Of a stretch of DNA of 64,000 nt, positions 1 through 64,000 are shown piece by piece. Position 1 is the first letter of the stretch. Each line of letters begins with the position of its first letter. The position numbers and the translations under genes are program-made. This stretch comes from Tricholomella constricta (taxonomy: Eukaryota; Basidiomycota; Agaricomycetes; Agaricales; Lyophyllaceae): contig JAACJP010000005.1 in NCBI GenBank assembly GCA_013368375.1, positions 1,566,678 to 1,630,677 on the forward strand, in the 5' to 3' direction. Under the pieces are notes generated by a model. It was given only the letters and a program-made list of their open reading frames with translations. It was not told the DNA's origin and did no database searches.

Positions 1-1097
1 ACGCCTCCATTTGGTGACGACAGTGGCATTCGTACCCGCAACTGTCTGTCTGGATCACCGTCCGCTTCCGGTTAATGAAGCAGTCTACCACCGACACCAA
101 TAACAACACCCCCCATCTGCGGCTTCTGACACCGACTCTCCTTTCCAAATCCAATCAACACTCCATGCACCAGCACCCTCGCGGTGCTTTTTAAAGTGCT
201 TTTTCTGTTTCCGACACCTGCAACTGTTTTTACCTGGTTTTCTCGGTGCTGGAGGGTAGTAAGGTGATGGGCTTGAGGGCTGCGACGAGGACGTCGCGAT
301 GTGGAGGTGGGGCATATGCAGACATTGGCGACACTTCCGCATTAGGACAGATACAGTGCGCATTCGGCATCGCATCACGCTTGAAGACGTTTCACGGTTT
401 CCCATCGCGCCTAGGTACAGCTGGGGTGATTTAGGGTTGTGTGTTTGGTTTCTGAGCTTAGGTTCATGTTTGGATCGCGACGAGGACGTCGCTATTTGGG
501 AGTTGGGCACATGCAGGCGTGCATCATGGCCTCCACGAGGCATGGTCCGTGCAGCGTACAGAACTATAAATACATTGTGATGTACCGTATATAGACCTAT
601 CTTACCATATCCTGTCTTTCCCACCCTACCGTGGGACTTGCTGAGGTTAACGCCTCCAGCGTAGATCAAGTAGCTCCAGTCCCCGATGATCTCAGAAATG
701 TTTCCGCCTTAACACCCGTACACTATGTATGCCCCAGCAATAAAAGAGCGCAAATGATAAGATTCAGATGATATGCACGCAGCACTCTGACTGTGGCGCT
801 GAACGTTTGCATACCATTCAATCGTCACTGCCTGAACCGATGCGCCACTCGGACGGCAGCCTTACATGTGTGCTGTGCAATGCCACGCTGCGTTGAGATT
901 GTAATTCTTCGATTTGGATGATGTTCTACTAATCGCGGTCATAGAGATGGAGGCTTTCTCATTCGAACCCCCTTACGGTATATGCTATCATGGGTATCCT
1001 CGCTGAACTTGTTAATGTATTTTGGTTCCTTGTTGAAGTTCGCGGAGTCGAGAAAGCGAACGTCGGCATTTGCCGTCGACCAAGGGAACGGCCCTGA
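1..1097. other. Flanking DNA without a recognisable gene
   Basis: I find no gene I can support here. A 194-codon open frame on the minus strand (85-669) has biased, low-complexity composition. It contains an internal duplication: a segment of about 40 bp near 281-323 recurs near 477-519 and encodes a repeated IATSSS peptide. The rest (670-1097) is unique-looking AT-richer DNA. It ends at the AATAAA-containing target duplication of the LINE, so it could be the 3' flank of a host gene lying outside the window, but that is inference. Confidence 0.5.
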
Positions 1098-1109
1098 TCA
1101 ATAAAACAT

Positions 1110-1111
<2 letters not shown>
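1098..1111. repeat. Target-site duplication, 3' side of LINE
   Basis: The 14-nt word TCAATAAAACATTC lies directly against the poly(T) run. It recurs at 9776-9789 on the far side of the element. Up to three extra T are ambiguous with the tail. This marks the LINE insertion boundaries. Confidence 0.92.

Positions 1112-1140
<29 letters not shown>
1112..1140 (-). other. LINE poly(A) tail
   Basis: A run of 29 T on the plus strand is the poly(A) end of the minus-strand LINE transcript, as expected from target-primed reverse transcription. It directly abuts the target duplication. Confidence 0.92.
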
Positions 1141-1319
1141 GGTGTAGCGTTTGGGGTAACGGCTCGGCCGACGCACATTGACGTCTCCTTTCCGTCCGCT
1201 GTGTGGGTGGGCCTAGGGCCTACCCGAAATAATATTACCATCGAGGAAATGCAATTACGCACGTAGTGTGGGACTCCAGTTAAGTTTGTAGTTACCGTGG
1301 GTTTATCCTGACTTTAGTA

Positions 1320-4300
1320 TTAACCCACTCCGGTACGACTATTCACTAAGCTGATACCCACTAAAACCCCGGGGGAGGCTATCCAATCATCAGGGAGCCT
1401 GTTTTCTTTGTGAAGCACCCCGCTCCAAGTATCGAGGACTAATGATTTCTTTAATGCTTTATTTTGAAGTTTGGTGTCCGCCAGTCTGCGGTCCAAGTCG
1501 AGCCTGTCGTTCATCGTTTTTCTCCATCTAGAGAGGATTTCTTGTTTGGAGTGAGGTCTGTTGTCATTCTGAATCGTTCTTTCGCATCTTAGTTTCCAAA
1601 TTAGATAGGCTGACTCTATTATCACAAGTTTAAATAGTCTTGAGCAGCCGCTCATGGCTTTCCCTTGGGGGTTTCGGAATTCTGCAAGCATGCAGCCCAG
1701 GATAAGGCCTAGTGTGGGTTGACGCCATGTGTTTTTCCTTTTAAGTTCCCAGATTTTTTCGACTTCAGACCAGATTAGGGCTTGGCCAGGGAAGTCGCAC
1801 TTGGTGAGAATATGGTCCATTGATTCGACACTTCCTTCACTGTTGCATAGGGCTCGGTTTTTTAGTTCCGCCGAGAGATTGTCTCTTTGCCAGTGCGAGC
1901 CTATCATATAGGCGTCGTGGGTGGCCATCCAGAGGAAGTAGCGCTGGGTTCTCGAAAGGTCCTTATTCCGGAGACTTTTCCATATTGTGGACGAGGTGGG
2001 TCTTTTATCGAAGGCGTCGTCGATGGCGTCTTTTATTAACTCGATATTTTTTTTAGTTCTTGAACGCGTTGATGGGTTCTTTTCTGACTTGATTCGTCTT
2101 ATCGCTCTGTAGGCCAGTGCTTGGGTTGTGCACGACAGTTTCATCCCGGTGATCTGTAGGGTGGGGTGTATCGTGCAGTCTGGTTCTATCGCGCCTGGTA
2201 GGTTCGCCGCTATATCAGCTAGGGTGTCTGCCCCTTCGTTTCTTTCATGGCCACTGTGGCCTTTAACCCATTTCATTCTCGTGACAGTTTCTCGAGCTCT
2301 GAGTCTGGCTACAGTGAGGCGCGTCAGGTACTCGTTTGAGGTATTTGTGTAGTTTTCGTCCTCGTTCTTTTTTAAACTTTTAATGACATTTTGTATAGTA
2401 TATTTGGAGTCTAATTCTAGGTGGAGTCGGCCGTTGCCTGGGGCGTTTTCGGCTGCCTCTTTTAGGGCGAGGAGTTCGGCAGACTGGTTTGATGGCGAGA
2501 ACTTCTTCGGGACCTTCATCTTTAGGTTACGGTCGTCATCGTGGGCGTAGAAGACCCCAGCTCCGGCGAAGGCATTGTCTCCACCGTTATTAAAACAGGA
2601 CCCGTCTGTTGCGACTTGTAATATTGGGCCTAGGTCTAAGGGGGGAAGGGTTCTGGGTAGAGATCCTACTGTTTGGCCTTTTGTGAAGATGCGGAAGATG
2701 TTTGATAGGGGGCCGTCCGATATTATGTGGCCGTTGAAGGTTTGCCATTCCTCGTTTGGAGGTTGTGCGTCTTCTTGGTCTTCTTCTATTGGGTCGGGCG
2801 CCCTTCTAGGGTCCCATTTTTCTGGGAGGGTATCTAGGAGGGTTTTCGCTTTCGTTGCGCATTCGTGAGGGTGAGTGCAGTTCTGTTCGTTTTTCAGGTC
2901 TACACACCGATGGCACTCACAGTGGTTGTTATCTTGATGCCCCGGTGTGTTCAGAGTGGTGGCTAAGGTTTCTGTATCGCCGACTGTACGGATGTTATGG
3001 TTTCCTTTCAGGCACTCGCTGACCGCGCCGTGGTTTAGCCTTCGTATTTTTTTATCAGCATCGCTATGGTACCATATAGGCCTTAGACGTACTGTCTTGT
3101 TTGAAAAGGCAAGGCCCTCTGTTCTCAAGTTGTAAGACTTTGCGGCTTTGAGCATTCTACGGAGGTCAGGGCATGCCCCGGCTTTCTCAGACGTTGACGT
3201 TTTCCAAGATTGTAGGAAGATATTTTGTCTTGTTCTTTTGTCGACGTTGGATTCCGATCGAGGGGTGTTTCTGGCGAAGAGGGCGTCTGCTATGAGTGCC
3301 CATAATGGGCGGTCTTCGCTGAAGTCAAGGTATTTTTTCAGCCACATGATTTCGATTGCTTCGTTTCTTGATGCGATGTCTAGTAGTGCTCTACCCCCGT
3401 CTTTGGTGCCCAGGAAGAGGGTTGATTCGCTCACCGGGGAGCGTTTATCTTTCCATATGAAGGATCTGATTGTCTTGGATAGTCTTTTTTCGATCTTGGG
3501 AGGCATTCCTTGGACTTGTGTCAGGTATTGTGTCATTCCTCCAACTACCATGTTTATTATTAAGCGTCTTCCTTCAATTGAGGGGTTACTCCTCTCCCAG
3601 CGGGCGAGGTTCGCGTCGATTTTGTCCAGTACCAGCGACCATGGTGTTTCAGCGTCGAATCCATTTCCGAACCAGGCGCCTAGGATTCTGACTGCTTCTC
3701 CTTCTTGGACTATGTGGATGTGGGCAGGTATTTCCTCACGGTTTGGCTCAGTTTTCCGAGTTCCAATTACGCTGTCTCTGAAAGCTTTTGACCCTATCGG
3801 TATAATTTCAGTCTTTCCCGAGTTGAATTTGGCACCCGAGGCAATACACCATCTTTCGAGGATCTGGGTAAGGTCGTCGAAGTTATCGTTTTTGGACATG
3901 AACACGGTGGTGTCGTCGGCAAATAGGTTCGTTATTAATCTTTCCTCACTTCCTGGTATAACAAAGCCTTCTAGAGCTGAGGCTCTTATTGAGGCCGCTA
4001 GAGGTTCGATTGCGAGGTCGAAAAGTAGGCATGAGAGGGGGTCGCCTTGTCGAACTCCTCTCGTGATTTTCCATGGGGTAGAGAGGCAACCATTGATCAT
4101 TATTTTTGTTTCTGCATTCTCGTATAGGGACCGTATGGGTTTAATGAACTCGTCAGGTAAGTCGAACTTCTTCAGAGTTTCCCAGAGGTAGTCATGTTTA
4201 ATCTTATCGTAAGCTTTCTCTTGGTCTAGGGCTATTATAAGGCCATCTTGTGAAGTCTCTTCTGCGAACTGTAGCATTAGACGGATGAGTTTAGTTTGGT

Positions 4301-6374
4301 CGGAGATTTGTCGGCCGGGGATGAAGCCTGCTTGGCTGGGGTGGATTAGGGAGGGGGCTACATCGGCTAGTCTGGTCGCAAGGCATTTGGTGAACAGTTT
4401 GTAGTCCGTGTTAAGGCAGGTGATTGGTCTGTAATTCGCGATTTCCGTTCTCTCATTCTTTTTGTAGAGCGGGCACATCCAGCCATCCGCAAATTTCGAC
4501 TCGGTGGTTAGTCCGAATCGTTGGATATCATTGAAGACCAAGGTGAGGAGTTTTGCGACGTCGAAGGTCGACTCGTCTCCGCGGGCGTGTTCGTCGATGT
4601 GTCTATTGTGAAGGGCTTTCCACAGTTCGTTTGTGGCGCCGTCTACTCCGGCTGCGGTGTCGTTCTTTGCACATTTTAGTGCCTCTATTACTTCATCTCT
4701 TGTTATTAGGGCTGCCAGGTTGTTTTTTTGTTCTCTCGTTGCTGTTTTTTCCAGCTTGTTCGTTGACTGGGATATGGCGTCCTCTCTAGTTCCTACTGGG
4801 TGTTGGGATCCTTCGTTTTGGAGTGCGTCATGGTAATTCCTCCCTAAATCCGCCATCTTCTGGGAGTGAGATTCGTAGGTGATTCTGTCGTTCTGTCCGT
4901 TCTGAGTCTCGGATCTGAGGGCGAATATCATGTCTCTCGGCTTGGCGATTTTGTTCGAGGCTGTCCAGTATTTACAGATTGTCTCTCCGTCTAGTCTGTT
5001 TCTTACCATGGTGTGTTTCCTTTTATCCAGGTGTTTTCGCCGTTCTATTGATTGTAATTTATGTTCGATTTCTGCTGACGCGACTTTTAGTTCATCCTCC
5101 TCTAGCGAGGAGTCGTTATTCACTCTATGGAGGGCGGTTTGCAGGTCCTTAATTTGCCTCTGGATCTTTGGCATGACCATTTTGTCCCTCTGGCGGGCAA
5201 GGGATAGCAGGTCTTTTTTAAATGATTCGAAGATCTTCTGGGGGTTGTTGACCTCCGATCGCGGGGTGGAAAGGTCTTCTAGTTTGCGTAGGGTTGACAA
5301 TCCTTCTTTTTTTGCCGTTGCCCTGAACGTTTTATCCTTTAGTATGTGGATGGGGATTGACCATCTTCCTTTTCCGATCAGGGGCGCGTTCTGGTGGGCT
5401 ACCTGGGCGGATATCATCTTGTGGTCTGTCCCTGGGATCCCGGAAGCCTCCATCTTCCATTCTCTGGCTGTTTGTAGAATGCTCGGCGTCACGTACATTC
5501 TGTCGAGTCTCGATTGGGATTTCGTTGCGTCCTGAAGGAAGGAGAAGGCTTTGGTTGTGGGGAAAGTTGTCCTCCAGCCGTCTACTAGGCCTAGTAAAGA
5601 TTTAAGGTTGACGAGTTCATCTACCGCTTCTGGGGGGTCTTCTCGAGCTGGGAGTCTGTCCAGCATGTCTTCGACCATGTTAAAGTCGCCTGTCATGATG
5701 TCCACTTTCATTCTTGGGTGGGCGACTAGGTAGTTGTGGATTTCTTTCCAGAAGTTTGTGTTTTCGTCGCCGTTCGTCAGATTGGGGGCGTAGACTGCGA
5801 GTATTGAAATTTGTTCCGCTCTATGCCAGTTAGTCTGGATATGGACTGCTCTACCTGGGATGATTTCTGTTATTTTTGCCCCCGTAGCATTTGTCAGGTC
5901 TTTATTGAGAACTATTGCTATGCCTGCTCTACCCGTCGGGTTCACTGGGTCCATAGAGATATGGATTTTCATTCTCTTCGAAAACAATTTTTCCAGTTCA
6001 TCACGGCGTTCGAAAGTCAGGTGAGTTTCTTGGACCGTTAGGATCCCGATCCTTTTATCTCGGAGGAGTTGGTTGACATGAAGCCACTTGGATTCGGCTC
6101 TACCGCTTCCGGTTGTACGAAAGCCTCTGATGTTCAGGGAGGCTACTCGTATTGCGGCTTTCGTGTTGTTTTTGCACAGTCTTTCGTTGGATCTGCGATG
6201 GTTTCTGTTCGGGCCGTAATTGGGGCCTGGGGGAGTGTTAGGTGTAGAGGTACCTAGTGTGGGGATTGCCACACTCCCCCCCGCAGGGGGGTAGGACATC
6301 GGCTGTCCTGACGCATGATGCTGGTGACCACCCCTAGTGAAGTCTGGGTTGTCTGGTTCGTCGCAACTGAACAC
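1320..6374 (-). CDS. LINE ORF2: endonuclease-reverse transcriptase-RNase H
   Basis: A 1,684-aa polyprotein of a Tad-like LINE that nicks target DNA and copies element RNA at the nick. The proline-rich N-terminus is followed by an APE-type endonuclease (about residues 76-300, starting SLNIRGF, with VQETHL and a SRLDRMYV end). The reverse transcriptase (about 560-900) has NYRPITCLNTDYKL, the GVRQGDPLS block and the FADD catalytic motif near residue 818. A Cys/His cluster (CHRC...CTHPHEC) precedes an RNase H domain (about 1250-1380; ATDGSC, ELDSKYT, KGHSGHERNEGAD). The DHILTKC segment near the C-terminus is typical of this clade. No stop or frameshift interrupts the frame. ORF1 lies about 620 nt upstream; that spacer shows no further domain. 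The start at 6374 is the first ATG and may not be the one used. Confidence 0.93.
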   Translation of the reverse strand: MFSCDEPDNPDFTRGGHQHHASGQPMSYPPAGGSVAIPTLGTSTPNTPPGPNYGPNRNHRRSNERLCKNNTKAAIRVASLNIRGFRTTGSGRAESKWLHVNQLLRDKRIGILTVQETHLTFERRDELEKLFSKRMKIHISMDPVNPTGRAGIAIVLNKDLTNATGAKITEIIPGRAVHIQTNWHRAEQISILAVYAPNLTNGDENTNFWKEIHNYLVAHPRMKVDIMTGDFNMVEDMLDRLPAREDPPEAVDELVNLKSLLGLVDGWRTTFPTTKAFSFLQDATKSQSRLDRMYVTPSILQTAREWKMEASGIPGTDHKMISAQVAHQNAPLIGKGRWSIPIHILKDKTFRATAKKEGLSTLRKLEDLSTPRSEVNNPQKIFESFKKDLLSLARQRDKMVMPKIQRQIKDLQTALHRVNNDSSLEEDELKVASAEIEHKLQSIERRKHLDKRKHTMVRNRLDGETICKYWTASNKIAKPRDMIFALRSETQNGQNDRITYESHSQKMADLGRNYHDALQNEGSQHPVGTREDAISQSTNKLEKTATREQKNNLAALITRDEVIEALKCAKNDTAAGVDGATNELWKALHNRHIDEHARGDESTFDVAKLLTLVFNDIQRFGLTTESKFADGWMCPLYKKNERTEIANYRPITCLNTDYKLFTKCLATRLADVAPSLIHPSQAGFIPGRQISDQTKLIRLMLQFAEETSQDGLIIALDQEKAYDKIKHDYLWETLKKFDLPDEFIKPIRSLYENAETKIMINGCLSTPWKITRGVRQGDPLSCLLFDLAIEPLAASIRASALEGFVIPGSEERLITNLFADDTTVFMSKNDNFDDLTQILERWCIASGAKFNSGKTEIIPIGSKAFRDSVIGTRKTEPNREEIPAHIHIVQEGEAVRILGAWFGNGFDAETPWSLVLDKIDANLARWERSNPSIEGRRLIINMVVGGMTQYLTQVQGMPPKIEKRLSKTIRSFIWKDKRSPVSESTLFLGTKDGGRALLDIASRNEAIEIMWLKKYLDFSEDRPLWALIADALFARNTPRSESNVDKRTRQNIFLQSWKTSTSEKAGACPDLRRMLKAAKSYNLRTEGLAFSNKTVRLRPIWYHSDADKKIRRLNHGAVSECLKGNHNIRTVGDTETLATTLNTPGHQDNNHCECHRCVDLKNEQNCTHPHECATKAKTLLDTLPEKWDPRRAPDPIEEDQEDAQPPNEEWQTFNGHIISDGPLSNIFRIFTKGQTVGSLPRTLPPLDLGPILQVATDGSCFNNGGDNAFAGAGVFYAHDDDRNLKMKVPKKFSPSNQSAELLALKEAAENAPGNGRLHLELDSKYTIQNVIKSLKKNEDENYTNTSNEYLTRLTVARLRARETVTRMKWVKGHSGHERNEGADTLADIAANLPGAIEPDCTIHPTLQITGMKLSCTTQALAYRAIRRIKSEKNPSTRSRTKKNIELIKDAIDDAFDKRPTSSTIWKSLRNKDLSRTQRYFLWMATHDAYMIGSHWQRDNLSAELKNRALCNSEGSVESMDHILTKCDFPGQALIWSEVEKIWELKRKNTWRQPTLGLILGCMLAEFRNPQGKAMSGCSRLFKLVIIESAYLIWKLRCERTIQNDNRPHSKQEILSRWRKTMNDRLDLDRRLADTKLQNKALKKSLVLDTWSGVLHKENRLPDDWIASPGVLVGISLVNSRTGVG

Positions 6375-6994
6375 GGCACTCGTGCCGCCTTCCCTCTCAT
6401 TCGAGGGGCCAATAGAATTAGTCCTGGGATGGGTGTCGTCCGGGGTTCCGCCTGTTTCTCCTTCCGGTCCATCGTCGGGGGGATCGGCGGCGTGATCATC
6501 ATCCCCTCCGGAGTGGAAGGGAGGTTGACCGTTGCCAAGTTCGTGACCTGTGGAAAGGGGGGGGGTTAGTGTAGTAGCGGTTGTGAGGACTCACCTAGCG
6601 TACAACCAGGGGCTAGGATCGCCACCCTTGTGACCCAGGGGTGGATTGGGGGACGTTGTTAACAGGCAAGGAAGCGTGGAGGGGCACACACCTGGTCTGT
6701 TAGCTTAAGCAGGACTGCTGCACGGCATCGTCCTCTAATGTTTATAGACTGCCGTTTGTTTCCTCCTTGGTACGTGGAGGGGTGTATCTCGTAGCTTACC
6801 TGTGCTGCGGGCAGCCAGTAAATTCATCTACGGGGTGATACTACGTTTATTGGGGTTCCGTGTCGCTTTCGTATTTTAAGGATCGTATTTGCGGAAAATT
6901 GTGGCCTCTCCCACAAGAGAACGGAAAGACGGCATTTTGCCTATGCGATTCGGGGTATACTACGTTTTTGGGAACAAGTAAAAAAAGGGGGGGG

Positions 6995-8419
6995 CTAGTT
7001 GTTATCGCTGACTACTCCCCGGCCGCGTCCACGCATGCCTCGGCCCCTGCCGCGGGATCGGCCTCTGCTGCGGTTGCCTCTCGTGTAGGAGGAGGGGGTG
7101 GTGGAGCTGTCGGATGGGTCTGCGCAGGGTTGGGTGGAGACCTCTTGTCGCTTGGGGCCGAGCCACCTGGGGATGTCCATGTAGGGACATATAGCCCTCG
7201 GGTGGTCAGTTGACTTACAGCCGGCGCACTGGAAGGCCGAGTCGCCTTTGAGAGGGCGGCCTATACCATAGTCGTCTGAGATGTACGAGAGGTTCCGGAT
7301 CATGTTAATGAGGGAGTAGTAGTCGGCGAGGGAGAGGCTCAATGGTTTTCCGAAATAGATGTTCCAGACTACCTGGGGGCCGAACTTGGTACGGAGACCG
7401 TCGGGGGTGGAGAGACGTTGTACAGTGAACCCTTTCGCGAAGATGGAACGGAACGCTTCGTTTACCGCGCCGGCGTCCTGGGGAGCCGTGAGGTTATCGT
7501 GGAGGAAATGTGCGACCTCCGGGTTACGGGAGAGGATAGACCGGACGAAATCTGCGGCAGCCTCGTGGGACCTCGGGGTGAGGGGGTACGTCAGATCACA
7601 GAGAGACATGATAAAGAAGGGGATGGGGGGGTCGTATGGGACGACAAACACGGTGATATCTTCGGTGGCGATGACGTATCTGTTCTCGAGGACGTCCGCC
7701 GCGTATTGGCTGATGTTCCAGATAAGGAAGTGGAAGGGGGGTTGGATGCGCCCATTGATGATGTTCATGCGTACGGGGGGGGCGATCACGGCTTCCTCAG
7801 CGTCTACGACCTTCCCGATGAGTTTGCGGATGAGGGCGACCGTGTCTGAGGCTTGGGGGTCGTAATTCCCGTCGTAGGTCCTAAACCATACTTTTGGGCC
7901 CGGCTTGTTCTGCCAGCGCCAGAGGATGTCCGAGGTGAGGTTGTATGAAGGGGCATAGCGGAGGTGGACAACGGGGAAACCACCGGGGGGGACTGGGTTG
8001 CAAACCAGGCCTTTGTCGTTCTTTTCTAGGCCTTCTTCGACGATCGTAGCCCATGGGAGGTTCGCGTCATGGAGAAATTGAAGGGAATCGAGGGAGCTGG
8101 CTCGCGGCGTAGGGGTGCCCTGTTGGTCGTTCGGGGGGGGCGTGGGGCTCGAGATGACCTGCATGGGGTTGCGAGGTTGTGGGGTGGGGGATTCCGGGAG
8201 AGGGGTTCTCGAGGTTTGGGCACGCGGTCCTTTGGAGGTCGGCTGAGGTGGGACGTGAGATATTGGTGGTGGGTTATGGGTTGGGTCACTTACCCTGCTA
8301 TTGGGGAGCTGGTTGTTCGCTCCCGGTGGGGGGAGGGGAGGGAAGCCGTCTTCGAAAGGTTGGTTGATGGGGGGGCTCGTGAGGGCGTCTCCGAACGGGT
8401 CGTCGTCTTGGGACATCAT
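6995..8419 (-). CDS. LINE ORF1: gag-like RNA-binding protein
   Basis: A 474-aa protein, probably the nucleic-acid chaperone that packages LINE RNA. The first 150 residues are rich in Pro, Ser and Thr. The middle is a folded-looking region without a motif I can name. Near the C-terminus there is one zinc knuckle, CAGCKSTDHPRAIC (C-x2-C-x4-H-x4-C), followed by a Ser/Thr stretch and an RG-rich tail (repeated GRGRG-type runs) typical of RNA binding. It lies between the small upstream ORF and ORF2 on the same strand. Two adjacent methionines begin the frame; the start is chosen as the first. Confidence 0.85.
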   Translation of the reverse strand: MMSQDDDPFGDALTSPPINQPFEDGFPPLPPPGANNQLPNSRVSDPTHNPPPISHVPPQPTSKGPRAQTSRTPLPESPTPQPRNPMQVISSPTPPPNDQQGTPTPRASSLDSLQFLHDANLPWATIVEEGLEKNDKGLVCNPVPPGGFPVVHLRYAPSYNLTSDILWRWQNKPGPKVWFRTYDGNYDPQASDTVALIRKLIGKVVDAEEAVIAPPVRMNIINGRIQPPFHFLIWNISQYAADVLENRYVIATEDITVFVVPYDPPIPFFIMSLCDLTYPLTPRSHEAAADFVRSILSRNPEVAHFLHDNLTAPQDAGAVNEAFRSIFAKGFTVQRLSTPDGLRTKFGPQVVWNIYFGKPLSLSLADYYSLINMIRNLSYISDDYGIGRPLKGDSAFQCAGCKSTDHPRAICPYMDIPRWLGPKRQEVSTQPCADPSDSSTTPSSYTRGNRSRGRSRGRGRGMRGRGRGVVSDNN

Positions 8420-8773
8420 CGGGTCAAAGGTGGGTGGGAAAACTGACCCCAGGTTGGAGTCGCGGCGTGGTTTCTGAGCGAGGCGTGGTTGGTCGCCTTC
8501 GATCCTCGTCGGGCTTCCGTCCGGGGGACGTTTGTTCGAGTCTTTTAACTTCGTGAGGGTTGCCAGTTTGGAGCGTGAATAATGGGAAGAGGTGATAACA
8601 GATTTGCAGCCAAGATATTTACTGTAGCGGGGTAGTTCTCATATAATGGTGTGTCTACTTATGTAATCGGAACCACTTTGGTCTTAGTTCAGGTTCCCAT
8701 AGCGGGGTTGGGGGGTGGCGGTCATCCCTGGGTCTAGACGTCCGGGCTCAGTCTACCGTTGATTGGGAACGAA

Positions 8774-9139
8774 CTAGGGATGGCTTACCCTCGCGCCCCT
8801 AATGTGTTTGATGAAGTTCTGCCCGTCAAGGAGGAGGAACTGGGTGGGGATTCGGACGGAGGTGCTTTCCATCGGGAGGTCGGAGACGTTAAGGTGGGCC
8901 CATTCCAGACGTCCCGAGGGGAGGATTCCATCGATGACCACGAAGGTCTGGAACAGTTCGCCTTTCCGTCCTGCCTCCCTTGCGAGAATTACGATTATGT
9001 CACCGATCCGTGCGGGTTCTGGGGATAGGAAGTCTACGCATTGCCATTCGAGGTGCCACTCCCCGTCATTACGGAGGAAGAGGGAGGGGATGGCGACCAT
9101 TGTGACGATCTTGGCGGGCAGGGGGGTTTGTTGGGACAT
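8774..9139 (-). CDS. Small ORF in LINE 5' region, unknown function
   Basis: A 121-codon frame within the LINE leader, upstream of ORF1 and on the same strand. Its composition is mixed hydrophobic and charged and looks like real protein (for example GDIIVILAREAG and LLLDGQNFIKHI), not low complexity. I recognise no domain. It begins MSQQ, while ORF1 begins MMSQ, so it could be an upstream exon or an extra ORF0-like product. No splice pair was established linking it to ORF1. Chance cannot be excluded at this length. Confidence 0.4.
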   Translation of the reverse strand: MSQQTPLPAKIVTMVAIPSLFLRNDGEWHLEWQCVDFLSPEPARIGDIIVILAREAGRKGELFQTFVVIDGILPSGRLEWAHLNVSDLPMESTSVRIPTQFLLLDGQNFIKHIRGARVSHP

Positions 9140-9775
9140 AGTGGGTAGGGGGTTTGTGAAGAATTGTGGGAGGCCTGTTGGGGTAGGTTTATCTGGTTTG
9201 CTTTTTTATTTATGGGGGCTAGTGGCATGTTCTTACGTTATTTTAACGGCTTAAGGTTAGCGCCTATGGGGCGTGGTGGCTCGGACGGCGATCAGCTTTT
9301 ATGAGGGTGGTGGGATTGGGGAGCAGGGTTCAATTACTTTTTCTGGAAGAGATGGACCTTGGGGCTGGTAGTGATAAAATAGTGGAGGGGAAGGAGTGTG
9401 AGGGCAGTCTCTACGGTCTCGTGAGCCGGGTCAGCGGTATTTCGGGGCGTAGTAGCGTGCGTGGGCGGATGTATGTACGTAGGGCTGCAGTTTTAAAGAT
9501 ACTTTGGGGAATTCTCGTGTGCCTGGGGAGATGACACGAGTTCATCGATGAGGGATCGATAAGTTTTTCGTTTCCGGGCTCGTTTCCTGGTACGAGGCGC
9601 AGGGCGGGAGGAGGGGGGACTGGGAGCTCGCCTTCTGAAGCCTTGGTGGGTACACCTCGTGTACCCTTCCTATCGTACGTAGGAACGACGGGTTTTACAC
9701 CACCACGTCGGCACCGCCATGTACTTGGCGTGTGACTTTACTCGACCACATGGTGGTTCGAGTCCAAGCAGTCCC
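9140..9775 (-). other. LINE 5' untranslated leader
   Basis: About 640 nt between the small ORF and the upstream target duplication. No ORF of note on the element strand. A tRNA B-box-like word (GGTTCGAGTCC) near 9756 on the plus strand has no matching arms or A box, so I do not call a tRNA. Confidence 0.6.
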
Positions 9776-9789
9776 TCAATAAAACATTC
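9776..9789. repeat. Target-site duplication, 5' side of LINE
   Basis: The second copy of TCAATAAAACATTC, identical to 1098-1111. The host gene that follows starts 82 bp downstream, so the LINE sits in or next to its promoter. Confidence 0.92.
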
Positions 9790-9870
9790 TTTATACGCAG
9801 TCACTACAATATAAACCCAGGAATTTGTTGGCTAGCCCCAACCTATACCCTCTCGTCTTCCTTTAAACTA

Positions 9871-12800
9871 ATGTCTTCTGACCTTGACGCCTCCTTCGTG
9901 CTCGTCGGGGACAAGCCAACCCTTGCAACGGCCGACGGGCATCCCCCCTCTTTAGAATCCAAGCAGGTCAGTTCGGCTTGTGCATTGCGTTCATTTTCAG
10001 TGGGTGTGCTTGAGCTCTCAGGTACTATATAGGCACACCCGTCATTCAGCGACTCCTATCGGCCTGGATCTGTGCCTACTTATGCGCACGACTGGTCGGA
10101 GCGCGGGACTGGAGGGGCCTTGAGGACACATGGGAGACACTTTGTCGATGCGTACGGACGCGTTTGTTCGCTGCGAGGAGTGAATTTGTCTGGATGCTGC
10201 AAGGCGTGAGTTCACCCTTCATGACGGCAGTGATCGACTGAACGAACGAGCGAACGAACAAAGCCCCGTAAACGATAACCACGAAGCATTCCCAGATGAT
10301 GCCGAATCGGTCACATTCGTCGGACGTCCGTTTCCCCTCGAAGAGGCTCCCGAGCACTTTGCGCGTCTCCGCAGATGGGGTCTTACATTCAGTGCGTCCC
10401 AGCACTTCACCACATTTCTGCGCCCGGCTCACGATCTCGCACCTTCTAGTTCGGTTCCTCGTAACATGGGAGGCAGTCGAGCATGCAGGCCCGTACGTTA
10501 ACTTACCTCCTTGTCCTACATTGACCCTAATCGAGTCTCATCACCTATAGGGGCATCTACGACATGGAATATCTGACCTACGTGCGCAATCTGCTCTCTC
10601 TGCTGCCTCAGTACGGCTTGACGGCGTTTGTATCAATCCACCAAGACGTCTGGTCACGCTATTCCGGAGGTTCCGGTGCCCCGGCCTGGACGCTCGAGCT
10701 CGCGGGATTCGATCTCAGCGCCCTGGAGGAGACCGGCGCAGCGTGGTTGGTGGGGGTGAAGGGCGGTGGACATGATGAGTCGGAGCGCGGCGTGTGGCCG
10801 TGTGGGTATACCAAACTGGCTGCGGCGACGATGGCGTGAGTGATTCTATCACCTTTCGCGTCTCAGCTCAGCACTCATGGCGATGGATGGTGGGTAGCAC
10901 GCTGTTCTGGGCTGGTGATACGTTCGCACCAAAGTTGTTGATCAAGGATAAGGATGGGGCGTCCGTTCCAATCCAACAGTTCTTGCAGAATGCGTATCTT
11001 GCGATGTCAGAGATGTTGGCCCGGACAGTAGGCGATTTGGATGGTGTGCTCGGCTTCGAGGTTTTCTTTCTTCCTCTCATCGCTGCCATTGGTGCTTACT
11101 TATATACAGATGATGAACGAACCACATAGAGGCTACATAGATCTTCAATCATTCCACTTCTTTGATTACAACACTGATCTTCACCTCTCTTACTGCCGTA
11201 CGTCCACCTCCTCTGGCTCACTCCCATTTGTTGACGTGAATGTTCTGTAGCGACTGCATTCCAGTCCTTCCAATTGGGTGCGGGCCACCCAACAGAAGTC
11301 GCCGTCTGGACGCGTTCCTTCCCCATGCCGACACGCAAGACGTCGCACGTCGTGCTCAACCCTAACGGGCGCAAGGTCTGGCGACCCGATGGCCCGTCCC
11401 AGGGCAAGTGTATCTGGGAGCTGCACGATGTATGGGGATGGTGCGTCAATAAGGACGAGGGAGTCGTTCTGCGCGAGAATTACTTCATCAATAATCCCTC
11501 GACGGGGAAGAAGGTGTGTTGATTTTCCCTTCTTTATCTTAGGACACCGAGGTGTGTCATACATTTTCTCGGTGCGGTAGATCGACTGGTATACCGACTT
11601 TTATTACCCATTCCTCGGTAAATGGACGGAGCGTGTCAGAGGCGTGTCCTCGCCAGATAAAATTCTTTTTGTGGAGCCTATACCCAATGAGGTACGTTTC
11701 ATCGTCATCATTTCCTTGTACATCCGCAGATCTCCTGCATCTGTAGTATTGCCCCAAATCTTGGACTCCCGAGTATCAAGTGCCGAATATGGTCTACGCC
11801 CCGCATTGGTAAGTTTGGTCATTTGTTGTGGACGGCTTCGCTTCTAATGATCTTTTCAGGTATGACCTCAACGCTCTTTTCACCAAAGCCTTCGGAGACT
11901 TCACCGTCAATGTACAAGGCCTATCCAGGGTACGTTCCCCGAAGACCGATTCTCCATCTACATATGCTAATGATAAACTCCTAGGGGATGTTCCCCCTGA
12001 AAGCCTTCTATTGGGGCCAGCAAGGCGCTCGCGATAATTACAGTTTGCAAATCCGCAACCTCGTTGAGGCCAGTTATTCGTCCATAGGGGAGAAGCCTGT
12101 CATTATCGGTGAATGTGGAATACCCATGGATATGAAGTACGTGTATACCTGGGCCCTCTAAAGTACTCATCTGATGGTGTCGTGTGTGCAGTCAGAAGGA
12201 GGCTTTCCAGACGGAGGACTTTACATGGCAGGTACGCATGATGGATGCGATGCTGACAGGCCTCGAGCGGTCGCTCATTGGGTTCACGTATGTCGCATTG
12301 CCTCATTCCTTTCAGAGCCTTCTCTCTAATGAAAGGACCGGCTCAACAGGCTGTGGAACTACAACCCTTCAAACAACGACCAATACGGCGACGACTGGAA
12401 TGGCGAGAACTTCTCTTGGTTCAGCCGTAAACGCGCTCTTCCTCCATCCCTGCTCTTTTACGACCAAGACGCTCCCTCACTCGATAACGGCGCTCGTATC
12501 CTTCCAGCCATCGTTCGTCCATACCCCGCCAAGGTCGCCGGCGTTCCTCTCAAGTTTGAATACGAGATGACGACGGGCACGTTTACCTTAGAATGGGGCA
12601 ACACTACCACTGAAGGCGATGGCTCCGCGGCGGAGGCAACGGTATCCAGCGTCCCTCGCTCGGGGCATCCCAAACTCACGTCGTGCGAAACGGAGATCTT
12701 CGTCCCCTCACTGCTCACAGTGGGCAGGAAGCTCATCGTCCAGGGGCTCGACCGCGCAGACACGTATGTCCACGATGAACGTCGCCAGACGTTATTTATC

Positions 12801-12989
12801 GTCACGCGAAACATGGACGCAGGCTGTGTGCATAGAGTGACTGTCTCGCTTAATCCCCCTCTCATACCTCCCTTCGAGGTCAACGACTTTTGGTCTGACT
12901 TCGGGCCGCGCATATATGCTCTGCTACTTGTTGTTATTGGAATTGTGCTTTTTGGACTTCTTACTGTTTATGGACCTCAGGCGTCATAG
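9871..12989 (+). CDS. GH5 glycosidase, steryl-beta-glucosidase / glucosylceramidase-like
   Basis: Proposed exons: 9871-9966, 10033-10205, 10264-10391, 10450-10492, 10551-10835, 10898-11060, 11110-11197, 11251-11513, 11581-11691, 11747-11808, 11860-11929, 11985-12136, 12192-12287, 12350-12989; these give a 789-aa frame. The protein has the fungal GH5_12 signature: GRPFPLEEAPEHFARLRRWG, the HQDVWSRYSGGSGAP block, the acid/base NEP motif (MNEPHRGYI) and the nucleophile region IIGECGIPMDM. Relatives such as EGCrP/Sgl1 remove glucose from ergosteryl glucoside or fungal glucosylceramide; the exact substrate is not decidable here. The C-terminus carries a hydrophobic stretch of about 20 residues (ALLLVVIGIVLFGLL), a likely membrane anchor. 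A LINE ends 81 bp upstream, which may affect its promoter. Confidence 0.88.
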
Positions 12990-13434
12990 TGTATTCACTC
13001 GTTACTTATATCATGCGAAGGACTTTATAATTGGGCCACGGCGTCTCCTAATCGCAAAAGTCTGCAACCCTAGTGTCCTTGAATTTAACTAGAGCTCTCT
13101 CACATCTTCAAGTCTAACTTCAAGTCTGAGGCTTCGTTCTCTACTTATCGACCACGACGATGCGGCCGTTGGGTGTCTTCACACCGAGGACATGGGGTGT
13201 AAACCCAGATCAGATATTAATGAAGTGACTCGGAATCACTTGCTATCGCAACTGGCCTTAGGTAGCATTTGAGTTTTTTGACGAAAAGGGGTCGAATCAT
13301 AGCAATGATTTGCTCTGCCCTGCTCTGAGGCGATTGACAGATGTGACAACGACAAATATTACAATGTATGATTGGATAAATGAAGTGCGTAGATGGTTCC
13401 ATGTAGAAACTTCACACCGTCTTAAGCCTCTCCA
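12990..13434. other. Intergenic, convergent 3' ends
   Basis: About 445 bp between the GH5 gene (+) and the next gene (-). No ORF or repeat that I can support; it should hold both 3' ends. Confidence 0.6.
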
Positions 13435-14828
13435 TCATTCCTCCAGGTCAATAGCACTCCGAATCCTGGCCTGGCAAGAAACCGACCTTATCAGCACATC
13501 TCGATAGATATCTAGTTCGTTCCACAAAGGCTTTGCGAAATATCCGATGTGCTCGAAGTTGTCTCGCAAGGCGTTGAGCAGCGCAACCGTATGCAGAATC
13601 GGATCCGGGCCGTCACTATCAATGAAGGCAGGCGATTGGGCTGCCTCAGCAATCTCCACAGCAACAGACTTGATGGTCCTCTTGTACTGGAAGCCTCCGA
13701 AAAGGGCGTCGTGGTACGAGGAGCCGAGGCTCTCCACACTAGAGTTCGATCCTGAACCCGAAATAAGCATACCTAGAAGCTGCAGAGGCACCTTCGCAAT
13801 GTTCCTGGAGTCGCTGATGGACGACACGGTGCTGAGTTCCGAGTTGACTTCAGGAAAGGGGTGCATAAGATCTCGAATCCATTCCGGGATGAGCTTTCGG
13901 AAAAGCTCTGCCTGGTTCTGGGTGTGCAGGTACACGACGAGTTCAGGGAACGTCTCCAGGTGGGGGACGTACATGAGTACACGAGGGAGCTCCTTATGAA
14001 GACGAGGAGGAAGGACTGGGACGGCGGGAGCGAGGTTGGGTACGTTGAGAACAAACAAAAGGTCGTTGACGGGAAGCTCCACGACATTAGAGAGGGTGGA
14101 CAATTTACGCCGCAAGGGTCTCCTCCCTCCGCCTTTGACTGGCCGATACACACGCGAGGACCCAGGACTGGAGTGGACGATAAGGATGTGAGTGGGCCCA
14201 AGAGGCCGTGGCGAGATGAGCTTTTCGGCTGAGCAGAGCACTACGCTACCCCAGACGTCAATGTCGTTGTCACCGTGAGGTGAAGGCCGGTAGAAACGGC
14301 TGTCAATGCCCGACATCGAATTTGAGAACGGCGAGATGGAGGACGTGGATAACACACGCCGAAGGATATGAATTTCTTTCTTCTTCAAGTTTGAGGTGGT
14401 GGTTTCGTTCGGCATGGAAGGACCCCCGCGAATTAGCGTAGATATCCGGGAGTTTCCATCTCGTAAGTTGGCGTTGATACGTTTGCGATTGCGATAAAGC
14501 CAGTGGCTGTAGTTGAGCCCAAGTTAACTGGCTGAAAGTGCAAGAAGGTGATAAAGATTGACCTAGCAGCAGGGCCAATGCGTATCTTGAGGATCTGCCT
14601 CAGCTCGTCGATGCTTTTGTTGCTCATGAGCAGTGCCTCACGGTCCGGAGCTACATCCAAGATAATTTCTCGATTAACTTCTCGTTCTCTGGGGTGTGCA
14701 TGAGGGCGGTTTGGCCAAGGGCCGCTCGGAAGAAGGGCGATGGTCTGAGGTGACGCGTAGAAGGCTGGCATTTTCGAACAGCACAAATGGAACGGGGTAG
14801 AAGGCCGAGTGACAAAACGGGAGGGCAT
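13435..14828 (-). CDS. Clp1-like candidate protein
   Basis: Two exons, 14828-14563 and 14506-13435, joined by a 56-nt GT-AG intron, give a 445-aa frame; an internal start at 14771 (MPAFYASPQ) would give 426 aa. No catalytic motif is visible. The body contains a conserved-looking block, VPHLETFPELVVYLHTQNQ, then a WIRDLMHP stretch. From memory this resembles basidiomycete Clp1 (clampless) proteins, which act downstream of the mating-type genes in clamp formation and dikaryon growth. That assignment is by recall, not alignment, and should be read as tentative. It is transcribed divergently from the alginate-lyase-like gene across about 750 bp. Confidence 0.5.
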
Positions 14829-15580
14829 GGTCGTTCTTTATATTCCCATCCATGGTGGCCATCGACCACAAAAAAGTCGGTCAAAGAGACAAAGAGGCTT
14901 GACTGGAGTGGCTCTGAAGTCAAAGGGACTCGGTTACGTTCTTATGTGGATTAAGGCACATCTAGAGTTGACCCCACAATCACAGATTGACCACTATATA
15001 ATGTCATATCAAGTTAGCTTCATACAATATACATTTGGATCCTTACCTGCGAAAGAGATCAGCCTTGAACTTGAAGCTTTGAAGCTTGAAGTCAAGTGAA
15101 GTGGCATCCATAGCGCTAGGATTTTCATGACAACGACCCGTTCGCAGCGGAGCGCCAAATATTATTATGCCGGGGTAGTTCCGAGGGGTAAGCTAATTTA
15201 GGCAGCGTCTCCGGTGAACCGGTGAAGCCCGGGGACAGCTGTGATCGGGCTTCTCAGATTCTTAATTCTTAACTTTCCGTTGACTTGAAAGCAAGCACTG
15301 CGAGTATCTCGATAAAAGACGCGTTTACGACGCGTTTTTGTGGTGATTTTCCATACATGCACCCCCGCCCATCCCCAAGCATCATCGCTCGTTTGATCAT
15401 TTTCAGGGACCGAAAAGCATTAGTCATTTAATTCCATGCTTGTTTTAGCAAGCCTTTTTAGCCGCCAAGGGGCTCTGAAATGCTTATAGGAGACACGCGG
15501 ACAAAAAGGACCGCACTGATAACTCGTGTTCCCCTCGCCTCCTCTAACTACCGCCCCCACCGTGCCAGATCTGGGCCACA
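14829..15580. promoter_or_regulatory. Divergent intergenic region
   Basis: About 750 bp between the starts of the minus-strand Clp1-like gene and the plus-strand secreted lyase-like gene. It must contain both promoters. No clear TATA box or operator stands out. A 97-codon plus-strand frame at 14809-15099 is not supported. Confidence 0.45.
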
Positions 15581-17430
15581 ATGCGATCGTCACTCCTTTC
15601 GGTTTTTATATCCCTTTTTCTTCTAGGTGGCAATGGTGTACAAGCACTTACAAGTTACGCAAACGATTTCGTCGACCCCGATTTTATTGTGGCCGGAGAA
15701 TTCGGGGACAACACTTTAGCTGCCCAACGCACGATTTTTGCGTGGGCCAAAGATTCGGCGAAGGATGGCCCATGGTGTAAATATTTGCCATTTTTTATAC
15801 ACACTCTTGCACCTCTTAAACCGACAATCAACAGCTGTGACAAGCAAGCCCGTTTCACCTCCGTCAGGCGATAGACACGATTATATGAGTTGGGCGCCTT
15901 AGTATGCCTTTTTGCATCTCAATAGGGGATATAATTCAATTCACTAAATGTCAGCTGGTGGCCCGACTGTTCTAATGCTGGAAACACAACTGAGTTGCCA
16001 CAGGAAGAAGGTGGGTGCAGCTCTCGATGCTTTAGTTTCGAACTCATTTTCCCAATATCAGTTTGGAAAACGTGCAACTACCGTCCTCGTGATGGCCTCT
16101 TCAATCCTGACGGCCGTCTGATTAACGACGTTGGAAATTTCCAGTCGCTCTCAGATGCGGTCCTTTTCAACGCAATCGCGTTTTCTTTAAGCACCAGCGA
16201 CGGATCCTCCTCCTATTCGAAGACAGTCGGTGTGTAAACTTCTATATCGACGTCCCGTAGCTCATTTGTTGCACCCAGTATCTTTCATTAAAGCATGGTT
16301 CCTGGACCAGGAAACGAGGATGAACCCCAACCTTAACTACGGACAAATGCAGCGCGGACCTAATGGACAAACCGGAAGCCACACTGGTATTCTGTAAGTC
16401 GTCCATGTCAGAAACGGATACGTTGATAAACAAGCCGAAAAAAAAAACAGCGACCTGAAAGGCATGGCCAAAATCGTATCCGGAATCATGATTCTTCGAA
16501 AGAAGGAATGCACGGACTGGACCGCCGAACTCAATAACGAGATGAATGCTTGGACCCGAGAATACATTACCTGGCTCGAAACAGCGCCCATCTCGCTTGA
16601 GGAAGGCCATGCCGACAAGTTCGTCATGTCTTCACAGTGTGCTGACTGCAGATGAGCTGACTTTATGCCAGCAACCACGGTACATTCTATTACAACCAGC
16701 TCGCCGCACTGAAGCTCCTAATTGGCGACTTTGATGGCGCGCGGAACGTTACTAACACTTACTTTTCACGCCAATACATGTTCCAGATTACGGGAGATGG
16801 AGAGCAGGTAAGTGCGGCAAGGATTCCCCACTTGACCACTTCTCTGACAAGCAGTAGCCCCTCGAAGCTGCGCGGACTCGCCCATACCATTATCACGCCT
16901 ACAACCTCGCTGCCATGATCGTGAGGCCCCCTTGACTTCCCAGCCAATAAACACTAATTTCTCCGATGCCGAAGACCAACGCGCGCATCGCCGCCTACGC
17001 CGGTGACAAGGGCGTTTGGAATAAGACGACCAGCGAGGGTTCGACCATCAAGTCCGCCCTGGACTTTTCCTTGGGGCTCTCAGCCGAGGCAACTAAGGAG
17101 GGTTCATACACCACAGAGTTATACCCCAGCATCGCAGCGGTTGCCTCGGTGTATGGTGACCCCCAAGGAAAATATGCCTCGTTCCTTGCAAATGGGATCC
17201 CTGGGTATGCCGAGGAAGCCTATTTCTTGTGGAATCAACCCCTGGCGGGCGGCGAGAAGGAGAGCGATGCGCTTCGCAAACTTCAGGCCACTGCGACTGG
17301 CGACGATGCGGATCCGAGGGCCACTGGGGCCAGCAACGTGAAGAAAAACAGTGGTGCTGTTTTGAACACTGTGAATTGTGTGCTCGGCGCCTCTGTTATT
17401 GCGGGTCTGCAGTATGCTTTCTCGTTTTAG
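15581..17430 (+). CDS. Secreted alginate-lyase-fold protein (PF05426-like)
   Basis: Nine exons (15581-15776, 15835-15901, 15955-16010, 16062-16229, 16279-16393, 16451-16618, 16672-16807, 16858-16920, 16975-17430) give a 474-aa frame. Residues 1-22 form a signal peptide (MRSSLLSVFISLFLLGGNGV), so the product enters the secretory pathway. The body follows the fungal alginate-lyase-like pattern: HDYMSWAPYWWPDC, CNYRPRDGLFNPDGRL, MNPNLNYGQMQRGPNG, NNHGTFYYNQLAAL, and ELYPSIAAVASVYGDPQGKY. Family members cleave uronic-acid polysaccharides by beta-elimination; the fungal substrate is not known to me. The C-terminus is mildly hydrophobic (VIAGLQYAFSF), possibly a GPI-type signal. One intron contains a run of A just before its acceptor. 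Confidence 0.85.
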
Positions 17431-18380
17431 TCATTTAGACAAGTTCTTGGGCTTTTTATAAACTACTTACTAGGACTGCGCATGCATTTTACTGACGAGT
17501 TGGCGGTAAGATAGGATTGATCTATGTACATGCTGAGTTCGTATATACCGTGTTATATTCTTAAAGACCAATTAAAGTCTGCAATTTTGCTGCTGGCGAC
17601 ACGAATTCGGCGTTTGTTGTCGAATGGCCCAAGGTCCATGATACCGGATTAGCCTGGGGGCTTTTTGATCTCTTGAAGGTTTGGATCCTTGCTTCTGTTG
17701 GAAGAGTCCAGGTTGACGCAACAACGAAGCCTGAGTGTTGAGGTATTTATACATCGAGCCCATTCGTCTGACGTGGTGCTCGCCGGAGGGACTGTAATAA
17801 TTGTGATTGAACAATGAGACTTAACTTGTTTTGATTCATACTACGGAAGACATGGAACAAGAGGAGACAGACTGGAAAATGATTCTAAGATGATGTCGCG
17901 AGCAGGAGCGTGGAAGGTCCGGCATGTGGCCGCGAGCAGAGTCCAGTTTACATAAAAATCGTGTGCAGAGTCTTGACAGTTTGAGTCTGCAGGCAGGGAT
18001 GCATCCTAAGCTGTCAGACAATGCATCAGCCTGTAGATAAAGGATTGATGAGCACAATGAGCCATACCGCCGAGTCACGGCGCTCACTGCCATTTGGAGA
18101 CGTCGCCCAAAAGGGGCACATGGCGCAAGATGGCGATGGGCTTGGTCAGCACTGTATCACCTTCCGTGTCGGGCGAGGGCCCGGTGACTACAGTTGTTGC
18201 AGTGCATGGTCGCACTCCTGCCCCGGACTACGCTGTCCTCCTCCCAGTTTTCTCGTATCCTCGACTCTATCACGGCCATTGACACCTGCATATCTTCCTA
18301 GGGAAGTTCACGCCTGCCATCGGCTGCTTCACCTCTTCACAAAGGAGTCATCGCCCTCAACGTACCTATCGGTCTCTGCT
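17431..18380. other. Intergenic region upstream of ATG1
   Basis: About 950 bp. It should hold the lyase-like gene 3' end and the ATG1 promoter and 5' leader. The ATG1 frame stays open upstream to an ATG at 18021, but that extension is poor in conserved character and is more likely leader sequence. No repeat or RNA gene seen. Confidence 0.5.
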
Positions 18381-21300
18381 ATGGCATCCACCGCGCCTCC
18401 AATCCAGCGTGGTTCAAGCCTTCATGCGGCTGCTGTGTCCAAACGAGTTGAAGATGACGAGGCTAGACCCTATGTTATCGTTGGGGACATTGGGAAGGGC
18501 AGCTTTGCAACCGTGTACAAGGGATACCACGAGGTGCGACACTCTTGTGATTCGCGTCTGTATTCTTCTCATTCTGTACGTAGGAAACTCGTTTACAAGT
18601 GGCTATCAAGACTGTGAAGCGCGACAACCTGACCGCCAAGTTATTCGACAACCTTCAGAGCGAGATCCAGATCCTCAAGTCGCTATCGCACAGACATATC
18701 ACCAAACTAATTGATATCGTGGTGAGCGCATTCTGTTTTCGAATATATTGACAATACTCATCGAACTTCAGCGCGCCGAGCGACATGTATACCTGATCAT
18801 GGAGTACTGCGGCGGAGGCGACTTGACGAATTACATCAAGAAGCGCGGCCGCGTCGAAGGCCTAGAATACGTGCCGTCTCCCGAAGCTGCACCTCAGTAC
18901 TATCCACATCCGCGCACAGGCGGCCTAGATGAGATCGTCGTGCGGAGTTTCCTGCGGCAACTCGGTGAGCTAGGAATCTGACCTCAGGGCTACAAATGGC
19001 TCAGTTGTCGCTTGATAGCCCGTGCGCTCAAGTTCCTCCGACATCGAAACTTAATTCACCGAGACATCAAACCTCAGGTGAGTACATCACTGATACAGAT
19101 TCAAGCGCTACTGATCTCCCTCACCAGAACCTGTTATTGAATGCCCCTTCACCAGAGGAACTAGCTCGAGGGCATCCTTTAGGAGTGCCGATCCTCAAAG
19201 TTGCTGATTTTGGATTTGCTCGTTCATTACCTAATGCCATGATGGCAGAAACACTCTGTGGCTCGCCGTATGTCCCTTTCACGCTCAAATCAGGGATTGT
19301 AATTGACATCTGCCCCATCCAAGGCTGTATATGGCCCCAGAGATCTTAAGGTATGAGAAGTATGATGCGAAAGCTGACCTCTGGTCCGTGGGCGCCGTTC
19401 TCTTTGAAATCTCGGTCGGAAAACCCCCATTTCGAGCCCAGAACCACATCGAGCTGCTCAAGAAGATCGAGCACGCGAAAGGGATCAAGTTCCCGGATGA
19501 AGACCCTTCGTCCGCCAGTGCAAGGAATGGCGGAGGCGGTAGTGAAGACTCTCCCGTCCCCGAGGACGTGAAGAAACTGATCCGGGCGCTCTTGAAGCGC
19601 AATCCGATTGAACGGGCGAGCTTTGATGAGTTCTTTGGGAGCACCGCGCTTGCGAACTCCAAGTTCCCTCGGTCACAGCCGAGCGTATCTAGATCATCCG
19701 TGACGCGAGATCCGAGCATTGTCCAGGAGGAGGACGAGCGAAAACCTTGGACTGGGCGGCCACCAACGCCTGAGCATCATCGCGTTATTCCTCCAGAAGT
19801 TTTGGATCCGAAAGCGATGATTCCCCCGAGTAGGTTCAATTTCAGGCGGACAAGCGGTTTGGAGAATGGGGAAGGGACTCCCCCACCAGGTTCCAATCTT
19901 CCATCACAAGACAGGTAGGCTTTCCTATGCCAGTCGAATTAGATGGTCCTAACATCATGTTTAGCTCGCATGGCTCGCGAGAGAAGTTCGCAAACCCCAC
20001 AGAAATGGCTCGACGTCCATCCTTGGCCTCAAATCAAGAACGTCGCCATGCGAAGCCGCTTTCGACGGAGGGCTCATTCATCCCAGGTGAAACAGAAGAA
20101 GATGGTATGCTGCGCCGTGAATATGTCCTGGTCGGCGATACACGAGCTGTGGAGTTCAATCGCGCAGTAGACGGTATGTTTTCATTTTGATCATGCAGGA
20201 TGACTTGACATAAATTATAATGTCAACAGAAATCACCTCGGAACCGCGGCGTCCCTTGCACGACAGGAAAATCCCGCCAACACCCACGACTGACGACTAC
20301 TCACCCGTGTATCCAATAACAACGCCTACTCACATCACGTTCCCCCCGCCCCCCAATCCTGCTGCTCCCCCCCTCTCGTCCTCCCCATCCAGCCTCGCTT
20401 CTCGCGCTGCCTCTAATGCACTTAACCGTGCAATCAGTCTGGCCTCGAAGAAATTGTTTGGCTCTTCAGGCCACTCCCGGTCGTCGCCTTCCCGTGAATA
20501 CAACAGTGTACCATCGTCACCCAAACGACCACCCATCATCGCGCTTGGACCGGAGGGTGAACGTGATCCACTGGAGGATGAGCTGTTGGCGGCCTTGGAG
20601 GAATTGGCGCAGAAGACGGAGGTGTTGACGCATTGGGCCGACGAAATGTACGAATATGTTAAGGCGGTTCCGCAGAGTGCGTATCCTTTTATTGTCCACT
20701 CCCTGGGAAATGTACTTAATGCTTCTGTTTGTTGGGAGCAGAGCCGTTACCTGACCCGACCAAATTTACGCAGCGGGAGGGTGAGGCGGACAAGCATGCG
20801 CGGCGGCGGAAGCTTGCGGACATGGAGGCGGAATATAACGCCGTCACATGTGTCGCAGTGTACATGCTCTTAATGTCGTTTTCGCAGAAGGGCATCGATA
20901 GGTTGCGGAACCACCAGGAGCACATGAAGATGCGCCATCCGGATGGTGACTTTGTGGTGAGCGAGGGCTTCGATGACGGTCAGTGTATATCCTTGTCAAA
21001 GCATGGTATGTAGCTTACGTGTGGGCATGAACATGAAGCGCTGTCGTGGTTCAAGGATCATTTCATCAAGTGCAATGATCGCGCTGCACTAGTGAAAACT
21101 TGGCTACCAGTGCAGTACGATGGCCCTAAGAGCTGGCTCGATCAGCTGGTTTACGATCGAGCGCTGGTCCTTGTACGTTGTGGTCATTGAGTCAATGGCC
21201 TTGCATCTTCTAATCAATTTATCTCGTACAGAGTCGCACCGCTGCCCGCAAGGAGTTGCTGGATCAGGCATCTAGCCCTGACGAATGCGAAAAGCTATAC

Positions 21301-21628
21301 GAAGAATCATTATGGTGCCTATACGCTCTTCAAGACGATCTTTTACAAACAGGAAACCCATTCATGGACGAAGATCGTGAAACGATTGCCACCTGTACGT
21401 TTACAACTTATTACGAGGGCGCCATCCTGACATCCATTGTTTATGTGCGTAGGGATAAAGCGAACCAAACTTCGCCTTGTCCGGTGTCGCGCCCGCATGG
21501 CCATGAACGACCGCGATCGCTTGAACGACGCCCGCGCTGACCAGAACCTTGCCGACGTCGCCCGAATACCCGCTCCATGGGACGCTAAGCCTCTGGATCC
21601 AGCCAGAACGAATGGTCGAACTTCATGA
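18381..21628 (+). CDS. ATG1: ATG1/ULK-type autophagy serine/threonine kinase
   Basis: Twelve exons (18381-18533, 18584-18721, 18772-18964, 19019-19077, 19128-19267, 19324-19914, 19965-20173, 20230-20676, 20742-20978, 21039-21172, 21232-21394, 21453-21628) give an 879-aa frame. The N-terminal kinase domain shows the [11 protein letters not shown] glycine loop, the VAIK lysine, HRDIKPQN catalytic loop, DFGFAR and the activation segment to [15 protein letters not shown] Pro/Ser-rich linker follows, then a C-terminal helical region (about residues 560-870) matching the EAT/tMIT domain that binds Atg13 in yeast ATG1. In that role the kinase starts autophagosome formation on starvation. Kinase motifs are intact. 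The call rests on the kinase signature plus the conserved long C-terminal domain. Confidence 0.93.
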
Positions 21629-21930
21629 CATTTATTCCCTTCTCGCCGATCCTCTGCAGAGGCTAGATCTTACTGGTTCCAAGAAGGACTTGACGAGTTG
21701 CTATATATCTTGCATTTTCATTCATCATCTACTGTTCGTCAGTTTTCCTTTTTTGGAGACACCTTTATTTTGTTGTGCGCTCTTCCAGTTGTGTTGGCCT
21801 GTCTAATCTGATTATGTATGTCTGGGTATCTCATCAGTATCTTTACGCATTTGTATTACTTGTATTTCATTAGGAACGTTTGTATCATCTTTGCTCATTA
21901 GTCTACATCGGATGTGTGTCCGCTACGGGT
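21629..21930. other. Intergenic, convergent 3' ends
   Basis: About 300 bp between the ATG1 stop and the SFM1 stop on the opposite strand. T-rich; no gene seen. Confidence 0.6.
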
Positions 21931-22903
21931 TCAAAAGTCGAAGCTTTTGTTGAGGTCCTCGTGTAGGAGTTTCTTCATCCCGGGTGGTAGGAGGGGCTCC
22001 TTGCCGTCTACATCGGCAATGTATCCTTTCATCCGCTCAGCCGCTACCATTGGAAGATTTGAAGGAGCCAACTCACTGAAGGGCATTTCCACGGATTCCT
22101 TGGCGTTGAAATGAATATTTGGGAACTCCTAAAAGGCTGTTCCGCAAAGCTGCAGCTTCAAGAATTTTGAAGATGGACGTACCACGTATGGAATTCTGCC
22201 AAGAGGAATCCTGTCCACGACGACGAGTTTTGTTACACCTAGGGCGGTATCGGTGGTCATTTGCACAGGACCTAAATGTCGCGTTTGGAATCCTAGGACA
22301 CGAAGTTCTGCAGTCCGATCTCTAGGAGGATCATCGCCTTCGATTCTTCAGACAGAATATAAGGACGCCTGTGGGATGAGCGCACCTAGGATGCCCTGCC
22401 ATATGTCCATTGATAGCTCAATAGAAAGTTAACTAAGAGAGGGCTTACTCCAAATAAAAACATCTCAAATCGACCATCACCGTCCTCAGGAGCAAGCGCC
22501 ACTTCGGCTTTGGGATCGAGCAAGCAAACCTTGTCAAGACTTACGCCCATTGACTGCATGAGATCGATGACGCCTGTTTCGTGGCAGAAAGCATCTGCTA
22601 TGCCAGTCTTCGATGATCGAAATACCGTCGACAAGGATTCGCTCGAAGACTTGGAAAGGTGAGTGAAGTGCACATGTGCTTCCGGACCGGCTAAAATGCG
22701 CATATGCTGAGATAGAACAAATGGTTAAGTCCATTGCTCTAACAGCGAAGTCGGTCGGACAGACCGCGTACTCCAGCTCTACCCATGGGGGAATGGATCT
22801 CTCTGTATCCTCATCCTCCTCCATATGTTCTAGCACAAGAAGTTGAGGTAATGAACAATGGTCCCATGAAATAGACTCTACCGATAACATATTTGAATCC
22901 CAT
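21931..22903 (-). CDS. SFM1: SPOUT-domain protein arginine methyltransferase SFM1
   Basis: Six exons on the minus strand: 22903-22882, 22829-22765, 22706-22449, a 10-nt microexon 22395-22386, 22337-22183, and 22128-21931, giving about 235 aa (yeast Sfm1 is 213). The frame begins MGFKYVIEHMEE and contains VCLLDPKAEVALAPED, FLFGGILGDDPPRDRT (assembled only if the microexon is used), and QMTTDTALGVTKLVVVDRI, all hallmarks of the DUF431/SPOUT family. Yeast Sfm1 methylates an arginine of ribosomal protein Rps3. The last exon could contain one more short intron after MPF; its end LPPGMKKLL matches the family. The gene converges on ATG1 and diverges from the next gene. Confidence 0.88.
22386..22395 (-). 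other. 10-nt microexon in SFM1
   Basis: The 10 bases GGCATCCTAG on the minus strand are flanked by CAG before and GTGCGC after. They restore the family-invariant GILGDDPP motif across two introns of about 53 and 48 nt. Without it the exons do not join in frame. Confidence 0.8.
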
Positions 22904-23727
22904 GCTGGACACCAGCTACGTTCCAGAAACGGAAGAGGTGAGAATTTTCGATGCCAAGGTCGATGGTACCCCGGAAGATAAGATAAGATGCAATGGATGC
23001 GCCAGAGGATCTTGATGGCGATATATACATCAACTTTCATTTGTCCAACGAGCCCATCCTCGGACGGACGCCTTCCAATCGATGGCCACCTAGTCACCGT
23101 CGACGTCGGTCCCCCAATGTGAACTGAAATTGATAAAACCACAGAAAAATCTATGATTTTGCTCCGAAAATAGCTTGTTCGTGGATCTCCAACCCCTTGA
23201 CAAGCGTGATATTGCTTCTCGGCGCTCAATTGCGTCGCTTGTGTGCATTTCGGTAGACTGCTTGACTGTCCAAGCTCAATGATCGCACGGAGATCTGATC
23301 GGCATCCCGTTCTTGGTGATTCAAGTTCCCATACTCGCTCAATATATAGAAAGCTTAACTGACATTTGATCAAAGTCACAACGGAAGTTCCACATAATTG
23401 GGGGTCTCGATTCAGACAATACCGCAGCGCGCTCAATTTTCAACTCGTCCTCTATTGGCAAAAGGTTCCTCGTTGCAGTACGACTTGCAGAGATGAATCG
23501 CAATGTGAGGAGCTCTTGGACGAATATAAGCTGCCTCGTAAGCACACCGAATTTAAAAGTCATGGATGCCGTCATTAAATAAAAAACCCTTGCTTCTGCG
23601 TACGCCGCGCAGAAGCGCCACCGGCTGGTACCGGCGATGAGGACCAAGAAAAAATATATAATACGGTGACATCCCCTCCCCACCCTCGCTATCATCGACG
23701 CCTCAGAGGCGCAGTAATCGAAACTCC
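22904..23727. promoter_or_regulatory. Divergent intergenic region
   Basis: About 820 bp between divergent SFM1 and the acidic nuclear-type gene. A 300-codon minus-strand open frame crosses it and exon 2 of SFM1, but its composition shows no conserved motif; I treat it as chance. No regulatory motif is called. Confidence 0.45.
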
Positions 23728-25416
23728 ATGGCGAGCGCTTACGGCCATTCCGCGCGCACCATCCGCCAGCCCAGTCTCGCCGACTGGACAACTCTGGAGA
23801 ATTCCGTGTCACAAGACGAGGAGGAAGAAGACGAGGAGGAACAAGCCACGCAGTAAGTGGCGCGTCTGCACAATCATGATATGTGTTGCAGCAATATCTT
23901 GACTTCCTCACTAGGAAGATGCGCCATCTCCTGAAACCAAAACGCAGCGCTTGGATGCGTTACCTGTCAAAAAAAGGATGGGCCGCAATTGACATTATGC
24001 GCTTCATGCACGCCCGTGAAAAGACCGTTGTCGACGCGTTGAACGAGCAGGACCCCCTGATTCGCGGTCTGGACAAGACGGTCGAGCCGCCCGACCCATG
24101 GTTTCTGGAAGCGATGCAGGGCTACGTACGTCGCGTCCAGCTTTATTTGAGGCATTTGTTAACATCAATTCCAGGAAAGAATAGTTCCTTACCATCACGA
24201 CGAGCCCAAGGAGAAAAGGAAGAAGAGGAAAAAGAAGGACAAAAAGCACAAGGTGAGCTTTGACCTTACCTGGTCCCAATTCACGACGAAATTGAACCAA
24301 GCATCAGGAAGTTGAAGATCGGATTGTCGAAGACGTCCTTTTCAAGCGCAAGAAGAAGAAAAAGAAGAATAAGTCTCCGTCGATCGTTCCCGAAACACCG
24401 CAGACGACCCCACCGCCAATGCGGAAACGACAGCTGAGCCCTGTCTTCATCCGTGAGACCCAGCCAGCACCTCCAACTTCGTTCAGTACCCACGAGCACA
24501 ATGGATCGCATGAGGAGAGCACCGATCCTGACGACGATCCACCGCCGCGACACATTCGAAAACGGGCGAAGAGATCAGTAACACTCACATCAGACGACCA
24601 AGACGACGATCAGCCGAGGGGACGGCGCATAACACGGTCTTCCCCCATACCGAATCGACGATACAGCCAGTGTCTGCGGTCTACCGCAAAGCGATCAAGT
24701 AGGCCTATTTCGTTCGTTGAATGGCACGGTAGCGATGGTGACACCGAGGAGGAACAACAAGAGAGTGGGGACGATTTGGAGGAAGACGAAGACGAAGGCG
24801 ACGGGAAGGAAGAGTACATTGAGACGGAGGATGACAGCAAAGAGGGAGAGAGCGAGGAGGAGAAGTGGGGCGACGACGAAGATGGTGAAGAAGACCACGA
24901 TGTCGATGAAGCGGACGAGGAGGACACTGAAGATGTCATCACGATTCCCAAGCAAAGAACAAAGAAGATGAAGAGAGAAATCGACAATTCCGGAAGCAAC
25001 AAGAAACGTCCTGCGAGTGATGCAAAGGGTGACTTCAAGCACGTAGTAAGCCCCTCCATTATCCGGTATCCAACAATGCTGATCTCCGTTCTTAGCATAC
25101 CATCCATTCGTCGCCCCGTAAGCGAAAAATCGAAGACGAGGACAAGCCTTCAACGCCAAAGAAGCACAAACCGGTAATGTCTACTCCTTACCCCGTCGTC
25201 AATCATTCGGGATTTCATGAACGGAATTTCTTAGGAAGCGGAACACGTTGTTGTCTCCCAAACCCCACAGAAAAGGCCAAAGCTTATGGTAAGCAGAATC
25301 TACCCTGCGCTTATCGTGGACGTCCGCTGATCATGTCGTATTGCAGCGGCACTTCACGCACATATTTTGTATCACAGACAGTGACGGCAGTAATAGCACC
25401 GAAGTTGGACGTATGA
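23728..25416 (+). CDS. Acidic/basic low-complexity nuclear-type protein
   Basis: Multi-exon gene of unknown function. The start at 23728 opens with MASAYGHSARTIRQ and an acidic DEEEEDEEE run. A plausible first intron (23853-23914) joins to a short folded-looking region (RKM-less join; MRHLLKPKRSAWMRYL to WFLEAMQGY, ending near 24123). Further GT-AG introns at about 24124-24175 and 24252-24308 lead into lysine-rich blocks, an RRITRSSP stretch, then a long Asp/Glu-rich tract (about 24740-24940) and basic segments near 25100 and 25240; the frame ends with a TGA at 25414-25416. Alternating acidic and Lys-rich patches fit a chromatin or nucleolar protein. I recognise no family. Exon boundaries after 25040 are less certain. 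Confidence 0.6.
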
Positions 25417-26644
25417 CCATTCCACTCTATGAGCACTGAACACTTCTAAGCTTGTAGCACTGCGTCCCCCTGTTTTGATACTGCTTGAATGTATATTACT
25501 CACAAACAAAAGTCGTTATTGATCCAGTTTAATAGAAGTTACTGATCTCCCAATCGTCCAATCTAGAACTTCGAATCACAGTCACCACTGATCTCCTAAG
25601 GACGCGAATGAACAGTTGGTAAAGACAGCATTCCTCTTAAAACTGGTGGCCAGTCCACCATGTACTTGAAACAAGCGAAGTATCGGTAGCGTGACACTAA
25701 GGTAATGAGTTTGGTACGGCGGGCGGCCTCGTTACCACTGTAATAAAGTTGTAAGCACACCGGGGACTCCTTGGACCTGAACCACGATGTGGTCAGGTGT
25801 TGTCACACGCCCAGTGAGGGGCGGTGCCGACGTGGCAGTGAACACCCGTCGCTCCTACTCAATAGGAAAGATGCAAACATTGTATCTACCAAGGCTCTTC
25901 CAAGAAGGAAAAGCGAGTCCCCCGCCCCAATACTCCCCTCCCAAGGAAGTTAACCCTCCAAACGCATAATGCGCCCAGTCTGCGAACTAAGGAGAAACTT
26001 ACAGAATTTAACGGCACACGTGGCCCCGGACCCAGCCGAATGAAAGTAGAGCGACACAAACACGCTGTTCGACGTACATGCATCCAACCTAATCTCGTAG
26101 TACGCTGACCCGCACAAGAGACCAAGGAGAGTGCACCCACATTCTTTACTCTCCACATCAGTGGCATGAGAGAACCCCAAGCCCAAACCGAATAACGCTG
26201 TTCCAAAGATAAAATCACAAATCAATCACCGCTCTCAACCCAGGCGTGCAAACCTTCTACGCCTCAAGGCCGTAACTCAATTGAACAGTTAGCGTAAGAT
26301 TACGGAAATAACACACCGGCTGCTGTACCGTTGGGGCAGGCGGGTGCCCGGTCCCACGTTGATCAGACATGGGATGATGAAAGATGTGCTGGCATGAATA
26401 ATATAAAGGCCCCCTGTGTTGCAGAACATTCCGTCCATTGAGGACTCGTTGCATGGACCCGTGATCCGTGAATACTCCGGATCCACTTCTGATACCGCAT
26501 TTGGCAAATTAATTGCCAAATGAGGCAACACATGCATCAGCAGCACGACCTGCCGCATGGCTTCATGCAGTACACCACACGGTGAATGTCAATAATAAGA
26601 GTCACCAGGGCTGCCCTCCATTTTATTTTCTTCTCTCCACTACA
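25417..26644. other. Gene-free stretch upstream of KDZ transposase
   Basis: About 1.2 kb without a supportable gene. Composition shifts here from the gene-dense side to transposon DNA. A 10-bp-arm palindrome (26498-26522) lies at its right end. The left terminus of the KDZ element is probably within this stretch, but I could not identify a terminal repeat. Confidence 0.5.
26498..26522. promoter_or_regulatory. Perfect palindrome upstream of transposase
   Basis: Arms CATTTGGCAA and TTGCCAAATG flank a 5-nt AT loop, 123 bp before the KDZ start codon. It could be a transposase or regulator binding site; function is inferred only. Confidence 0.45.
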
Positions 26645-29600
26645 ATGCGCAGAAGTAAGAAAAGAAGACGCGATGTCGATGAATTCCATGAGGATGACAA
26701 CTTTGATGTTGTGGAGGAGGTCATTGAAGACCGAACCACTCCCACAGGCCACCATATCCAGAGAACCCAGGTCCCTTTCCGTTGGATGACACCCGAGCCT
26801 GTGCCAGACACCTTCCCAGTCAGTGATGCTGTAGAAGTCACTGACCTTCTGAATGATGACAGTGCACATGGCACGGCTCCACATATCGATGCTCAAGGCT
26901 ATCCAGGTGATTCCGTTGATGAAGTTAATGCGACCAGGCAACGTAAAGTATGTGACAAGAATGACATTCTTTCTATGGGTTTAATTATTCCACTCAGAGG
27001 CAGCATGACTACATCATGGAATTTGTCGACCATGCACCACAACTATTGCAAGGACTGTTAGCCCGGGAAGCCAGAAGTCCAGCAACAGCCTGTCCAATGT
27101 GCCCCGATGACTTCAAAGGTGAATGGCGCTGCCTTGATTGCATTGCGCCGAGGTTGCTATGCTGTGGCTGTATGCGCCGGAGCCATTCCGATAACCCCTT
27201 GCACTGGATTGAGAATTGGACAGGTACTTTCTTCCGTAGGGCCAGCCTCTGGGAGGTCGGAGCATATATTCTCATCCCGCATTGCTCCAGTGAGCCATTG
27301 TGTCCAGGGCTTGTGTTCCAAAGTCAGCAATTGGAGCGACATCAGGAACAAAAGGACAGGGAGAGTGGTGTGTCAGTGACTGTGGCACAATCCGATGGTG
27401 ATCAAGCGCGTGCCTTCCAATCCGATCCCGGGCCCGGACCTGGGGCTGGACTCCCTGCCCTCCTTACCAACTTCCTTGACGAGGACGATGGTGACATGAG
27501 AACCTTTTGTGGCCCGGAACCCGATGACGATGGTCGTGCAAATGAAGCCGCAGAGGAAGCTGTCATGGACCCCGTAGATCTTGCACTACCGCGGCATGAC
27601 GGGATGAACAACAGTTATGTCCGTGTGGTACACATCAATGGTGATCACTACATCCCCTTGGTGTATTGTAAATGTACGCCGGGTTCTACTCCAATGGATC
27701 TAATTCATGCCCGGCTTGTCCCAACAAGCTTTGACCGGTATCGCACTCTCTTTACGACAGCCGTACTGGATGACTATCGGCTCGCCAACCTGGAATGCAA
27801 AGCATCAGCCTTTCAGTACTGGCAGAAGCTGGGACGCGTAACTTCACTCACTGGCAACTCGGCGGACGTGGACAACTTCTACTGGGAATTGCGACGGCTT
27901 TCCCGATGCTGGCGATGGTTGAAAAAAATCAAATGGGCTGGATACGGGCACGGGAAAACAGACCCGATGAATTCGGCCCCGGGAGAGCTTGCTATTTTCT
28001 GTCCTACCTGTCCACAACCCGGTGTGAATCTCCCTCCGGACTGGGAAATGGATCCAAACAAGTAAGCTTCCCACTGCTAAGTGTATATGCGGAACTTTGT
28101 GGCTGACGGGAATTTCAAGGCTGACCATGTGCACCACAAGAATCCGGCGCCAGATGTCTGGTTGTCGGAGGGTGGTGGCATGATGGCAAAGGATGCAGAT
28201 TATAAGGAGTTTTTGGCAAATGCGGTGGAAAAGCCGACTGTGAGTTCATCTGTCTACTATTCCCGAAGTGTCGATGCTGGAATCTGTGCTGGAATTCATT
28301 CCGGACTCCGGGCTCAGATCCAGAAATCTGAATCTGGAACTGAAGTAGAAGGCGCCCTGCGAGAACCAATTTCGGGCCGTAGAACAAGTGTTGCTCACCT
28401 CAAAGGCATGCGATGTCACCGGAATTGTTGCGATTGCCTGTGCCCGCCACGGGTGCTTTGCACCGAACAGTCTGACCAACATGGATGCCGGTGAAAAGCA
28501 AGCCGTGACCGACTGGGCATTCCTTCAGGCATTGAAAACTACCAATATGGGACCCATTCTGCTTGTCCTGTTCATTTATGACATTGTCTGCCAGTATATC
28601 ATTCACCTCATGGCCCGGATCGGAGACAAGCTACCGCCCGGGTTGCTAATTGAACGTGCTATAGGTCTCATGCATGCCCACAGACACAAGGATGCGTGTT
28701 TTTTCCGCTATGCTTCTTCCTTCATTCCTGGGGCCGCAATTGTGGCCGGGGAAATATTGGAAAGCTTATGGTCAGTTCTGAACACAATATCTCCAATGAC
28801 ACAGACAGCAACATTAGCGCACCGGGCAGAAATCCTGGATGACCACATGAATGCTTCTAATTGGAAAAAGCTCCGGACATGCATGAGTGGCCTTTCCTGA
28901 TTCCGCACAGCCCAAATCCATTTAACCCGGTTGAATCCGGATTGCCCTAGCGGCCGCCCTGTGCAAACGCTTCACCCGGGCCACTGAAATGCGGGATGCG
29001 ACCGGAACATATTACGATGAATTGGTCGGCACCATGGATCCGGCTGCCGTTGCGGTATGGGAGGCTGTAATCAAGGTTGCAGAGGATTGCCGGCTGGACA
29101 ACATCACAGCAATGGACATCCTCCGGGCCCGAACGACAGAAGTGACTGTCGGACAACGATCTACCCGTTCACACAACATCTCAACGGTGGATGAAGAATG
29201 GATTCAGCTCGCGTTGGATTTGGAAATCTCCCAGTAAGTGTATATGATGCCCCATAGTGAAAGCACTGAATCTATTGTGTTGAAGGATTGACATCCAGGA
29301 CCGGGTCAAGCGGCTTTCCACGGACCCTCGGCTGGAGGACTGGAAATCCATCGAGGTTGACAGAGGCACCCTGAATAGGCAGTTACTCGTGCTTAGCACT
29401 CTGCAGTCGCATGCCGGCTACACTGGGCATGCCGCCGCAGACACCCTTGATCCATTAGACATGGGAGCCTTTGACAACCTTGACAATCCGGCCAAGGCCC
29501 CGAACCCGGTTTCACGCAATGACAACCCGGAAACACCAGCTTATCCCAATGTTCTGCCCGAACGGATTACCATTCCATTGCCGTCCTCTACCCAGGACAC

Positions 29601-29933
29601 AGAATCACCCGCAGCCAAACTTGAGCTTGTACTCCGCATATCGCAGGCTGAGGAACTTCTCAATACCCTTAGGGAGCTCATCGCCGAGAAGTCATTCTTG
29701 TATTCGCAAGTGCTCCGGGTTGCACCACGGAAAGTGGTCCGGACCCGGGTTCGTGGAACTTTAGCAATCACAAACAAGAAAATTGCTGCACTCAGCCGAT
29801 CATACCGGAGGTGTTGGGCTGCCTTAGTGTCCCTCAGTGCTGACCGGGAAGTTCTGCAAACGTACAAGGTCATGGAGCCGCAGGATCTGCACAGCAGTAC
29901 GGCAATCCAGGATCCAAATCTTGCTGGTGCATC
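26645..29933 (+). CDS. KDZ-superfamily transposase with CxC2 cysteine cluster
   Basis: A DDE-type transposase of the Kyakuja-Dileera-Zisupton group. The N-terminus starts MRRSKKRRRDVDEF (nuclear-type basic). After an intron (26948-26997) comes the CxC2 cluster: CPMCPDDFKGEWRCLDC then CCGCMRRSHSDNPLHWI. Later motifs are YCKCTPGSTPMDLIHARL, GELAIFCPTCPQPGVNLP, the catalytic-Asp region NFVADGNFKAD, CARHGCFAPNS, YDIVCQYI, and the Glu-containing GEILESLWSVLN with LAHRAEILDDHMNASNWKKL. Plausible introns lie at about 28239-28350, 28885-28963 and 29235-29286. At 28063-28082 the frame breaks across a 20-nt gap too short for a normal intron, so this copy may be damaged. A solo LTR sits at the 3' end; the usual KDZ C-terminus is not found beyond it. 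Confidence 0.82.
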
Positions 29934-30401
29934 TGTTAGGGCGACCTCACGAGCAGAGCTGAGTCGTACTGGCAGAGGGGAATCCGAAGTTATATTAAGT
30001 ACAGTAAGGAATGTAAAGAGGGGCTTACCTGGCAGAGGGGAATCTGAAGAGAATAGACTAAGGATCCCCAATGCCAGTAGGCCGACTATATACGAGTACT
30101 GTACATAATAATCAAGGAATGGTCTGCGGTGCATGTATGGACACGTTCCCAATGCTGTCCGATCCTCGTGGCTCAGGGTACGGGCACGAGTTGGGGCAGC
30201 CAACGTCGGGATGTCGGGTGGTCGGGATCAGCGTCGGGTGCGTGCAGAGAGAGATGGGAAAAGACAGGAAGTGTGTAAGTATATACACCGACGCTTGGGT
30301 TGGAGCGTCGGGGGTCGGGATCGCGAACGGTCGGGAACGATCGCATGAGCGGGGGGACAATTGGTGAGCATCGGAGGGCGCGAAAGGGAGTTCCCCTAAC
30401 A
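29934..30401 (-). repeat. Solo LTR of Gypsy family A
   Basis: A 468-bp sequence with TGTTAGGG...CCCTAACA ends, the reverse complement of the LTRs at 34621-35169 and 38495-38884. It shares their duplicated block TTCCCCTCTGCCAG and the GTACATACA-type region. No internal element is attached, so it is a solo LTR from LTR-LTR recombination. Flanking pentamers are GCATC and GCAAC, an imperfect (4/5) target duplication. It terminates the recognisable KDZ coding region. Confidence 0.85.
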
Positions 30402-30650
30402 GCAACGCCTCCAGCTCGACGAGGGTGCGATGCAGAGCACCATCTGCGATGTACATGTCGGAAGCGAAGGCGTTACGCGTGAGGTCAAGGGCTACGACAA
30501 ATTTTCAGAAAAGAGGAAAGAGAGAACGAAGAGAAGTGAAGGAAACTCACCATCAACGCGAATGCGAAGGTCCAAGGCATGACCACGCCAATGGTCCCGA
30601 ACCTCCTCGAGATGGACGACGTGCCCCTGCAGACCAGCAACCTCACAGGG
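30402..30650 (-). pseudogene. Fragment of a minus-strand coding sequence
   Basis: On the minus strand an open segment ending IRVDG at a GTGAGT donor (near 30552) is followed, after a short intron-like gap, by a segment reading AFASDMYIADGALHRTLVELEAL up to the solo LTR. The splice-like junction and biased codons look like two exons of a gene cut by the LTR insertion. I do not recognise the family. Confidence 0.35.
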
Positions 30651-30800
30651 CAGGGCACTACAATGTAATGTGACCAACGCTCCAGCGGGCCTATACAGTG
30701 TACCGTAATTGACGCATCGAGTGGGTCCTCTGTGTCATAGCGGACACCTTTACAGTGTATCGTTGTTGATGGAGAAGCGGACTTCATACACTGTAAGGTA
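30651..30800. repeat. Terminus related to the long-TIR transposon
   Basis: The sequence starting CAGGGCACTACAATGTAATG, with a CCAGCGGGCC word shortly after, resembles the end of the DNA transposon at 42033-57387 (right end, reversed: ACAGGCACTACAATGTAGCG). No matching opposite end was found nearby, so this is likely a truncated relative. Confidence 0.5.
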
Positions 30801-30849
30801 CGTTACCGCAGCGGCGGGCTCCCTTCGCCGCCAGAGAGCCCTCATGGCC

Positions 30850-31110
30850 AAACCATTACCACCGCGGCCGGCTTTTCTTCAGGATCCGTGTATTCTGGGT
30901 TGAGATTGATTATCCGGATTAGCATTCAGGCAGCGCAATACCGGGCCTGTATAACAATCCGTGAATTCTGTGCTTTGTCCCAGGTCCATTACCGGTGTGG
31001 CCGGCCTTTCTTCCAGATCCATGTATTCCGGGTCGAGATTGGTTATCCGGATTAGCATTCAGGCAGCACCTACCTGGCCTCTATATTAATTTGTGAGTTT
31101 TGTGCATCCA
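30850..31110. repeat. Two-copy tandem repeat, period about 133 bp
   Basis: A unit starting at 30853 (CCATTACC) recurs from 30986 with shared words such as TATCCGGATTAGCATTCAGG. The copies are visibly diverged. A partial third echo (ATCCGGATCTGGACTCAGGC) lies near 31155. It may be subterminal DNA of the KDZ element. Confidence 0.6.
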
Positions 31111-31352
31111 TACCAGGGGTCAGAATTGAAAATTCCTTTCCGGGATTTGAATATCCGGATCTGGACTCAGGCAGTCTAGATGTGCTGCAATATTGTTCTG
31201 GATCTGCACATTTTCAGGCAGTCGAAAGTCACTCACACTTCAGTGGAGATTGATTGTAATAGGGTACAAAGTTTAATTAAATATCACAGTGTATAATAGA
31301 TACAGCAATCAATGTTTTCAAAAGAGTAATGACATTTTTCTGTCTCTAGATC
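31111..31352. other. AT-rich spacer, no gene seen
   Basis: About 240 bp between the tandem repeat and the SDFDF-repeat gene stop codon. It would include that gene's 3' end. Confidence 0.5.
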
Positions 31353-32697
31353 CTACATATCTCCTTCATTCAGCTCATCCACATCTTCACCCAAAATAAG
31401 TGCATCGGAGAAGTTGGCAAAATGGTCAGCGGAGTAGGGGCCATGGACCGGAGCCGGAGCCGGGCCCTCATCCAAATCCGAATCCAGGTCCGTCCCTAAG
31501 GCCTCTTCCGAGTCCGTATTGGAATTGCTATCCATTTCTGTGTCCGTGTCTGTATCTGTATCACTTTGATGGTTGAATGAGCTTTCATGCTCATCAGTGG
31601 CTCCTCGCCTATGCTTACCTCATTGTCGATGTCCATTGGGTCAGAGACGTCAAAATCAAAATCGGATCCGGCTTCGCTTGGGATGGCTGCCGGGTCCGGC
31701 TGGGAGGTGAATTTAAAGTCTGATCCCGCTGCGCTTGGGGCCTGGACAATGGCATTGGATATTGTGGGGGTGACGGATGGCAGCGTGAAGTCAAAGTCAG
31801 ATCGCGCCTCACTTACAGCGTGGATCAGAGGGCGAGTAGGAGACATAGAGAAGTCGAAATCAGAATGTGCCTCACTTGCAGCACGGATGAATCTCCTGGG
31901 TGACTGGACTGAAAAATCGAAGTCGGAACCCGCCTTACTGCTCAGATGTGGCCCAGAGCTGTTAGTATGGCTGGTGGGAGCGGGGGCAGCTGCAGGACCA
32001 AGGTTGGGCACAGAGTTGACATTGAAGTCGAAGTCGGAACTTGCCACACTTTGAGGACTGGGATTGCGATCCGGAATTGCAAGCTCGACATCCGAACCCG
32101 GCTTTCTTGCCGCATGAGCCGGGGGCAGTTGACCAGAGGACAGGACAGAGAAGTCAAAATCTGAGGCAGCTTGGCTTGCAGCGCAACCTGGCGGGATTTG
32201 ACTAGCTGACAGAATGAAGAAGTCAAAGTCCGAACCCGCCTCGCTTGCAGGGCGAGGGGCGGTGACGGGAATGGCAAGCGGGATTGGATGGCTTGACGGT
32301 ACTGAGAAGTCAAAGTCCGAACCTGCCTCACTTGCAGGGCGAGGGGCGGGAATGGGAGTGGTACTCGAAGCCAGAGAGATGTCATCTGCTGCTTGCATGG
32401 AAGAGTTGAGATCCAAAGGAGGCCTAACATCTTTGAAGTTATGTTTTTTGGCCGTCCTTCCCTGGCCGGTGGCAGGAGTTTGCATGGGAGGGGGCCAGCT
32501 TAGTCCTTGGCGGTCGGACGGCACATGGGGTGGCTCAGGAACCTGAAATAGGAGGGGAGGGGGCCCGGGGGTCGGTAGCCAGTATGATGGCACGGAGTGC
32601 CAATCCGGGAAACTCTTCGGATTCAACATCGGAGGAGATACATTGTCATCCGCGAGTCCCTCGAATCTTGGTCGCCGGGTCCCTTTCATAGACTCGG
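31353..32697 (-). CDS. Protein with tandem SDFDF motifs, unknown function
   Basis: Main frame from ATG 32697 (MKGTRRPRFEG) runs to about 31610; the C-terminal exon continues in another frame to the stop at 31353 (DSNSNTDSEEALGTD to VDELNEGDM). The join needs a very short intron (about 29 nt, GTAAGC...GATGAG) or a one-base frameshift. The centre holds ten spaced copies of a motif like SEAGSDFDF; eight are exact SDFDF and two degenerate (SDVEL, SDFKF), separated by 12-30 residue Pro/Ser-rich linkers. The rest is proline-rich and then acidic. No fold is evident; it reads as a disordered multivalent binding protein. The frame continues upstream into a truncated LTR at 32738, so the true N-terminus may be lost. 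Confidence 0.5.
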
Positions 32698-32737
32698 CTT
32701 CTGACCATTCACCCGTCAGGGTTCCCACAGACAGATC

Positions 32738-32896
32738 TGTCAGGGGAACTCCTGTTCGCGCTCTCCGATGCTCACAGATCGTTCCCCGACTCATGCGCTC
32801 GCCCCCGACCGACCGATCGCGATCCTGACCCGACGCTCCGACCCTAGCATCGGTGTACATACTTACTCACTTCCTGTCGTTTTCCCTCCTTCCCTG
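32738..32896 (+). repeat. Truncated 5' LTR, family A
   Basis: Starts TGTCAGGGGAACTCC and follows the family A LTR for about 160 bp, then switches without a break to reverse-transcriptase sequence. Confidence 0.75.
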
Positions 32897-34610
32897 CATC
32901 TTAATTTACACCAAGACATTAGAGGAACACCGTCGGGTCGCGCGACTGGTATTAGACCGAATCCGCAAACATAAGCTGTTCTTAAAGCCCGAGAAATGCG
33001 ATTTTGAGCAGACCAAGATCGAGTATCTTGGGCTAATCATCTCGCACGGGCAAGCGGAAATGGATCCGGTCAAGGTCGCTGGAGTGCCAGAATGGCCGGC
33101 GCCGAAGAACAAGAAGGAAGTGCAAGCGTTCCTAGGCTTCACCAATTTCTACCGACGGTTCATCCAGGACTTTTCGCACCACGCCCGACCCCTGTTCGAT
33201 CTGACGGGCAAGGACGTCGCCTGGCGGTGGGGAGAGTCGGAGCAGTCGGCCTTTGGCCTTCTGAAGTCTGCAATCACGTCGGGGCCAGTCCTCATGTTCC
33301 CCGACAACGACCGACCGTACCGCATCGAAGCCGATTCCTCCGACTTCGCAACAGGCGCAGTCCTGTCGCAAGAGTCGCCGACCGATGGCAAATGGCACCC
33401 AGTCGCGTTCTACTCAAAGAGCTTGAACGCGGTCGAGCGGAACTACGAGATCCACGACAAGGAGATGCTGGCGATCATCCGGTCTCTGGAGGAATGGCGA
33501 CACTTCGTAGAAGGCGCAAAGCACAAGGTGGAGATCTGGACCGACCACAAGAACCTTGAGTACTTCCTCACCGCGAAGAAGCTCAATCGGCGTCAAGCCC
33601 GATGGTCGCTCTACCTCGCCAACTTCGACTTCGCTCTCCACCACCGTCCTGGCCGTAGCATGGGCAAGCCCGACACATTATCACGTCGCTCCGACCACGG
33701 CGACGGAAGTGCTGACAACGCCGACATCGTACTGCTCAGGCCCGAGTTCTTCGCCGTTCGCGCAACCGAAGGCTTTGCACTGGTCGGAGAGGAGGACGAT
33801 GTGCTGAAAGCGATCCGCAAGGGCAATCGCGATGGAGCGCAGGAGGATGTGGTCGCGAAAGCGGCGCAACTGGTCAAGGCATCCAAGATCGCCGGTCGCT
33901 CCCTACGCTTCGGCGAGTGGGGAGAGGAGGGCGGTCTGCTCACGTTCCGTGGACGGATCTATGTCCCGAACGTCCCAGACCTCCGCTGACGCATTGTGGA
34001 GCAGCACCACGACTCCAAGGTCGCTGGTCACCCCGGTCGCTGGAAGACGTTTGAATTGGTGTCACGAAACTACTGGTGGCCCCAGGTATCACATTTCATT
34101 GGGTCTTACACCTGCACCTGCGATATGTGCCTGCGCACCAAGCCACGTCACCAGCTCCCGGTTGGACAGTTGCAGCCGCTCCCAATCCCCAAAGGCCGGT
34201 GGAACATCGTTTCGGTGGACTTCATCACCGAACTCCCAGAATCCAACGGCCACGACGCGATCATGAACGTCGTGGATTCGGTCGGAAAGCGCGCGCATTT
34301 CATCACGTCGCACATGACCTGTTCGGCTTTGGGAGCTGCGAACCTCTACCGCTGCCACGTCTGGAAGCTGCACGGTCTCCCTGACGCATTCGTCTCCGAT
34401 CGAGGTCCACAGTTTGTCGCCGAGTTCACGCGCGAACTGTACAGACTCCTGGGTATCAAGTTGTCGGCTTCGACAGCGTACCACCCACAGACCGACGGAC
34501 AGACTGAGCGCATCAACCAGGAGCTGGAACAATTCTTGCAGGTCTTCTGCAATGAGCGCCAGAACGACTGGGAGGACCTCCTGCCCGACGCCGAATTAAG
34601 CTACAATAAA
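32897..34610 (+). pseudogene. Gypsy family A pol fragment (RT end, RNase H, integrase)
   Basis: Reads [17 protein letters not shown] (end of RT), the RT thumb with [19 protein letters not shown], an RNase H domain (EADSSDFATGAVLSQ, FYSKSLNAVERNYEIHDKEM, WTDHKNLEYF), the integrase zinc region partly degraded, then VDFITELPESNGHDAIM and HGLPDAFVSDRGPQF to HPQTDGQTERINQELEQF. A TGA at 33987-33989 and a frame change separate the first segment (to 33989) from the second (33996 on). The RT catalytic motif is missing because of the 5' deletion. Not functional. Confidence 0.88.
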
Positions 34611-34620
34611 GGGGGGGTGA

Positions 34621-35169
34621 TGTTAGGGGAACACCTGTTCGTGAGATCACATGACCATCTGATTCCTCGGATGAGCACGTGACCGACTGATTCCTCGGAT
34701 GAGCACGTGACCAACTGATTCCTCGGATGAGCACGTGACTGACTGACCGATCGCGATCCCGACCCCGACGCTCTGCCCCAAGCGTCGGTGTACATACTTA
34801 TATCTTCCTGTCGCTACTTCCCCCTTCCAGCGCGCACCCGATCCCGACTCCCGACGTCCCGACGATGGTCGCCCGACCTCATGCGCCCGCACCCTGAGCC
34901 ACGAGGATCGGACAGCGTCGGGAACGTGTACATACACGCGCCGCTGCCCATCCGTTGACATTTACGTACCATACACCCCAGAGAGCCGGCCCTCACGTAG
35001 TTTACTCGTATATAGTCGTCCTCCTGACATGGGGGAATCCTTTACTCTATTCTCATTGGATTCCCCTCTGCCAGGTAGGTTTACTTACACTCTCTCTATC
35101 GTACATAATATAACGTTGGATTCCCCTCTGCCAGTACGACTAAGCTCTACTAGGGAGGTCGCCCTAACA
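34621..35169 (+). repeat. 3' LTR, family A (549 bp)
   Basis: TGTTAGGGGAAC...CGCCCTAACA. Contains a short tandem repeat near 34660-34745 (CTGATTCCTCGGATGAGCAC, three copies) that makes it longer than the 390-bp LTR at 38495, and two copies of GGATTCCCCTCTGCCAG. Confidence 0.88.
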
Positions 35170-35758
35170 GATGGACCTTTATAACCTTGTTCCATCCTCC
35201 CAACCAACCACCCAGTCCAAATAAGGAAATTCATACCCCATTTGGACCGTGGGACCCTCTAAATTGCCTTATATGGTCATTTACTGGTTGCAACGACCCA
35301 TCCGAACAAAGTTACTGGTTGGTTCTGATTCCCAATTAGGAAATTTGATCTACATCAAACCAACCAGTGATCATGTGACTTGCCATCACTGATATGTCAA
35401 CATAGATCTGTATCACCAATGACCATGTGACTTATTGTATAATTGCCATCACTGATATGTCAACATAGATCTGTCAGTACTGGACCCATGACCTAGGATT
35501 AACTCCCAGCGAAGGGTCCTGATGAGAGAATTCACGGTGGAACGGGGGAGAAAAAGATTTGCCCCCCCTCCGCTTCCATTCTGAGTCATAGCCTGTCTAC
35601 TCGGTGCCGTCAACTGACTAATATCTGACATCATGTGACTGATAGACATCATATCCTGACTAATATCTGTTGTCCTCTTATTAATCCGTTACATATAACT
35701 CCCACGAGATTACAAATACCTCTCACGATGTACAGCATCATGTGATGTGGTATTACAC
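35170..35758. other. Non-coding leader of the capsid-like block, with direct repeats
   Basis: About 590 bp of AT-rich DNA without a gene. A 32-bp direct repeat (TTGCCATCACTGATATGTCA...) occurs at 35380-35411 and 35443-35474. CATCATGTGA-type words and ACTAATATCTG recur several times up to the TATA box. Such spaced repeats could be replication or transcription binding sites; I see no convincing stem-loop nonanucleotide origin. Confidence 0.5.
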
Positions 35759-35766
35759 TATAAAAA
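35759..35766 (+). promoter_or_regulatory. TATA box, first gene of capsid-like block
   Basis: TATAAAAA, 49 nt before the ATG at 35808. Confidence 0.6.
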
Positions 35767-35807
35767 TCCCACCTGGCATCTGATCCCTCAGTCTCATTAC
35801 CACCATC

Positions 35808-36665
35808 ATGCCTGCCAGACCCACCACCTTTATCAAGCCTGCTTCTGTCACCCCCTCCCTCATGGATGCCATCCTTGATGGTGCTCCACTCTCTTCTATG
35901 GAGTGGTATGACCCTAGGGTCACTATAGACCCTGTCTTGCACACCCTTACTGTGCCCCTCCCTCCTATGATGACCCGCTGGGGTCTGGGTAGCGACACGC
36001 CCCCTGGCCTTCCCAGGCACGAGTCTACTGGGTCTGTCACCTTTGAGTTGCCTCATGTGCCTTACAGGGTCCATGTCTTGCATGATGTCAAGGTAAGTCT
36101 GCTTATATTCATTTTACATAATAACTAATTTAATGTCAAGTCAGGACCATCCTCCCCCCCAACCAGGCACTCTACCTCTTCAGGGTGCTCGCAACGCCGA
36201 TCCCCCCCTCTGTCGATGTCTGTAATGAGCCCGCCCAGGGCCCCCATGCAGTCCCCCAGAATTGGGAGGCGGATGTTGCAGCCCGAGAGCCAGAGGCCGA
36301 GGCTATGGAAGCGAACCCCCCAGGGACGTCTAGTGCGGACGTGTCAACTGGTGTCCCTGTCGATGCCCCCTCCTCGCCGATGTCAGCGTGGGTCACAGCA
36401 CGGGAACTCCTCAATGCATCAACCCGTGCAAGGCTCGCCTCAGCTGATGACCCCTCCTCCCACACCCCCCTCCTCCCCACACGCCCCCTTACGCCGATGC
36501 CAGAAGTACCATTGGCCCTCAGTGGATCCGCTCCGTGCCCCCTTCAGCACGAGGGAGCTTTCTATGGCCTCCCAAGTAGCAACTGATGGACATGAGAGTG
36601 ACAGCAGCGATTCCAGCTCAACGGTTGTGGAGGAAAGCATATGGGATCTCTATACCACTTTGTAG
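35808..36665 (+). CDS. Unknown protein encoded next to capsid-like gene
   Basis: Two exons, 35808-36092 and 36141-36665 (48-nt GTAAGT...AAG intron), give 269 aa. The first 95 residues look folded (PARPTTFIKPASVTP, LTVPLPPMMTRWGLG, VPYRVHVLHDVK). The second exon is Ser/Pro/Arg-rich and ends in an acidic serine patch, SDSSDSSSTVVEESIWDL. A different acceptor (36184) would leave only a short tail, so I prefer the longer model. No Rep, helicase or other domain is recognised. It has its own TATA box and lies 125 bp upstream of the capsid-like gene on the same strand. Confidence 0.5.
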
Positions 36666-36744
36666 CCCTTTGTAGCCCCTAAATAAACCCCTCCCCCCCC
36701 TATTTGTTGAAGTCTGAGTGTGAGAAAATCTGAGTCATGTAAAG

Positions 36745-36752
36745 TATAAAAG
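36745..36752 (+). promoter_or_regulatory. TATA box, capsid-like gene
   Basis: TATAAAAG, 46 nt before the ATG at 36791; the spacing matches the first gene in the block. Confidence 0.6.
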
Positions 36753-36790
36753 GCGTCAATGCCTGCTGCCCCCTCTATCAACCCACCAAC

Positions 36791-38047
36791 ATGGTATATC
36801 AAACACGCCGTAAGACGAGTGCAGCGCGGAGCTCGCGTCGTAAGCCTTATGCACGTTGTAGCTACCGACCTCGATCCCGTACAGTCAGGAGGCCTATGCG
36901 CAAGTCTTATGGACGCTGTAGGTCTGTCCCTTCCAGATCCTCTTTCCGTTCTAGCGTGCGCAGAACTACCTCCGCCCCTCGTCTACGCTGTGTTACTACT
37001 CAGACTTACAGTGACAGTACTAATCCCAACCCCATATACTTTATGTCTAAAGTCTTCCGTAGCGCCACCATCCCTTTGTACTGGTATTCTATCCTGAATC
37101 ACCTTGTACACACCGTCCTTCCGGTCGGCCAGAGCCCAATCTTTGGCTTGCGTACATCTCCTATCATACAGGCTACTGGTCTTTCTATGTGTATGCGCAT
37201 TGACATGAGTCCTCGTGCCCACTGGAAGATACGTTATCTCGTCTGGACCACCGACACTCCGCCCAACGCGACTCAGCCTTTGTTGATCAAGACAAAGCAT
37301 CCACATGTCCAAGGACACAACATATTCGTCTGGCCAACACAGGGGGCTGACGACAATCCATTAGCCTTTGAAGCCCGCATTACTAACCCCATTGAAAACG
37401 ACTATAATGACGAGATGTATGGCCTTCCCAGTGCAATGCGATCCATCCGTCCCATTGTAGACTATCGGGAAGTGGTTAAAAACACGACCAACACAGAGAA
37501 AGTGATTAACCGCAACATCTTCCGTAAGATGCGACGCCAGTTCCGCTACCTACCCACTTTCACATACAATGGCCAAGTTAACCATAATCATGCACCCTAC
37601 ACCCCTTTATACTGTGCGATTATCGTAGATCCTGTTTATCCCGATGGCCTCCTCCCTCCAGATGAAGATGAAGACGATGAAGTAGCCCGTATTATGAATA
37701 ATGCTACACCTCCCCCTTCTGACAATGAGGATGAAGAGGAGATTCTCAAAATGGATGATGAAGGTGCAGGACCTGCAACTCGCTCCAAAACAAACAAGAC
37801 AAAGGCCTGACCCAAACCCAAGAAGAAACGCGCAGTGCGACAGAATCCTGCTGAATCACTGTATGGTGTACCCAAAACAGATGTCGTGCCTATTGTACCA
37901 GGTGTAGCCATCAATATATTCCAGGGCTCCGTCTACATTGATGAGCAGACCATCAATATTGCGGGGGAGACGTCTCTCAAGGTGCATATGGAGACACGAT
38001 TCTGGTTCAAGAGCATCGCCAAAGGACACCGCCTAGTTAATATGTAG
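36791..38047 (+). pseudogene. Endogenous ssDNA-virus-like capsid protein, split by one in-frame stop
   Basis: The first segment (36791-37810) encodes 339 aa. Residues 1-70 are an arginine-rich arm (TRRKTSAARSSRRKPYAR, repeated RRP and SRS words), as in capsids of CRESS-DNA viruses. The remainder alternates short beta-like segments (IYFMSKVFRSATIPLYWY, WKIRYLVWTTDTPP, FRKMRRQFRYLPTFTYN, LYCAIIVDPVYPDG), resembling the geminivirus/genomovirus capsid order, then an acidic tail (DEDEDDEVAR). A TGA at 37808-37810 ends the frame. The same frame is open again at once to 38047, starting with a basic PKPKKKR word like a nuclear localisation signal. Whether the stop is decay or recoding is unknown. No Rep gene is in the window. 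Capsid identity is by pattern, not alignment. Confidence 0.5.
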
Positions 38048-38494
38048 TTACTTAGTCTAGTGTATGAAGAATGATCAATTAGGTAGCATTATTAGTTGTC
38101 CATAGTGAATCCAAACCATATCAGTAGCGCAAGAGAAGCGTGGCGCGTGGACCCAAGCACTGACATATCAAATTGACCAGCCCTAAAGCCTGCAACATAT
38201 ATACAAACAACATCATGTGACACTTGATGCCATCACATGCACACGTGAATTCATGACCTCACTAGTCCGTATATATGTTTTATTTTTATAATGTTCCGTG
38301 CGCGTGCGGCCCAGAACATCTAAGGGCATCACAGACCTGTTATTGCCTCAAACTTCCATCAGCTAGACGCTGACAGTCCCTCTAAGAAGCCGGCAACCAG
38401 CAAAAGCCGGCCTGGCTATTTAGCAGGTTAAGGTCTCGTTCGTTATCGGAATTAACCAGACAAATCACTCCACCAACTAAGAACGGCCATGCAC
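38048..38494. other. Non-coding tail of the capsid-like block
   Basis: About 450 bp, AT-rich, no gene. It shares CATCATGTGA-type words with the leader at 35370-35740. An imperfect stem (ATGTTC...GAACAT, near 38290-38322) is present. It ends at the family A LTR. Confidence 0.45.
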
Positions 38495-38884
38495 TGTTAG
38501 GGGAACACCCGTTCACGCCCCCCTATGCTCATCGACCGCCCCTCGACACGTGCGATCGCTCCTGCCCGATCGCGATCCCGACCCTGATGCTCTGACTCCT
38601 GTCGTTTCCCTCCTTTCCCTGTTCAGGCCTGACACTGTTTCCCGATCACCCGACATCCCGACGACGGTTACCATCAGACAGCATCCGGAACCGCTCGTTA
38701 TTATCACATGTACAGTACACTCGTATATAGCCGGCCCCCTGGCATCTGGGAATCCTTTACACTATTCTCTTTGGATTCCCCTTTGCCAGGTAAGCCTTAC
38801 TTACCTTCGTTTGCTGTACATCAATATAACTTTGGATTCCCCTTTGCCAGCACGACTAAGCTCTGCTCTAAGGTCACCCTAACA
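38495..38884 (+). repeat. 5' LTR of second Gypsy family A element (390 bp)
   Basis: TGTTAGGGGAACACC...CACCCTAACA, with TTGGATTCCCCTTTGCCAG present twice, the same plan as 34621-35169. The gag start codon follows 126 bp downstream. No clear tRNA primer site follows the LTR. Confidence 0.88.
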
Positions 38885-39010
38885 GCAGAATAGTGTCTCT
38901 TAGAAACCCGACGAAGCCGACCGACCAGCTTCCGCGCCGAAACACGCGTCTGCTACACGCGACCGTCCAACGCGCGCTCGCTCCGATCGCCTGCCCAGTC
39001 CCGTTTCGAG

Positions 39011-40255
39011 ATGTCCGAATTTGGTGACATGCCGCTTGAACGACCGTTCTCTCCCTTCCTCACGACGGAGGAGCGGTTGGCGAATATGGAAGCCACGATT
39101 TCGGCTCTCTCCGCCTCCAACACCTCCAACACGGCCTCTATGGATCGCCTCTCCGCTCTTTTCGAAAAACTCATGTCGGGGACACCCCCCAATCCCACCC
39201 CCGCTGCTCCTGAAGCAGACACGACCCCTTCGCTGCCTGACACAATCCCTCCGCCGCCTGAGACGACCCCTCCGCCGCCAGGCTCTCTGCGATCGGGATC
39301 GCACCACCTCCGACCGTCGCCCCCTCCCATTTACGATGGCGCCCGTTTGGGCGGTCGCGCATTCTGGAACGCCTGCAACCTCTACTTCTTCTTGTGCGAG
39401 GGAAGTTTCGCCGACGACCACGCCCGAATCGTATGGGTGCTGTCGTACATGCAGCACGGACGAGCTGCCGACTTTGTCAGTCGGGTATTCCAGTTCGGAA
39501 CCGCCAAGGACGTCTTTCACGCCTGGAAGGACTTCGAAGACACCTTCCGCGGCGAGTTCTTCCTCTTCGACGAAGTTGCCGACGCCCCGCTCATCTTGGA
39601 GTCGACGGCGTACTTCCAGAATGGTCGGTCGATCGACGAATACATCGACTCGTTCCGGTCCCTGTGGGTCAAGGCAGGCTACCCCGATGGGCGCCACCTG
39701 GTCCTCAAATTCCGTCGGGGAATGGACCCAAAGCTTTCGAGGCGACTCGGAAGCATCACCACGGGTCGCCCGCACGACGAGAAGATTGAGGAGTGGCTGA
39801 GGATCGCCCGCTCTCAAGATTTCATCATGAGGTCGGAGGATGACTTCCACCGTCGGATGGTCCCGACAAAGGCGCCGGACAGCCGCCCGACCACCACTGT
39901 AGCTGCACGATGGGCGTTCGCTACTGCCCCCACTCCCATTCCCACTCCCGTTTCCGCTCCCCCCGCCCCTCGCGCTCCCATCGCACCGGCCCCTAGGCCG
40001 CTCCCCCAGGGCGTCCCGATGGATGTAGATCAGATGCGCAACCGGGTCGCACCTGCCAACGACCACTGCTTCCGGTGCAAGAAGAAGGGTCACTACTCGC
40101 GTGACTGTCCCTTGCGCTGGGACGTGCGCCACATGCTCGATGACGAGCTGGAGGCGCTCATCATGGAGCGTCTAGCCCGCAAAGACGCAGTTCCCGCCGA
40201 CCAGACTCCATCGTCGGCCGACGCGGGCGCCTCTGACGCCCAGGAGGGTTTTTAA
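39011..40255 (+). CDS. Gypsy family A gag
   Basis: A 414-aa intact gag protein. The N-terminus carries a short helical stretch (RLANMEATISALSASNTS), then a Pro-rich linker, a capsid-like retrotransposon gag domain (about residues 110-270; FWNACNLYFFLCEGSF, WKDFEDTFRGEFF, FRRGMDPKLSRRLGS), and one zinc knuckle, CFRCKKKGHYSRDCP, near residue 355. It would form the virus-like particle and bind element RNA. The stop codon follows directly on a slippery heptamer. Confidence 0.9.
   Translation: MSEFGDMPLERPFSPFLTTEERLANMEATISALSASNTSNTASMDRLSALFEKLMSGTPPNPTPAAPEADTTPSLPDTIPPPPETTPPPPGSLRSGSHHLRPSPPPIYDGARLGGRAFWNACNLYFFLCEGSFADDHARIVWVLSYMQHGRAADFVSRVFQFGTAKDVFHAWKDFEDTFRGEFFLFDEVADAPLILESTAYFQNGRSIDEYIDSFRSLWVKAGYPDGRHLVLKFRRGMDPKLSRRLGSITTGRPHDEKIEEWLRIARSQDFIMRSEDDFHRRMVPTKAPDSRPTTTVAARWAFATAPTPIPTPVSAPPAPRAPIAPAPRPLPQGVPMDVDQMRNRVAPANDHCFRCKKKGHYSRDCPLRWDVRHMLDDELEALIMERLARKDAVPADQTPSSADAGASDAQEGF
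40246..40252 (+). promoter_or_regulatory. -1 ribosomal frameshift heptamer
   Basis: G GGT TTT in the gag frame (X XXY YYZ form), followed at once by the gag stop TAA (40253-40255). A -1 slip gives an open frame running directly into protease-pol. A downstream structure was not evaluated. Confidence 0.65.
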
Positions 40256-42032
40256 TCGCACAACGGGTGGAATGTACGCCCCCGTTGTCTAGTCGTGATC
40301 GGTTCGCTCCACTGTCCGCAGAATATGCCAATACACCTATTATTGCTGCTATTCCTACGAGTGAACCGACCAACAAAGACGTACAAAACCCCTCCGACCC
40401 GACGACACCAATCGCAGTCGCAAAGCCGATCGCTCCGTCGCGTCGTGGCCTACCCCGCTGGGAAAAGCGACTTCCTAGTCGCTTCATCGCCGCTGCCTCC
40501 CCCTGCCCCAGATCCCTGTGGCTCAACGTCGAACTGGAGACCACCGACACCCAGGAGTCGCATGCCGTCACTGCCCTAGTGGACGGCGGAGCGACCGGCA
40601 GTTTTCTCAATGTCGCTTTCGTCGAGAAACACAAGCTCACGACCAAGGTGCTTAGTCGGCCATCCCCGGTTTACAATGTGGACGGCACCCTCAACGAAGG
40701 CGGTTCGGTCTCTTGCATTGTAGAAGCTGTCTTGCGATACAATGGTCATACCGAACGAGCCGTCTTCGGGGTCACCCAGTTAGGCAAACACGACATAATC
40801 CTCGGATTCAACTGACTTAAACACCACAACCCCGAGATCGACTGGGAGACCAAAGAGGTGAAGATGAGTCGCTGTCCGACGCAGTGCAACACCTGCAAGG
40901 ACGAGGTCAAAGCCGATCGGCGCGCACGTACCAGAGTGCGCGCAGCAATCCGCGCCTGTCGAGCTGACGGCATCCCGATGACTGAGCCCGACCTACGAGC
41001 CCCGACCAACCCGTATGTTGAGGACGACTCTGACAATGACGAGTTCCTCCCCTACACTCCGATCCTGGAGGAACCCGACCCAGAGTCCGACGACTTTCTG
41101 GTGGAAACCTTCCTGAACGGCGATCGCATCTTTGCGACCGCAATCCACCCGACTCCGACCGCGGAACATATTCGGGCCAGCCAAACGACATCGCAGCGAC
41201 TTGCGGAAGCGCACGCTGCTAACTCCGTGCCCAAAACGTTCCGTGACGCCGTACCCACCCACCTCCACGACTTTGAAGATGTCTTCTCCAAAGTCGCGTT
41301 CGATGAGCTCCCAGAGCGCAAGCAATGGGATCATGCCATCAAACTGGAGCCGGGCGCGTCGCCGACCGGCACGAAGGTCTACCCGCTGTCACCGGCGGAA
41401 CAGGTTGAACTCGACGTGTTCCTCAAAGAGAACCTTGAGACAGGTCGTATCTGACCGTCCAAGTCGCCCATGGCATCGCCGGTCTTCTTCATCAAGAAGA
41501 AGGACGGGTCGCTGCGACTGGTACAGGACTATTGGACGCTCAATGCGCTCACAGTGAAGAACCGATACCCGCTGCCCCTCATTAGCGAACTGGTGAATAA
41601 CCTTCGCGGCGCGCGGTACTCCACCAAGCTGGACGTCCGATGGGGGTACAACAACGTTCGGATCAAGGAAGGCGACGAGTGGAAGGCAGCGTTTCGGACG
41701 AACCGCGGTCTCTTCAAGCCGCTCGTCATGTTCTTTGGCCTCACGAACAGCCCCGCCACATTTCAGACCATGATGAATGATATCTTCCGCGATCTGATCG
41801 CCGAAGGTGTTGTTTGCGTGTACCTCAATGACATCTTGATTTATACCAAGACTCTAGAGGAACACCGTCGGGTCGCGCGACTAGTACTGGACCGACTCCG
41901 CGAACATCAGTTGTTCTTAAAGCCCGAGAAATGTGAATTCGAGCAGACCAAGATCGAGTATCTCGGACTGATCATCTCGCAAGGGCAAGCGGAGATGGAC
42001 CCTGTTAAGGTCGCTGGGGTGTTGGAATGGCC
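40256..42032 (+). pseudogene. Gypsy family A pol, first part (protease, RT)
   Basis: In the -1 frame relative to gag. Protease region: ALVDGGATGSFLN (DGGA in place of the usual DSG/DTG). [33 protein letters not shown] block, [14 protein letters not shown] and [17 protein letters not shown]; the catalytic box reads YLND where YLDD is expected. In-frame TGA stops lie at 40813-40815 and 41452-41454. The frame is cut at 42032 by the long-TIR transposon. Confidence 0.88.
42025..42032. repeat. 8-bp target-site duplication, left copy
   Basis: GAATGGCC, identical to 57388-57395. The paralogous element has a single copy at 33090-33097. Confidence 0.88.
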
Positions 42033-43610
42033 CAGGTAGGGGCATTACAATGTAGCGTGTCCTACGGTCCAGCGGGCCCATACATTGTAGCGTACTTGAC
42101 GGCACCAGCGGGCCCGCTGGAGCGCCAGCGGGCCCCTACATGTAGCCGTCTGGCACGGTGCCAGCGGGACCTCTACATGTAGTCATCTGGCACAGGACCA
42201 GCGGGCCCGCTGGTGCTGCAGCGGGCCTATATGGTGCTGCGGGGGCAGCAGGTGGGGGCTAGCGGGGCACTACCCACGTCCGCGGACCTCCGCGGGTCGT
42301 TGTCTGTGGAGCACACCCAGTATTGCAGGGGGCCGATATGGTGCTGTGGGGGGGCAGCAGGGTGGGGGGCTTGCGGAGCACTGCCCATGTCCGCGGACGT
42401 CCGCGGGTCATCGTCTGGGGCACACCCCGGATTGCAGGGGGCCAATACGGTGCTGTGGGGGGGCAGCAGGGTGGGGGGCTTGCGGGGCACTGCCCATGTC
42501 CGCGGACGTCCGCGGGTTGTTGCCTGTGGAGCACACCCAGCAATGCAGCAGGCCTATAATGATGCAATAGGGGGCCACAGAGCAGGTGCTGTTACACACC
42601 TCCGCAGCGGAGCACATTACATAAAGTATGTCTGCATTACATTGAGCTTGCAGGGCATTACCCACGTCCGCGGACCTCCACGTGTCGTTGCCTGTGGAGC
42701 ACACCCAGCAATGCAGCAGGCCTAGATGGTGCTGTGGGGGCCACAGAGCAGCACAACTCCGCGGACTTGCAGCGGAGCACACTACATATAGTATGTCTGC
42801 ATTACATTGAGCTTGCAGGGCATTACCCACGTCCGCGGACGTCCGCGGGTCGTTGCCTGTGGAGCACAAGCAGCACTGCAGCAGGCCTATATGGTGCTGT
42901 GGGGGCCACAGAGCAGCACAACTCCGCGGACTTGCAGCGGAGCACACTACATATAGTATGTCTGCATTACATTGAGCTTGCAGGGCATTACCCACGTCCG
43001 CGGACGTCCGCGGGTCGTTGCCTGTGGAGCACACGCAGCACTGCAGCAGGCCTATATGGTGCTGTGGGGGCCACGGAGCAGCACACCTCCGCGGGCTTGC
43101 AGCGGAGCAGCAGGGCATTACCCACGTCTGCGGACCTCTGCGGGTTGTTGCCTGTGGGGCACACCCAGCACTGCAGCATGCCTATATGCAGTAGGGGGCC
43201 ACAGAGCAGGTGCTGTTACACACCTCCGCGGACTTGCAGCAAAGCACACTACATATACCATGTCCAATGTACGAGCACATCATCTACGTGTAGCCATCTG
43301 GCACAGTATCAGCAAGCCCGCTGGGGCTGCAGTACAGGGGCTGTTACACACCTCCGCGGACTTGCAGCGGAGTACACTACATATATCATGAGCACACTAT
43401 GTATATCATGTCCAATGTACGAGCACGTCATCTACGTGCAGCCATCTGGCATAGTGTCAACAAGCCCGCTGGGGCTGCCATGGGCCTATATAGTACTGTA
43501 GGAGGCCACGGAGCAGGTGCTGTTACACACCTCCGCGGACTTGCAGCAGAGCACACTACATATATCATGCTTGCAGCGGAGCACACTATATTGCATGTCC
43601 AACATACAAG
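42033..43610. repeat. Left subterminal repeat array
   Basis: After about 200 bp of GC-rich palindromes come tandem units of about 165 bp (for example register word CATTACCCACGTCCGCGG at 42655, 42821 and 42986; a shortened unit follows at 43116). Units contain GCGGACGTCCGCGG palindromes and TGGAGCACAC. Long open frames here (for example 42734-43501) are by-products of a unit length divisible by three, not genes. Confidence 0.8.
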
Positions 43611-45130
43611 GCATAATGCCGGTGACCCCGCTCTGCAGTGTGCGATGTAGGCTCCAGTTCAAATACCGACATCACATTACAGGGCAGGTATATGGCATTT
43701 GGCATGTCCACGGACTTCAGTCACTTCCGCAGTGTGGCGTAACCAGTATGCAAGACCTGCAGGTTTCCATGCCCTGTAATAGAAGTGAATTGTATTGATG
43801 TAATCTTCAGCCTTGGTTCCACTGACACTTCATCACTCGGACAGCACAGCAGCAGTGTGGCAATGCATTTCAAAGTATATTTATTGTTACGCCACGGTCA
43901 ATAAAAAATGTATATGTGCTTGGATACACAAGCTTTGAATTTAGTCTAACTAGTCCAAGCCTACATCTAATATGTGGGCTGGATTCCAAAGAGAGTGCAT
44001 AAGTGTACCACTTTGGTACACTTTACAGACAAGTGGACATGTCCAATATCCAAAAGATTGCTTATTCTGCAGTACTTATGTTCACTGCAGCATCATGCTA
44101 TTGTAGCTTTCTTGTATCATCTCTACCGTATACTAGTATTATTTACACTATGTAAGCTATTCTTACAAATTCACAGAGAGAATGTATTGAGAGTAGCCCT
44201 GTGTCCTCTTATAGCTGTCAATCAGCAGTCTTTGTTGTTTGTGCTTCAGAGTGCATGATACAGCACCATCTTTCATATTGAGCTTTACACTTACTTTGCT
44301 ACTGCGATATAATGTACTCTTTATGCACAGCATTGTCAATATCGAGCTAGATACAGCTGTTGTGGCCCTTCAGCTGTTCCAGCCCTCCTGCTATTGAAAT
44401 ACTAAGGAACACAAAGGTCATACTCATTACACAACACTCCCTTGATACTTGATACAGGCTTTGTTAACTCCACACCACAGTTATAGTGGAGCTACAGGTT
44501 TAAGTGTAGCCTCCTCTGTAGGCCCATGATTGAATGGAAGTAAACCATAACATGCAGACAGGATTTGATGGTGATACTGTATACTGTTGAGGTTGTATAC
44601 CAGTAGAAATGTAGGACATGCTACATGTAGTGTGCTCCATTGCTACTCCGTGGAGGTATATAACACCTCTGCTCTAAGGCCTCCTAGCACTGTATAGGCC
44701 CACTGCAGCACCAGGTGTGCTACACAGACAACAGTCCATGGAGGTCTGCAGATGTACTTTAGACATGCTACATGTAGTGTGCTCCACTGCAACTCCGCGG
44801 AGGTGGCAAAACAGCCCTGCTCCTTGTCTTTAACCATACTCAAATCGTATTTTCCTGGCAAGGCTGGTGCCCGAACTGCCCAATAGGACCATGATCAAAG
44901 ACACCCAGTTCCATCTTTCAAGGAGTATTATTCCTTCTTCCTTGATTTTGTGCTCTACTGCAACTCCATGGAGGTGGTAAAACAGCCCTGTTCCTTGTCT
45001 TTAACCGTACTCAAATTGTATTTTCCTGGCAAGGCTGGTGTCCGAACTGCCCAATAGGACCATGATCAAAGACACCCAGTTCCATCTTTCAAGGAGTATT
45101 ATTCCTTCGTTCTTGATTTTGTGCTCCACT
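43611..45130. repeat. Transposon interior with a direct duplication
   Basis: AT-richer, no supportable coding sequence. A segment of about 150 bp near 44808-44955 (starting AAAACAGCCCTG, containing TTTTCCTGGCAAGGCTGGTG) is repeated near 44979-45123. Confidence 0.7.
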
Positions 45131-45899
45131 GCTACTGCTACTCCGTGTGCTCCGCTGCAAGTCTGCGGAGGTGTGTAACAGCCCCTGCTCCACGGCCCCC
45201 TACTGCACCATATAGGCCTGCTGCGGTGCTGGGTGTGCCCCACAGGCAATAACCTGCGGAGGTCCGCGGACGTGGGTAATGCTCTGCAAGCTCAATGTCA
45301 TGCAGACATACTATATGTAGTGTGCTCCCGCTGCAAGTCCGCGGAGGTGTGCTGCTCTGTGGCCCCCACAGCACCATATAGGCCTGCTGCAGTGCTGGGG
45401 CACACAACCCGTGGAGGTCTGCGGACGTGGGTAATGCCCTGCAAGCTCAATGTTGTGTGGACATACTATATGTAATGTGCTCCGCTGCAAGTCCGCGGAG
45501 GTGTGTAACAGCACCTGCTCTGTGGCCCCCTATTGCATCATATAGGCCTGCTGCAGTGCTGGGTGTGCTCCACAGGCAACGACCCGCGGACATTCGCGGA
45601 CGTGGGTAATGCCCTGCAAGCTCAATGCAATGCAGACATACTATATGTAATGTGCTCCGCTGCAAGTCCGCGGAGGTGTGTAACAGCACCTGCTCCGTGG
45701 CCCCCTATTGCATCATATAGGCCTGCTGCAGTGCTGGGTGTGCCCCACAGGCAACAACCCGCAGAGGTCCGCAGACGTGGGTAATGCCCTGCTGCTCCGC
45801 TGCAAGCCCGCGGAGGTGTGCTGCTCCGTGGCCCCCACAGCACCATCTAGGCCTGCTGCATTGCTGGGTGTGCTCCACAGGCAACGACCCGTGGAGGTC
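45131..45899. repeat. Right subterminal repeat array (inner part)
   Basis: The same roughly 165-bp units as the left array, inverted (GACGTGGGTAATGCCCTGCA, GCAAGTCCGCGGAGGTGTG). Interrupted at 45899 by the Gypsy family H insertion; it continues at 56748. Confidence 0.8.
45895..45899. repeat. 5-bp target duplication of Gypsy family H copy 1
   Basis: AGGTC, repeated at 56743-56747 on the other side of the element. Confidence 0.85.
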
Positions 45900-46120
45900 T
45901 GTAACGGGGTTACAAGATTGGGGACCTTGCTGTGCACGCTAGACGTAAGCTTGACAAGTCTGTCGATTGCTACGTATAGGTGTACAAGGTCTACTATTTA
46001 ATTATGTAATGTAAAGGATTAAATAGGCAACACCGGAAGGTGTTGCCAAACAATAGCATAATCGTGTCGATAAGATACGATTAGATCAGATTAGTCGATA
46101 AGATAGTAAGCGCCCTTACA
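45900..46120 (-). repeat. 3' LTR of family H copy 1
   Basis: 221 bp, TGTAA...TTACA ends; contains a perfect 9-bp-arm hairpin GGCAACACC-GGAA-GGTGTTGCC (46026-46047). Confidence 0.92.
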
Positions 46121-46135
46121 TACCCCCCTTTAAGA
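46121..46135 (-). other. Polypurine tract of family H copy 1
   Basis: On the element strand AAAGGGGGGTA abuts the 3' LTR, the expected plus-strand primer. Confidence 0.75.
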
Positions 46136-46495
46136 TCGCTAGTAGCGATCTTCACCAGGGAGTAATGCAATAAGTAATAATAAATTAAGGCAAGAGGGAG
46201 GGTGTAGGTCCCGGCGACCCACACCCAATATCGCCTGCACAGAAATACGTATTACTGGTACGTATTCATGACCGAATACATAGTGGAGACAATAGTTCCA
46301 CTACACGGCCTCCAAGTGCCGCTCGAGGTGGCCTGGGATTGAGGACATCCGGTGTTGCGTATATTTGAGTACGCGACCTGCGGTTTGCTCCTCGGGAGTA
46401 AGGTGGTCTACACCTGACAATGGCGGTCGTCCCGACGATACCTCCTGCGTGTCGAGGTCGGTTCGTTGACGGGGGGATTAAGTTGTCTCCCCGAC
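46136..46495 (-). other. Region between the extra ORF and 3' LTR
   Basis: About 360 bp with no ORF; presumed 3' untranslated part of the element transcript. It still shows short inverted repeats. Confidence 0.5.
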
Positions 46496-49468
46496 CTATG
46501 ACTCCATCACTGTGTCGGGGTCGGTGGGGTTGGATTCCACCGGACCCTGGCTAGTGGTAATCACTGCCAGTGATAGAGGCCCTGTGAGGGCCGACACGGG
46601 GTCCACTTGGGTTTCGGTAGCTCCTATTGGAGCTGCCACGACTGTGGAGGGTGTCGCGGGGGCAGGTGTGAGTGCCGCCGGGTCCGCCATTTCGACGTTG
46701 GTAGACGTCGATCCCGATGGAGCAGGAATGTGCAGGTCCGGAGGGGGAAACTCCCCTCTCCGAACACGGAGTTCTCGGAAATGTGGGTCTTCACCCACAA
46801 ACATCCATTCCACGCTGGATAAACAATCCAGCCCCTCGTTCTGAAACTCCAAGCGCATTAACGTTTGAATGCGCGTGATGTCGTCGGTAGTGGGATGGTA
46901 CCACCCGTCCCATTCCGGAATGGCGGGTGGTACGCCCAATTGATCGAGTCGACGAACGCGATCGTCGTCAACATTGTGGAACAGGTCCTTATGAGGACCT
47001 GCAGTAGAGTAGTTATGGTCTAAATAGTGTAGACCATAAGTATAGCTGTGGTTTATCCAACTAATTGGAATACCACTGTTAATAAGGTGTTGTAGGACAC
47101 CTTGTTCCGTCAACCGCCCTTCGGGAGCGGTAGGTTGGATCCGAGGGATAATAACCTCGGGTCCGGTAATCGGCGTGAACGGCCGATCAGGGTTGGCCTC
47201 GTTATGGGCCGCCACCGCTTCTGCATAGAAGTATGGCCGTGCGGTAATGGTTGCGAAAATTCGCATAAACCATGCCCGCATACTATGAGTTACTGGCGAC
47301 AATACGTTCGCCAGTAAGTAGCCCCAGGTCCCGCGACGATGAACGCGGAACCGGTAGTCCATTACGATACCTCCATATTGGTTCTTAGAACCAATACGCC
47401 CATGGTGAATCATATGTCGACACCAATGTTCGACATCCAATGCATGAGCTGGGCCGGGTTGGGGGAGACCAGCTCCTCGTGTCGGCTTGTCATGCCGATA
47501 TTCGAATGCTTTACCCGGCCTTCTAATGACCGGGGCATTCCAGATGGGTGACCGTTCACTGAACGGTCGTGAGACGCTGCGGAATTCGTCCATGGCTGCA
47601 CGAGCCATGGCTCGGTCGCGCAAGTGAGGCGCGACCGATAGGGTGATCCGACGGAATTCTCTGAAGAGCATAAAGGCCTCGGCCCGCTCTTCATCCCTCA
47701 CCCCATGGCGTCGGTTATTGATCAGCTCATAGAGCTGATCAACTTCACGGGGGTTCATTGGGAACCCTCGTGGTGCGACGGCATACAGCCGTCCATCTGA
47801 GGGACGGGAGTTTTGTCCCGTCCCTAGCTCGCTCTCTGAGACGCGAGCTGCTGTGCCTAGCGCAAAGGCACGATTCTGGGCGGACGACACATATACCGTC
47901 CGCGACACCATATCCCAGAAGCGGTTGTCCCGCTCGTGGCGGCCGTTGATAAAGACCACCCCAAGCTCTTCAGGGATCCGTCCCGGCGCCTCCTTCTCAG
48001 CTTTGCGAGCCATATTCTCGCGATGCTGCTTTTGCCCGGCAGCCTTCTTCTTGCTGACGGGTTTCTCGTCGTCGGAGGACTCGCCGTAGTCCGACTCGTC
48101 CATAAATTCGGCGTACGGGTCAGACGCCTTTTGTTTGCCTTTGCCCTTTGGCGGAGGCGATGGGGGCTGCACCATCGTAGTGGGTGGTGCAGGCGATGGT
48201 GCCGGCAAGGTATACTTGCCAACAGGTTCCTTCTTTTGGGAACCTCTCTCTGGGTTCCGTACCCGGCTTTCTCCCGGGGTCGGTAGTGGGAGTAATGCTC
48301 CCGCTGTCTGTTGCTGTTGCGGTGCCTGCACCGCGGATGTCGACGATGTCGACGCCCTTCGTTCGACTTCTCGAGCCGGTAAGGGACGCACTTCGCGCGT
48401 CCCTCGGTCCTCGCGACGCTCCTCTCGTTGAGGACCATAATCAAGTGGGCGCTCATCACGCCACACTTCTTGGTCGGGATGGCGGTCGAACCGCCGATAC
48501 TCTTGTTCCGGGCGTCGTTCCTGACGCCTGGGTTCATATAAGGTGCGTTCTTCTCGCCGCACCTCGGTCTGCTGTCTTTTCATGGGTCGGGACGATGGTC
48601 CCTCCCCGCGATCTGGCGACGCCACTGCCGGTCGCTTTTTTGCCAGGCTGAGTTGCTCAGCCATGGCCGACTCTCTCGCCTTCACGCGTCTCAAGTCCGC
48701 GCGAACTCCATCGTACGCATCAAGCAGCTGGGTTACAACCAGCTGCGCCATCCCGTCGTCCAAGAAATCACAAAACTCGCGGTGAATACCCGCGTCTTCC
48801 AATCGGTCCAAGATAGACGAAAGGAGACCATCATCTGCGAATGGTCTCCTCGAACTTGACGCAGACGACGCTGCGCGATCGTCTGCCGGCCTCCGCGAAC
48901 TCGACGCAAACGAACCTCTTTGTTCGTCTGCATATGGCGCGGCATATTGCCGCGCCGGTTCGCTGCGCGCCACTTGCGCCGGTGGAGTAGGTGTTTTTTG
49001 ACGACTTTGGTCGTCCACCTCCATTTTCTCTGACTCGTTGTACCGCGTATTTTGCGGTACGATTGGGGCGGGCATTTGGGGGTACCACGTCGGTGGTGGG
49101 TACCCCATGAAGCTCTGCATTGATGGCATATGTTGATATGCCATCGACGGTGGGTAGAACCCACCCGTCTGTGGTTGTTGCCCCTGCTGGGGCGGTTGGC
49201 TCATGTGGCCAACCATAGGGTATAGTTGTTGCCCCTGATGGGGCGGTTGCCCCTGGTGGGGCAGTTGGCTCATGTGGCCAACCGATGGGTATTGAAATGT
49301 TTGGGGCTGCACGCCCATATAGGTTGGGGGCGGGGGCGCGCTTTCCGCGCGTCCCTGCACCTCCTCCCCTTTTGGACTCGATCCCGAGGCCATATTTTGA
49401 TAGTCGGTGCGGCTGTCGCCGCCCCGAGTCGCGTCGTTGCTTGAGTTTGCTCCTGCGGTTGGGTACAT
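46496..49468 (-). CDS. Extra 990-aa ORF in the env position, unknown function
   Basis: Same strand as pol, 125 nt after its stop, where retroviruses carry env. Residues about 30-160 are Gln/Pro/Met-rich with repeats of GHMSQ and PPHQGQQ. Next come paired Ser/Arg words (FASSSRRPADD), a short helical region (LLSSILDRLEDAGIHREF), an Arg/Glu-rich stretch (about 285-370), a basic PPPKGKGKQK patch, and acidic DESDYGESSDDE. The last half (about 490-940) looks globular (ELGVVFINGRHERDNRFW, LDVEHWCRHMIHHGR, RGTWGYLLANVLSPVTHSM, SVEWMFVGEDPHF). No signal peptide or membrane helix, so not a classical envelope. The frame is fully open. I do not recognise the family. Confidence 0.75.
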   Translation of the reverse strand: MYPTAGANSSNDATRGGDSRTDYQNMASGSSPKGEEVQGRAESAPPPPTYMGVQPQTFQYPSVGHMSQLPHQGQPPHQGQQLYPMVGHMSQPPQQGQQPQTGGFYPPSMAYQHMPSMQSFMGYPPPTWYPQMPAPIVPQNTRYNESEKMEVDDQSRQKTPTPPAQVARSEPARQYAAPYADEQRGSFASSSRRPADDRAASSASSSRRPFADDGLLSSILDRLEDAGIHREFCDFLDDGMAQLVVTQLLDAYDGVRADLRRVKARESAMAEQLSLAKKRPAVASPDRGEGPSSRPMKRQQTEVRREERTLYEPRRQERRPEQEYRRFDRHPDQEVWRDERPLDYGPQREERREDRGTREVRPLPAREVERRASTSSTSAVQAPQQQQTAGALLPLPTPGESRVRNPERGSQKKEPVGKYTLPAPSPAPPTTMVQPPSPPPKGKGKQKASDPYAEFMDESDYGESSDDEKPVSKKKAAGQKQHRENMARKAEKEAPGRIPEELGVVFINGRHERDNRFWDMVSRTVYVSSAQNRAFALGTAARVSESELGTGQNSRPSDGRLYAVAPRGFPMNPREVDQLYELINNRRHGVRDEERAEAFMLFREFRRITLSVAPHLRDRAMARAAMDEFRSVSRPFSERSPIWNAPVIRRPGKAFEYRHDKPTRGAGLPQPGPAHALDVEHWCRHMIHHGRIGSKNQYGGIVMDYRFRVHRRGTWGYLLANVLSPVTHSMRAWFMRIFATITARPYFYAEAVAAHNEANPDRPFTPITGPEVIIPRIQPTAPEGRLTEQGVLQHLINSGIPISWINHSYTYGLHYLDHNYSTAGPHKDLFHNVDDDRVRRLDQLGVPPAIPEWDGWYHPTTDDITRIQTLMRLEFQNEGLDCLSSVEWMFVGEDPHFRELRVRRGEFPPPDLHIPAPSGSTSTNVEMADPAALTPAPATPSTVVAAPIGATETQVDPVSALTGPLSLAVITTSQGPVESNPTDPDTVMES

Positions 49469-49592
49469 GTTGTGGTTGTTGGTTGAAAATTTGGTTCACG
49501 TCCTAGCGCCAAAACATATTTAACCTTCTGTCATAACTTTTGATGGTTATGTAATTTTTCTGATCGCCGTGATCACATGACCGCGCCACATT

Positions 49593-52500
49593 CTAGGTTC
49601 GTCGCGGCAACCTCGATGCGCTGCCCACCCCTTGCAATTCCAAGTAGCGGTCCAATGCCGCTAACTTGTTACAATTGTTGTGCGATTCCCAGGTGGTGTC
49701 ACCTAGACTCCACCTAACTTGGTATTCCACTTTATTATTTTGGGTCCATCTATGGCCCAAAATCTCTTCGACAAACCATTCGTGATCGTCCGGCGCCCCA
49801 AAATCATAGGGCTCCGGGTGAGTTCTATTCGGGAACATTGCATCGTTTGTTGCGTAGTATGGGCGCAACAGCGATATGTGAAATGTTGGATGTATTCGAC
49901 GCTCCATAAGCGCCGTAGGTAATTCCAGCGTATAGTTCGACGTGTCTGGCATGGCCTTCAATACTTTGTAGGGCCCGACGAATTTCGGACATAATTTCCG
50001 GGCGCGTCCCTTGGGGAGGTTCAAGTTCTTGGTAGATAAATATACCAAGTCACCCCCCTTTATTTCCGGACCAGTGGATCGACGCCTGTTTGCCTCGCGC
50101 GTTTGAAATACGCGCGTTTCGATTATAGCGTCATGCGCCTCCGCTATGTTCTGCAATGCGCGTTCAGCGTATTCCCGAATTCCCTTTGGTATTACGCTGT
50201 CTGAGCGTATCTCTTTCAACATGGATGGCATGTATCCACCATTCAACTCAAATGGAGCGAACTTGGTGGTAGCCGATACGCTCGCATTTATCGCAAACTC
50301 GGCCATGGGTATACGATCTACCCAATCCTTTTGGTCATGCCGTACAACGGCGCGAAATATCTGGCCAATACTACGATTGGCGCGCTCCGTCTGTCCATCC
50401 GTCTGAGGGTGGAAAGATGTCGACATTAGAAGCTTAGCTCCTAATAATTTATGTAGTTCGCGCCACCAGCGCGAGGTAAACTTAGAGTCTCGGTCGCTTA
50501 CGATCGAGCTTGGAAGGCCATGTAACCTGACGATTTCCCGTAGGTATACCCATGATAATTGGGCTGCCGTCATCGTCGTATGTATGGGTATCATATGCAC
50601 CATACTCGTCATACGACAAATTACTACCCATAGGTAGTTATATCCCTTTGATTCTGGAAATGGACCGATAAAGTCCATTCCGATAGAATCCCAAGGCTTA
50701 GTGGGTACTGGCAGGGAATGTAGTTTCCCTAACGGTTTCTGATTTGACGTCTTGATCTGTTGGCAATACTCGCACGTTTTACAAAACGTACGAACAGTCG
50801 TGGCTAGTGATGGCCACCAATACCATCGTCGAATATATTCAGTAGTCCGTTCGGCACCGAAATGGCCCATAGTTTTATGGGCTTGCTCAACAATTGACGT
50901 GATGATCTCGGGTTCTCGCGGTATGCATAGAACGCTATCATTTATAGCGTTCGTGGTCCAAATCAGATTGTCTTTCGTAGTGAACGTACGAAAGTCCGTT
51001 GGGTTAGTGAGAATCACTGAAAAAAGTTTGTCCTTTGGGTATCCCAGGATAACGTCGTTACGAATCTTTTCGTCCGTTTTGTCTGGGGGAGGGGCAACTG
51101 TGTCCCTTCCGAGGACCATATCTCCAACCGTACGTTCCTGTTCGGTTGGCCTCTGGCTTTTTTGAAGGTGTGACGATGGTCCGGATGCGATACTTGGTGC
51201 CGCAGCCTCCATTATCTGGGCTTCTACATCTCGATCCTCCTGGCGTTCTTGAAGACGCTTGCTTCGACGTATTTCTACGTCCTTCATCGCTCGAATTTCA
51301 ACTACTTTTTCCACGATTTCATGGTATCGTGGTACGGGTAAATCTTCACCAGTAGGATCGATTCTAGCATCGGCAGCTACGAAGTCGTGGACGTCGTAAC
51401 GATCGTGATGGTTATCGCTCTCGAAATATCGCGATAGGCAGTCGGCGACTTTATTCAGTTCGCCTTTCACATAGGTAATGTCGAAGTTAAATCGCGACAT
51501 GTATTCCATCCATCGACGCTGCCTAGGTGATAAATTCACCTGGGTCTTAAAGAATTCGAGGGCTTTGTGGTCGGTAATGATGTGGATTTTATAGCCCACA
51601 AGTTTATCCTCCCACTTAAGTAATGCTTCGAGGATAGCTAAGGTTTCGAGTTCATGCACGGCGTAATTCTGCTGTGCATTCGTGAATTTTTTGGACATGA
51701 ATCCAGCCGGCTGAGCTTGGATCCACGTAGGTCCTTGACCATACATCGCGCCGACGCCTGACTTGGAGGCGTCACATATAATCCAAATTGGTTCGTCTGT
51801 CTTCGGTTGAATAGGCCGAATAATTGGCGTCGTGCAACATATATGCTTTATCATTTCAAAGCATCGTTGATGAATTGGTCTCCAATAGAATGGCGACCCA
51901 TTCTCGGTCATCGCCATTAGTGGCCCAGTGTACGCGGATATATCTGGGAGGAATTGACCCAGATAATTAACCAGTCCAACGAATCGCTGTATATCGTTGT
52001 AATTCCGTGGAACCCTCCAATCGCGAATCCGTGCCAATTTATCGGCGTCAGGGTGAATTCCTTGGTCGTCGATTATATGACCAAGGCAATCGACGCGATC
52101 CGAATATAGTTCGCATTTCTTCCACTTCAAATAAAGGGACTGTTCGCGTAATCGTTCGAACACTACTCGAAGATGATCTTCATGTTCTTCGATGGAGTTC
52201 GAAAATATGAATATGTCGTCCAAGTACACATGCATAAATTTCCCAATGACGTCCCGAAAAATTGACGTCATTAATCGTTGAAATGTTGCGGGGGCGTTAC
52301 AGTCCCCGATCTGCATTATGTTGCTAACGTACGTTCCCGCTATCGTTGCAAAGGCGGTCTTGTGTACGTCCTTCTCGAGGATGCGTACTTGTTCGTACGC
52401 ATCCGTTAAGTCAATTTTGGACCGTATTTTTCCCCTAGCGACATCTTCGCGAATAACTTCCTGGTCTGGCAAGGGCGTAACGTCCTTGATCGTGTTATCG

Positions 52501-53492
52501 TTACGCTGGCGTGCGTCCAAGGGTGTTCTCAGGGAGCCGTCTTTTTTCGGGATACATAGCAGCGGCGCTGCTTGCTTCACCGAACGAGGCTCCCACCATT
52601 TAGAATCCGTATACCGATTGACCTTCGCGTAGAATTCCTCGCGAAGGGACATTGGGCACCTCGGCGCGTGGTACTGGTACTGTTTCTCATCGTCGACGAG
52701 AGTAATCTCGTGATTGACTTCCCGCCAGGGTGGTAGCTGTTGTTTCGTACCACCCACCATATCTTCGAATTCGTCATGCCATTGCTGTCGAAGTCGTGGA
52801 TAATCTTCCGCGGTAAGGCCTCCATTGGGTGCCTTACCTTTTCCGTTCACCGTTCTTGCAGCGCGAATGTGCGCTGTGTCTTTATTGCTGGGTTTAACAT
52901 CAAACCTAGCTCGTAGTTTTACGAGAGCAAAGTCACTCTCATCCTTCACTGGTAACCGATACAACGGCCGTTTAGCCCGTTGTATATTCACCGGAAAATT
53001 CATTTCCGTTGGCTCCGATACTTCCTCAGGCCGTGGATTTCGGTACGCTTGTCCTCGCGGGCCTACATTTCTTCCTTCGTGAGCCCGCATTGACGCTATT
53101 ACTGCGTTCCATTCTTGCGGCATCCGTGGGTCGAACATCCACTCATATTGTGGATGTGGGTTTGGTCTATCCCAAAATGATCGATTACTCGCATTCGTAT
53201 ACGGCTCTGATTCCGTATCCTTATCGGCCCCACTCGTCTTACGCGCTTCATTATCGCGCTGGCGTTCTTCGCATGGCTCGTGAGTCCGTGCTCGTTCGTT
53301 CGAAGGCTCGTGTTGTGCCTTCTGCTGTTGTCGTTGGGGTTTTCTCTTCTTCGGAGGTGGCTTATCCCCCTCCTTAAGAGTTTCTTGAAACTCTTCATCG
53401 GATAATAGAAGTGCTGGGTGATCCTTTGGTAGGCTGTTTATCGGCCTACCCTCGTTATCAGGATCATCATCATCTTCTACTGTGACTTTTAG
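49593..53492 (-). CDS. Family H pol: RT, RNase H, integrase, chromodomain
   Basis: In frame with gag-protease after a single UGA at 53495-53493; the first ATG in this frame is at 53138 (1,181 aa), but synthesis by readthrough would begin at 53492. RT: PLLCIPKKDGSLRTPLDARQ, IDLTDAYEQVRILEKD, the YLDDIFIF catalytic box and CLGHIIDDQGIH. RNase H: WIICDASKSGVGAMYGQ, YAVHELETLAILEAL, TDHKALEFF. Integrase: HKTMGHFGAERT with CKTCEYCQQI zinc finger, then GMDFIGPFPESKGYNYLW, LPSSIVSDRDSKFTS and TSFHPQTDGQTERANR (DDE). The C-terminus has a chromodomain (HEWFVEEILGHRW, EYQVRWSLGDTTWESHNN) that likely targets chromatin marks. All catalytic residues seem present. Confidence 0.93.
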   Translation of the reverse strand, partial: LKVTVEDDDDPDNEGRPINSLPKDHPALLLSDEEFQETLKEGDKPPPKKRKPQRQQQKAQHEPSNERARTHEPCEERQRDNEARKTSGADKDTESEPYTNASNRSFWDRPNPHPQYEWMFDPRMPQEWNAVIASMRAHEGRNVGPRGQAYRNPRPEEVSEPTEMNFPVNIQRAKRPLYRLPVKDESDFALVKLRARFDVKPSNKDTAHIRAARTVNGKGKAPNGGLTAEDYPRLRQQWHDEFEDMVGGTKQQLPPWREVNHEITLVDDEKQYQYHAPRCPMSLREEFYAKVNRYTDSKWWEPRSVKQAAPLLCIPKKDGSLRTPLDARQRNDNTIKDVTPLPDQEVIREDVARGKIRSKIDLTDAYEQVRILEKDVHKTAFATIAGTYVSNIMQIGDCNAPATFQRLMTSIFRDVIGKFMHVYLDDIFIFSNSIEEHEDHLRVVFERLREQSLYLKWKKCELYSDRVDCLGHIIDDQGIHPDADKLARIRDWRVPRNYNDIQRFVGLVNYLGQFLPDISAYTGPLMAMTENGSPFYWRPIHQRCFEMIKHICCTTPIIRPIQPKTDEPIWIICDASKSGVGAMYGQGPTWIQAQPAGFMSKKFTNAQQNYAVHELETLAILEALLKWEDKLVGYKIHIITDHKALEFFKTQVNLSPRQRRWMEYMSRFNFDITYVKGELNKVADCLSRYFESDNHHDRYDVHDFVAADARIDPTGEDLPVPRYHEIVEKVVEIRAMKDVEIRRSKRLQERQEDRDVEAQIMEAAAPSIASGPSSHLQKSQRPTEQERTVGDMVLGRDTVAPPPDKTDEKIRNDVILGYPKDKLFSVILTNPTDFRTFTTKDNLIWTTNAINDSVLCIPREPEIITSIVEQAHKTMGHFGAERTTEYIRRWYWWPSLATTVRTFCKTCEYCQQIKTSNQKPLGKLHSLPVPTKPWDSIGMDFIGPFPESKGYNYLWVVICRMTSMVHMIPIHTTMTAAQLSWVYLREIVRLHGLPSSIVSDRDSKFTSRWWRELHKLLGAKLLMSTSFHPQTDGQTERANRSIGQIFRAVVRHDQKDWVDRIPMAEFAINASVSATTKFAPFELNGGYMPSMLKEIRSDSVIPKGIREYAERALQNIAEAHDAIIETRVFQTREANRRRSTGPEIKGGDLVYLSTKNLNLPKGRARKLCPKFVGPYKVLKAMPDTSNYTLELPTALMERRIHPTFHISLLRPYYATNDAMFPNRTHPEPYDFGAPDDHEWFVEEILGHRWTQNNKVEYQVRWSLGDTTWESHNNCNKLAALDRYLELQGVGSASRLPRRT

Positions 53493-53495
53493 TCA
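53490..53495 (-). promoter_or_regulatory. UGA CUA readthrough stop between gag-protease and pol (copy 1)
   Basis: The gag frame ends GAA-UGA and the next codon is CUA; pol continues in the same frame. UGA-CUA is a well-known efficient readthrough context. The same hexamer is at 63271-63276 in copy 2. Confidence 0.7.
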
Positions 53496-56242
53496 TTCTC
53501 TTCGTTTCTCCAATGACCGATGGCGTCTAACTCGGCCATCGGTATCATCCATTTTTACTTTAGTCGCTGGTGTAGCGACTCCATTGACGACAACTTCGTC
53601 ACGGTTAAAGTCCAGCACGACGTTGTTTGCGCGCATAAACGGCGTGCCTATAATCACGTCGTATCGATCAAAGTTAGCAAGGTCCATGTAAACCTTGCCT
53701 TTAAACCCTGGAAGAACGGCTTCCACCGTCGTGCCAAAATTTACTGTGGCCCGACTTCCTTTAGTTCCGAGCTGGAGGATTAATGGATCCTCCAACGGAA
53801 ACACTCGAATATCGGCCACTTGAGCGAATGACGGCGTAAGTCCGGTAGTCGTACTCCCGGAATCCCAGAGGGTCCAAGCCTCATGTCCACCTACATTCAT
53901 GTAGGTGACCAGGCACTCCTTGTCCTTTATCGGTACTACGGGACGAGCAATCTTGTCCCTACCCGTCCGCACTTTCACTTTACGACTTGGTGGTTTATCA
54001 TTGCGTTCTTCTGACGCAATGACTTCTGTCATTGCAAACATACGCTCGGTCTCATCGTCCCGAGCATAGTATTCATTTTCGTAGACCTCCATATCTACGA
54101 ACTCATCGCCTTCGTCTTCATTGTCCGCCTCGGTCTCAGGGCGTCCATTGTCTCGCCCGTCCGGGTCCTCGGGAGAAGTATCTTCGTCGTCCGCCTCACT
54201 TGCTGCGTCAGGTGCCGCTGTACGTGCGGCCCTTAGGAACGCTCGCTGTTTCTTGGGCTGTTTGCAATCTTTTGCAAAATGCCCTAGTTTCCCACAATTA
54301 AAGCACACTTCCCCCGGGGGGTGGTTGTGATGACCGTGGTTTTTGGTTTGATCGTAATGCGGACGATCTCCCGTCTTCATCGCTGGTTTCTCGACGTGGA
54401 GCTTTTGCTCTCCACGTCCCGGTTGATCCTGATACGCTAGCTTGGCGTATGGTTTTTCATTAAGTGCGCCAAACACACGTCGAGTCCTGTTGAAATTGTT
54501 TTGTGGGGTGTTCACTCGCCCCCCATCTGGTTTCCGCGGTTGACTCGGTTGATTTCGCTGAGCGGTTATGTTCCGCTCAAAGTAATCAGCCGTCTTCTGG
54601 GTGGCTTGGTGTGCTAAGCCCACCGCTAGGAACTCTTGGACCGTGTTGATTTCGGGTGATAGCCCGTCATCGAATAATGCCTTCCGCATCTCACGCGGAA
54701 GTGTCTTGAGGAATTTCTCCAGGAACGTCCAATCGTCCGTTCTTGCTGCCATATTCATGGCATGGTCCACAAGGTCATCATATAAACCTTGTATTCCTTT
54801 GCTCGCCGAGTAAGTAACGGCATTAAAGTCGTTACGAGCATCTTGCATGGTTGAGGGTAGCACGAACCGGTCATACAATCCAAGTACGACGTCTTCAAAC
54901 GTCCAGAACTGCTTCTCGCGGTTTACATGTATAACGTGGCGATTGTACCACTTTCGAGCTTCGCCATCGAGAAACTCGGATGTTATCAGAACGCGCTCTT
55001 GGTCGCGTTCTTCTCCTCCAAACTGGCTTACTGCCAGCATCACGACGAGGCTCGACAGCCATTCTTCAAGGTCGCCGAACTTTGCACTTCCACTATAAGT
55101 GCCTACGGACTTTGAGTCCGCACGCCGAGATTTCATCCCGTCCGGAAGCGACAGTCGTACCGACAAACGCTCGTGCATTAATTGATGCAATCGCTCATGC
55201 ATCTTAGTTTTATGCTGCTCTCCGGCAGCATGTATTCCGTCCGCAATTGATTGACTCCGGCGGATCGGAGCAGGCATTGAATAGCCTCGAGTCTGAGCTC
55301 GAGGCTGCGCATATTCCGCGGGTTCACTTATTCGAACCCGCATGTCTCGACGACCGTTAGCTATCGCCGTCGAATTATTCTTTTCGACGGCTTCCAATCC
55401 AGTTACTAACCCACCATCCGAACCTTGAGTTTGCGAGGCCCATTGCCTCGCCATCTCATCCACAGGCATATGTCCTTCAAAGACGACTCCTTGGTCGTCA
55501 TAATTCGTGAACTTGCTCCGTGATAGATCAGCATTTCTCAGACGCTGGTAAGCGATCCGGTTGTTCCACTCTTTCGCTAATGGAACACGGCCATCCTTAG
55601 CCTCCGGAGGTACTTGAATAGCTGGCACGCTTTCAGTGCCAGCTAGTTGCGAATTCGTGTCCTTACGCTCAGTGGGTGGGTCTAATGTAGACTCACTAAC
55701 AGGGGCCCATCGGGAACCTTGTGGTTGCGCAAGGTGCTCTTCGCGAGTCATTCTTTCGCGTTTCGCTGCCGCGGCCCGACGACGATAATCGTCGTCAGAT
55801 TCCCTAACTGGCGCGCTTGGTGCAGCGCAGATACTGCCATAGCAGCCTCATCAAGAGGCTGGTTCGATCCCGAGGCCACTGCTTGCGGGGTGAAAAGGTC
55901 ATCCCAACGACCTTTTCCTTTGTTGAGCGGAGCTTTCTTAGGTATAGGAGTCCCAGCGATCGAGCTGACTGCTGAATTCGAAGTTCCCTTAGGGTACTTC
56001 TTCCTGTATTCCGTAACTACTACGGACAGCGCTTCCAAGTATCGGTCGGCATACTCCTGTACGACCATTTCTGCAACGGACTGTGCTCCGGTTGATCGTA
56101 GAACGAGCCTATCCGCTCGTTCCTCTAGTCGTCTTCGTCGATGTTCGCTAACAACATCAGTGGTATCCCAGAATTGCTTCACTTTTAGCGCCAGCAATTC
56201 CCTATCGCTGGCTTCTTCTTCATTGGCCTCGGGGTCGGACAA
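53493..56242 (-). pseudogene. Family H gag-protease, copy 1 (damaged)
   Basis: Homologous to the intact 1,028-aa frame of copy 2. Here about 160 bp near 56245 is deleted relative to copy 2, and a single base is missing near 55795 (TTAGGGAATC against TTAGGAGAATC), so the product is split into an N-terminal frame (56242-55748) and a C-terminal frame (55751-53493). The latter retains the gag core (WKFEDVV-type block, LEKFLKTLPREMRKALF), one zinc knuckle CFNCGKLGHFAKDC, a Glu/Asp-rich linker and the protease DSGSTTTGLTPSF with LVTYMNVGGHEAWTL ahead of it. Confidence 0.88.
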
Positions 56243-56521
56243 GTCGTCTTTCCTCCGATTCTAATCCTAGTGTATTCTGCGCTGGTGGACTTTGTCCACC
56301 AGCGACTGATCCGACTTCCACTGGTTGCAGTGGAAGTTGTGATGGAGGATGCGCTGCGAGCGCATCCTCGAGGACCGGAGTTCGGCTCTTTCCGGATGTG
56401 GGAGTTGGTGTCATCGGGTCTGGGTCTCGTGGGTTCTTTTGATGATGGTTGTTCTAAATGGAATGTGATTCTGCGTATGTCGTGGGTACGCAGCAATAGA
56501 AAGCAAGGTAGCTTAAAAAAA
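56243..56521 (-). other. Leader of family H copy 1
   Basis: Between the 5' LTR and gag. Contains three consecutive hairpins with 10-11 bp arms within 89 bp (56281-56303, 56314-56337, 56345-56369). In copy 2 the corresponding bases are within the start of gag, so the damaged copy has lost that reading. Confidence 0.7.
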
Positions 56522-56742
56522 TGTAACGGGGTTACAAGATTGGGGACCTTGCTGTGCACGCTAGACGTAAGCTTGACAAGTCTGTCGATTGCTACGTATA
56601 GGTGTACAAGGTCTACTATTTAATTATGTAATGTAAAGGATTAAATAGGCAACACCGGAAGGTGTTGCCAAACAATAGCATAATCGTGTCGATAAGATAC
56701 GATTAGATCAGATTAGTCGATAAGATAGTAAGCGCCCTTACA
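56522..56742 (-). repeat. 5' LTR of family H copy 1
   Basis: 221 bp; by eye identical to 45900-46120. Confidence 0.92.
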
Positions 56743-57387
56743 AGGTCCGCGGACGTGGGTAATGCCCTGCAAGCTCAATGTAATGCAGACATACTATATG
56801 TAATGTGCTCCGCTGCAAGTCCGCGGAGGTGTGTAACAGCACCTGCTCTGTGGCCCCCTATTGCATCATTATAGGCCTGCTGCATTGCTGGGTGTGCTCC
56901 ACAGGCAACGACCCGCGGACGTCCGCGGACATGGGCAGTGCCCCGCAAGCCCCCCACCCTGCTGCCCCCCCACAGCACCGTATCGGCCCCCTGCAATCCT
57001 GGGTGTGCCCCAGACGACGACCCGCGGACATGGGCAGTGCTCCGCAAGCCCCCCCACCCTGCTGCCCCCCCACAGCACCATATCGGCCCCCTGCAATACT
57101 GGGTGTGCTCCACAGACAATGACCCGCGGAGGTCCGCGGACGTGGGTAGTGCCCCGCTAGCCCCCACCTGCTGCCCCCCGTAGCACCATATAGGCCCGCT
57201 GCAGCACCAGCGGGCCCGCTGGTACTGTGCCAGACGACTACATGTAGAGGTCCCGCTGGCACCGTGCCAGACGGCTACATGTAGGGGCCCCGCTGGCGCT
57301 CCAGCGGGCCCGCTGGTGCCGTCAAGTACGCTACAATGTATGGGCCCGCTGGACAGTGGGACACGCTACATTGTAGTGCCTGTATGT
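56743..57387. repeat. Right end of the long-TIR transposon
   Basis: Begins with the second AGGTC, then inverted subterminal units and the terminal GC-rich palindrome block (CCAGCGGGCCCGCTGG-type), ending ...TAGTGCCTGTATGT against GAATGGCC. Confidence 0.82.
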
Positions 57388-57977
57388 GAATGGCCGGCGC
57401 CGAAGAACAAGAAGGAAGTGCAAGCGTTCCTAGGCTTCACTAACTTCTACCGACGGTTCATCTAGGACTTCTCGCATCACGCCCGACCCCTGTTCGATCT
57501 GACAGGCAAGGACGTCGCCTGGCGATGGGGAGAGTCGGAGCAGTCAGCCTTTGGCCTTCCGAAGTCGGCGATCACATTGGGGCCCGTTCTCATGTTCCCC
57601 GACAACGACCGACCGTACCGCATCGAAGCCGATTCGTCTGACTTTGCAACGGGCGCGGTCCTGTCGCAAGAGTCGCCGTCCGACGGCAAATGGCACCCTG
57701 TCGCGTTCTACTCGAAGAGCTTGAACGCCATCGAGCGGAACTACGAGATCCATGACAAGGAGATGCTAGCAATCATCCGGTCTCTGGAGGAGTGGCGACA
57801 CTTCGTAGAAGGCGCAAAGCACAAGGTGGAGATCTGGACCGACCACAAGAATCTTGAGTACTTCCTCACCGCGAAGAAACTCAATCGACGTCAAGCCCGA
57901 TGGTCGCTCTACCTCGCCAACTTCGATTTCGCCCTCCATCACTGTCCTGGCCGTAGCATGGGCAAGCCCGATGCGCT
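57388..57977 (+). pseudogene. Gypsy family A pol, second part (RNase H)
   Basis: Resumes exactly where the first part stops at 42032, starting with the duplicated GAATGGCC. Reads [12 protein letters not shown], a TAG (57463-57465, CAG in the paralog) and then DFSHHARPLFDLTGK, EADSSDFATGAVLSQ and WTDHKNLEYFLTAKK to GRSMGKPDAL, after which similarity to the family ends. Confidence 0.88.
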
Positions 57978-58298
57978 GGAGATGGCTAAGTTGATCCCTC
58001 GACCGAACTTAGTTGAGAATGCAGACGGCGCGAATGAGATGATTATTTCTTCTACCACTGGCCCAAAGTGGCCGCAGCCCCTATGACTAAGCTACCAAAG
58101 CTGTTGCCAAACAAGACCAAACATTCTCCTCCTCGCGTTCTGCTGCCTTGGAGTGTCGCTCTGCGACACTCCATGTGCCCCCCTCCCGCGTGGCGACGTC
58201 CGCGTCGCCCTTCCTCACCCTTGCTGCTCTGCCACTGACGGCTCCTGCTGCACGTGACCTGAATCTGAATTTCCCGTTCGCCGCTCATTTTCTTCCGC
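57978..58298. other. Unassigned spacer between two Gypsy fragments
   Basis: About 320 bp. It should contain the 3' part of the minus-strand element that follows, but no LTR is recognised. Two strong stems are present: 58149-58158 with 58164-58173 (TGGAGTGTCG/CGACACTCCA) and a GGCGAC/GTCGCC stem near 58193-58210. Confidence 0.45.
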
Positions 58299-59857
58299 CT
58301 ACTTGATCCGCTCCTCCACCTCCGCTTGCGCCTCGGCTAACTTCGTTCCCAGTCTCGGCCAGAAGCGCCTCAGCCTCCTCGCGCTGTAACTGCCCGGCAT
58401 TTCTCCACCCTCCAGAGTCTCCAACGTGTACGAGTTAACGTTCCGCGCGATCACCCGCCGGGAACGGACCATTTCGGTAATAGTTTGCGCTCAGTCTTGA
58501 ATGTATAGTCGAGATCGCTTCGGTAGACCTGTACGAGATCGCCACGCTTGAACACGACTTCCTGTTTCGACTCTGCTAAAACCCGCTTGTCAAACGCCCC
58601 TTTCCGCTTCATGGCGTGCTGAACTGCCGCCGCATAACTGTCCACTCGCTGCTGACCGGCGTAGGCCATCTGTGTTGCGACGGCATCACTTGGCAGGGCC
58701 GTTATGCTGTCTGCGACCGGTGTCCGCAGGGTGTTTATGACCAAACCCAGCAACAACTCCTTCGGCTTGTAGTCCAGGGCTGGCAGTAGACGCCAGTTCA
58801 GGATCTTGATCGCTTCATCAAAATGTGTCGGCCAGGTTCTCGGTACAGCGTCCATCTTCTCGTATTCGTCCTCACCGAGCCCCGGCGCACACAACCGCTT
58901 TAGCACGTGCAGCAAGAGTTTGTTGGCGCCCTCGACTAGCCCGTTGACCCAGGGCGAGTGGGCGGCAACAACGTGCGTCTCCGTCCCCCATTCCTTACAG
59001 AAACTTCTGACCTCCTCGTTGTCGAAGTGTTTCCCCCCGTCCGCCATGAACGTCTCCGACGGTGCGTACGCATGAAATATGTTCGATAGTGCACCGACCG
59101 TTGTCTTCCCGCTCCCAGCGGACTTGTACTTGTAGCCCCAGACATGTTGCGAATACGTGTCAAGGTACAGGCCCACCGTGTGGTAGCCTCCGATTCCCAC
59201 CGGCATTGAAAGGTAATCCCCGACCAGGAGTTCAAATGGGTGACGCCGGGTGATCGGATTCAGGAGCGCGTGTAGGTGAGTTCCCCCAAAGTTTTTGCAA
59301 TGCCCGCAATCCTTGATGCCCTCGATGATCGATGCGTCGAGGCCAGGGCTCCAAATTGTGTCGGTAAGTTTCTTCTTGATCGCATCCCTCTGCCAATGCC
59401 CCCCATTCAGATGCTCTAACCTCGCCAGCTCTGTCACCTCCTTCTTTGTTACGCACTCTACCCGTGCCCTTGCTCGCGCCCTTCGGCCTCCACCCACTCG
59501 CCACAACTTCCCGCCTTCTATGAGATATTCGGACGCCCGGTGTCGTGCTCTTCGTCGCTCTGTTGCGCTGCGCCCGTAATCCAGTTCGAGTAACGCCTCC
59601 ACCACTTCCAAGGATACCGGCTCGCCTGCGAACCGTTGTCGTAATGCTGCGCCCTCGTCCAGCGTCGCCATGTGGAATATGTCATGTACGAGGCCCGTGA
59701 CGGCCTCCCAATCCTCGCAGACCGTCCATTCACTCCCATCCCCGACCACCTTTGGACTCCCTTCTGCCGCTCTGCTCAACCCATCCGCCACCACATTAAT
59801 CTTCCTCGCGACATGGCGGACATCAATGATCTGGTGAGCCAATATGCCGTCTCTCCA
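58299..59857 (-). pseudogene. Third Gypsy family: pol C-terminal part (RNase H end, integrase)
   Basis: Minus-strand pol remnant. Starts IDVRHVARKINVVADGLSRA (RNase H/tether end), then an H2C2-type zinc region (HLNGGHWQRDAIKKKL...CGHCKNF), integrase core (ELLVGDYLSMPVGIGGYH, ETFMADGGKHFDNEEVRSF, AHSPWVNGLVEGANK) and a C-terminal RGDLVQVYRSDLDYTF block. A frame change at about 58455 separates the last 50 codons, which end at a stop at 58301-58299. The N-terminal part is cut off at 59857 by the second family H element; it presumably lies beyond 64000. Confidence 0.85.
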
Positions 59858-60079
59858 TGTAAGGGCGCTTACTATCTTATCGACTAATCTGATCTAATCG
59901 TATCTTATCGACACGATTATGCTATTGTTTGGCAACACCTTCCGGTGTTGCCTATTTAATCCTTTACATTACATAATTAAATAGTAGACCTTGTACACCT
60001 ATACGTAGCAATCGACAGACTTGTCAAGCTTACGTCTAGCGTGCACAGCAAGGTCCCCAAATTCTGTAACCCCGTTACA
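59858..60079 (+). repeat. 5' LTR of family H copy 2
   Basis: 222 bp, TGTAAGGGCG...CCCCGTTACA; differs from the copy 1 LTRs only near the end (CCAAATTCTG against CCAATCTTG). The preceding bases are CTCCA; the partner duplication is outside the window. Confidence 0.92.
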
Positions 60080-60099
60080 TTTTTTTAAGCTACCTTGCT
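60047..60099 (+). promoter_or_regulatory. LTR-leader complementarity (possible primer-site fold)
   Basis: AGCAAGGT in the LTR end (60047-60054) can pair with ACCTTGCT in the leader (60092-60099). No tRNA-type primer site (TGG...) follows the LTR, so self-priming or an internal fold is possible; speculative. Confidence 0.3.
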
Positions 60100-60186
60100 T
60101 TCTATTGCTGCGTACCCACGACATACGCAGAACCACATTCCATTTAGAACAACCATCATCAAAAGAACCCACGAGACCCAGACCCG

Positions 60187-63100
60187 ATGACACCAACTCC
60201 CACATCCGGAAAGAGCCGAACTCCGGTCTTCGAGGATGCGCTCGCAGCGCATCCTCCATCACAACTTCCACTGCAACCAGTGGAAGTCGGATCAGTCGCT
60301 GGTGGACAAAGTCCACCAGCGCAGAATACACTAGGATTAGAATCGGAGGAACCTTGGCCGATAGCAAGCACCAATGTGCCGGGGAGCTTGGCCGACGAAT
60401 TGGCCAGGTCATATCGACCTGGCCCCACGGCAGGAAGCAGATGGCCAGACAGCCGTCTGTCAAGTAGAGCGTTCGGGGCGTCCACCTTGAGTATAGTCAA
60501 GATGGAGTCGGACGAAGACGACTTGTCCGACCCCGAGGCCAATGAAGAAGAAGCCAGCGATAGGGAATTGCTTGCGCTAAAAGTGAAGCAATTCTGGGAC
60601 ACCACCGATGTTGTTAGCGAACATCGACGAAGACGACTAGAGGAACGAGCGGATAGGCTTGTTCTACGATCAACCGGAGCACAGTCCGTTGCAGAAATGG
60701 TCGTACAGGAGTATGCCGACCGATACTTGGAAGCGCTGTCCGTAGTAGTTACGGAATACAGGAAGAAGTACCCTAAGGGAACTTCGAATTCAGCAGTCAG
60801 CTCGATCGCTGGGACTCCTATACCTAAGAAAGCTCCGCTCAACAAAGGAAAAGGTCGTTGGGATGACCTTTTCACCCCGCAAGCAGTGGCCTCGGGATCG
60901 AACCAGCCTCTTGATGAGGCTGCTATGGCAGTATCTGCGCTGCACCAAGCGCGCCAGTTAGGAGAATCTGACGAAGATTATCGTCGTCGGGCCGCGGCAG
61001 CGAAACGCGAAAGAATGACTCGCGAAGAGCACCTTGCGCAACCACAAGGTCCCCGATGGGCCCCTGTTAGTGAGTCTACATTAGACCCACCCACTGAGCG
61101 TAAGGACACGAATTCGCAACTAGCTGGCACTGAAAGCGTGCCAGCTATTCAAGTACCTCCGGAGGCTAAGGATGGCCGTGTTCCATTAGCGAAAGAGTGG
61201 AACAACCGGATCGCTTACCAGCGTCTGAGAAATGCTGATCTATCACGGAGCAAGTTTACGAATTATGACGACCAAGGAGTCGTCTTTGAAGGACATATGC
61301 CTGTGGATGAGATGGCGAGGCAATGGGCCTCGCAAACTCAAGGTTCGGATGGTGGGTTAGTAACTGGATTGGAAGCCGTCGAAAAGAATAATTCGACGGC
61401 GATAGCTAATGGTCGTCGAGACATGCGGGTTCGAATAAGTGAACCCGCAGAATATGCGCAGCCTCGAGCTCAGACTCGAGGCTATTCAATGCCTGCTCCG
61501 ATCCGCCGGAGTCAATCAATTGCGGACGGAATACATGCTGCCGGAGAGCAGCATAAAACTAAGATGCATGAGCGATTGCATCAATTAATGCACGAGCGTT
61601 TGTCGGTACGACTGTCGCTTCCGGACAGGATGAAATCTCGGCGTGCGGACTCAAAGTCCGTAGGCACTTATAGTGGAAGTGCAAAGTTCGGCGACCTTGA
61701 AGAATGGCTGTCGAGCCTCGTCGTGATGCTGGCAGTGAGCCAGTTTGGAGGAGAAGAACGCGACCAAGAGCGCGTTCTGATAACATCCGAGTTTCTCGAT
61801 GGCGAAGCTCGAAAGTGGTACAATCGCCACGTTATACATGTAAACCGCGAGAAGCAGTTCTGGACGTTTGAAGACGTCGTACTTGGATTGTATGACCGGT
61901 TCGTGCTACCCTCAACCATGCAAGATGCTCGTAACGACTTTAATGCCGTTACTTACTCGGCGAGCAAAGGAATACAAGGTTTATATGATGACCTTGTGGA
62001 CCATGCCATGAATATGGCAGCAAGAACGGACGATTGGACGTTCCTGGAGAAATTCCTCAAGACACTTCCGCGTGAGATGCGGAAGGCATTATTCGATGAC
62101 GGGCTATCACCCGAAATCAACACGGTCCAAGAGTTCCTAGCGGTGGGCTTAGCACACCAAGCCACCCAGAAGACGGCTGATTACTTTGAGCGGAACATAA
62201 CCGCTCAGCGAAATCAACCGAGTCAACCGCGGAAACCAGATGGGGGGCGAGTGAACACCCCACAAAACAATTTCAACAGGACTCGACGTGTGTTTGGCGC
62301 ACTTAATGAAAAACCATACGCCAAGCTAGCGTATCAGGATCAACCGGGACGTGGAGAGCAAAAGCTCCACGTCGAGAAACCAGCGATGAAGACAGGAGAT
62401 CGTCCGCGTTACGATCAACCTAAAAACCACGATCATCACAACCACCCTCCGGGGGAAGTGTGCTTTAATTGTGGAAAACTAGGGCATTTTGCAAAAGATT
62501 GCAAACAGCCCAAGAAACAGCGAGCGTTCCTAAGGGCCGCACGTACAGCGGCACCTGACGCGGCAAGTGAAGCGGACGATGAAGACACGTCTCCCGAGGA
62601 CCCGGACGGACGAGACAATGGACGCCCTGATACAGAGGCGGACAATGAAGACGAAGGCGATGAGTTCGTAGACATGGAGGTCTACGAAAATGAATACTAT
62701 GCTCGGGACGATGAGACCGAGCGTATGTTTGCAATGACAGAAGTAATTGCGTCAGAAGAACGCAATGATAAACCACCAGTTCGCAAAGTTAAAGTGCGGA
62801 CGGGGAGGGACAAAATTGATCGTCCCGTAGTTCCGATAAAGGACAAGGAGTGCCTTGTCACCTACATTAACGTAGGTGGACATGAGGCTTGGACCCTCTG
62901 GGATTCCGGGAGTACGACTACCGGACTTACGCCGTCATTCGCTCAAGTGGCCGATATTCGAGTGTTTCCGTTGGAGGATCCATTAATCCTCCAGCTCGGA
63001 ACTAAAGGAAGTCGGGCCACAGTAAATTTTGGCACGACGGTGGAAGCCGTTCTTCCAGGGTTTAAAGGCAAGGTTTACATGGACCTTGCTAACTTTGATC

Positions 63101-63273
63101 GATACGACGTGATTATAGGCACGCCGTTTATGCGCGCAAACAACGTCGTGCTGGACTTTAACCGTGACGAAGTTGTCGTCAATGGAGTCGCTACACCAGC
63201 GACTAAAGTAAAAATGGAGGATACCGATGGCCGAGTTAGACGCCATCGGTCATTGGAGAAACGAAGAGAATGA
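60187..63273 (+). CDS. Family H gag-protease, copy 2 (intact)
   Basis: 1,028 aa. The N-terminus is Pro/Ser-rich and then acidic (MESDEDDLSDPEANEEEA). The middle holds the gag core (about residues 480-690; KFGDLEEWLSSLVVMLAV, FLDGEARKWYNRHVIHV, LEKFLKTLPREMRKALF), followed by a zinc knuckle CFNCGKLGHFAKDC (about residue 760), a Glu/Asp linker, and an aspartic protease with WDSGSTTTGLTP and DVIIGTPFMRANN. Long for a fungal gag because protease is fused in the same frame. Ends at UGA with CUA next. The frame tolerates dozens of embedded short inverted repeats. Confidence 0.92.
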   Translation: MTPTPTSGKSRTPVFEDALAAHPPSQLPLQPVEVGSVAGGQSPPAQNTLGLESEEPWPIASTNVPGSLADELARSYRPGPTAGSRWPDSRLSSRAFGASTLSIVKMESDEDDLSDPEANEEEASDRELLALKVKQFWDTTDVVSEHRRRRLEERADRLVLRSTGAQSVAEMVVQEYADRYLEALSVVVTEYRKKYPKGTSNSAVSSIAGTPIPKKAPLNKGKGRWDDLFTPQAVASGSNQPLDEAAMAVSALHQARQLGESDEDYRRRAAAAKRERMTREEHLAQPQGPRWAPVSESTLDPPTERKDTNSQLAGTESVPAIQVPPEAKDGRVPLAKEWNNRIAYQRLRNADLSRSKFTNYDDQGVVFEGHMPVDEMARQWASQTQGSDGGLVTGLEAVEKNNSTAIANGRRDMRVRISEPAEYAQPRAQTRGYSMPAPIRRSQSIADGIHAAGEQHKTKMHERLHQLMHERLSVRLSLPDRMKSRRADSKSVGTYSGSAKFGDLEEWLSSLVVMLAVSQFGGEERDQERVLITSEFLDGEARKWYNRHVIHVNREKQFWTFEDVVLGLYDRFVLPSTMQDARNDFNAVTYSASKGIQGLYDDLVDHAMNMAARTDDWTFLEKFLKTLPREMRKALFDDGLSPEINTVQEFLAVGLAHQATQKTADYFERNITAQRNQPSQPRKPDGGRVNTPQNNFNRTRRVFGALNEKPYAKLAYQDQPGRGEQKLHVEKPAMKTGDRPRYDQPKNHDHHNHPPGEVCFNCGKLGHFAKDCKQPKKQRAFLRAARTAAPDAASEADDEDTSPEDPDGRDNGRPDTEADNEDEGDEFVDMEVYENEYYARDDETERMFAMTEVIASEERNDKPPVRKVKVRTGRDKIDRPVVPIKDKECLVTYINVGGHEAWTLWDSGSTTTGLTPSFAQVADIRVFPLEDPLILQLGTKGSRATVNFGTTVEAVLPGFKGKVYMDLANFDRYDVIIGTPFMRANNVVLDFNRDEVVVNGVATPATKVKMEDTDGRVRRHRSLEKRRE

Positions 63274-63276
63274 CTA
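63271..63276 (+). promoter_or_regulatory. UGA CUA readthrough stop (copy 2)
   Basis: TGA at 63271-63273 followed by CTA; the downstream frame is open to the window end in phase with gag. Identical to copy 1. Confidence 0.7.
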
Positions 63277-64000
63277 AAAGTCACAGTAGAAGATGATGAT
63301 GATCCTGATAACGAGGGTAGGCCGATAAACAGCCTACCAAAGGATCACCCAGCACTTCTATTATCCGATGAAGAGTTTCAAGAAACTCTTAAGGAGGGGG
63401 ATAAGCCACCTCCGAAGAAGAGAAAACCCCAACGACAACAGCAGAAGGCACAACACGAGCCTTCGAACGAACGAGCACGGACTCACGAGCCATGCGAAGA
63501 ACGCCAGCGCGATAATGAAGCGCGTAAGACGAGCGGGGCCGAGAAGGATACGGAATCAGAGCCGTATACGAATGCGAGTAATCGATCATTATGGGATAGA
63601 CCAAACCCACATCCACAATGGATGCCGCAAGAATGGAACGCAGTAATAGCGTCAATGCGGGCTCACGAAGGAAGAAATGTAGGCACGCGAGGACAAGTGT
63701 ACCGAAATCCACGGCCTGAGGAAGTATCGGAGCCAACGGAAATGAATTTCCCGGTGAATATACAACGGGCTAAACGGCCGTTGTATCGGTTACCAGTGAA
63801 GGATGAGAGTGACTTTGCTCTCGTAAAACTACGAGCTAGGTTTGATGTTAAACCCAGCAATAAAGACACAGCGCACATTCGCGCTGCAAGAACGGTGAAC
63901 GGAAAAGGTAAGGCACCCAATGGAGGCCTTACCGCGGAAGATTATCCACGACTTCGACAGCAATGGCATGACGAATTCGAAGATATGGTGGGTGGTACAA
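63274..64000 (+). CDS. Family H pol, copy 2 (5' part)
   Basis: Open in the gag frame from the CUA codon on. An acidic start (VEDDDDPDNEGRP) and a basic, low-complexity linker (KPPPKKRKPQRQQQ) lead to the segment matching copy 1 from MPQEWNAVIASM onward. Catalytic domains are beyond the window end. Compared with copy 1 the linker lacks a few codons around 63615. Confidence 0.85.

Follow-up and report, generated by a model that had tools for sequence, protein, structure and literature searches.

Why should the coding sequence of a retrotransposon be filled with short perfect hairpins? The question is raised by a Ty3/Gypsy element in the window analyzed here, a 64,000-nt stretch of contig JAACJP010000005.1 from Tricholomella constricta. 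A sequence-only reading had noticed perfect inverted repeats every few tens of bases along this element, and proposed either a role of structured RNA (in packaging, dimerisation or silencing) or a mutational product of reverse-transcriptase snap-back. The answer that we favor, and consider probable, is that selection at synonymous sites has given the element a folding that functions in the manner of genome-scale ordered RNA structure (GORS).

Organization of the element and its copies

The full-length element (copy H1, 45900..56742, minus strand) was delimited by its identical LTR pair and its flanks; hairpins occur all along it. The 5' LTR (221 bp; 56522..56742, minus strand) and the 3' LTR (45900..46120, minus strand) have the same sequence (221/221 positions identical), and the copy is flanked by a 5-bp target duplication, GACCT. 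Between the LTRs, reverse transcriptase, RNase H and integrase follow one another in the order of Ty3/Gypsy chromoviruses. The gag open frame (784 codons; 53493..55847, minus strand) contains a zinc knuckle (Pfam zf-CCHC). The pol frame (49593..53492, minus strand) matches Pfam families for reverse transcriptase, RNase H, integrase and SH3_Tf2-1, and gives a sub-threshold score for the chromodomain that is C-terminal in chromoviruses (Pfam Chromo, 19.5 bits, cut-off 25.1). Downstream of pol lies ORF3 (999 aa; 46496..49495, minus strand), for which a Pfam search gave no family match and a protein search gave two relatives, both from Lyophyllum.

A second hairpin-dense copy, H2 (59858..64000, plus strand; its start was inferred from match-block coordinates), extends past the end of the window; where blocks could be matched, its identity to H1 is 98-100%. 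The 44-Mb genome holds at least 36 copies of the H pol with 96-100% protein identity (36 of 1226 candidates scored). Among the 120 matches listed for pol, the named organisms are all basidiomycetes, and scans of the viral_contigs and genome_contigs collections found no DNA-level relative of the element. Self-priming was considered for this element and rejected, the 8-base self-complementarity near the primer-binding region being too weak and off position.

Hairpin density compared with shuffled sequences

Perfect stems with an arm of at least 8 bp and a loop of 3-20 nt number 61 in 45900-56742, compared with a mean of 2.15 and a maximum of 4 in 20 dinucleotide shuffles. The part of H2 at 60000-64000 contains 18 such stems, compared with 1.0 in shuffles; the density is common to both copies, as had been claimed. 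The three hairpins with 10-11-bp arms that had been read in 56281-56369 were recovered as a trio at 56280..56369, namely 56280-56304 (arm 11, loop 3), 56314-56337 (arm 10, loop 4) and 56345-56369 (arm 11, loop 3). Other hairpins singled out earlier were also found: three in the gag cluster at 55283..55391 (arms 9, 8 and 9) and seven with an arm of at least 8 in 47290-47742, where a cluster in ORF3 (47550..47742) has arms of 8 to 11 bp.

Counted over all parts, there are 109 hairpins with an arm of at least 7 in 10.8 kb, and these cover 23% of the length including loops. Each part said to carry them does so. The 5' LTR has two perfect hairpins with 9-bp arms and one with an arm of 7, the stretch from the 5' LTR to the gag open frame (55848..56521, minus strand) has 7 with an arm of at least 7, gag has 23 when counted by region (22 within the frame), pol has 30 and ORF3 has 40. 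The mean spacing at an arm of at least 8 is 181 nt, and the wording "every few tens of bases" overstates the density to some extent.

Synonymous-codon shuffles, which fix both protein and codon usage, were made for each reading frame (30 each; arm of at least 8, loop 0-17). They left on average 0.73 hairpins in pol, 0.9 in gag and 1.17 in ORF3, compared with the 16, 13 and 20 observed. Since codon-preserving shuffling abolishes the excess, it is written in codon choice, and the hairpins are superimposed on coding sequence, as the sequence-only reading had it. The enrichment in coding parts (loop 3-16) rises steeply with arm length: none at 3-4 bp, 1.3x at 5, 3.2x at 6, 5.6x at 7, 18x at 8, 33x at 9 and 90x at 10. 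The coding parts contain one arm of 11 bp and none of 12, and no perfect arm of 12 bp or more was found in a search with loops of up to 300 nt. Loops of 20-43 nt showed no summed excess in coding parts (9 vs 8.75). With respect to codon phase, only the class of hairpin centers that pairs third positions with third positions is mildly short (35/140).

The background, 54.5 kb drawn from the window and from four further stretches of the genome but leaving out the tandem arrays at 42-45.9 kb and both H copies, contains 17 stems compared with 13.7 in shuffles, which is no clear excess. The folding of the LINE ORF exceeds that of its shuffles by 3-5%. These values support the claim that neighboring sequences lack the trait. 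The claim does not extend to 40001-45900, which contains tandem arrays with palindromic units (8 vs 1.4 in shuffles), or to 30-40 kb of the window (6 vs 2.6).

Distribution among Gypsy families of the genome

The sequence-only reading had proposed a count against other Gypsy families. Three families of the same genome, with pol identities to H of 92% (D), ~68% (E) and 57-59% (F), all show the trait. Hairpins with an arm of at least 7 were counted in pol and compared with synonymous shuffles, in which 2.6-4.8 are expected for D, E and F. The counts were 26 and 28 in family D and 25, 30, 23, 23 and 21 in family F; family E, with 7, 11 and 7, is weak in perfect stems. Two control families, L035 and L036, have ~33-35% pol identity to H. 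Members of the L035 family do not rise above background (3 vs 3.6; likewise L050 and L052). L036 is mildly raised (11 vs 6.4, with a maximum of 10 in 15 shuffles), and L051, of the same family, has 11 compared with 2.8 by dinucleotide shuffle and a folding excess of 9%. On these counts dense hairpins appear as a trait of a Ty3/Gypsy clade, among families of one genome, and the clade lacks a sharp border because the L036 family is mildly raised. The families with the trait also have a reading frame downstream of pol.

Conservation of arms and turnover of positions

At the four-fold sites of pol, H and D differ at 6/78 positions in the arms of H hairpins, at 8/18 in the loops and at 147/414 of the other sites. 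Arm positions of F hairpins, used as a negative control, differ between H and D at 14/47 sites, compared with 140/442 elsewhere. In a trio test, hairpins common to two lineages were taken and the four-fold differences of a third lineage were counted, for eight trios; the p-values of the conservation tests and of the copy-variant tests below are nominal. For hairpins common to H and L021, D differs at 1/66 arm sites and at 115/365 sites outside (p=5.6e-9). The loops of the same hairpins differ at 3/12 sites and their 30-nt flanks at 48/124, so that conservation of the surrounding sequence does not explain the result. For the three remaining H/D trios, which have shorter branches, the counts were 1/53 vs 30/297 (p=0.063), 3/59 vs 25/287 (p=0.44) and 1/51 vs 31/295 (p=0.064). 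None of the four F trios was significant: 4/26 vs 63/245 (p=0.34), 4/20 vs 132/319 (p=0.063), 4/20 vs 69/257 (p=0.61) and 3/14 vs 54/218 (p=1). In the H/D lineage, synonymous sites thus change more slowly in arms than elsewhere, with no significant effect in F. Of the comparison of arms with loops proposed in the sequence-only reading, the slower change of arms holds for H/D; the F trios are not significant, and covariation, considered below, is thin.

The individual hairpins are less durable than their density. In pol, 17 of 30 H hairpin centers coincide with those of D (0.09 expected), one is shared with each E copy and one with F. Some hairpins, at columns 842 and 2084, keep their core but extend it in opposite directions in H compared with D, which represents a register shift. 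Because the centers turn over between families, what lasts is the density of hairpins and not the individual hairpin.

Variants among copies

Thirty copies were compared, with variants present in a single copy regarded as nearly neutral and shared variants as having passed through transposition. The comparison drops 50-nt blocks less than 62% identical to L001 and columns absent from L001; the count of shared breaks by type of change also drops 6 of 85 hairpin centers that are present in one copy only. Repairs of one-mismatch 8-bp stems were found as 24 shared and 3 single variants, compared with 692 shared and 322 single among all variants (p=0.02; for 7-bp and 9-bp stems, p=0.19 and 0.14). 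When changes that left these mismatch pairs unrepaired were taken as the reference, the values were p=0.042, 0.049 and 1 for 7, 8 and 9 bp. Changes that break perfect 7-bp stems are depleted (68 shared, 54 single; p=0.008), and those in 8-bp (41 and 23, p=0.49) and 9-bp stems (17 and 9, p=0.83) show no depletion.

These variants bear on the proposal that the hairpins are a mutational product, in which the nascent strand would snap back during reverse transcription, copy itself, and so create and re-perfect inverted repeats. A snap-back mechanism has been described for DNA polymerases (PMC8794818) and a conversion mechanism has been proposed for coding palindromes of Nematomorpha (PMC6649704). 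The near-binary mismatch profile of H, in whose coding parts 8-bp windows with 0, 1 and 2 mismatches occur at 24x, 2.6x and 1.06x the level of synonymous shuffles, would suit such an origin, as would stems without a strong G-U or GC preference (arm GC 0.566 vs 0.539, standard errors ~0.015, no clear richness). However, 23 of the 24 shared repairs at one-mismatch 8-bp stems are G-T or A-C transitions, although 123 of the 203 mismatch pairs need a transversion. Conversion should also spread about half of the changes to the partner, but of 88 doubly synonymous pairs only 3 carry changes at both positions that yield a different Watson-Crick pair, compared with ~34% change per site at synonymous sites outside hairpins.

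Moreover, neither arm has changed much more than its partner (65 vs 55 changes and 27 vs 30). When the state in D of the 40 H hairpins with an arm of at least 8 was determined, 11 were perfect, 18 had one mismatch, 7 had two, 2 had three and 1 had four, while 1 fell in a gap; thus, 25 of the 40 differ by one or two mismatches and 3 by three or four. Repair by transitions and the rarity of two-sided changes argue against snap-back, which we regard as very unlikely. In the search for compensatory changes, likewise suggested in the sequence-only reading, two-sided Watson-Crick changes proved rare (7 in 729 pairs), which leaves covariation thin.

Folding energy and strand

Folding energies were calculated in 201-nt windows and compared with codon-preserving shuffles, and the same script was applied to two RNA phages. 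Folding of the RNA had been suggested as a check of the hairpins. The sense strand of H folds 26.2% better than its shuffles, and all 44 coding windows have energies lower than the shuffle mean, compared with 3.3 and 3.0% in control Gypsy families. The excess is 23.1% in D, 21.7 and 21.3% in E, and 21.4 and 19.6% in F; family E, with few perfect stems, nevertheless reaches a level near that of H. Outside the coding parts, the excess is present in the LTR and UTR as well (4 and 3 windows), and for the LTR together with 55848..56521 it amounts to 36% on the sense strand and 32% on the antisense strand (4 windows). Within this study, only the RNA phages matched this level (MS2 27.9%, Qbeta 30.1%).

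The strands differ to a family-dependent extent. Both E copies fold significantly better in the sense orientation, by 8.4 points (95% range 4.1-13.1) and 7.9 points (1.9-13.6). The sense bias is slight and not significant in H (2.9 points, -0.5 to 6.4) and D (3.3 points, -1.7 to 8.5), and F shows none (-0.6 and -2.4 points). MS2 and Qbeta fold about equally on both strands.

Selection could instead act on single-stranded DNA (cDNA), in which only Watson-Crick pairs would count. The absence of a significant strand difference in H and F is consistent with this, and so is the similar behavior of G-T and A-C changes among copies, both as shared breaks (20 and 22) and as shared repairs at mismatch pairs (10/41 and 13/39). 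However, the two E copies each have a significant folding advantage on the sense RNA, and MS2 and Qbeta, whose genomes are RNA, show the same near equality of strands; selection on cDNA is therefore, in our estimation, quite unlikely. A related argument was withdrawn. In H, G-U-containing stems are about as enriched as A-C-containing stems, from which pairing at the DNA level had been inferred, but the preference for G-U is absent in MS2, slight in Qbeta, and weak and limited to 7-8 bp in E. coli rRNA. These controls make the test undecisive, and the slight G-U lean of Qbeta makes the phage control itself a little less neutral. Since both E copies favor sense folding, RNA is the likeliest target of selection, and in H and F both strands may need to fold.

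Proposed mechanism and function

We propose that, as the element transposed again and again, selection among point mutations, most of them synonymous, would build and keep dense short local hairpins (stems of ~6-11 bp, loops under ~20 nt) from one end of the transcript to the other. Any single hairpin would be replaceable, and folding density would be what is kept. Against this proposal weigh the similar enrichment of G-U- and A-C-containing stems in H, the strand bias short of significance in H, D and F, arms without a clear GC richness, the F trios and shorter-branch H/D trios that miss significance, the stem lengths at which breaks are not depleted or repairs not significantly enriched, the thin covariation, the few perfect stems of E and the mildly raised L036. 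The molecule under selection would be RNA, family E being the one with a clear strand bias. Its benefit may be that the transcript stays folded on itself, avoids annealing to antisense RNA and makes a poor target for silencing; packaging is the other candidate function. Of the origins named in the sequence-only reading, a structured-RNA role fits best, given that H/D arms resist change and that the folding excess is near that of two RNA phages, with packaging, dimerisation and silencing as candidate roles.

Signals for packaging tend to be few in number and constant in position. Were the hairpins there for compaction, dimerisation or packaging of the 10.6-kb genomic RNA in a virus-like particle, rather than for escape from silencing, a structure spanning the LTR, the UTR and all three reading frames would be understandable, as would the frame downstream of pol in the families with the trait. 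On the other hand, the stems contain no recurrent motif (66 shared 6-mers vs 55 by chance, standard deviation 9), hairpin positions turn over, unlike fixed signals, and the control family L035 manages without dense hairpins. We consider this function unlikely.

Within the GORS-like reading, the near strand-symmetry of H and F would make sense if folding were required of both strands. It is possible, and we put it forward tentatively, that a clade of LTR retrotransposons evolved a phage-like rule through synonymous sites, according to which sense and antisense RNAs both stay single-stranded and escape silencing directed at double-stranded RNA, while positions drift and density is kept. An older phrase on replicated RNA is 'fold as you please, but fold you must'.

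If the GORS-like reading is right, genome-wide RNA structure extends beyond RNA viruses, and a transposable element carries a second, structural code over its proteins. Synonymous sites would then not be neutral here, which bears on analyses of codon usage and selection in transposons. The host genome, in which several diverged families of the clade coexist with Gypsy families where the trait is slight or missing, would offer a natural comparison for studying function (silencing, packaging or RNA stability).

Comparison with known systems

In a search of titles and the beginnings of abstracts in open-licence PubMed Central, no description of such a structure in an LTR retrotransposon was found. 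GORS has been described for positive-strand RNA viruses as hundreds of sequential short hairpins in coding sequence, with poorly conserved positions, register shifts, paired sites that are less variable, and avoidance of long uninterrupted duplexes (PMC7642675). The element resembles it in its order-dependent low folding energy along the whole length (26.2%, 44/44 windows), in its sequential local stem-loops without a shared motif (109 with an arm of at least 7 in all parts), and in the poor positional conservation of its hairpins (of 30 H pol centers, D shares 17, whereas either E copy has a single one in common with H, as does F). Paired sites are less variable for H/D, though not significantly so in the four F trios. 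The register-shifted hairpins of H and D resemble the 'inexact covariance' described for coronavirus GORS (PMC7642675). Published values of the folding excess are 7.5-10.7 for HCV, ~15 for SARS-CoV-2 and 23.4% at the highest (PMC7642675); their comparison with the 20-26% of the element is a rough one, window settings and shuffles being different. Unlike those of GORS viruses, the stems of the element are unusually perfect and short, and the structure is hosted by a fungal LTR retrotransposon and not by a positive-strand RNA virus with a link to persistence.

Perfect inverted repeats upon functional coding sequence are also known from the mitochondrial genes of Nematomorpha, where palindromes of up to 284 bp are gained and lost between species (PMC6649704). 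Those have tentatively been attributed to conversion, whereas the arms of the element do not exceed 11 bp and its repairs follow a point-mutation spectrum.

With the phages MS2 and Qbeta the element shares a similar folding excess on both strands. It is unlike them in its perfect 8-bp centers, of which H has 59, compared with 1.2 in shuffles, over 10.6 kb, while MS2 has 1 vs 0.6 (3.5 kb) and Qbeta 6 vs 0.8 (4.2 kb). For RNA replicated by Qbeta replicase, strong self-structure has been argued to prevent the formation of double-stranded RNA (PMC6913131), and a retrotransposon that encounters RNA interference and transcripts antisense to its own may, by analogy, have a similar reason to fold. The element thus presents the sequence-based features of GORS that were tested, yet it is an LTR retrotransposon; it would be placed beside GORS as something that works in the same way, and not among its members.

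Surroundings and coding content of H1

The full-length Ty3/Gypsy copy H1 (45900-56742, minus strand) is inserted inside one of the local tandem repeat arrays, which are located at 42124-43109, 44778-45792 and 56923-57297; the shortest repeat unit measures 37 bp and the longest about 175 bp. The arrays on the two sides are mutually inverted, and the palindromic words CCGCGG/GACGTC are present in several consensus units of the arrays.

Inspection by eye of the stretch just inside the 5' LTR (56488-56521, minus strand), which begins with a run of T, revealed no obvious tRNA-type primer site. An 8-base match between this stretch and the 3' part of the element's own LTR hints at self-priming, but the match is displaced by 12 nt and too weak to support such a claim.

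The third frame, ORF3 (46496-49495, minus strand; 999 aa), was assigned to no Pfam family, and the protein database search identified two relatives, both from Lyophyllum. One of these, P0123, bears a tannase/feruloyl esterase annotation and contains the corresponding domain, perhaps through a fused gene model.

Variation among Gypsy copies

A comparison within family H (L020, L021-L030) showed one subfamily to differ by 6% in pol but by about 15% over the initial portion of ORF3; L020 looks like a mosaic of the two subfamilies. Among the 30 family H copies (L001-L030), C>T and G>A accounted for 381 of the 941 single-copy variants, counted before flank masking; such a lean would be expected to follow from cytosine methylation and deamination.

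The hairpin trait was also examined in a more distant Gypsy family of the same genome (L036 and L051; pol identity of about 33-35%). This family showed a mild hairpin excess, with 8 hairpins of arm 8 or more versus 0.6 in L051, and its folding energy was 3-10% better than in shuffled sequence. The trait may therefore be graded among Gypsy families.
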